This document shows positions 1-34,710 of a stretch of 34,710 nucleotides of DNA, in pieces (positions within the stretch are counted from its first letter, which is position 1; every line of letters begins with the position of its first letter). The position numbers were made by a program, and so were the translations under genes. The DNA lies in contig JAQWSX010000214.1 in NCBI GenBank assembly GCA_029242935.1, positions 1-34,710 on the forward strand. Reading direction: 5' to 3'. The notes under the pieces are model-generated. The model was not told the origin of the DNA. It worked only from the letters and a program-made list of their open reading frames with translations, and did not search any database. The DNA is from Akkermansiaceae bacterium (lineage in GTDB: Bacteria > Verrucomicrobiota > Verrucomicrobiia > Verrucomicrobiales > Akkermansiaceae).

Positions 1-386
1 CTTTTTTCTGAAGCTGGAATGAAGATTCCGTGACTCTATTTTTATTGTAACCCCTGAAATGCTCGTTTTTTCTTTTTTTGAGTAAGAACTGCGCCCACGG
101 AATGAATGACCGTTTCCACCTCCAATGAAAGAAGCGGTAACGGATCTCACTCCTAGGAAATTTCGGGGGCTGTGTTATTTGATGTTAGGATGGACCGACT
201 CTCGCTATTCGTCATTTTCTTAGCCGAGCGCCGAAAGCTCTTATCCTTGGCGCTTGAAACTCAGTATGCCCTTAAATTTTCTTCCTCCGCCCCCAAATTT
301 GCCCCAATAAATTAAGACCCTGAGTGTCTCAAGTAGATGAAGCCTAAGAACTAAAACACACGAACCAACTCAATGTTCACATCACC
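1..386. other. Gene-free left edge and upstream region
   Basis: I see no convincing coding sequence here. The stretch is T-rich near 40-85. A hairpin can form between 225-232 and 249-256 (a G-C-rich stem of 8 pairs with one wobble and a 16-base loop). No Shine-Dalgarno sequence precedes the ATG at 387. It probably holds the promoter and leader of the gene at 387, but I cannot place -35 or -10 boxes with confidence. Confidence 0.5.
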
Positions 387-914
387 ATGATCTCATTACC
401 TAATTCAATAATGGTCGCCTCAACTCTTTTCTTATCACTACTGGCCGGGCCCGTCTCAGCTAAAGAACGGCAGCTTGAGGCCAACACCACCAACAAGGTC
501 CAGGTTCGTCATTCCATGTTAGGTTTGCGGGACACTCTACTTTTCTACACATTCTCCGGTCAACAGGCAGTCCTGCGGCTCCACATCAGCAACAAGGACC
601 GGGCCCTCCCTGTCACCGGAATAGTCTATCTTTTCCCAGTGAATACCACCGACCAAGGGCTTAAGAAGTGGATTAACAATCAACACTCTGATGGGCTTTT
701 CCCGGAGGTTCCCAGACCCGCCCTGAGCCACAAACTCCCGAAAGGAATCTGTAAGGCCACGACCACCAAGGTCCTCGGGGAGAAGAAGAACCACCCCAAT
801 ACAGGCGTCTTCACTGACCACGCAGTAACAGTCTCGATCAAAGCCCACGAACTTAAGAATCAGTTCAAGCTGGCCGCCTTTAAAGATAAAACCGGCATCT
901 TCTTACCGAAGTAG
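387..914 (+). CDS. Small secreted protein of unknown function
   Basis: This 175-residue protein starts with a typical Sec signal peptide: a hydrophobic stretch at residues 8-22 and a probable signal peptidase I cut after V-S-A near residue 25. The mature part of about 150 residues is basic and predicted mostly beta, with a single cysteine (in K-G-I-C-K-A, about residue 122) and no lipobox. I recognise no family or catalytic motif. It stands alone, 402 bases before a secreted esterase on the same strand, and nothing shows that the two are co-transcribed. The opposite-strand ORF at 537-848 is a shadow. The signal peptide and the position of the stop support a real gene; the function is unknown. 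Confidence 0.7.
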   Translation: MISLPNSIMVASTLFLSLLAGPVSAKERQLEANTTNKVQVRHSMLGLRDTLLFYTFSGQQAVLRLHISNKDRALPVTGIVYLFPVNTTDQGLKKWINNQHSDGLFPEVPRPALSHKLPKGICKATTTKVLGEKKNHPNTGVFTDHAVTVSIKAHELKNQFKLAAFKDKTGIFLPK

Positions 915-1316
915 CCGCGCTGGCCGCCCGTCTCGCTCAAGCCATTCACCCTCACGCAAGTCGTTCCAACAGGTTTTCACGGTGCGTTAATCTTCTCTTC
1001 ACAAATACAGACCACTCTTACGACCAACTATGAAATCGAGATTAAGACTCGACCATAGCAATGGATTCGCATGTCTCTCTGGAGTATTAACATCACTTTT
1101 TAGAATTTGAGTTTCACCAAAACCCCTTACAATCGACGTGAATCATTTTTTGTGATGACAAGCAGCCGCTAAACTCTTTCCGTTATTGGGCCGCTTACAG
1201 CGGGAAAAATGATTGCGAGATGGTCGTTTATTTGTGGAAGTGGAAAGTATCCAAAACTAACACCTCTTTGCGCGGGGTTAGTTTTGGGTCTTTAGATAAT
1301 AACCATCAAAACAGTC
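915..1316. other. Intergenic region upstream of the SGNH esterase
   Basis: No coding sequence is visible. The notable content is the strong hairpin at 1251-1287, annotated separately, and a GATAAT-like -10 candidate at 1295-1300 that has no matching -35 box. The rest shows nothing I can name. Confidence 0.5.
1251..1287 (+). promoter_or_regulatory. Strong hairpin just upstream of the esterase start
   Basis: The arms CCAAAACTAAC (1251-1261) and GTTAGTTTTGG (1277-1287) are perfect reverse complements. With one bulged A the stem extends by two more C-G pairs. The ATG of the esterase follows 29 bases later. There is no T-run after the stem, so it is a poor intrinsic terminator. It could be a 5'-UTR RNA structure or an operator for a dimeric regulator. 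Confidence 0.55.
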
Positions 1317-2606
1317 ATGAATCTCAAAACTAGCAAGGGCGTCATTTCCACGGCAGCCTTATTCGCCATCTTATCAACTTTCACTTATGCCGCCCCTATC
1401 ACTATTAGCGAGCCCGGCTTTGAGGCGGATGGAAACTGGAAAACTCCCAAAACTGGCGCTAGTATTAAGGGGCTTTTTCTGAACGACGCTCTGAAGAATT
1501 ACACAAAAGCCCAACTCATTGATACGCCGCCTGATTCAGGCAGCAAAATCGCCTACAATAACGGTCCAGATCAGAACATCTATCAGGTCCTAGATGCCTC
1601 TCTCGCTTCCAAAACGACATACCGGCTTAGGATCCTTGCCATCGATCCAACTTTTGCCAACCCATTTCCAGGAGGAGAATTACGACTAGGTTACGTTTCT
1701 GAAAGCCCGACGCCTAATGATGATTTCGGGCTAAACTTGTTGAAACCCACAACAATAGAAAAACCAATTCCATTCAATGACCACGAAAACGATCCAGAGA
1801 ATACGACCGACGGAATAGCAACTTGGACCCTGACTTTTACCACCGGAGAACTACCAGCCGGACTCGACCAAAAGCTGCGTATCGAAATCCTCGGTGGCGG
1901 CAAGACACAGTCGATTTTTGATAACATTCGACTCGATGCCCGCGCCGCTACCTCGCAAGAAATCGAGGCTGCAACCAAGCTTCTCCAAACACCAAAAGAC
2001 AAACCCATCTTGGTCATGTTCGGTGACTCCACTACCGAAGGCGGTATGACTCAGGCAGTTCAAAAAGAACTCAATCAACTGATCTCATCCGAACAACAGC
2101 CTCCCAAAATCATCAATGCCGGCAGGGGTGGCGACTATGCCGTGGCAGCATTGAAACGGCTCGAAGAGGACGTGCTAACCCACAAACCCGATATCGTGAC
2201 CATTTCATTCGGACTCAACGACACCGGCCTACGTAAGCCCGACGACTATCAAGAGAGTCTGGAAAAGATGATCCAAACCCTTAAAGAGGCCCAAATCCAG
2301 ATACTGCTGCTGACCAGCACTCCCTTCAACAACAAGCAACATAGTTGGGCTGAAAAGTTCGAGGAAATCGGTGGGCTCGACGAATACCTCAACAAGGAGT
2401 ATTGCGAAAGAATCCGCTCTCTGGCCGAGAAAAACGATATTTTCCTCTGCGATCTACACGCCATCTTCAAGGCTGAGATCAATAAGGATCCGGATAGGAT
2501 CAACAAGCTCATCTCAGGCGACGGAGTTCATCTCACTGCCGAAGGATATAAACTGATCGCGCAACACCTTGCTCCAAGCATTATTAAACGCTTAGCCAAA
2601 GAATAG
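1317..2606 (+). CDS. Secreted SGNH/GDSL hydrolase with N-terminal beta domain
   Basis: Residues 1-26 form a Sec signal peptide. Residues about 27-210 form a beta-rich domain that resembles a carbohydrate-binding jelly roll (it opens I-S-E-P-G-F-E and ends F-D-N-I-R-L-D). Residues about 228-425 are an SGNH hydrolase. Block I is G-D-S-T-T-E-G with the nucleophile Ser238, block II is N-A-G at 267-269, block III is G-L-N-D at 299-302, and block V is D-G-V-H with Asp402 and His405, so all four catalytic blocks are intact. The family removes acyl groups, often acetyl esters from polysaccharides. The added N-terminal module and export suggest an extracellular carbohydrate esterase, but the substrate is inferred. 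It converges on the minus-strand CBM9 gene and shares a terminator with it. No Shine-Dalgarno sequence is visible. Confidence 0.9.
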   Translation: MNLKTSKGVISTAALFAILSTFTYAAPITISEPGFEADGNWKTPKTGASIKGLFLNDALKNYTKAQLIDTPPDSGSKIAYNNGPDQNIYQVLDASLASKTTYRLRILAIDPTFANPFPGGELRLGYVSESPTPNDDFGLNLLKPTTIEKPIPFNDHENDPENTTDGIATWTLTFTTGELPAGLDQKLRIEILGGGKTQSIFDNIRLDARAATSQEIEAATKLLQTPKDKPILVMFGDSTTEGGMTQAVQKELNQLISSEQQPPKIINAGRGGDYAVAALKRLEEDVLTHKPDIVTISFGLNDTGLRKPDDYQESLEKMIQTLKEAQIQILLLTSTPFNNKQHSWAEKFEEIGGLDEYLNKEYCERIRSLAEKNDIFLCDLHAIFKAEINKDPDRINKLISGDGVHLTAEGYKLIAQHLAPSIIKRLAKE

Positions 2607-2685
2607 GTGCCTCTGAAAATAAGGCGAATAGATTGGAATCTTCTGCTGATCTTAGCCCGGGACACTTCAAGATTCGCTTACATCA

Positions 2686-2717
2686 AAAACCCGCCGGCTG
2701 TTAAGCGGGCGGGCTTT
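2686..2717. terminator. Terminator between convergent genes
   Basis: CCCGCC (2690-2695) pairs with GGCGGG (2708-2713) around a 12-base loop. On the minus strand the stem is followed by TTTTTG, which suits termination of the gene ending at 2738. On the plus strand it is followed by CTTT, weaker, for the esterase ending at 2606. It probably serves both. Confidence 0.7.
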
Positions 2718-2737
2718 AAAAACAGAAAAGCGGTTTC

Positions 2738-5413
2738 TTACTCCTGTTTACGGACTCGGAAGAAGATTTTACCGGTCTTAGCAATGAAGTTAACTGATGC
2801 GCTTGAAATGACGACGGTTGTCGAATCGCCCTGTGACTCAATGCTGTCGTCGAGCTCATCCCATAGATTGATATCAGTTTCGTTCAGGTTATCTTTGGCA
2901 TAAATCGCATAACTTTGCCCTCCCCGTGAGTTCCACGTGAGCGACACATCACCATTGGCAGCAGTGGAAATTGAAGTGATCACAAAAGGTGCCCCACCTG
3001 CGCCGCGATAAGCTTTCAAGCCACCGTTTTCGACATCGTTGAAAAGGACTTTGTTTCCATCCTCTTTGATAGAGAAGATTTCGATATTCGCACCACCTCC
3101 TCCATTCGTCCATATGACTCTGATAGGATAGATTCCAGCCTCAATCACGTTAAAGACAAAGATACTATCAGCAGCACCCCGAGGCGCATCGAACTCACCT
3201 AAGAGTTCACGACTTTCAGGCTGATCAAGTGGCCCTGCTTCCATCCGAAATCCATCGTCACTATTAACCCCAACGGTATTAAAGCCGGCGGGAAACTCAA
3301 CAAAGGTAACGATTTCTGCGCTCGCTCCATCAGCGATAAAATTGAGGCCAGGAACCCCAGGCATTTGGAGATCATCAGGGAAGTTTCCGGCAGAGTCACC
3401 TCCCAGTTGATTGAGGTTAATGACCGAAGGGATTTCAAACTCGAGGAGCGGGCCAACTACGATCCCAGGACCAATCGCAGGTCCGATCAAATCAGGATCA
3501 GCGAAGTTTTCGTCCGCAAATTCTCCCGCCAAGTTAAGCTCTGTATCTACAAGGGAATCCTGGATAAACGCTCCATTTTGAATCACTCTCCATATAAAGC
3601 CAGGATTCGAGGTACTGACACCAGATGCCTTGAGATCCGGAGTGAGAATCCCAAATATGGGAGCCTTCACGATCCCCGTCTCGGTCCCAACAATATTACC
3701 AAGAGTATCAACCAATTCGATTCGGAAGGTGTGTTCAGAATCTGTCTCGAAGGGAGCTTCGAGAGTATGGGTGAAGTCAGTAGCACCTTGAACTTTGTCG
3801 CTAGCCACGAGCTCGACCTCATCATCATCGATAAAGAGCTTAGAAGCGGCTGGATCAACCTCGCACCCTTCGAAGTCATTTCCTCGGAAGGAAAAGTTAG
3901 TGAGACTTGTCACTGTAGGCCCGGTGATCGCTGATACGAAACAAGGTTCACTAGGAGGGGCAAAGCCATCCAGTGTCACGAGTGCGGTCTGTTCTGGGCT
4001 CTTACCGAAGACTAGAGCGTGAGCCCCCAACCCCCCCCAGCCTCTCTGTCCGGGAGTGTTTTTATCACCATCATTAATTGCCATCCCGAGGCCGAACTGC
4101 ACGCCACTTTCGAGTGCCTCGAGTTCCATCGATGCTTTGGGCAGTTTAATTTCATAAATGGTCCGCTTAGCGTCAACGTCGCGGGAAACAAAAGCGGTCG
4201 TGCCGCCTACGCCTGCTTCTTCGAGCATCACTTGACCACCCAAGGAATCCTCGACTCCACCGAGCGCGTAATTGTAAAGCGCGATTTGCGTGTCTTGCTT
4301 GTCATTAGCGATCATCAGCTGAACCGAATCGCCATTCCATGCACTGTTGGCGGAGTTTTCGTGGTATTCATCAGTGACTAGAAATGCGAAATAAACATTA
4401 TCATCGTCATAGGAAATTTGAACCGCCGAAGTCTGATCATCCGGTCCGCTCCAGCTCCCTCCGTTATGGGTTTCAAACAGAGAAAGATTGCCGCCATCTT
4501 TACGACTTCCCGATCCTTTAGGAATCGCGAAACGAGGGTCCGAAAGGACAGGAACGCCCTGCCAATCATCGAGTTTCCCGTCGATTACGATCTCCCCAGG
4601 AGCTGTTTTTGCTGAGTGAAATTCTTTGCCCGCTTCGATATCGTTTGCAGTTGCGAGAGTAATGAGAGCGGTCTGTTCTGGGCTCTTACCGAAGACGATG
4701 GCGTGGGCCCCAAGCCCCCCCCAGCCTCTCTGTCCAGGAGTATCTTTATCCCCATCGTTAATTGCCATCCCAAGTCCAAACTGGGTCCCTCCAATGAGCT
4801 CATCCAGTTCCATTGATTCTTTTGGAAGTTTGATTTCATAGGTGGTTCGCTTTGTTTCCACATTTCTTTTTACCACCGCTTCGGTTCCGCCAGGACCTGC
4901 TTCTTCGAGCATCACTTGTCCCCCCAAAGCCTCCTCAACTCCTCCGAGAGCATAGTTATAGAGTGCCACCTGTATGTCTCGATCCGCATTTGCGACCATG
5001 AGTTGAACGGAATCTCCATTCCAGGCACTATTTGCCGAATTTTCGTGGTATTCGTCGGTGACAACAAAACCAAAGTAAATGTTGTCATCGTCATAGACAA
5101 CTCGGACTGCAGAAGTGTGGTCATCGGGCCCGCTCCAGTTACCGCCATTGTGTTTTTCAAAATTCACAAGGCTCCCATTTTCGGCAGAGCCTTTTGGAAT
5201 CGCAAACCGAGGATCTGCCAAGATAGCAGCACCACTCCATTCTGAGAGATCCCCATCGATAACGATTGGTTGGGCGGCTTTAATCGCAGTGTAATACTGT
5301 TTCCCCGGCTCGATGTCATTAGCGCTTGCTTCGATGAAGAGGACCCCGATAGCTGCAACTCCAAAGAATATTTTTTTCATGCTCATAATTTTAGCAACAA
5401 TTCCATGAGCCAC
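2738..5413 (-). CDS. Secreted protein with two tandem CBM9-like modules, PA14-like domain and shared C-terminal module
   Basis: The signal peptide is K-K-I-F-F-G-V-A-A-I-G-V-L-F. Two starts are possible. The ATG at 5413 has a GAGGTGG-like ribosome site, while the ATG at 5380 gives the more usual short basic N-terminus. Residues about 32-259 and 260-487 are tandem copies of a CBM9/DOMON-like module (V-I-D-G-D-L-S-E-W, later Y-D-D-D-N-I-Y-F and N-G-D-S-V-Q-L-M). Residues about 490-590 look Ig-like. Residues about 600-800 resemble the PA14-like domain common in this phylum (S-D-D-G-F-R, then G-G-G-G-A-N-I-E). The last 80 or so residues are the W-D-E-L-D-D / F-F-R-V-R module shared with other proteins in this window. 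No catalytic motif is visible, so it is probably a surface glycan-binding protein. Ligand and role are inferred. Confidence 0.85.
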   Translation of the reverse strand: MAHGIVAKIMSMKKIFFGVAAIGVLFIEASANDIEPGKQYYTAIKAAQPIVIDGDLSEWSGAAILADPRFAIPKGSAENGSLVNFEKHNGGNWSGPDDHTSAVRVVYDDDNIYFGFVVTDEYHENSANSAWNGDSVQLMVANADRDIQVALYNYALGGVEEALGGQVMLEEAGPGGTEAVVKRNVETKRTTYEIKLPKESMELDELIGGTQFGLGMAINDGDKDTPGQRGWGGLGAHAIVFGKSPEQTALITLATANDIEAGKEFHSAKTAPGEIVIDGKLDDWQGVPVLSDPRFAIPKGSGSRKDGGNLSLFETHNGGSWSGPDDQTSAVQISYDDDNVYFAFLVTDEYHENSANSAWNGDSVQLMIANDKQDTQIALYNYALGGVEDSLGGQVMLEEAGVGGTTAFVSRDVDAKRTIYEIKLPKASMELEALESGVQFGLGMAINDGDKNTPGQRGWGGLGAHALVFGKSPEQTALVTLDGFAPPSEPCFVSAITGPTVTSLTNFSFRGNDFEGCEVDPAASKLFIDDDEVELVASDKVQGATDFTHTLEAPFETDSEHTFRIELVDTLGNIVGTETGIVKAPIFGILTPDLKASGVSTSNPGFIWRVIQNGAFIQDSLVDTELNLAGEFADENFADPDLIGPAIGPGIVVGPLLEFEIPSVINLNQLGGDSAGNFPDDLQMPGVPGLNFIADGASAEIVTFVEFPAGFNTVGVNSDDGFRMEAGPLDQPESRELLGEFDAPRGAADSIFVFNVIEAGIYPIRVIWTNGGGGANIEIFSIKEDGNKVLFNDVENGGLKAYRGAGGAPFVITSISTAANGDVSLTWNSRGGQSYAIYAKDNLNETDINLWDELDDSIESQGDSTTVVISSASVNFIAKTGKIFFRVRKQE
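3953..5320 (-). repeat. Tandem duplication of a 684-bp coding unit
   Basis: Two direct repeats (about 4637-5320 and 3953-4636) encode the two CBM9-like modules. Landmark stretches such as GGTCTGTTCTGGGCTCTTAC recur exactly 684 bases, or 228 codons, apart (at about 3986 and 4670). DNA identity is high in blocks, which suggests a fairly recent or gene-converted duplication. Boundaries are approximate. Confidence 0.85.
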
Positions 5414-5593
5414 CTCTGAGGAAAGATCATGTCTTGTAGAATCTGTGTTTTAATTCCCTTTGAACTACCTGAGCAGAAAAAGCTCTTAGTCCATCGGTTT
5501 TAACAAAGTGCAATTAGCTCTACTCTAGGTCAAGCTCCCAGATGGCGAATCGCTTTCATAGACCTCAAGACACAGGAAAACCCACGCAAAAAT

Positions 5594-7681
5594 CTATTTG
5601 GATTGTAAAAGTTTGAGTGCAGCTGGGTAATTGGGGTTGATCTTCAGAGCAGCTTTTAAGGCTTTCTCTGCGGATTTCTTTTCCCCTAATGCAAGAAATG
5701 CCCGTGCAATACCAGTGTAGGCCTGAGCACTTCCTCCCCCCATTATGATCACTCTCTGATACGATTTCACAGCATCTCGGTGACGGCCCTCTGCTTCAAA
5801 AATAGCACCTAGGCCAAGAAAAGATTGGGGGATCTGGGGATGTGATTCGACTACAGACAAATAGAGATCCTTTGATTTTTCCCATTGTTTGGTGTCAGCG
5901 TAAACAGCAGCGAGAGTGAGACGCCCGGCTGGTTGTTCAGGATCTAGCAACATCGCCTTCTTGAGTTGAACAATGGCGGCTGGGAATTCACCCATCGAGG
6001 CATAGAGTGAGCCGAGATTAAGGCGGGCTGCGGTATAGTCCGGGTTCAATTCAACGACTCGATTTAGCCGTTCAAGAGCACGGGCTTGATTGCCACGAGA
6101 GCGGTCAATCATGGCGAGGTTGATTAGGGCGGTGGCATGATTTGGATCGATGGCGAGCGCTTTCTCAAAGAATGGCTGGGCAAGGTCGAGGCGTTTCTCC
6201 ATGAGGAAGAGAGCCCCTAACCCGGTGAGAGCCTGACCATACTCTGGATTTACTTTAATGGCTGCTTGATAAAGTTTTTTGGCTTCCTCAAATTCTCCTT
6301 GGGCGGTTGCAACCTTAGCCTGATTGTAAAGTTCCTGCGGGCTTTTTGATTTTCCAGATGGCTGGATGAGATCAAAAAGGATTTGTGCTTCATCAGGAAA
6401 GCCATTGGTCGCAAAAAGAGTTGCATAGTCACTTAAATAGCTGGATTCATCTTGATCGAGAGGATCCTCATACCAGCGACCGGATCTGGGGGTAAGTCGA
6501 GCTTGCGTGGGCGCTCTTAGAAGATCCATATCCGTGCTGAGTTGATCCCAACTCAGAGGTCCTTCATAAAAAGCGGCAACTGCACCTTTTTCGTCAACTA
6601 GGAAACTTGAAGGTATATTCAGAGAGCGGCGCCGCGATGTAATAAATTCGACTAGGGTCTCGATTTTCCCCAAGTTCTCCAAGCGCGCTTTCCCACTCGA
6701 CATTTTGTAACCCAGACGCGCGAGCTCGGAGGCTGAATCGCGGGCAGACGTTTCTTGGCTCACTGTAGCTAACCCATCAACGTTGAGCGCTAAGACGGTT
6801 GCTTGCAGCCCTTGAATCCCCTTCTGGTTTTTTGCCAACTCGCCCAATTCATCGAGACAGATATCGCATCCTGTTGCCCAAAATTTCACGATAAAGGGCT
6901 TACCCAGAAACTCCTTAGTAGATTGGACGCTACCCTTTTCATCTATATAGCTCAGTTCAGGTAACGGGAGACGATTCACAAGCCAGAGACCCTCCTCTTG
7001 CCAATTCTCATCAATTTCCGGAACAGGAAAGTCATCCACAGAAAGGGAATTTACACGAATTTCCTGAGCGCCCTTTGATTGGTTAATAAGATACCGTTTC
7101 CCGGCTTTTAATCCATGAAGGCTCTCAGTTTCGCCGCCGGGCCACGCGATTTGAACACTGACTGCTTTCTCGATTTCACCCAAACCAAAGTGTATCCAAG
7201 AGCTCGACTGTGCGAGAAATCCCTCACCAGCTCTAACCGTTCTGATCTGTTGAAGCCCACCCTGACCTTCAAGGCTTAGGCTGATTCGAGCTCCGACAGC
7301 ATCCTTATTAGTTGTTGTTCCATTTCCAATAAGGCGGATCAAGAGAGACTTTCCGTGATGTGGGTGATTGTTACGCAGTAACCGAACTCGGGGGCTAGTA
7401 CGATTGGTAACCCACAAGTCTAGGTCTCCATCATGGTCCCAATCTACGGTTGCGACCGCACGAGCATCATCGTCAAAATCAATCCCGAGCAGCCCGGCAA
7501 CATTGGTGAACCCTTCGCCTCCGAGGTTCAAAAAAAGAGGGTTATGTTCGTAACCACTAAAGGAATTTCCCTCCGAGATGAGACGATTCAGGGTTCGAAA
7601 ATTCCGAACGTAGCCGGGTGTCGCAGAAGGCTTGAGGCCTTCCTCGGGGCTTTGTGGCGCGACCCGCCTCCAAAGGAACAT
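5594..7681 (-). CDS. Downstream half of a split FG-GAP/ASPIC-UnbV protein, with thioredoxin-like domain and TPR repeats
   Basis: Residues 40-110 continue an FG-GAP/VCBS propeller (V-D-W-D-H-D-G-D-L-D-L-W). Residues about 125-200 are an ASPIC/UnbV domain (A-G-E-G-F-L-A-Q-S-S). Residues about 240-390 are a redoxin-type thioredoxin fold with C-D-I-C at Cys272 and Cys275 after F-W-A-T-G. Residues about 425-690 hold about seven or eight TPR repeats. There is no signal peptide. The ATG follows directly on the TGA of the upstream ORF and stays in the same frame. In relatives I remember, the propeller and the ASPIC domain form one polypeptide, and the usual D-D-L-x-x-F-F-W-R junction is matched here by D-D-L-stop-M-F-L-W-R. 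It is therefore either a translationally coupled half-gene or part of a gene with a nonsense codon. Reading on its own, it would lack export. Confidence 0.8.
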   Translation of the reverse strand: MFLWRRVAPQSPEEGLKPSATPGYVRNFRTLNRLISEGNSFSGYEHNPLFLNLGGEGFTNVAGLLGIDFDDDARAVATVDWDHDGDLDLWVTNRTSPRVRLLRNNHPHHGKSLLIRLIGNGTTTNKDAVGARISLSLEGQGGLQQIRTVRAGEGFLAQSSSWIHFGLGEIEKAVSVQIAWPGGETESLHGLKAGKRYLINQSKGAQEIRVNSLSVDDFPVPEIDENWQEEGLWLVNRLPLPELSYIDEKGSVQSTKEFLGKPFIVKFWATGCDICLDELGELAKNQKGIQGLQATVLALNVDGLATVSQETSARDSASELARLGYKMSSGKARLENLGKIETLVEFITSRRRSLNIPSSFLVDEKGAVAAFYEGPLSWDQLSTDMDLLRAPTQARLTPRSGRWYEDPLDQDESSYLSDYATLFATNGFPDEAQILFDLIQPSGKSKSPQELYNQAKVATAQGEFEEAKKLYQAAIKVNPEYGQALTGLGALFLMEKRLDLAQPFFEKALAIDPNHATALINLAMIDRSRGNQARALERLNRVVELNPDYTAARLNLGSLYASMGEFPAAIVQLKKAMLLDPEQPAGRLTLAAVYADTKQWEKSKDLYLSVVESHPQIPQSFLGLGAIFEAEGRHRDAVKSYQRVIIMGGGSAQAYTGIARAFLALGEKKSAEKALKAALKINPNYPAALKLLQSK

Positions 7682-9466
7682 TCACAAATCGTCTTTCTTG
7701 GGCTGTGAGATGTAGCCATTGGCTACATAGAGATCTTCCCAGCCATCGTTATTAAAATCTCCAAGTCCTGCCCCCCAAGCCCAACCCGCATACCCCTCGT
7801 CCATTGGGCTGGTGACATCGGAGAATCCTCCAGAACCGTTGTTCCGCATTAGCGAATTACCACGCACCATTTTCAGGTAACGCTGACGCGTTTGTTCGGC
7901 CATCGAAGGATTAAAGTTGGACCGCGGAATGAGCAGGTTTCCAGCCCCGGAAAACATGCTTGAAATATAAAGATCCATATTTCCATCCCGATCCAAGTCT
8001 CCCCAACATGCTGACATCCCAAAGCCCCAATCCTGAGACATGCTTTCCACTGAGGTGTCAAAAAACTTTCCGCCATCATTACGCAGCAGTTGATTGGGAC
8101 CAAAGTCATTAGCGACATAGAGATCTGAATCGCCATCGTTATCGTAGTCTTCCCAAGCAGCCGCAAAGGAGAAACGGAAGTTCCCTTCGCCCAGGCCACT
8201 TTCTTGGGTGGCGTCAGAAAAGCGGAGCTGCCCCTGATTTTTCAGGAGCATATTCGCTCCGCCATTACGGGCGTCATGAAATGGGTGAGGAGTCGGGAAG
8301 TCACCAACTTCCCGGCTGTCGGCATTGTAGCGAAGGATCAGTAGATCTAAGTCACCATCGAGATCATAATCTGAAGCGGTTGGAGAATACCCCGATCTAA
8401 GCTCCCTAAATTCAGAGCGAAGCGTGAATACTGCTGCTCCATCATTTTCCAGAATTAAAAATGCGGCCTTAGTTGCAACAGCGAGATCCTTATCACCGTC
8501 GTTATCCAAATCTACGAGCAATGCGGCGGTCGAGTTGTCCAGCCAATCAATACCTGCAGCCGCTGAAATATCGGTCAGGGTGCCATCCTCTTCTTGCCTA
8601 AAGAGTAAATTAGGCAGACCACCAGGTTGGCAGAGGTGAAGATCTTCAAGACCGTCGCCATCAACATCCCCAACAGCTACGCCATGATAGCCGAGAAAGT
8701 CAGGCTTAAGAACCTCATCGATTCGTCGCACCCAATGATTCATGCCAAGTTGCAGTTGCTGGTTCCAAGAATCATTCCCACCCAAAACATTGGGAGCAAT
8801 ATCCTCAAACCCCTCAGTATCTTTTTCTCTAAACTCGCTTTGAACGAGATTTGGCATCGAGAAACTCAAGAGTTCGGGGAGTTGATTATCGTCGGGTAGA
8901 GTCCACACTGCCTCGACCACCGCTTGGGAACGGATATTCTTTCCATCATTGAAACCACTTGCAGTTAGAAGTTGCCGGGTCCTTAAAGTTCCCGCGTCGC
9001 TCTGAACTCGATAAACCTTAAACTTGAGGTATGACTCATCCGATTCAACGTCGAAGCAGAGAGCTGTCTTCATTTGTTCAAAAAACTTTCCGAGTCCCGT
9101 TGGCGTTTCAGAAAATGAATAGGAAAGATCCCGGACACGAATTGAAGATCCCGCATTCCTTTCTTTCTGCTGTTTTGACTGGAAGTCTATCGTGGTGATC
9201 GTTTTAGCAGAGTCGTCTTTACTAAGAGATTCCGTCGGCTCCAAAAGAGTATCGGCAAGCTCGGACAATTGTTCTTTGACCGCAGCGCTCCAAGCTTCAG
9301 CTTCTTCAGTTGTTGAGGTCTCTTTTGAAACGGCCAGCTCAACATTGGATGTTGGGTCTTCTTGCTTCTCCGAGCATCCTAAAAACAAGAGACATCCAAT
9401 CATCACCAAAAAGGTAATTGAGAAGATGGCGAAGCGAGATCTCTTGAACATATCAACCGAGGGCAT
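7682..9466 (-). CDS. Upstream half of a split protein: probable lipoprotein with FG-GAP/VCBS repeats
   Basis: The N-terminus has a hydrophobic segment (residues about 11-31) with two cysteines, in M-I-G-C and F-L-G-C, followed by S-E-K. This suggests lipidation, although the lipobox is not ideal. Residues about 255-590 hold six or more FG-GAP/VCBS blades with calcium-loop motifs such as D-V-D-G-D-G-L-E-D, D-L-D-N-D-G-D-K-D, D-Y-D-N-D-G-D-S-D and D-F-N-N-D-G-W-E-D. The family (CRTAC1-like, UnbV) is extracellular and its function is mostly unknown. The ORF ends K-K-D-D-L-TGA in the middle of a conserved block, and the next codon opens the in-frame ORF at 7681. Without the downstream ORF the propeller would be incomplete. 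The start may be the ATG at 9466 or at 9451; neither has a clear ribosome site. Confidence 0.85.
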   Translation of the reverse strand: MPSVDMFKRSRFAIFSITFLVMIGCLLFLGCSEKQEDPTSNVELAVSKETSTTEEAEAWSAAVKEQLSELADTLLEPTESLSKDDSAKTITTIDFQSKQQKERNAGSSIRVRDLSYSFSETPTGLGKFFEQMKTALCFDVESDESYLKFKVYRVQSDAGTLRTRQLLTASGFNDGKNIRSQAVVEAVWTLPDDNQLPELLSFSMPNLVQSEFREKDTEGFEDIAPNVLGGNDSWNQQLQLGMNHWVRRIDEVLKPDFLGYHGVAVGDVDGDGLEDLHLCQPGGLPNLLFRQEEDGTLTDISAAAGIDWLDNSTAALLVDLDNDGDKDLAVATKAAFLILENDGAAVFTLRSEFRELRSGYSPTASDYDLDGDLDLLILRYNADSREVGDFPTPHPFHDARNGGANMLLKNQGQLRFSDATQESGLGEGNFRFSFAAAWEDYDNDGDSDLYVANDFGPNQLLRNDGGKFFDTSVESMSQDWGFGMSACWGDLDRDGNMDLYISSMFSGAGNLLIPRSNFNPSMAEQTRQRYLKMVRGNSLMRNNGSGGFSDVTSPMDEGYAGWAWGAGLGDFNNDGWEDLYVANGYISQPKKDDL

Positions 9467-9905
9467 TAACTAACGACAAAGTTTAACCTCCGAATCAGGA
9501 CTTGGCGCGCCTAAAAATTTGAGGAAGGAAACCTGATCAGCTTAGTGCCTCTCTCCGTTTCACCAAGTCGCTCGGTCAAAATCAATTCAACTTATTTTTT
9601 GGTATTCGTAGAATCAGCGACAAAGTGTATTTGCCTTAGGGCACCTGAACTTTCTCAAATTTGGATTGTCCTTTAAATCGCTAAGCCACCGCCTTAGGCT
9701 TAATAAGTTTCGGAGATCAGGGAACAAAACCCAAAAATCATCTTCATTTCTCGCCCTCTCCAGAACAACGGGTGAGTCTCATCTTCATTGGGAAGGAACT
9801 TATAATTGTTGCAGTGGCTCAATCTAAACCAAGCATTACTCGGAAAAGCTCTTCGCTCGCCTTTCGGCTTTACGAACAGCTCTGTCTGGAGATCCTCATT
9901 TTATC
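9467..9905. other. Divergent intergenic region
   Basis: This separates the minus-strand FG-GAP gene from the plus-strand PQQ-like gene, so it should hold promoters in both directions. A reading frame from GTG 9772 runs into the PQQ gene in another frame and looks like a shadow. I cannot assign promoter boxes or any named element. Confidence 0.45.
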
Positions 9906-11219
9906 ATGCGCACTTTCATCCTATCCATTATCCTCCTTGTGCCAATTTCAGGCCAGGATCACTGGCCCGCTTTTAGAGGTGCCGACTCGCGGGGCATTTC
10001 TGAGAATCCTGACCTCCCCGACACCTGGTCCACTACTAAAAATGTCGCCTGGAAAACTAACATTCCTGGTCGAGGCTGGTCATCGCCCATCGTATGGGAC
10101 CAGAAGGTCTTTTTAACAACTGTTGTCAACAAAGGCGAAAGCGAGAGCCCAAAGAAGGGACTCTACTTCGGTGGAAACCGGCTAAAAATCCCCGAGTCCA
10201 CCCACCTTTGGAAAGTGATCTGCCTCGATCTCGACACCGGTAAAACTCTCTGGGACAAGGACGTTCACAAAGGAGAGCCCAAATCCTCGATTCACCTTAA
10301 GAATTCTTACGCCTCCGAAACCCCCGTCACTGACGGCGAACTCGTCTACTGTTACTTCGGCAGCTTGGGACTCTATGCCATGGACTTTGAAGGTAAGGTC
10401 GTCTGGTCCCATAAGGTTCCCGCTTACCCGACTCGCTATGGTTGGGGCACTGCTTCCTCACCCGTACTCCACAAGGACCGCCTCTATCTCGTCAACGACA
10501 ACGACGAAAACTCGTATCTTCTCGCCTTAGACAAGAAGACCGGTAAAGAAATTTGGAAAAATTCTCGTGACGAGAAATCCAATTGGTCAAATCCCTACAT
10601 TTGGAAAAATAAACTACGGACCGAAATCATCGTTCCTGGCTCCGGCCGCACCCGTTCCTACGGTCTCGACGGAAAGGAACTTTGGTCCTTAAAAGGAATG
10701 TCCAGCATCACGATCGCCACACCCTATGCTCACGATGACTTACTCTACCTTTCCTCCGGATATGTCGGTGACAGCAAGCGCCCAATCTACGCCATCAAAC
10801 CGGGCGCCAAGGGTGACATCTCGGTCACCTCAAAAAACACCTCCAATGATTTCATCGCCTGGAGCAGCTGGAAAGCCGCCCCTTACAACCCCTCCACTCT
10901 TCTTTATCGGGACCAAATCTATGTCCTCCTCGACCGCGGCTATCTCTCCGCTTACAATCCCAAAACCGGAACTGCGATTTACGGCAAACAACGCCTCCCC
11001 GGCTCCACCGGGTTCACCGCATCACCCTGGGCATATCACGGGAAAATCTTTTGCTTCAACGAAGACGGCGGCACCAATGTCTGCAAAGCCGGCAAAAGCT
11101 TTGAACTCCTTCGCACCAATCAACTGGCCGAAGACGACATGGGAATGGCCACCCCCGCCATCGCCGGAAAAAACCTTCTCATCCGCACTTCCGCCCGCAT
11201 CTATTGTATTCGGAAATAA
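9906..11219 (+). CDS. Secreted PQQ-like beta-propeller protein
   Basis: A short signal peptide (F-I-L-S-I-I-L-L-V-P-I-S-G) is followed by W-P-A-F-R-G-A, the usual opening of PVC-type PQQ-binding-like beta-propellers. Propeller blades recur through the 437 residues, for example W-K-V-I-C-L-D-L-D-T-G-K-T-L-W, L-Y-A-M-D-F-E-G-K-V-V-W and L-L-A-L-D-K-K-T-G-K-E-I-W. These blades resemble those of BamB and quinoprotein dehydrogenases. I do not see the metal and PQQ ligands of a true alcohol dehydrogenase, so a scaffold or binding role is more likely than catalysis. It is probably monocistronic. A second family member lies at 24755-26023. No clear Shine-Dalgarno sequence is present. Confidence 0.88.
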   Translation: MRTFILSIILLVPISGQDHWPAFRGADSRGISENPDLPDTWSTTKNVAWKTNIPGRGWSSPIVWDQKVFLTTVVNKGESESPKKGLYFGGNRLKIPESTHLWKVICLDLDTGKTLWDKDVHKGEPKSSIHLKNSYASETPVTDGELVYCYFGSLGLYAMDFEGKVVWSHKVPAYPTRYGWGTASSPVLHKDRLYLVNDNDENSYLLALDKKTGKEIWKNSRDEKSNWSNPYIWKNKLRTEIIVPGSGRTRSYGLDGKELWSLKGMSSITIATPYAHDDLLYLSSGYVGDSKRPIYAIKPGAKGDISVTSKNTSNDFIAWSSWKAAPYNPSTLLYRDQIYVLLDRGYLSAYNPKTGTAIYGKQRLPGSTGFTASPWAYHGKIFCFNEDGGTNVCKAGKSFELLRTNQLAEDDMGMATPAIAGKNLLIRTSARIYCIRK

Positions 11220-11404
11220 TTTTCCTCAAGGTGCCACTCTGGCCCGAAAAGAGATGAGCAGCACAAGTGATTTGACCACTCGAAATATCAACAGATCCGA
11301 AGTGTCATGATAGGACATCTATAAAAATGATTCATGACGCCCGGGCGAAGAAGTTTTCTCTTCAAGCTTGCTACCGTCTTCAACGTTTCATACCCTACAC
11401 CACT

Positions 11405-13354
11405 ATGTCATCTAATACAGCAAAACGCTTGAGACGGAATCTATTCTTTGCCCTGCTGAGCCTGCTGGGGCATAGCGCACATGCTCAAACAATCGGATTC
11501 ACCGACGGTTATGAGATCGCAAACTGGGAAAAAACCGAAATTCTCGCAACCGATCAGTTGGTTTCCGACGGAATCACCAACATGTTCGAGAGTAATATCA
11601 ATGGTGTCGCGCAGAGTGCGGAATTCAGCTACGATGTCACCTTACCCGGTGGTGGAGTGAGTAATCGCACTGCGGACTACACCATCACTCTGGCAAACAA
11701 TGCGGAGATCACCTTTGATTGGGAATTCAGTGGAATGCACGCTTGGTGGCAGGCTTTTGCCGAATTTCGAATCATCGTAAACGGCGAGGTCGTGGGAAGC
11801 CCCGTTGACCTATCTAATACTTCCGGAGACTTTTTTTTCTCTGGCTTTGACCAAAAACTTAACGTCCAAGCAGGAGACAACTTCGGCTTTCGTATTGGTG
11901 GCCAGAACTTCGATTCGACCTCGATCGTTAGAGGAGTCCTCATTATCAGCAACTTCCGGGTTGTTCAGGAAGGTGAGAGCGATTCTGACAAAGACGGCCT
12001 CCCGGATATCTGGGAGATAAAATATGGGTTGAGCACAAACGATGATGGGTCGGTCAACATCAATAATGGCCCTGACGGCGACCCTGACAATGATGACCTC
12101 GATAACCTCGCCGAACTCGAAGCGGAGACAGATCCAACATCGGCCGACACCGACTCTGACGGCCTCAGCGATAGCGTCGAGGATGGAGGTGGAACCTTTG
12201 TGAATGCCAGCAAGACCGGAACGAGCCCCATCAACCCTGACTCTGATAATGACGGCCTTCTCGATGGTGTCGAAAACCCCCTTCTTGATTTCGTTGACGC
12301 CGACCAAACTGGAACCAACCCTCATGTAGCCGACACCGACGGCGACGGAGTGAACGACGGAATTGAAGTTTCCGTTGGTCGCAATCCGACAGAGGCTGAT
12401 AGCACTGGACCACGCGATGGGATTGTCGCCAACTTCGACGATGCCGGAGAAAAATATACCGAAGAGGCCCGCCGAGCTCAGCCTGTTGGAAGACTTGCAG
12501 CTGCGAATGCTGAATCTGATGGAGCCTACTACCAACTTCTCCAGACCTTAGGTAACTTAGGGAACTTCATTTCCTTTGAGTCTGAAGAGGACTACGCAGG
12601 TTGGCAAAATTTCTCCTTCACAATGGACTTCCTCGCAACCTCAGTCGCAGCTGACGGATGGGGAATTAACTTTCTTTCGACTGCTGTTCACGGTGATTCT
12701 GGCGTCATACCGAACCTCGGAAACGAAGAAAATGCGACTGTCGACAACTCTTTCGGTGTTGGTTTCAAGACCTTCCAATCAACCGAAGCCTCAATTACTT
12801 GGAATGGTGCTGACGTGAGTGGAAGACTTCCATTCTCCTTGACGACTGACACTTGGGCCTCGCTCTCGATTGATGTCGAACGTGATCCAGGAACTAACAC
12901 CGCGCTTGTGGATGTTTCTGTTTACCCTGACCGCAACCGCCAAGGAGAAGCTGAAAACATCTACACTGACTTCGAGATCAAAGACATGGACCTGCAAGAC
13001 TTCCGAGTTCAGGTCATGGGCCGAACCGGAGGATCAAGCATGAATCTCGGGATTGATAACCTAGTTCTTCTTGTTGACGGAGGAGCAAGTGCAAAACCTC
13101 TCGAAATTATTGCCGTCACTACCGAGGTCGAAGACGGAGGCCAAACGCAAGCAGTTACCATTACCTGGAATTCCAAAGAAGGCCGCACCTACAGTATTTT
13201 AGCAAGCGACGATCTTGGCGAAGGCAACCTAGACTTGTGGGAAGAACTCGACGATGGTTTTAGTGCCGCAGCTGGAGAAACAACCACTTCGTTCACTGAG
13301 ACCGGAGTTCCCCTTGAAACCAAGCAGCGCTTCTACGTCGTTCTTATTCCTTAA
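11405..13354 (+). CDS. Secreted thrombospondin-3-repeat and lectin-like protein with shared C-terminal module
   Basis: I prefer the ATG at 11405 over an upstream in-frame ATG at 11327, because it gives a clean signal peptide (basic R-L-R-R, then a hydrophobic core, cut near A-H-A). In order: a beta-sandwich domain (residues about 30-190), a calcium-binding thrombospondin type 3 stretch (about 195-335, with D-S-D-K-D-G-L-P-D, D-S-D-N-D-G-L-L-D and D-T-D-G-D-G-V-N-D), a concanavalin/L-type-lectin-like domain (about 340-565), and the shared C-terminal module (T-W-N-S-K-E-G-R-T-Y-S-I, W-E-E-L-D-D-G, F-Y-V-V-L-I-P-stop). No enzyme motif is seen. It is probably a calcium-stabilised surface adhesin or glycan-binding protein; the role is inferred. 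A strong terminator follows 35 bases after the stop. Confidence 0.85.
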   Translation: MSSNTAKRLRRNLFFALLSLLGHSAHAQTIGFTDGYEIANWEKTEILATDQLVSDGITNMFESNINGVAQSAEFSYDVTLPGGGVSNRTADYTITLANNAEITFDWEFSGMHAWWQAFAEFRIIVNGEVVGSPVDLSNTSGDFFFSGFDQKLNVQAGDNFGFRIGGQNFDSTSIVRGVLIISNFRVVQEGESDSDKDGLPDIWEIKYGLSTNDDGSVNINNGPDGDPDNDDLDNLAELEAETDPTSADTDSDGLSDSVEDGGGTFVNASKTGTSPINPDSDNDGLLDGVENPLLDFVDADQTGTNPHVADTDGDGVNDGIEVSVGRNPTEADSTGPRDGIVANFDDAGEKYTEEARRAQPVGRLAAANAESDGAYYQLLQTLGNLGNFISFESEEDYAGWQNFSFTMDFLATSVAADGWGINFLSTAVHGDSGVIPNLGNEENATVDNSFGVGFKTFQSTEASITWNGADVSGRLPFSLTTDTWASLSIDVERDPGTNTALVDVSVYPDRNRQGEAENIYTDFEIKDMDLQDFRVQVMGRTGGSSMNLGIDNLVLLVDGGASAKPLEIIAVTTEVEDGGQTQAVTITWNSKEGRTYSILASDDLGEGNLDLWEELDDGFSAAAGETTTSFTETGVPLETKQRFYVVLIP

Positions 13355-13388
13355 GAAGAAGGGTTCGAGAATCAAAACCTCCTCAAAT

Positions 13389-13419
13389 CCGCTTTGCTTA
13401 ATCAGCGAGCGGGTTTTTT
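13389..13419 (+). terminator. Intrinsic terminator
   Basis: CCGCT (13389-13393) pairs with AGCGG (13408-13412), with an inner GCT/AGC helix, and a run of six T follows (13414-13419). It ends the gene stopping at 13354 and lies between convergent genes. Confidence 0.8.
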
Positions 13420-13527
13420 AGGCCCTCTTCGATCCATCCCCAATTTTTCTCGTCCACCAAAATTACCGAATTCTAATTCAAGACGCGGGATACCTTTTAA
13501 AGCCATAGTCCTCTGCCCACATACTGC

Positions 13528-14550
13528 CTAAGGAGAATATCTCACCACCTTTACCGCTTCCGGCTTATCAGAAAAATAACCGTAGACATTCAGAATAATT
13601 TCATCATCTCCCCCGTTCTGTTTGCGATACTGATCAATCACGGCAGTGATATCAACCTCGAGTTTCTCTGATACCAGCCCACGGCAAAGATCTCCATTGC
13701 TATTGTGCTTAAGCCACAGATTTGCCTGCGCTGGGAACGATTCACCGAAGATAGACGGACTCATGAAAACCTCGAATTCATGGTCTTCGCAGCCTCCACC
13801 GTAGTCGACATCAACTGTAAGCAAGCACCCTTTCAGCGAGACGTTTTGAAGCGTAAACGGATCGAGTTGAAAAGTTTCCGGATCGTCATTGCTAATTTCG
13901 ACCGGAAGCTGACCTCCACCATTGATTCTGACCCTGTAGTATTCAGAGCCTACTTTTTCACGTTTAAATTTCACGGAGAGCGCATACCCCTCAGTGAAAT
14001 CTTGAGACACCTCCTCCAATTGTCCGACTTCAACCCAGTCGTTAAGATCGTTAGACACTTCGACAATCAAATCTGGAACAGGAAACTCCGCAACATATTC
14101 TAGACCATCAAATAGCAGCACCTTGGAGACTGGATCAAAAACACCAAATCTTAGCTGTCCATCAAAGAGCTCTGCTTCGATCGTAAACTCTCCTGTGAAT
14201 TGATAGGCTCCAATCTGGATGAAATCAGATTGAAACCATTCGAAAACATCGTTATCATTCCATGTCAATCGATGTCTTGTTGTCCCTAGATTCGGGATTC
14301 CAGGTGGACCATCAACTTGAAACGTTTTTTTTGAGAGATAGGCCTCTTTTTTCCAATCCAATGGGGGAGGGAGGCGAACTGATAAATCAACTACCCCTTG
14401 TTCGATCAAGATATTCACCACCCTCGGATCGACCTGAGCCGCTTCCGCGACGATTTGGTTTGAACCGAAAATACATAGTGACGTGACAAAACAGGCTAGA
14501 ATTTTTGAGAAGGACGTTAATTTGGAGCAGAGACAAAAATGTTGTTTCAT
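13528..14550 (-). CDS. Secreted protein with shared-module-like segment and NigD-like C-terminal domain
   Basis: This 340-residue protein has a long signal peptide (hydrophobic at about residues 18-30, cut near V-A-E-A-A). An AAGGA ribosome site six bases before the ATG supports the start; it is one of the few clear ones in the window. Residues about 158-209 contain V-E-V-S-N-D-L-N-D-W and E-Y-Y-R-V-R-I, which match the core of the shared C-terminal module seen elsewhere in the window. Residues about 232-325 resemble a NigD-like domain (Y-G-G-G-C-E-D-H, then A-N-L-W-L-K-H-N and G-D-L-C). NigD-like proteins are secreted or lipid-anchored, and their function is poorly defined. Operon partners are not evident, since the next minus-strand gene upstream ends 342 bases away. 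Function unknown. Confidence 0.8.
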   Translation of the reverse strand: MKQHFCLCSKLTSFSKILACFVTSLCIFGSNQIVAEAAQVDPRVVNILIEQGVVDLSVRLPPPLDWKKEAYLSKKTFQVDGPPGIPNLGTTRHRLTWNDNDVFEWFQSDFIQIGAYQFTGEFTIEAELFDGQLRFGVFDPVSKVLLFDGLEYVAEFPVPDLIVEVSNDLNDWVEVGQLEEVSQDFTEGYALSVKFKREKVGSEYYRVRINGGGQLPVEISNDDPETFQLDPFTLQNVSLKGCLLTVDVDYGGGCEDHEFEVFMSPSIFGESFPAQANLWLKHNSNGDLCRGLVSEKLEVDITAVIDQYRKQNGGDDEIILNVYGYFSDKPEAVKVVRYSP

Positions 14551-14892
14551 AGATTATCCTTTGGAGGAATGGAATAACCTTGGGAATATCGTATAGCTTC
14601 AAGTCCAGTCAACCCCATTTCTCTGCCTCATCCGGTCAGCCCAACGCCACACCCCTCCCCCTTCCTCCACCAAAAGAAACTTACTGGCAGTTACCTCAAT
14701 CGACATAAAGAGTAAACTCGCCACCGCTCACTTGATTGCTGATGAAAAACGTGGGGGCTCCGCTGAATTCGACACATCCAACGACCGGAAGAAAACTTCT
14801 TGTCGTGGTCGGAACGATCTCAGAAAACCATTAGAATTCTCAAGCCAGAAGACGACTTTGCATCTCGGCCCGTTAAGAAAAACCATAGTGAC
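14551..14892. other. Intergenic region with a dispersed repeat copy
   Basis: It holds one copy of the short dispersed repeat (14670-14694) and the promoter region of the gene at 14550. I translated the frame ending at the TTA complement at 14691 and found nothing recognisable. No RNA gene is seen. Confidence 0.45.
14670..14694. repeat. Short dispersed repeat, copy 1
   Basis: This 25-base element (CCAAAAGAAAC start, GGCAGTTAC end) matches the copy at 20144-20168 at 22 of 25 positions. It lies about 200 bases beyond the 3' end of the minus-strand gene at 14893. Confidence 0.5.
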
Positions 14893-16269
14893 CTATGGAG
14901 GATTCCCGATGAGATCGAGATCAAAGCTAATGTCAGAGCTGGTGGAGCTTGTTTGGTGAATTTCGACAGCGAAGGTATTTGAGCCGGAGACAAAAACAGA
15001 AGGCGAGAGGCTACGGCTAACGGTAACGTCTTCGTTACCGTTAGCGAAGTCATCGAAAGCGGGATTGGCGCCGATGTTCTCGCGGGCGACCTCGGCGCCG
15101 TTGAGGTAGATAATAGTGCTGTCGTCGTAGGTAAAGTTTAGGGTGAAGTCTTCGAAGACAGATGGATCGGCGATGGAGAAGGTTTTGCGAAAGTAAGTGG
15201 TGGGGTGCTTATTGTTTCCGTCTCCGCCAAAGCTGACGATGGTGGCTTCATCACCATCGCCGTATCCAAGTTGGGAGGGCCCTGAGTCCCAGTCTGCGTC
15301 ATTGAAGGAGGAAGCACGCCAGGCGGTTCCTTGGTTACTGCCGTCGTCGAGGTATTTCCAATCGTCACCGCTATCGACGAAGACAGTTGTTGTTGGCCCG
15401 CCACCTCCGATTATTGCAACGACTCGAATCAGTTTTTTGGGAGCAGCTGATATAGGCATCCGCAAGGTGATCGAGTTGGCTGTGGTTGTGATTTCAGCAT
15501 CCGATGCAGCGAGGTTAAGATCCGTCCACTCTCCGCCATTTTGCGCGGACAATTCTTGAAACTTGATCATTTCTCTCCCTTCTGGATTGAGGGGAAGGGT
15601 GTAGACCCAGATATTTTCATCTTGTGGATCCTGACCAAATGTTCCGGGGAAAGCCGCTATTCCTAAAGGATCTAAATCAAAGACAAATTCGAGAAGGTTT
15701 TCGATCCCATCACCATCGGGATCGGCACTTGGTCCCGAAATAGCGGGATCATCAAGGTCCGCACCGGACCAAAATGATTCAGTCCATATTTCAAGCGGAG
15801 AAGCCGGCTGATTGACAGTTAGCGTGAACGTATAGGGAGGGGTTTTCTTGCCTCTCTGGTTTTTTTCCTCCCATCCCACAATTTGAACCTCAAATGTGCC
15901 ACTTGTAGTTGGGCTTCCTGTAATTGAACTAATGGGCTTTCCAAAAGTATAAGTGAGCCCCGGGGGCAGAGTCGAAACGCTATATGATTTAGCGGTCTCA
16001 CCGATGGTTCGGAAAAGCCAAGCGAAGGTTTCATCCACATTACCCGTAGCGGGATTGGTTGAGCCACCGGTGGGATTCACACTGGGAGAAGCTCCCGAGA
16101 GGGTGTCGATTCCAACGAACGAAATTACGAGAGGAGCCGCAAACTGGCCACCGGGAGAACCGGGCAACAATGGGAACAACTGCTTGAGAAACGGGAGCCT
16201 CTGAGCTGTCATGGAAAGACCGCTGGCTAACAAATGCAGTAACTTTTGAATGAAAAATCGATTGGTCAT
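14893..16269 (-). CDS. Secreted Ig-like and jelly-roll protein, last gene of the DUF3570 operon
   Basis: The N-terminus has hydrophobic segments that may be an atypical signal sequence. Residues about 55-155 look like a putative Ig (He_PIG-like) domain (L-P-P-G-L-T-Y-T, then T-G-S-P-T-T-S-G-T-F). Residues about 160-205 carry S-A-D-P-D-G-D-G-I-E-N-L-L-E-F, a calcium-loop motif frequent before C-terminal modules in this phylum. Residues about 215-300 include W-T-D-L and L-I-R-V-V and may be a diverged form of the shared module. Residues about 305-458 are a jelly-roll domain (G-T-A-W-R, Q-L-G-Y-G-D-G-D-E, Y-F-R-K-T-F, Y-L-N-G-A-E-V, S-S-D-I-S-F-D-L). The start lies 24 bases after the DUF4266 stop, so it is probably co-transcribed. 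No enzyme motif is seen. Its link to the redox genes upstream is unexplained. Confidence 0.82.
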   Translation of the reverse strand: MTNRFFIQKLLHLLASGLSMTAQRLPFLKQLFPLLPGSPGGQFAAPLVISFVGIDTLSGASPSVNPTGGSTNPATGNVDETFAWLFRTIGETAKSYSVSTLPPGLTYTFGKPISSITGSPTTSGTFEVQIVGWEEKNQRGKKTPPYTFTLTVNQPASPLEIWTESFWSGADLDDPAISGPSADPDGDGIENLLEFVFDLDPLGIAAFPGTFGQDPQDENIWVYTLPLNPEGREMIKFQELSAQNGGEWTDLNLAASDAEITTTANSITLRMPISAAPKKLIRVVAIIGGGGPTTTVFVDSGDDWKYLDDGSNQGTAWRASSFNDADWDSGPSQLGYGDGDEATIVSFGGDGNNKHPTTYFRKTFSIADPSVFEDFTLNFTYDDSTIIYLNGAEVARENIGANPAFDDFANGNEDVTVSRSLSPSVFVSGSNTFAVEIHQTSSTSSDISFDLDLIGNPP

Positions 16270-16293
16270 AGAATTTAGGTTTGGAATTTAGAT

Positions 16294-16500
16294 TCAGTTA
16301 CATCCGCATCCACCGCCTCCAACACCCTTTCCTCCCAGAGAACCTTCCCGGGAAAAATACATGTGGTCGGCCATCGCCTCCCCAAGCGGATTCCGATCGG
16401 GAGCCATTGCCTTTCTTGCGAGGTTGGCACGCTCCCAGGGCGCAACTTTCCCACAGGAAGTGAAAGCAAAGAGGGTGACAAGAAGGAAATATGGCTTCAT
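16294..16500 (-). CDS. DUF4266 lipoprotein with C-terminal G-G-G-G-C-G-C-N
   Basis: This is a 68-residue protein. I place the start at the ATG at 16500, not at the longer in-frame ORF from 16653, because this start follows directly on the upstream TlpA stop and opens a lipoprotein signal (F-A-F-T-S-C, lipid Cys16). The mature part has the DUF4266 signature: K-V-A-P-W-E-R-A-N-L-A, M-A-P-D-R-N-P, H-M-Y-F-S-R-E, then a glycine-rich tail ending G-G-G-G-C-G-C-N at the stop. The two tail cysteines could bind metal, form a disulfide or accept a modification; which of these applies is inference. It sits 7 bases after a TlpA-like thioredoxin and in the same operon as DUF3570. I recall this trio occurring together in other bacteria, sometimes near an ApbE-type flavin transferase, which is not seen in this window. 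Confidence 0.85.
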   Translation of the reverse strand: MKPYFLLVTLFAFTSCGKVAPWERANLARKAMAPDRNPLGEAMADHMYFSREGSLGGKGVGGGGCGCN

Positions 16501-16507
16501 AATTTTA

Positions 16508-16993
16508 CTATTTTTTAAGTGCGACTTGAATCTGGGCCTCAATGGTCTTAACCGTTTTCGCTCCCCGGAATCCGCTATGGATGAATGCGACCTTGCCATT
16601 TTTTCCAACAAGGTAAGCGGTGGGCATTCCTTTTGGCCCCACCTTTGCGACAAATCGCTGCGAGTGATCGAAGATCACCGGGAAACTTGGAGAGAGTCTT
16701 TTGAGGAACCCTGCAGAATCTTTGGGTTTTTTGTCGGTTCCAACTCCCACGACGATCAAGCCCTGGCCCTTATATTTTTTATAGAGCCGGTCGTAGGCCG
16801 GGAATGCCTGGCGGCAGGGCTGACACCAGGATGCCCAAAAGTCGTAGAGAACGACTTTGCCCTTTGTAGAGGGCAGTATCCCGGTAACTCCAAAGGTTTT
16901 TGGATTTGGAAATGAAGCTCCCCTAGAAACCTCTGCACCAGAAGTTGCAAGTAAAACCAGGGCGGTCAGAAAGCAGATAGCGATGTTTTTCAT
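16508..16993 (-). CDS. TlpA-like secreted thioredoxin-fold protein
   Basis: This 161-residue protein has a Sec signal peptide (residues 1-20). It carries the redox motif W-A-S-W-C-Q-P-C with Cys57 and Cys60, and the cis-proline loop G-M-P-T-A-Y. The length and the periplasmic signal fit the TlpA/ResA group, which reduces disulfides of cytochromes or metallochaperones outside the cytoplasm. It is the second gene of the operon, 18 bases after DUF3570 and 7 bases before DUF4266. The obvious candidate substrate is the double-cysteine tail of DUF4266 (inference). No clear Shine-Dalgarno sequence is visible. Confidence 0.9.
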   Translation of the reverse strand: MKNIAICFLTALVLLATSGAEVSRGASFPNPKTFGVTGILPSTKGKVVLYDFWASWCQPCRQAFPAYDRLYKKYKGQGLIVVGVGTDKKPKDSAGFLKRLSPSFPVIFDHSQRFVAKVGPKGMPTAYLVGKNGKVAFIHSGFRGAKTVKTIEAQIQVALKK

Positions 16994-17011
16994 TTAATCA
17001 TATAGCTGGAG

Positions 17012-18178
17012 TTAGAAATTACACTGGAGGCCTAGCGAAATGACATTGGCGGAAGGGAAAAGGACACTCGGCGTGGAAGATTGGCGGCCTGACATTTCAT
17101 ATCGTTCCAATTGCAGATCAATCGAGATTTCCTCAACCGGAAAATATGAAAACTGCAAACCATAAGTAAGGGAATCGAGAGCTGAAAGTCGGTAGTCCGA
17201 GGAATAAAAGGGGCCCTTGCCGTCATTTCTTCCGTGCCCATCAATTCCGCTGCCAGTGAGAAACGGTTGATAAAAATCAGCGCCTTTCTGTTGGTAATAC
17301 CGCAAATAAGGAGTAACGATCCATTGCTCGGCAAATTCCTGTACCCACTTAAGTTCAAAGGTATGTCCGGTCAGGGAATTACTATTGGCAAAGAAACGGT
17401 AAGAACCGTGAAGCGCCCCAGAAGCTGACTCAAAGTAATGTTTAGCAGCAATTCTCGCAACCCAGCGATCGATCGTGTCCGGCCGATTTTCCGGAAAATC
17501 GAAAGTATCTGTGACCAGAAAAGTTCCCACTGGAGTAACCACATCAACGGTCGATGTTTGCGAAATCTGGCGGTAAGGATCAGAAAGGTATCCCGCACTG
17601 TGCCCGTAGCCAAAATTAAGATCAACAACCGTGTTGGGTCCTAGAACCTGAGAAACGGCCAATGAGAAATCGATGGAGTCTTTGTCCTGGTTCTCTGCAA
17701 TAGACGTGAACGGAGTGGCTAGAACTTCATCAAAGGCAAAGGAGGCTCCGGCGCTCACAAGGGTATTCTTGCTAAAAAGATCCCGGTTGAGTCGAAGTGA
17801 AAACGCATTAGAACCGTAATCGGATTCCTTGCTGTGGGCATATTCAAAGCTGAGGGTGTAATCATCAATTTCATGCTCAACAGTAATCACTTCCACAGTG
17901 CGTTCGTCAGAGATGTCTTGAAAATTCCAGTCACTCTCGTCGAGACTCGCGTGGGTTCCAATCGGGGTTTGACCGCTAAGAGTGTCAATTGCGAGACGGA
18001 GCCCAAGGGTCGTTCCAACGTCAAACCTGTGTTTGTAATCCAGATAGTGGGATTCAACTTCCATGCGGCCATCGTCCTCACCATAATACTGCGCCCGGTA
18101 ACGCAGGATCTCCTGCCCGTGTCCTTTGGCAATGGCGAGGAGTGGGAGTGAAACGAAGAGTTTATTTTGAAAGGACAT
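17012..18178 (-). CDS. DUF3570 beta-barrel-like outer-membrane protein
   Basis: This 388-residue protein begins with a signal peptide (residues 1-21). It then shows alternating amphipathic strands throughout, rich in tyrosine and charged residues, ending in the aromatic C-terminus L-G-L-Q-C-N-F typical of outer-membrane barrels. The opening (R-Y-R-A-Q-Y-Y-G-E-D-D, then Y-L-D-Y, then S-G-Q-T-P-I-G) matches what I remember of DUF3570. Length is about normal for the family. It is the first gene of a four-gene minus-strand operon with the thioredoxin, DUF4266 and an Ig/jelly-roll protein. A porin or transport role linked to the redox lipoprotein is plausible but unproven. Confidence 0.85.
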   Translation of the reverse strand: MSFQNKLFVSLPLLAIAKGHGQEILRYRAQYYGEDDGRMEVESHYLDYKHRFDVGTTLGLRLAIDTLSGQTPIGTHASLDESDWNFQDISDERTVEVITVEHEIDDYTLSFEYAHSKESDYGSNAFSLRLNRDLFSKNTLVSAGASFAFDEVLATPFTSIAENQDKDSIDFSLAVSQVLGPNTVVDLNFGYGHSAGYLSDPYRQISQTSTVDVVTPVGTFLVTDTFDFPENRPDTIDRWVARIAAKHYFESASGALHGSYRFFANSNSLTGHTFELKWVQEFAEQWIVTPYLRYYQQKGADFYQPFLTGSGIDGHGRNDGKGPFYSSDYRLSALDSLTYGLQFSYFPVEEISIDLQLERYEMSGRQSSTPSVLFPSANVISLGLQCNF

Positions 18179-18624
18179 GGGGCAGGAGTATTCGGATATT
18201 GAAGGTCAATCGGGATTTCACGGATGGCCTAGCTTCTTTTTGGTTCAATTTTACAGCGTATCGCGGGGCTTCTCAATCGGGAGCTTGGATGGGAATCATG
18301 GCAGTATTTGTCCCATCACCACAAAGCTACACCAATCAACATAAGGATTTGATGAGAAGGGAGGCGGCAACACGCCGACAGTTACGAAAGGCCCATATTC
18401 CGATGAAATTTCGCCTACCACCCACCTTTTCCCCCAATCTGGACAAACCCTTACAACCGAAAAATGATTCCGTTGCTCCTAATCCACCAAGGGGACTCAG
18501 AGGTGACCTGTTCATACCAATTCCTGAAAATTGGAAATATTTTGGTTTAGGTTCCTGCTACTAGCTTTACCTACCATCTATTTTTTGAAGCTCTTCTGCA
18601 GATGAAATATCTTCGACAACGACC
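18179..18624. other. Divergent intergenic region
   Basis: This lies between the minus-strand DUF3570 operon and a plus-strand small secreted protein, so promoters of both are expected here. A plus-strand frame from 17989 to 18564 runs antisense to DUF3570 and into this spacer. It has no recognisable features, and I treat it as a shadow. Nothing else is identified. Confidence 0.45.
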
Positions 18625-19176
18625 ATGCCCGGTGCCGTATTAGGAATGAATTCACAAAGTCCTCATCCCAGCGACACACAATTTTCACATTCTAGTGGGA
18701 AGAGTTTAGTTGTGAAGATCATCCTACTCTTGCCCCTAGCTCTTCTAGTTACCGGACTCTCCATTGCTGATGAAGCAAATTCTGACCGAACAAGAATCGA
18801 ATTCTTTGAAAAGCTATATGACATCAAGATCGAGGGTATCAAACCTATCGAACAATATGATGATCCTGATTCATTTTATTCTGCCATTGCCCGCCAAGTA
18901 GGAATCCCAAGAAAAGCCTTTGAAGCTGTAAACAGGAAACTTAACTGGAGGCAAGACGACGATTTTTTTCTTTCCGCGATGATCAAAGGCGGACCGGTTG
19001 GTGATTACTGGGGAGTATTGGTTACTAAATTCCCTACCGCCTTAAAAAAGGCAAAAACCAACGAAGAGAAATTAAAACTGCTTCAAAAAATGGAAATGAA
19101 AATGGTCCTTATCGGTTACGATGGAATTGTTTCGTTCCCCGAAGAAAACAAAAAAAACAAGAAAGAAGGCAAGTAG
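18625..19176 (+). CDS. Small secreted protein of unknown function
   Basis: The longest frame gives 183 residues. Its first 29 or so are polar and unlike an N-terminus. A GTG at 18712, with a purine-rich GGGAAGAG 8 bases before it, would give a textbook signal peptide (K-I-I-L-L-L-P-L-A-L-L-V-T-G-L-S-I-A). I think 18712 is the likelier start, with ATGs at 18625 and 18646 as alternatives. The mature protein is about 130 residues, helical and charged, with K-L-Y-D-I-K-I-E-G-I-K and a lysine-rich C-terminus. No family is recognised. A strong hairpin follows the stop at 19233-19279. Confidence 0.65.
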   Translation: MPGAVLGMNSQSPHPSDTQFSHSSGKSLVVKIILLLPLALLVTGLSIADEANSDRTRIEFFEKLYDIKIEGIKPIEQYDDPDSFYSAIARQVGIPRKAFEAVNRKLNWRQDDDFFLSAMIKGGPVGDYWGVLVTKFPTALKKAKTNEEKLKLLQKMEMKMVLIGYDGIVSFPEENKKNKKEGK

Positions 19177-19232
19177 GTCTCCTGAAAAATTCTTTCACCC
19201 AATGATTTCATGCACCCCCCCGCACGAACCCT

Positions 19233-19279
19233 GAGCCCCAAATCCGGTTTTCCTAATCACCTTTCCGGATATGGGGCTC
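19233..19279. repeat. Long imperfect inverted repeat downstream of a gene
   Basis: GAGCCCCAAATCCGG (19233-19247) pairs with CCGGATATGGGGCTC (19265-19279), 14 of 15 positions, around a 17-base loop. There is no T-run, so it is not a classic terminator; it may stabilise the mRNA 3' end. The loop and flank (TTTTCC, then TCACCTTTCCG) recur near 20115-20143, on the other side of the Sel1 gene. Confidence 0.6.
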
Positions 19280-19469
19280 GGGGTAACTCTAAAACTGCGA
19301 TTTGAATCGAAATCGACGGTTAGGATTTATGGGGTATCTTGGTAAAGCCCAAAGGTATTAGGACACGAGAGACACGGTAACCTCGTCGAGGTCGAGGAAT
19401 CAGCGTTATAAATCACGTTAAAATTATAATACCTACCGGCAATCTTCCGCCATATCATGGGGGTTGTTA

Positions 19470-20009
19470 ATGAAGTCATTTTTCCTTTCCTCTATTATCG
19501 TTGCGGTTACGGCCCTACTGTTCGCCTCATGTAAAACCGACGATACACGCACCCTTGCTGAAGAAGGAGACTCCAAAGCACAATACGAATTAGGTGTCAT
19601 GTATCAAAACGGTGAAGGTGTCCCGCAGAATTACTCCAAAGCAGTGAAGTGGTTCCGGCAGGCGGCTGAGCAGGGAGATTCGAATGCCCAGTATAGCTTG
19701 GGTCTCAAGTTCAGCGTGGGACATGGCGTTCCACAGGATTACACCGAAGCCGCGAAATGGCATCGTGAATCGGCCGAGCAAGGAAACACAGATGCTCAAC
19801 TCAGCTTGGGTCGCATGTATGATAGAGGTAATGGTGTCCCACAGAATTATGCCTTTGCTTACATGTGGTTAAATCTTGCAGCTGCTGGAGGTTTAGAGAA
19901 AGCTGAGTCTTACAAAGACATTCTTAGTCAGAAGATAACTAAAGAGCAAATCACCGAAGCTGAGAGACTTTCAAAAGAGTGGATGAAGAGGAGAGCTAAG
20001 AACCAGTAG
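19470..20009 (+). CDS. Sel1-repeat lipoprotein
   Basis: I choose the ATG at 19470 over a TTG two codons upstream. It has a GGGGG stretch about 6 bases before it. The product is 179 residues. The N-terminus is a lipoprotein signal with lipobox L-F-A-S-C (Cys21). Three Sel1-like repeats follow, each about 36 residues: A-E-E-G-D-S-K-A-Q-Y-E-L-G, A-E-Q-G-D-S-N-A-Q-Y-S-L-G and A-E-Q-G-N-T-D-A-Q-L-S-L-G. Each continues with G-x-G-V-P-Q-(N/D)-Y. A charged C-terminal helix ends the protein. Sel1 repeats mediate protein-protein contacts; the partner is unknown. It is flanked by related intergenic sequences on both sides. Confidence 0.9.
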   Translation: MKSFFLSSIIVAVTALLFASCKTDDTRTLAEEGDSKAQYELGVMYQNGEGVPQNYSKAVKWFRQAAEQGDSNAQYSLGLKFSVGHGVPQDYTEAAKWHRESAEQGNTDAQLSLGRMYDRGNGVPQNYAFAYMWLNLAAAGGLEKAESYKDILSQKITKEQITEAERLSKEWMKRRAKNQ

Positions 20010-20143
20010 TAAAAAGGCGACGATATTTTCACGCGCAAACCAGCTACTACCAAAATTCACTTTACTTTATCAGCAAGGGGGAGGCTTCCACCCCGAATCC
20101 TGAGTCTCCTTCCTCGTTTTCCTTTTCTCAAATCACCTTTCCG

Positions 20144-20168
20144 CCAAAAGAAAATTCCTAGCAGTTAC
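20144..20168. repeat. Short dispersed repeat, copy 2
   Basis: The 25-base element contains AAATTCCTAGCAGT, identical in the copy at 29247-29271. It overlaps the stop codon of the DUF1501 gene (20165-20167 on the minus strand). The copy at 14670-14694 matches at 22 of 25 positions. Confidence 0.55.
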
Positions 20169-21595
20169 GCAAAAATTTCTGCGGCCGCGCTCTCTCCCTC
20201 ATTCAAGTCCACCCTCTCCGGTCGACCTTTGTGCTGATAAATCACCTTGGTGTGATCCAAACCCAACAAATCAAGCACTGTCGCGTGAAGGTCGTGGACA
20301 TGCAACTTGTCATCAGTCGCATGCAGACCCAAGTCATCTGTCGCACCTAGAGTCTGGCCACCTTTAACACCACCTCCGGCCATCCACATCGTAAATCCAG
20401 TCGGATTATGGTCACGACCATCTCCCTTCTCACTCATCGGAGTCCGACCAAACTCCCCGCCCCAAATCACCAGTGTCTCATCCAGCAAACCCCGCTGTTT
20501 CAAATCCTGAATTAACCCCACAATCGGCTGATCCACATTTGCGCAAAGACGAGCATGATTCTTCTCCATTCCGCTGTGGCTGTCCCACTTACTTCCCGCT
20601 CCATGATACAACTGCACAAACCTAACCCCTCGTTCCACTAACCGCCGCGCCATCAAACACTGACGCCCGAAGACCTTTGTATCATCCTCTTCCAGACCAT
20701 ATAGTTTTTTAACCCCGACCGATTCACTCTCCAAGTCAATCGCCTCTGGTGCTTCAGCCTGCATCCGATACGCCAACTCGTAACTTCTAATCCGCGCCTC
20801 CAGCTCGACATTTGACTGTCTCTCCTTCAAATGCCCTTTGTTCAGACGCTCCAGAAACGCCAACTTCCCTCGCTGCCGTTTCTCCGTCATCCCCCTCGGT
20901 AAATTTAAATTCGCCACCGGCTCTTCACCCGATTCAAAAAGCGTCCCCTGGTAGCTTGCCGGCATAAATCCGGACCCCCAACAACGCGTCCCATTTACCA
21001 CCATCGCATTGCTGTCCTTAATCACGGTGAACGCCGGTAGATTATCACTCACTGATCCTAAGCCATAATTTACCCATGCCCCCAGCGAAGGTCTCCCGCC
21101 AAAAACTGAACCTGTATTCATCTGCGAAACCCCTCCCGCATGATTGATCCCATCCGAGACACACGAGCGAATCACACAAAGCTCGTCCGCGATTGCCGAG
21201 TGCCTCGGCAGCCAGTCTGAAATCCAAAGCCCACTCTCCCCGTGCTGAATCCACTCCCGCTTAGACTCCAATAAAGGTGAGCCCACTTCTCCCATCGCCG
21301 TCACCGGCCGATCAAAACTCTCTGGCAAAGGCTGCCCCGCCAACTTATTCAGAAGAGGTTTCGGATCAAAGAGATCCAAATGGCTCGGCCCCCCTTCCAT
21401 AAAAAGAAAAATGATATTCTTCGCCTTCCCAAGATGGTGAGGTATTTTTTCCGCTACGGGATTCCTCACCCCAAACTCATTTCCATAAAGCCTCTGTCCT
21501 GTCAGCGCCGACAACACAACCCCGCCAAACCCCGCTCCGGATTTCATCAGAAAATCCCGACGCGAATCCGGCATTACCATTCGATTGCAGGCCAT
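20165..21595 (-). CDS. DUF1501 (sulfatase-like fold) protein with Tat signal
   Basis: This 476-residue protein has a twin-arginine signal (S-R-R-D-F-L-M-K-S-G) near the N-terminus. DUF1501 landmarks follow: F-L-F-M-E-G-G-P-S-H-L-D-L-F-D-P-K-P near residue 65, H-A-G-G-V-S-Q-M-N-T-G, Y-H-G-A-G-S-K-W-D-S-H, V-I-W-G-G-E-F-G-R-T-P, and G-R-D-H-N-P-T-G-F near 400. The family is related to alkaline phosphatase and sulfatases, is abundant in Planctomycetes and Verrucomicrobia, and is of uncertain function. It starts 7 bases after the stop of the DUF1549/DUF1553 gene, the usual pairing, so the two form an operon. Confidence 0.93.
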   Translation of the reverse strand: MACNRMVMPDSRRDFLMKSGAGFGGVVLSALTGQRLYGNEFGVRNPVAEKIPHHLGKAKNIIFLFMEGGPSHLDLFDPKPLLNKLAGQPLPESFDRPVTAMGEVGSPLLESKREWIQHGESGLWISDWLPRHSAIADELCVIRSCVSDGINHAGGVSQMNTGSVFGGRPSLGAWVNYGLGSVSDNLPAFTVIKDSNAMVVNGTRCWGSGFMPASYQGTLFESGEEPVANLNLPRGMTEKRQRGKLAFLERLNKGHLKERQSNVELEARIRSYELAYRMQAEAPEAIDLESESVGVKKLYGLEEDDTKVFGRQCLMARRLVERGVRFVQLYHGAGSKWDSHSGMEKNHARLCANVDQPIVGLIQDLKQRGLLDETLVIWGGEFGRTPMSEKGDGRDHNPTGFTMWMAGGGVKGGQTLGATDDLGLHATDDKLHVHDLHATVLDLLGLDHTKVIYQHKGRPERVDLNEGESAAAEIFA

Positions 21596-21602
21596 AATTT
21601 AA

Positions 21603-23720
21603 TTAGTGCAGGTAAAGAAATTCGTTCGAACTCAATAAAGCATGGCAAAAGTCAGCAAAAGCCTCCCGCGCTGTAAACTTCTTTTCCACAGCTTGCTCCC
21701 CATCATCAGCAAGTTTCCTCTGCGTCGACAAAAAACCCATCGCCGCCCACAACTCTTCTTCACTCGCTTCCCGCCCCCACACTATCCGATAAGCATCTGC
21801 CACATCTTCTTCATCCGCTAACTCTTTCGAGGCCATCACCCTCCCCGCCAAGGCCCGCCCTCGTGCCAAAGGCCACTCATTATTCACAAGCAATAACGAC
21901 TGAGTCGCCGTCGTAGTATGCACGCGCTCCGGCTCCGAGGCAAAACCCAGCGGACTATCAAAACACTGCAAAATTCGATCCGGTGTGTTCCGCATTTTCT
22001 TCACATAGATCGACCTAACTGGTTCCGAGCTCTCTTGTGCATTTCCTCCATCGCAATGTTTCAACTCGCCCGAAACCGCTAACATCGCATCCCGAATCTG
22101 TTCCGCACTCAATCGCTTCGGCTGAAATCTCCACAGCAACTTGTTCATCGGATCTTTCACATTGTGGGCATTACTAGGCTCAAATTTCGCCGTTTGTCGA
22201 TAGGCAGCACTCGTCATAATTAACTTGTGCATCCGTTTCATCTTCCAGCCTCCCTTTATAAAATCCTTAGCTAACCAATCCAACATTTCGGGATGCGTTG
22301 GCTTCCCACCCAACATCCCAAAATCATTCGGAGACAAAGTGATTCCTTTCCCAAAATGATGCTGCCAAATCCGATTCACCATGACCCGTGCCGTAAATGG
22401 GTTATCCTCCCGCACAATCCACTCCGCCAAAGCTGATCGCCGACCCGTTGTCATCTCTCGCTTCGTGATCTCCGGTTTTTCCGCTCCAAGCAATGTTAAG
22501 AAATGGGGCGAAATCTCGTCTAACTTTATCTTAACGACCGCTGCTTCGCTTCCTGTGTCCGTGCTTAAAAAAGCCTTCGGCAAAGGCAACGGCTTGAGCT
22601 CGGAAAAGGCCTCTAACTTCTTTCGTAACACCTCAAAACGCAGCCACTCCGGACTATTTTTTTGCAAGACCTGCTCCGGCTTAGCCAGTGTCTTAACCTC
22701 CCTCACCGCCTGACGTTTCACCAAAAACGAAATCTGACGCTCATAAGAACTCTGCTCGCCCCAACCCTTGGCAAACATCTTCTGCACTTCCGGCGGGAAA
22801 GTTTTCACCCGAAAATCATACTTCGCTTTTTCCGCCTTCTCGACAAGCGACTTCATCTCAACACGAATCTCCTCCGTCATCTCCTTCCATACCCTCAGCC
22901 TCTTCTCATACTCCGCAATCTCATCAGTAGTCGCGTGATAGCGATCATCCGGCCAGTAGGTCGAAGAAAGAAAAGACTGCAGGGCGAAATAATCCTTCTG
23001 TAAGATCGGATCAAACTTGTGATCGTGACACTGAGCACATCCGATCCCCACTCCCAAGAAAACCTCTCCCGTCACATTCGTGATCTCGTTAATCATGATC
23101 TCCCGCTGCATCTCCGCATTCCGCTGGTTCCACTCATAAACCCCGTGCCTCAAGAATCCCGTCGCGGACACTCTCTCTGGATCATTTGGCGAAATTTCAT
23201 CCGCCGCCAGCTGCTCTTTTACAAACTCATCGTAAGGCTTGTCCTCGTTAAACGACCGGATCACATAGTCCCGATACCGAAAAGCCGCTGGCCGTAATTC
23301 ATCCGCCCGATATCCATCGCTATCTGCATAGCGCACCACATCCAGCCAATGCTGCCCCCACCTTTCCCCATACCGAAGACTTTCCAAAAGCTCATCAACC
23401 AACCCAGCCATTGCCGATTCGGCATCCTTTTCCCACGCCTTTGAAAAGTCAGCAACCTGCTCAAGGTTCGGCGGCAAGCCATGAAGATCAAAATATGCCC
23501 GCCTCACAAGTTCCTCAGCCGAAGCCTCCTCCGCCATCTCAAATCCAGCTTCCCCCAATTTCCGCCCCACAAAAAAGTCCACCGCATGCCCCTCTTCCGG
23601 CACATCCACCTCCTCCACCGGCTGCACTGCCCACCAGTTCTCTTCCTCTTCCGTGAACTCGTGAGCACTTACAGCCAGCACGCTGCAGAATCCCAACAAA
23701 TATCGAAGCCAGCATCTCAC
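21603..23720 (-). CDS. DUF1549/DUF1553 secreted protein with C-x-x-C-H motif
   Basis: This 705-residue protein starts at a GTG (23720) and has a signal peptide (residues 1-19). DUF1549 spans about residues 45-250, with R-R-A-Y-F-D-L-H-G-L-P-P and G-I-G-C-A-Q-C-H-D-H-K-F-D-P (Cys228, Cys231, His232). DUF1553 spans about 415-690, with A-R-V-M-V-N-R-I-W-Q-H-H-F-G-K-G. Many family members carry an N-terminal PSCyt1 cytochrome domain; this one does not, and begins almost at once with DUF1549. The C-A-Q-C-H-D-H motif is conserved in the family and may bind heme or metal. Function is unknown, and co-occurrence with DUF1501 in one operon is the established pattern. Confidence 0.93.
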   Translation of the reverse strand: MRCWLRYLLGFCSVLAVSAHEFTEEEENWWAVQPVEEVDVPEEGHAVDFFVGRKLGEAGFEMAEEASAEELVRRAYFDLHGLPPNLEQVADFSKAWEKDAESAMAGLVDELLESLRYGERWGQHWLDVVRYADSDGYRADELRPAAFRYRDYVIRSFNEDKPYDEFVKEQLAADEISPNDPERVSATGFLRHGVYEWNQRNAEMQREIMINEITNVTGEVFLGVGIGCAQCHDHKFDPILQKDYFALQSFLSSTYWPDDRYHATTDEIAEYEKRLRVWKEMTEEIRVEMKSLVEKAEKAKYDFRVKTFPPEVQKMFAKGWGEQSSYERQISFLVKRQAVREVKTLAKPEQVLQKNSPEWLRFEVLRKKLEAFSELKPLPLPKAFLSTDTGSEAAVVKIKLDEISPHFLTLLGAEKPEITKREMTTGRRSALAEWIVREDNPFTARVMVNRIWQHHFGKGITLSPNDFGMLGGKPTHPEMLDWLAKDFIKGGWKMKRMHKLIMTSAAYRQTAKFEPSNAHNVKDPMNKLLWRFQPKRLSAEQIRDAMLAVSGELKHCDGGNAQESSEPVRSIYVKKMRNTPDRILQCFDSPLGFASEPERVHTTTATQSLLLVNNEWPLARGRALAGRVMASKELADEEDVADAYRIVWGREASEEELWAAMGFLSTQRKLADDGEQAVEKKFTAREAFADFCHALLSSNEFLYLH

Positions 23721-24012
23721 AGCCCTAAGAGGACACCACAGTTAGAAATTCGTAAAAGTCTAAAAATGAAGTCTTCCTTCAGCATAACTATGGTAAAGGG
23801 GATCTACGAGTTGTCGCTGAGTTCAAATTTCTGAACCCAGTTTCCCCACTCCTGATTCGAAATTCCGAACCTAAGCTAAGAGATAGGGGTAAACCTACCT
23901 GCTTACACCGCTGCCCTTCCATTCTAGCAAAGAAAATTTCAAACACCGCATAAGGATCCGCCCCCCATTACAGGGGACGGACTTTCACACATACGATAAT
24001 ATCTCATCATCC

Positions 24013-24053
24013 ACTGCCTCATTCTCAATCTAAGATTAAGCGAAAGAGGCAGT
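24013..24053. repeat. Inverted repeat with inner stem
   Basis: ACTGCCTC (24013-24020) is the reverse complement of GAGGCAGT (24046-24053). The interior contains a second small stem, AATCT/AGATT. No T-run follows. It could be part of a structured RNA or a protein site. Confidence 0.5.
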
Positions 24054-24300
24054 CTTACTCATTCATGCGTGTTTCTGACGGCCTTTGTGTCACTCATAAT
24101 GCAGTGATGGGGCGATAATATCGGTATCTTGCCCGAATGATGGTCCGGAATTAATCTTACCTGTTTTTTACTTATCAAATCTACTTTCAGGATTCGGCAT
24201 AAAAAGGCCCTAGTAGTGACCCTATTTCGCTCTTCCGATCAGCATCACCCAAACTTGTGACGATCAAAAGGGATGGGGGTAATTTGTGGGTAACCTTGAA

Positions 24301-24332
24301 ATGCTTATTCACAAAATTTTGTGAATAAGCAT
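24301..24332. repeat. Perfect 32-bp palindrome
   Basis: ATGCTTATTCACAAAA (24301-24316) is followed directly by its exact reverse complement (24317-24332). It is A-T rich with no spacer. Directly after it come CCCGGG and the overlapping palindrome GGGTCATGACCC (24336-24347). It is far from any start codon, about 580 bases from 23720 and 420 bases from the stop at 24755. Confidence 0.8.
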
Positions 24333-24754
24333 CCCGGGTCATGACCCTAAACAACTAACAACAAACCTATTATGTCTAATTTAACTAGGTTACCAGCCAC
24401 GCAGTCGATTGCACATTCATGAGGATAAGTTCCGACCACTTAAGTAACTATTTGAACAATCTCTTTTTTCGATCAGTAATCTCGGGATAACTTTTTATGG
24501 ACTGACCAGATCAGGCATGGGACAAATCTTTACGATTTCATTTTCATCTATTTAACTTGAGGTTTTCAAACCGAAAAGACTTACAGGTCTGCCTTCTTGT
24601 ATAATTTGCTGATCCTGCTCGTTGGATTGATCCTCGCATGAGCGGGCTTTGTGATTTGCGCATGGGAAAACAACAACCAGTCCACTCCGCGTTCGAATGA
24701 ACCTGAGAAAAGAACTAAGTTGCATAAAACGCCGCAACAATTGAAACAACCATC

Positions 24755-26023
24755 TTACTCAACACAAACAAGGCTCTTGGAAGTGCGAATCAGTAACTTA
24801 CCATCAAAGGGAACCGGGGTGGCTAGGATTTGCTCTTCCATGTCATTTTCACCAAGAAGTTCAAAGCTTTTGCCTATGCGGACAGCGAACACGACCCCAT
24901 CCTCGCGAGGGGCGTAGAGAATTCCTCCAGCAATCACCGGAGAGGCGTAGTAGGGAATAAGAGACTTTGGTAGCTTGGCCGTCCAGAAAGGCTTTCCTGT
25001 CTTTGGGTCAAGGCAGACCAACTCCCCTTTGTGCCGAAGCAAATAGATCCTTCCTTCGTATTCGATTGGACTAGTAACGAATACCCCAAAATCGTCGCGC
25101 TCCCAAACTCGGTGAGTCTGCGTAACTTCACCCTTCCCACCAAGGCGGACCGCATGAACTTCAGCCTGCTTCCGATCATCTCGACCCACCGGGACCACCG
25201 CTATATCACCCACAACGACGGGCGTTGCAATTGGCGGCCAGAGCTTCTTTCCTTTCGGATTGAAGCCACCGCAGGACCACAGCAAAGAACCGTTGTCAGC
25301 TGCATAGGCAGTCAAGTGGTCTGAACACCATACGAGCAGGGCATTTCGGTCGCCGTGACGAAAAGGAATCGGCGTGGTATAACCTTGGTCATTCTCAGCA
25401 GGGACCTCGTAGTTACGTTCCTGCTTCCAGCGGATCTTACCAGTCGCCTTATCGAATCCGGCGACCCACGAATCTCCCGCATGGAGACGAGGAAGAATGA
25501 CGAGATCTCCGATGAGCACCGGAGAACTCCCCTGATCCCAATACAGCTCTTGTCGACCAAATTCTGCGGCTAGATTGCGTTTCCAGCGGATCGTCCCGTC
25601 CATCTCGAGTGCCGCAAAGGTCCCACTCTTAAAGTAAACAAACACCCCCTTTCCATCGGTGACTGGTGAAGCGTTACTACTAGTGCCGAGCTTCATATGC
25701 TTAGCTTTAGTTTCGGTGCCAAACTCGGTTTTCCAGATCTGCTTCCCGTCGAGATCAAATGCCAGCGCGCTATCGACACCTTCAGCGGGTGCGGTGAGAA
25801 AGATGCGGTTCTTCCACACCACCGGCGAAGAAGCCCCCTTACCAGGGAGTTCAACTTTCCAAGCGACCTTGTCGACACTCCATTGGGACGGGTAATTTTC
25901 GCCGGCCCGACTTCCATTGTGTGAAGGTCCTCGCCAAGAAGGCCAATTTTCCGCCACAAGAACCGAAGTGGGAAAAAATAAGACAGCGATGGCAAAGACT
26001 ATCGAGTAACTTGGATTATTCAT
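24755..26023 (-). CDS. Secreted PQQ-like beta-propeller protein
   Basis: I place the start at the ATG at 26023, 32 codons inside the longest frame, because it directly precedes a signal peptide (S-I-V-F-A-I-A-V-L-F-F-P) ending near residue 24. The mature 398 or so residues open W-P-S-W-R-G-P and L-P-G-K-G-A-S-S-P-V-V-W. Blades recur, such as W-V-A-G-F-D-K-A-T-G-K-I-R-W, L-V-C-L-D-P-K-T-G-K-P-F-W and L-Y-A-P-R-E-D-G-V-V-F. It is a paralogue of the protein at 9906 but clearly diverged. Canonical quinoprotein active-site residues are not evident. It is probably a periplasmic or surface binding propeller. Confidence 0.88.
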   Translation of the reverse strand: MNNPSYSIVFAIAVLFFPTSVLVAENWPSWRGPSHNGSRAGENYPSQWSVDKVAWKVELPGKGASSPVVWKNRIFLTAPAEGVDSALAFDLDGKQIWKTEFGTETKAKHMKLGTSSNASPVTDGKGVFVYFKSGTFAALEMDGTIRWKRNLAAEFGRQELYWDQGSSPVLIGDLVILPRLHAGDSWVAGFDKATGKIRWKQERNYEVPAENDQGYTTPIPFRHGDRNALLVWCSDHLTAYAADNGSLLWSCGGFNPKGKKLWPPIATPVVVGDIAVVPVGRDDRKQAEVHAVRLGGKGEVTQTHRVWERDDFGVFVTSPIEYEGRIYLLRHKGELVCLDPKTGKPFWTAKLPKSLIPYYASPVIAGGILYAPREDGVVFAVRIGKSFELLGENDMEEQILATPVPFDGKLLIRTSKSLVCVE

Positions 26024-26339
26024 ATCTGTAAATACCCTAATTGCAGCTATTGTCTTTCCGCTTTGTTCATAACGAAAAATATGATGCGATCGTAATACAC
26101 ATTGGCCAAAGCCCCTCAATCAAACGATGAGAACTATTCCGCCCGTCTCAGGATCGAGTAAGATCGAGTGATTCCCCTATCCGGATTAGGCTCTCCACCT
26201 CCAGTAAACCCGAATCATCATTCGGGTTCTTTCGTTCGTGGTGCAAAGTTCAAAAGGTGAAGACTATCAGGATCCCAAGCGATTTCTAGGCACCCTAATC
26301 CTGACTCATCGTTCTTGAACAACAATGCCGCGCAAAGGG
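26024..26339. other. Intergenic region with terminator
   Basis: It contains the hairpin at 26207-26228 and, on the minus strand, the promoter region of the PQQ-like gene. Nothing else is identified. Confidence 0.4.
26207..26228. terminator. Perfect 9-bp hairpin, probable terminator
   Basis: AACCCGAAT (26207-26215) and ATTCGGGTT (26220-26228) form a perfect stem with the loop CATC. It lies about 110 bases past the stop of the minus-strand gene at 26340. The T tail is short on both strands, so it is only a moderate terminator. Confidence 0.6.
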
Positions 26340-26972
26340 CTACTTGAGATAAGATTCGGTGTCGAACAGTTCGAGTTTCGGGGTAAGGAATTTTGAAATT
26401 TCATCCGGGGTTTCAAGGAGAAGCCCCCACGCATCAACGAAATAAATCTTGTTGCCCTTACGTGTGATAAAAGCAAATCCATTGCGTGAATTATCAGAAA
26501 CCTGAAAAGCGAATTTTGAACCATCGCCCCAAGAAAACACCTCATTCACCTCTTCAAGCACAATTTCTGTTTCGCTGATCTTATTGGCGAGCTTTAGAGT
26601 CTGCCATTCGGCGATGTAAGAGGCTAGAGCATCGCTCTTATTCCGTTCGACAGAAATAGTACAGTCAAGAGCAGTCAACTCGTCAGAATAGAGATAATAG
26701 ATTTGAATTGAGCCATCAATATACCTCTCACAACTCCACTCTTCGGTTCCGGATTCCCGGTTGATGGTGAAAAATTCAGCAGCGTAGTCGATCGTGATCA
26801 CAGAGTCTTTTTGAGATTTCGTAGGTTCGAAATCACGCGCGCTGAAAACCCAAAAAGCTACTTGAATAACAAAGAGAATAAGAAGCCCGGTGATCACTCC
26901 GATCACGATGAGGGGCACTTTCCATCGGGAAGATTTAGTCGCACATGGCGGGATCGGGGGTGGGGCGTGCAT
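26340..26972 (-). CDS. Single-pass membrane protein of unknown function
   Basis: This 210-residue protein has a proline-rich cytoplasmic N-terminus (P-P-P-I-P-P-C) and one long transmembrane helix at about residues 18-43. The external domain of about 165 residues is mixed alpha/beta, with S-C-E-R-Y and D-C-T-I-S-V-E-R-N-K. The tail sits close to a hairpin terminator. It has no recognisable family motifs and no Shine-Dalgarno sequence. The neighbouring minus-strand gene at 27091 is 118 bases away, so co-transcription is possible but not shown. Confidence 0.7.
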   Translation of the reverse strand: MHAPPPIPPCATKSSRWKVPLIVIGVITGLLILFVIQVAFWVFSARDFEPTKSQKDSVITIDYAAEFFTINRESGTEEWSCERYIDGSIQIYYLYSDELTALDCTISVERNKSDALASYIAEWQTLKLANKISETEIVLEEVNEVFSWGDGSKFAFQVSDNSRNGFAFITRKGNKIYFVDAWGLLLETPDEISKFLTPKLELFDTESYLK

Positions 26973-27090
26973 TCGTTATTAAAATGAAATCGGAAGAAGA
27001 TTAAGCGAACGAACGCTTACGACTCTTACCGGGTAGACTGTTTTAATATTCATCTATTCTATCTAGCAGTCACCCGATCCATACAATGAC

Positions 27091-27633
27091 CTATTTGTCG
27101 GTCACAAAATCATGGCTGTAAGAACGAATGAGAGCCTTAAATTCCTTAACAAAACCAAGGCTCGTCGCTCCCTTAGGAACACGCAGAGTCACATGCAAGT
27201 GGTGATCAATCCCATGAAGATCTTGATAAATTTTATGCTCTACAAAATGCCTACGCTCCACAGCACCCTCAGCTCGCGAATACCGCTTACTACTTCCTTC
27301 CAACAAAAAAATATCACACCACACACCCCCTTCCTCCTTTGGGCCGCGAACGTCCTCCAAGAAAGACTCCCCTCCTGCTCGAAGCTTCGTGATTGCACTC
27401 TCAACATAAAGTCGGGTTGAATCCTCAAAATGAAAATTCTGCATAAACAAAATGGAGGAGGCTTCTGGATAAAACTTTTTCACGGTTTTAAGCACCGGAC
27501 GGAATTTGTTGAGAGCCTCTAACTTAGGGTCAACTGGAATAGACTGATTCTTCTCCTCGGAAAGAACCGCAGAACCCGCTGTAACGAAGACAAATATCGG
27601 CAGTATCATCTGTGCAATTTTACTCATATGCAT
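27091..27633 (-). CDS. Secreted protein of unknown function
   Basis: This 180-residue protein has a signal peptide (hydrophobic at about residues 6-21). Its start may be the ATG at 27633 or at 27627. The mature part is rich in charged residues, has a single cysteine in V-W-C-D-I-F-L, and contains a histidine-rich stretch H-G-I-D-H-H-L-H-V-T-L. That stretch could bind metal, but no known site pattern fits. I do not recognise a family. Confidence 0.68.
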   Translation of the reverse strand: MHMSKIAQMILPIFVFVTAGSAVLSEEKNQSIPVDPKLEALNKFRPVLKTVKKFYPEASSILFMQNFHFEDSTRLYVESAITKLRAGGESFLEDVRGPKEEGGVWCDIFLLEGSSKRYSRAEGAVERRHFVEHKIYQDLHGIDHHLHVTLRVPKGATSLGFVKEFKALIRSYSHDFVTDK

Positions 27634-27840
27634 TGGTCTTGTGTGCCTCTTGTATTAAGGCGCTAGGGATGTGGAATCAACCTGCGAATTAACGAGTTCA
27701 ACGTTCCACCTGAAGTCGGAAGCAAGTTCTATCGCTTGGATCTCCAGAACGAGTAAGAAAACGCTGACAACTTTGCAGGCAATCCAAGTGCAACCACTAT
27801 CCCTCCTTACTGAGGCGAGATCACTTATCGCAGTTTCTGC

Positions 27841-28860
27841 CTACGGGCTTTTAACTACCACGAAGAACTGACGATCGTTCAATGGTAGACCCTCGTTATT
27901 GAAATCGATCGGGTAAACAGTAGTGGATTCGCCAGCAGCAGCCGGGACCCCATCATTCAATTCGAGCCAATTTGAGAGAGGTAGGGACAGATCGTTTGAT
28001 GTATAGATCGAATAGAGATTTCCTTCTTTCGATGTGAATGTGAGATCGACCAGAATATTATCTTCAGTCTGAGAATAATTCACGTCAACGATCTGAAAAA
28101 GACTGGCAGATCCACCACCCGTCAAGCTTGCAACACTGGCCCCAGCGCCGTCATTCCATATCGAAGCCACCTCTTCTGGAGTGAGCGGGCGATCCCAGAT
28201 TGCGACATCATCGATATTTCCATCCCACCCTCTATTAGCAGCCTGTGGATTACCACCGATTTGCAACGATAAACCGGCACCGTTAGCCAAAACCCATGCC
28301 CCCTGCGATGCCGCCTCTTCTCCGTCGATATACATCGTAATATTTCCTGTAGCATCGTGCGTGACCGCGACATGATGCCATGATCCGTCTTGCTGATCAA
28401 GGTTAGCAGGCACATTCCCGGGGCCCCCTACGCTATATTTTAAGTTTGTCCCTGACCCTCCATGTCGGGCAATACGCCAGTTATTCCCTTCACCTTGGCT
28501 AATCAAGGTATTCCAGTTGGTGTAGAGAGATTCAGTCGTATACCAAACAGAGACCGACATACTTCCAGCCTCGAAAGCAAACTCACCAGGATCGCCAACG
28601 TTGATGAGAGCCTGATTGCCTGCCCCTCCACTGTTTTCCAAATCGACCGCGGAACCAAATTTTCCGGCAACAAACGATGCCTTACCGATGCCCGTTTGAA
28701 CGAGGACACCATCGTTGGTTTCGTCTAATCCAGCTGCTAAGTCTCCGTCGAATTCCCAGTATTCGACGAGACCATCAACAAGTTCCGCATTTGAGAGCGA
28801 AGTGCTAAAACAAGAGATCCCCAGGGATAGAAAGGTTGCGAGAGTGTAATTTTTTTTCAT
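27841..28860 (-). CDS. Secreted LamG-like lectin protein with shared C-terminal module
   Basis: This 339-residue protein has a signal peptide (residues 1-25) and a LamG/concanavalin-like domain at about 28-245, with W-E-F-D-G-D-L, S-V-S-V-W-Y, H-H-V-A-V-T-H-D and I-D-D-V-A-I-W-D-R-P-L-T-P-E-E. This matches the LamG_3 type. After a short S/G linker, the last 85 or so residues are the shared module (F-T-S-K-E-G-N-L-Y-S-I-Y, S-N-D-L, W-L-E-L-N-D-G, G-E-S-T-T-V, F-F-V-V-V-K-S-P-stop). It is probably an extracellular glycan-binding protein without an enzyme domain. The upstream region is 413 bases long. Confidence 0.88.
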   Translation of the reverse strand: MKKNYTLATFLSLGISCFSTSLSNAELVDGLVEYWEFDGDLAAGLDETNDGVLVQTGIGKASFVAGKFGSAVDLENSGGAGNQALINVGDPGEFAFEAGSMSVSVWYTTESLYTNWNTLISQGEGNNWRIARHGGSGTNLKYSVGGPGNVPANLDQQDGSWHHVAVTHDATGNITMYIDGEEAASQGAWVLANGAGLSLQIGGNPQAANRGWDGNIDDVAIWDRPLTPEEVASIWNDGAGASVASLTGGGSASLFQIVDVNYSQTEDNILVDLTFTSKEGNLYSIYTSNDLSLPLSNWLELNDGVPAAAGESTTVYPIDFNNEGLPLNDRQFFVVVKSP

Positions 28861-29273
28861 TATAAAAGAACAAGCGTAGTTTGTTTAAATATGCTTTTTA
28901 TGTTGGCAATTCGAAAATATCAAAGCAAGGCCAATCGCACCTTTTCTGGAAGGCTATTTTGGCGGAAAAGCGTCATCCGTCATCAGCGATAGAGCTTATT
29001 GTCAGTCAGTCCCGATTCGCAAACCCTACCGATGATTTCCCCAAAGCTAGCGTCCAAGCCCTTCACCATCTCGATTTTACAGGGGTGGTTTTCGCCGATG
29101 GGACCGTTATAACTTCAATCCTCCTTGCGATTTCGCGGCGTGTCGTTGCTACTTTGATAGGGGGTTATACTGCATCTGATGGGCGACGTAGTACTCCCTT
29201 TCTCCCGCCAACCGTCTGCCCAATCTCCGCTTTCCCCCCTTCTCTATCAAAAACAAATTCCTAGCAGTGCGAC
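28861..29273. other. Intergenic region with repeat-like sequences
   Basis: Near 28956-28971 the motif TTTTGGCGGAAAAG resembles the flank of the dispersed repeat (TTTTGGCGGAAAGG on the minus strand at 20137-20150). Copy 3 of the repeat lies at 29247-29271. A 127-codon plus-strand frame from TTG 28881 has no signal peptide, ribosome site or recognisable family, and I do not call it. Confidence 0.45.
29247..29271. repeat. Short dispersed repeat, copy 3
   Basis: It shares AAATTCCTAGCAGT exactly with the copy at 20144-20168 and 19 of 25 positions overall. It ends 3 bases before the stop codon of the protease gene at 29274. Confidence 0.5.
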
Positions 29274-30287
29274 CTAATTCTCCGCCGGGCGGGAAATAAT
29301 ACGTGTCGGAACGACAAGGTCACGTGGCGTGTGATTCTCTGGAGTCAGGACACGCAAGACCACTTCACCACCCGGGGTGACCTTTCTGAAAATTGACATA
29401 AAATCTCGCCGATAGGTTACGGGACTTCCGTTGATGTGAGTGATCAGGGTTTCTTTCGTCAGTCCCGCTTCACTAGCCGTGCTCCCCTTTCGTATTGGAA
29501 CCGTAAACAGCCCCATCGCTCCCTCGGGAAGGCGTTTAAGAAACCCGGATGACTGACTGAAGATTTCCTCCAAACCGCATCCAATGGTTCCGATCTTTCC
29601 ATCGCCGCTTTTCTTCAAAATTGCACGCACCGCATCGATCGGAGATACGATAGCCAATCCCGAAGGGTTTTTTGCATTATCATTGATGAATCCACTTTGG
29701 TTTCCAATGACCTGCCCCTTCGAATCCACCCAGCAACCACCGGAAGTCCCCTTGGGCGAAGGAGCTGCGATGATCGAAAAACGGCAATACATGTTGAGGG
29801 TCGATATGTATTCATAGCTGGGTTCGCTTCTGGCCATACTCCCCTTGATAGTTATCCAATGGCGAAATAGGGCACTGCCATACAAGAAAACATTCTCGCC
29901 CTCATTGGGTGCCCGATCCGCAATTTTGATGATGGGAAATTCAGAAGGGCTCTTTCCTTTGATCTGGATCTGAAGTCTCGCCAGATCATGGCCCGGATCG
30001 GTCGCAACAATGCTTGCTGGTAATCGACCAATCGTTGGGTTCATCACTTCAATTTTCTGATGAGGACTCCAAACAACATGAGCTGCCGTGATCACCGATC
30101 CTTTCTTAGTCGCAATCCAACCTGATCCATTAAGCCTTCCATCAATCAGAATTTCTACGGCAGCATTTTTGACCGCTTCAAGTGGGTCTGGATTTTGGTT
30201 TCCTTTCCGTAACTCTTGAGCGAATCCTGCCGTGCCTGCAAAAACCAATATCACCGATAGAAATAAAGAGAGATGGAACGTTTTCAT
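29274..30287 (-). CDS. Secreted trypsin-like serine protease with PDZ domain (HtrA-like)
   Basis: This 337-residue protein has a signal peptide (residues 1-23) and a trypsin-like domain at about 38-225. The catalytic triad is intact: His70 in I-T-A-A-H-V-V, Asp101 in P-G-H-D-L-A-R-L and Ser182 in G-T-S-G-G. A PDZ domain follows at about 248-332 (G-S-T-A-S-E-A-G-L, then I-T-H-I-N-G). The usual HtrA core is longer. This resembles the compact one-PDZ DegP/DegS-type proteases that act in envelope quality control, although it carries a cleavable signal rather than a membrane anchor. It is the first gene of a minus-strand block, and the divergent gene at 30469 starts 181 bases away. Its substrate is unknown. 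Confidence 0.92.
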   Translation of the reverse strand: MKTFHLSLFLSVILVFAGTAGFAQELRKGNQNPDPLEAVKNAAVEILIDGRLNGSGWIATKKGSVITAAHVVWSPHQKIEVMNPTIGRLPASIVATDPGHDLARLQIQIKGKSPSEFPIIKIADRAPNEGENVFLYGSALFRHWITIKGSMARSEPSYEYISTLNMYCRFSIIAAPSPKGTSGGCWVDSKGQVIGNQSGFINDNAKNPSGLAIVSPIDAVRAILKKSGDGKIGTIGCGLEEIFSQSSGFLKRLPEGAMGLFTVPIRKGSTASEAGLTKETLITHINGSPVTYRRDFMSIFRKVTPGGEVVLRVLTPENHTPRDLVVPTRIISRPAEN

Positions 30288-30468
30288 TCATGCAGTTTCT
30301 CACTACCGGGCACCAAACGCATCCCTAATCTCAACTCGAAACTAAAATTGCAAAATTGGGTTCAGATTACACCGATCCCAATCAACGGATTTTTTGTTGG
30401 GATCGACGAATCCTGTGGGAATCCCCTCCTTGACCGAATCACATTCAAAGCCGAACCTCTTCATTGAT

Positions 30469-32709
30469 ATGCGGAGATTGTCAGTGATCCTAACAAGCGC
30501 CTTTTTGCTGGCGCTCCACGCCCAAATCCAACCATCTGCCCCTCAACTTTCCGAGAACGGTAAATTCCGCCTCGCCGTTCCTCAAACAGAGAATCACTAT
30601 GCCATCCTCTCCCGATCGAAAGACCTCGTCGAATGGAGGCCCGTCGATATTATTGCGCTTTCCCAAGCCGAAAACTGGATCAGAGATTCCGTCACCCCAT
30701 CTGATAAGGCCTACTTCCAAGTGCGGGTAGTTCCCAACTCCGATCCACTGGATACCGATGGAGACGGTATCAATGATTTCTCCGAGCTTAACACCTCGGG
30801 CACCGGTTGCACCGCGCTCAATCCAGCCACAAAATTCCCTTCCACTAGCGGCTCCCGCTTCATGCTCGACCGCGCAACCTTTGACGCACTTTCCAAGACG
30901 TCCGGAGTACCCGGCGCTCAAGAGATCAGACTCGTCAAGTTTCTCATCACCGATATTCGAACCAACCCACGGCTCCACTTCGTCAACTCGAACACCCACC
31001 CGCTTCATTACGACTTCGCAAGACGCGCCCTTAACCGCTACACCAACTTCGACTACAATACGGGACGATTCTTTTTCGACCGCGAGACCTACATTGGAGG
31101 CTCGGGGCGCAAGAATATCGCCGGTTCCCTCATCTCTCACCAAAACTATGTCGCCAACGACGGGAGGAAGGGAATCTACACGGTCGAATTCTGGCCTACC
31201 GACCCGCTCCCGTTCGAGTTTATTGAGCTCGCCTACGAGGCGATCGCTCGCTGCTCCCCCTTCATTGATCAACTGCTCTACCACGCTCCCAGCCAAACCC
31301 AACGTCAACTCCAAACACTCAACCAGGAAAAGTTCGATGCCTCCTTTGTCCACACCATCGACACCAATGACCTCTTCTCGAATACTGACTACCAGCCCAT
31401 GCATCAACAGGAAGCATTTGGCAGACTCAGAGTCGCCGATAGTGCCGGATCCTTGGGCGCACGGGACATCGTCATCTTCCGCAACCTACCGAACGACCTC
31501 ACCAAGATCGCCGGAATCATCACTGAAGTTCCTCAAACTCCTCTTTCTCACGTCAACCTCAAGGCGCAACAAAACGATACTCCTAACGCCTACATCGCCA
31601 ATGCCAGCACCCATCCGGACATCGCTCCGTTCATTGGAAAAAACGTTTTCTATCGAGTTTCCCAAGACGGTTTTGAAATCCGTATAGCCACGCAAGTTGA
31701 AGTCGATCAATTCTTGGAAAACCTTCGCCCACTCACCCCTAGTTTCCCTCCACGCGATTTATCTAAAACCACCATCCAACCTCTCTCCTCGGTCTTCTTT
31801 TCCGAGAGCGATTCCTTCGGAGGTAAAGCGGCCAACGTTGCCGAGCTTCGCCGCATCATGCCCGCCAACGCCCCTGATGGCTTTGCCATTCCATTTTACT
31901 TCTACGATGAATTCATGAAGCACAACAACTTCTACACCGAAGCACAGGCCATGATCACCGCCCCTGACTTCCAATCTAACCTTACCATCCGCGAGGCCCG
32001 TCTCGAAACCTTCCGTTCTCGTATTAAAAAAGAGAGCACCTTCCCGGCCTGGATGGAAACAGCACTCACCACCTTACAAAATTCCTTCCCTTCCGACATC
32101 AGCCCACGCCTCCGCTCCAGCGCCAATGCCGAAGACTCGATCACCTTTAACGGCGCCGGACTTTACGATTCCTACACGCACAAAGCCAACGAAGGACACA
32201 TCGGAAAAAGTGTCCGCCAAGTTTGGGCCAGTCTTTGGAATTATCGCGCCTACGAGGAACGCGAATTCTATCGCATCGATCACCTCACCTCCGCCATGAG
32301 TGTTCTCGTCCACTCGAACCAGAAGAACGAACAAGCCAACGGCGTCACCGTAGCCAGCAACATCTTTATCCCAACGAGAGAAGGATACTACATTAACGCA
32401 CAGATCGGTGAAGACCTCGTCACCAACCCTGATGTTGCCTCCTCACCCGAGGAGATTCTCGTCTCCCCGCTTTTTGGTGCAGAGACTTACGAAATTCAAT
32501 ATATCCGCTTCTCCAACCAGCTCCCTAACGACAAACGTGTCCTCACCAAGCCCCAGATCCTCGATCTCGTGGCGAAAATGAAACTACTCAACAAGCACTT
32601 CAAATCGCTCTACAATAGCAGCGACTCTTCCTTCGCTATGGAGATCGAATTTAAAATCACTTCCGAAGGCAAGCTCCTCATCAAACAAGCCCGTCCCTGG
32701 GTAAACTAA
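30469..32709 (+). CDS. Exported PEP/pyruvate-dikinase-like protein
   Basis: I start at the ATG at 30469, 25 codons inside the longest frame, because it opens a signal peptide (R-R-L-S-V-I-L-T-S-A-F-L-L-A-L-H-A-Q). Residues about 30-90 resemble the shared module (Y-A-I-L-S-R-S-K-D-L-V-E-W, then Y-F-Q-V-R-V-V-P). A calcium-loop motif D-P-L-D-T-D-G-D-G-I-N-D follows at about 92-105. The middle region is unrecognised. A swivelling phospho-histidine-like domain contains T-P-L-S-H (His361). The C-terminal half is a PPDK_N/ATP-grasp domain with S-F-G-G-K-A-A-N (Lys453), R-S-S-A-N-A-E-D (549-556) and the final I-K-Q-A-R-P-W. The order His domain then ATP domain matches glucan water dikinase. An ATP-dependent enzyme with a signal peptide is odd. 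The C-terminal Q-A-R-P-W is complete, so it is not truncated. Its substrate is unknown. Confidence 0.85.
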   Translation: MRRLSVILTSAFLLALHAQIQPSAPQLSENGKFRLAVPQTENHYAILSRSKDLVEWRPVDIIALSQAENWIRDSVTPSDKAYFQVRVVPNSDPLDTDGDGINDFSELNTSGTGCTALNPATKFPSTSGSRFMLDRATFDALSKTSGVPGAQEIRLVKFLITDIRTNPRLHFVNSNTHPLHYDFARRALNRYTNFDYNTGRFFFDRETYIGGSGRKNIAGSLISHQNYVANDGRKGIYTVEFWPTDPLPFEFIELAYEAIARCSPFIDQLLYHAPSQTQRQLQTLNQEKFDASFVHTIDTNDLFSNTDYQPMHQQEAFGRLRVADSAGSLGARDIVIFRNLPNDLTKIAGIITEVPQTPLSHVNLKAQQNDTPNAYIANASTHPDIAPFIGKNVFYRVSQDGFEIRIATQVEVDQFLENLRPLTPSFPPRDLSKTTIQPLSSVFFSESDSFGGKAANVAELRRIMPANAPDGFAIPFYFYDEFMKHNNFYTEAQAMITAPDFQSNLTIREARLETFRSRIKKESTFPAWMETALTTLQNSFPSDISPRLRSSANAEDSITFNGAGLYDSYTHKANEGHIGKSVRQVWASLWNYRAYEEREFYRIDHLTSAMSVLVHSNQKNEQANGVTVASNIFIPTREGYYINAQIGEDLVTNPDVASSPEEILVSPLFGAETYEIQYIRFSNQLPNDKRVLTKPQILDLVAKMKLLNKHFKSLYNSSDSSFAMEIEFKITSEGKLLIKQARPWVN

Positions 32710-33004
32710 TTCCATTACTTTCTCTTTGGCCCCTCTGTGCAGTGTGTCTCTATACCCTCTAAAAGAACTCAGAAAACAGCCCCACACAGAAGAGGTCGTT
32801 CAATTTTTTCTGTAGTGCTAAATACAGAGGGACCAATTCACCAGCATACCACCAAGCATAGTTTGGGCTTGTTTACTCGGTCGGAGGACGCCTCTTGATT
32901 TCAATGACCTGCCCTACCTTGGGCACGGCAAACCGCGCTAAATCCCTTACAGGTTCTTGACCACGGAGGAGTCTAAAGCTTAGAAGAAATCATTCCAACG
33001 AAAT

Positions 33005-33961
33005 ATGAATACGCCCCAAAACAACTACAGAAAACTGCTTCTCATTGTTACTACTGTTCTGAGTAGCACGCTCGTTTCCAACCGAGCAATGGGTGCCGAT
33101 GCCATTTTCGAACTCGATGCCGGCGCCGACCGTGAGACCGACGGCACTTTTGTTTTCGACACCATCCCATCGAATTCATCAACCGATTTCGCAAACGGCA
33201 AAACGTTTACCGTCCTAGATGGCAGTTCGCATGATGTATCGGGCACGATCGACCACCTAACAGACGGATTGGGACAAACCAACGGCGACTCGTGTTGTGG
33301 ACCCGATTCCGAAAGCTTCTTTGCCGGACCCACAGGTGCAGAAGACAACCTACGCATCCAACTCGATCTCGAGGTCAATGTTCCAATCGCCGAGATCAAC
33401 TCCTACAGCTGGCACAACAACAGTCGTGCCCCACAGATCTACAATGTTTATGGAGCGATTAATCCCAACAACAATGCACCAGATTTTGACGCAGCAGGTT
33501 TTCAAGAAAGTGCGGACTTGGCCGCGCTTGGTTACACTTTGATCGCGAGTGTCGATTCAATGTCGCTCGGCGGGGCTGGTGGCCAAGTCGGAGTGAGCAT
33601 AACTGGGGATGTGGGAACCTACCGCTACCTGTTATTCGATATCGCACCACCGACATGGCAAGTCGGGACAAGGGCTACATTTTTTGGAGAGATCGATGTC
33701 GTTCCAGCTGGCCCCGTTTCAGTCCCTTTTAAGATCACTGAGTTCCACTATAACTCGGAATTGGAAACGGTGACTTTGACTTGGGATTCGATCCCTAAAA
33801 CAAGTTACGCAGTCAAGTATTCCACTAACATGGAAGACTGGGATTCAGACCTAGATGATGGAGTGAAAGCCGATGATGGCGACACAACCACAAGTACCTT
33901 CGATGTCAGAGGCTTGGCAAGTGCCAGCGGAAAACTGTTCCTTCGTATCGAACGCAATTGA
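33005..33961 (+). CDS. Secreted beta-sandwich protein with shared C-terminal module
   Basis: This 318-residue protein has a signal peptide (hydrophobic at about residues 11-27, cut near A-M-G-A). Residues about 30-240 form a beta-rich domain reminiscent of discoidin-type jelly rolls (Y-N-V-Y-G-A, then Y-R-Y-L-L-F-D-I), but the assignment is weak. The last 77 or so residues are the shared C-terminal module (T-L-T-W-D-S-I-P-K-T-S-Y-A-V-K-Y-S-T-N, D-L-D-D-G, G-D-T-T-T, L-F-L-R-I-E-R-N-stop). It stops 28 bases before the next gene on the same strand, so the two are probably co-transcribed. No Shine-Dalgarno sequence is present. Confidence 0.78.
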   Translation: MNTPQNNYRKLLLIVTTVLSSTLVSNRAMGADAIFELDAGADRETDGTFVFDTIPSNSSTDFANGKTFTVLDGSSHDVSGTIDHLTDGLGQTNGDSCCGPDSESFFAGPTGAEDNLRIQLDLEVNVPIAEINSYSWHNNSRAPQIYNVYGAINPNNNAPDFDAAGFQESADLAALGYTLIASVDSMSLGGAGGQVGVSITGDVGTYRYLLFDIAPPTWQVGTRATFFGEIDVVPAGPVSVPFKITEFHYNSELETVTLTWDSIPKTSYAVKYSTNMEDWDSDLDDGVKADDGDTTTSTFDVRGLASASGKLFLRIERN

Positions 33962-33989
33962 TGAGGAAATGCAGGTAAATTTCTGGAAA

Positions 33990-34710
33990 ATGAACGACCA
34001 AATTACCTCCCTTTTATTTCTGGGACTCTCCTTCTACACGAGTTTAGACGCTAAGCCACCAGAGGTCATCACAAATACGGAACCCAAGGGTATTCATGTG
34101 GATCCGGAAACACGGCTCAGAGTGGTCTCTTACAATGGGTATTGGACCTCGATTTTCCCTCAAGACAATGGCGACGTCAGAACCAGCCCATGGATTAATG
34201 GAAAAGGCATCGATGGCGAGGCGCGCCTCCATCGCTTTGCTGCTTGGGCGCCTAGGGCCCAGGCGGACATTTGGGCGATGCAGGAAGTCATCTACAGTAA
34301 AGAAGATCAAATCGATACCACGTCCGAAGCCATTGCTAAGTATTTTGGTGAAATCACCGGACAATTCTGGTATGCCGCTGCCGATGGAAGAGGTCGGTTG
34401 ATCCTAAGCCGCCACCCGATCCTCTGGTCCGAAGCGATCCAAAATGCCCGAGGAATGGCTGCATTAATCACCCTGCCGAACGATATAGGTGGCAACCTCT
34501 TAATGATCAATCTGCACTTCTTTACGCAACCCAAAGAGGTGCAAATCAAGCAAGCAACGAGAGCCTTGGATTTCATCAATTCGGTCCGCAAAGGAGAGCA
34601 TCCTAAGGTGCCTAAGGAGACTCCAATCATGATCTGTGGTGATTTCAACAGTCTTCCAAGCGACAGACCTTACCAAATCCTCGCTAAATTATCTGAGGAT
34701 GCGCAGGAGG
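33990..34710 (+). CDS. Endonuclease/exonuclease/phosphatase family protein, 3' part beyond window
   Basis: The frame is open from the ATG at 33990 to the window edge (240 codons seen). A signal peptide covers residues 1-21 (L-L-F-L-G-L-S-F). Family landmarks are V-V-S-Y-N-G-Y-W with Asn49, W-A-M-Q-E-V with the metal-binding Glu99, I-N-L-H-F with His176, and M-I-C-G-D-F-N-S with Asp218 and Asn220. The family includes DNases, sphingomyelinases and phosphatases. An exported form fits phosphate scavenging, DNA degradation or phospholipid attack, which cannot be told apart here. The C-terminal catalytic Asp-His is expected outside the window. The gene follows the secreted protein at 33005 by 28 bases. 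Confidence 0.88.
   Translation, partial: MNDQITSLLFLGLSFYTSLDAKPPEVITNTEPKGIHVDPETRLRVVSYNGYWTSIFPQDNGDVRTSPWINGKGIDGEARLHRFAAWAPRAQADIWAMQEVIYSKEDQIDTTSEAIAKYFGEITGQFWYAAADGRGRLILSRHPILWSEAIQNARGMAALITLPNDIGGNLLMINLHFFTQPKEVQIKQATRALDFINSVRKGEHPKVPKETPIMICGDFNSLPSDRPYQILAKLSEDAQE

Follow-up and report, generated by a model that had tools for sequence, protein, structure and literature searches.

Type IX secretion (T9SS) C-terminal domains are folded beta-sandwiches at the C-terminus of exported proteins, and GlyGly-CTERM and PEP-CTERM tags are short tails made up of a motif, a helix and a basic end. Fibronectin type III (FN3) domains often just bind ligands; adhesive FN3 domains are expected as tandem or internal repeats. 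The substrates of the type II secretion system (T2SS) are not known to share a linear signal. PMC7949064 describes T2SS as exporting folded proteins, calls its choice of substrates elusive and holds the secretion determinants to be of a structural nature; it also describes the FN3 domain as seven-stranded and reports that loops in the Fn3 domain of the pectate lyase Pel3 are important for its secretion by T2SS. GlyGly-CTERM is reported to co-occur with the more widespread T2SS (PMC3237569).

The window, which is the whole 34,710-nucleotide stretch of DNA from an Akkermansiaceae bacterium analyzed here, encodes four proteins with unrelated bodies that are closed by one domain of ~80 residues (CTD). 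CTD resembles the T9SS domains in that exported proteins end in it and that it is modelled as a beta-sandwich, but has no sequence match to them, and SprA_N was found in 0/114 genomes with a silent control. The short tails of GlyGly-CTERM and PEP-CTERM differ from CTD, which is modelled as a folded domain with no helix and is poorly predicted by exosortase. GlyGly-CTERM with rhombosortase (PMC3237569) and PEP-CTERM with exosortase are alike CTD in that a C-terminal homology domain occurs on many proteins per genome. The Fn3 domain of Pel3 and PelI is likewise an FN3-like accessory domain, carried by a T2SS-exported enzyme; that of Pel3 is N-terminal, seven-stranded and part of a composite signal that includes the catalytic domain (PMC7949064), whereas CTD is C-terminal, six-stranded in its model and present on dozens of unrelated proteins.

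Four window proteins and their shared C-terminus

The initial annotation, made from the letters, had claimed that four unrelated proteins of the window end alike. Alignment of the four C-termini (77-84 residues, 12 invariant columns) confirmed this claim, and a profile made from the four sequences recovered them at E 1.8e-27 to 1.0e-36. The features are given below with scores from profile A2, which was built from 26 copies of the window's own genome (G000, a 3.16 Mb draft of 219 contigs, 85.5% complete); signal-peptide-like N-termini were called by a home-made rule.

2738..5413, minus strand: protein with two CBM9-like stretches and CTD (CBM9_1 9.7e-19, two stretches; signal-peptide-like N-terminus)
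2738..2986, minus strand: CTD of the CBM9 protein 2738-5413 (A2 79.3 bits, E 6.9e-22, match 2744-2986, stop 1 residue on)
11327..13354, plus strand: protein with TSP3-like repeats and CTD (TSP3_bac 0.0013, two stretches, under the curated cut-off; signal-peptide-like N-terminus)
13100..13354, plus strand: CTD of the TSP3-containing protein 11327-13354 (A2 77.6 bits, E 2.3e-21, match 13100-13345, stop 2 residues on)
13924..14064, minus strand: possible diverged internal relative in protein 13528-14550 (8.4 bits, residues 163-209; borderline)
27841..28860, minus strand: LamG protein with CTD (Laminin_G_3 5.8e-27; signal-peptide-like N-terminus)
27841..28098, minus strand: CTD of the LamG protein 27841-28860 (A2 74 bits, E 3.2e-20, match 27850-28098, stop 2 residues on)
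30589..30726, plus strand: possible diverged relative near the N-terminus of the PPDK_N protein 30394-32709 (8.4 bits for the N-terminal piece alone, 4.0 bits for the whole frame; borderline)
33005..33961, plus strand: protein with CTD and no accepted Pfam body (HepII_C 0.00098 only, under the cut-off; signal-peptide-like N-terminus)
33728..33961, plus strand: CTD of protein 33005-33961 (A2 87.4 bits, E 2.2e-24, match 33728-33955, stop 1 residue on)

Weaker forms had been proposed in the proteins at 13528 and 14893 and at the start of the dikinase. A profile scan of the window frames left the first and the last borderline, with E 0.015 for protein 13528-14550 (best domain 8.4 bits) and E 0.038 for the PPDK_N protein at 30394. 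The proposal fell away for protein 14893-16269 (minus strand), which gave no credible profile score (2.2 bits, E 2.9). By eye, this protein shows the linker DPDGDGIENLLEFVFDLDP, read as 'DGDGIENLLEF..DP', and then a CTD-like strand pattern to which the profile is blind; it is possibly a very diverged copy or a diverged subfamily of CTD.

Two abutting minus-strand frames lie at 5594-7681 and 7682-9466, one with FG-GAP and the other with FG-GAP, ASPIC/UnbV, AhpC-TSA and TPR matches. They look like one gene broken at about 7609-7690; a search of the window and of ~257 kb of stretches from the same genome (overlaps counted) found the 60 bases at that break nowhere else in full. A DUF3570 protein (3.5e-61), which is likely an outer-membrane barrel judging from its family, is encoded at 17012-18178 on the minus strand.

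Fold and family kinship

Kinship was examined with A6, a profile of 53 sequences that is broader than A2. Comparison with solved structures revealed matches to 3mpc_A (2e-7), 5g56_A (1.1e-5) and FN3con 4u3h (0.005), and on this sequence evidence CTD is clearly an FN3 relative. The alignment ended at residue 75 of 103 in 3mpc and at residue 84 of 100 in FN3con 4u3h, reaching the sixth strand only. AlphaFold2 modelling of the 33728-33961 sequence with 32 sequences gave six strands and no helix (pLDDT 93.9, pTM 0.80). Modelling the LamG protein at full length gave a poor result (pLDDT 48.9, 11 sequences), which again had six strands at 257-337, in a block with pLDDT 52-79. Thus six of the seven strands A-G expected of FN3 were modelled, and the PDB alignments stopped before the last part of the chains. 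Since the A6 match ends where FN3 still has its last strand, CTD seems to be an FN3 relative without strand G. The FN3 domains of bacterial enzymes (the Fn3-like protein 3mpc and 5g56) are alike CTD over most of its length by profile match, but they carry the last strand, whereas CTD seems to end short, sits C-terminally and occurs once per protein. Foldseek with the CTD model returned FN3, Ig and CBM-like chains in the 50 rows inspected, with a query TM of up to 0.64 and no PDB match at E<=0.001.

The domain had been left without a family name in the initial annotation, and this still holds, with no Pfam or NCBIfam match above the curated cut-off over CTD in the four window C-termini. Identity with plain Pfam fn3 (PF00041) was rejected: at E<=1 the own genome gave five matches, 0/5 of which lay above the cut-off, and the control was positive in 9/14 genomes. 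Several models gave weak matches. Among the 26 own members, fn3_SORL1 matched four (Pfam, best 0.0037). Among the 53 A6 members, DUF3999 matched 11 (best 4.7e-6), F5_F8_type_C_2 matched 11 (best 0.001) and F5_F8_type_C matched eight. When ten members were viewed singly, DUF3999 was present in six and scored no more than 18.1 bits, where the cut-off is 30, the member with the best E of 4.7e-6 not being singled out, and the F5/8C models were under the cut-off. Among openly licensed papers, judged by title and the opening of the abstract, none was recognised as describing this domain. CTD is a large, real C-terminal domain family that has apparently gone undescribed so far; its novel part is the C-terminal use and the missing strand, FN3 kinship being of an already known kind.

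Copies, position and protein bodies

The four-sequence profile matched 33 places in G000 at E<=10, 29 of them beyond its four seeds, and in all 30 loci of this search that were inspected a stop codon followed 0-34 residues past the local match. A2 matched 49 places at E<=10 and 36 at E<=1e-3. The chain stopped 0-9 residues after 35 of these 36 matches, and the remaining one reached a contig end. Of the 49 matches, 47 were inspected; 45 stopped within 0-10 residues, another ran into a contig end, and the last, covering 22 positions, had 44 residues after it.

Position was also analyzed across six locus sets: the own genome, family-search loci, phylum-search loci, named loci, and the genomes G202 and G056, which held 65 and 50 copies at E<=0.01 and were each represented by their best 30 loci. 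Each family- or phylum-search locus was, judging from the lists, the strongest match in one of the top genomes. At E<=1e-3, A2 identified 193 copies, with duplicates dropped within each set only, so that one protein may recur in two sets; 177 ended <=15 residues from the stop, 12 were internal and four were edge-cut, with profiles trained on C-terminal copies. No frame had two CTD copies. A6 gave a similar picture in the same sets, with 176 of 195 copies near the stop, three cut and 16 internal, several of the internal ones matching only in part and lying close to the chain end. A simple pattern found an F-x-R-V-like core in 161/176 distinct C-termini, with a median tail of four residues after the core. 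When internal copies were inspected by eye, the chain continued and there was no obvious seventh strand. The C-terminal placement noted in the window thus extends, with few exceptions, to many genomes, and matches did not fall mainly in mid-protein. As for the further alternative of a plain FN3 domain with no positional bias, the FN3 kinship is present, but the bias stands and the last strand appears to be missing.

Three observations accompany these loci. Two convergent genes at G056:C7:172965-173373 (L291, L294) are both CTD-ended, with ~20 bases between the matched stretches. A subfamily (L059, L064, L109, L113, L211) has an 'xTATYDxxG'-like stretch after the FYRV strand, either a short tail or the start of a further domain. 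A TSP3-like linker, sought by a simple pattern in the ~60 residues upstream, was present in 12/31 G056, 9/30 G202, 7/28 phylum, 3/30 family, 1/35 own and 0/39 named loci; with the linker upstream of only a minority of copies, it was rejected as part of the CTD module.

The bodies were examined in G000, G202 and G056, where 66 CTD frames have an intact start; the scan covered 57 of them, omitting the eight longest and one weak frame. This analysis revealed 47 Pfam families in total at E<=1e-5. Among the 25 of the 47 families that were listed, LamG was present in 12 proteins and TSP3 in six, and no other family in more than two. They include papain-like and subtilisin-like peptidases, PhoD, parts of purple acid phosphatase, a sulfatase, a beta-lactamase family, a ricin-type lectin, CotH and SASA. 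An excess of signal-peptide-like starts, as the initial annotation had led one to look for, was observed in 54/66 CTD frames compared with 138/265 neighbouring frames (P = 7e-6), under a permissive home-made rule and with spurious frames among the neighbours. In G000 alone the contrast was small (29/32 versus 87/116 others).

A sorting or anchoring tag had been proposed at the outset, by analogy with T9SS. The C-terminal placement, the unrelated bodies and the excess of signal-peptide-like starts are consistent with the tag, and the T9SS analogy was not supported. A tentative reading, which we regard as quite possible, is that CTD may be a C-terminal export or surface-targeting module, with T2SS as the leading candidate partner. 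The main rival, somewhat doubtful though a serious contender, is that CTD would be an ordinary FN3-like binding domain for glycan, matrix or cell-wall adhesion, C-terminal by habit of architecture and with no export machine involved. Its FN3 kinship fits such a role, as do bodies that include LamG, CBM9, lectin and hydrolases, the weak F5_F8_type_C_2 (11/53) and F5_F8_type_C (8/53) resemblance, which was under the cut-off in the members viewed, the 12 internal copies and a genome that has a weak C-terminal copy but no GspG match; however, one copy per frame, placed at the chain end in 177/193 cases and 45/47 in the own genome, would be unusual for an adhesive FN3 domain.

By profile matching, CTD is widespread in Verrucomicrobiota, a phylum rich in polysaccharide degraders. 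A2 at E<=1e-3 identified it in 97/117 genomes of the family set, covering 14/16 genera and all 14 genomes of genus g1. The phylum set had it in 53/145 genomes with A2 and 76/145 with A6. The 38 named loci were mostly from Akkermansiaceae, Verrucomicrobiales or Verrucomicrobiota, with three labelled just 'bacterium' and two outliers, one from Deltaproteobacteria (L143) and one, weak, from Handelsmanbacteria (L153); these two genomes may be misbinned. The Akkermansia-like genus g2 had an A2 match in 1/15 genomes (E 2.5e-4) and A6 matches in 10/15, with 1-6 weak matches each. In one g2 genome, of which 0.8 of 3.06 Mb was searched, A2 had no match and A6 had two weak ones, one internal and one C-terminal (iE 0.007). 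An Akkermansia-like genome encodes a repeat-rich protein of 607 codons (L336, G033:C1:700001-720000, minus strand) that ends in the linker DGITNLMKYATGLDP and a weak C-terminal CTD copy. Many members of the phylum have dozens of exported proteins per genome that end in one uncatalogued domain.

Secretion systems and a candidate role

Three systems were compared with the distribution of CTD. The T9SS likeness proposed by the initial annotation was unsupported. A similar size, a beta-sandwich, the C-terminal position and exported enzymes speak for a type IX C-terminal domain by analogy with T9SS features. Against this, no sorting-domain model turned up when 26 members were matched to Pfam and NCBIfam at E<=10, the sequence kin are FN3 domains, and the 50 Foldseek rows contained no description of a T9SS CTD; SprA_N was found in 0/114 family genomes, the own genome included, and no control genome gave a match either. 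We rejected this identity on the sequence and Foldseek results and consider it very improbable.

Exosortase was present in 98/114 family genomes. CTD was found in 85/98 exosortase-positive and 9/16 exosortase-free genomes (P = 0.008), and, when g2 was left out, in 84/89 and 9/12 (P = 0.05). This is a weak association with no dependence, and exosortase is a poor predictor of CTD. A PEP-CTERM identity was rejected, in agreement with the first reading of the window: CTD ends in a beta strand, its model has no helix and exosortase is not required, as the nine exosortase-free genomes with CTD indicate.

T2SS was followed through GspG, searched as PF08334 (positive in two controls) and present in 95/114 family-set and 121/145 phylum-set genomes. 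CTD occurred in 89/95 family genomes with GspG compared with 5/19 without (P = 1e-9), and in 89/94 compared with 4/7 when g2 was left out (P = 0.01). A similar trend was observed over the phylum. With A6, CTD was found in 66/116 GspG-positive genomes versus 10/29 others (P = 0.04), and without g2 in 66/116 versus 0/14 with no or weak GspG (P = 2e-5). With A2 the counts were 52/116 versus 1/29 (P = 8e-6), and without g2 52/116 versus 0/14 (P = 8e-4). Three non-g2 genomes with weak GspG (G022 8.5e-5, G067 8.8e-6, G120 7.4e-7) were counted as negative; moving them to the positives gave 66/119 versus 0/11. Among non-g2 genomes of <=2.6 Mb, a comparison that omits four GspG-free genomes with no listed size, CTD was present in 12/30 with GspG versus 0/10 (P = 0.019), and at >=4 copies in 8/30 versus 0/10 (P = 0.17). 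Counted by family, the figures were 29/41 versus 0/2. All of these Fisher tests ignore kinship.

T2SS fits the distribution of CTD best of the three systems tested. The initial annotation had asked for one secretion gene set that tracks the domain, and the co-distribution with GspG is suggestive of such a link. The association in this sample rests on few independent GspG-free lineages and is confounded: GspG-free non-g2 genomes are few, 0.9-2.5 Mb where a size is listed, and belong to few lineages. The ten g2 genomes with weak A6 matches had a GspG match in 0/10, CTDs were present in 4/7 non-g2 family genomes that gave no GspG match (drafts of 84-95% completeness), and CTD was missing from 50/116 GspG-positive genomes. 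The same positional evidence (177/193; 45/47 own), together with the CTD copies of some genomes that lack a GspG match, would also suit a C-terminal sorting tag read by a dedicated non-T2SS system, such as a translocon of a new type, a protease resembling sortase or a factor for attachment. This we regard as unlikely: the systems searched offered no candidate gene, SprA_N being found in 0/114 genomes with no control match and CTD being present in 9/16 exosortase-free family genomes and absent from 13/98 exosortase-positive ones.

The reading we tentatively favour, an export or surface-targeting module, would work as follows. CTD would be a portable module, a six-stranded FN3-like beta-sandwich whose lack of the seventh (G) strand would leave the conserved F/Y-x-R-V strand nearly last before the stop codon. 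CTD proteins would cross the inner membrane by an N-terminal signal peptide (Sec) and would then fold in the periplasm, where the free CTD could be read by, or docked on, a common partner of the outer envelope, resulting in export or surface retention. As a guess, the last strand's open edge may be the recognition surface. T2SS would be the candidate partner, and is the leading one because CTD is rare in genomes without GspG, because T2SS exports folded proteins and fits the distribution best, and because the FN3 loops of Pel3 are secretion determinants. If CTD serves as a tag for export or attachment, sequence alone would allow such proteins to be predicted, and the substrate choice of T2SS would become testable by moving one 75-residue module. 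A more specific form, rather unlikely in our estimate, is a modular T2SS address tag in which a T2SS component would supply the strand that completes the open edge of an FN3 domain without strand G. Such strand completion would explain why CTD must end the chain, and a portable address on dozens of unrelated proteins would, if true, be new.

A T2SS pseudopilin gene is present in a genome with CTDs, as contig C214 of G000 carries GspG above the Pfam cut-off (1.5e-21). Further T2SS-like frames, all under NCBIfam cut-offs for the GspH/I/K-like frames of G000 and the GspJ/K/D-like frames of G202, were identified in both genomes. On C214, GspG is followed by GspH-like (3.4e-6) and GspI-like (8.2e-6; ComGE model 5e-6) frames, a frame with a prepilin motif and a GspK-like frame (4.5e-17), where the contig ends; one stretch of G202 holds GspJ-like (6e-5), GspK-like (1.6e-19) and GspD-like (5.5e-84) frames.
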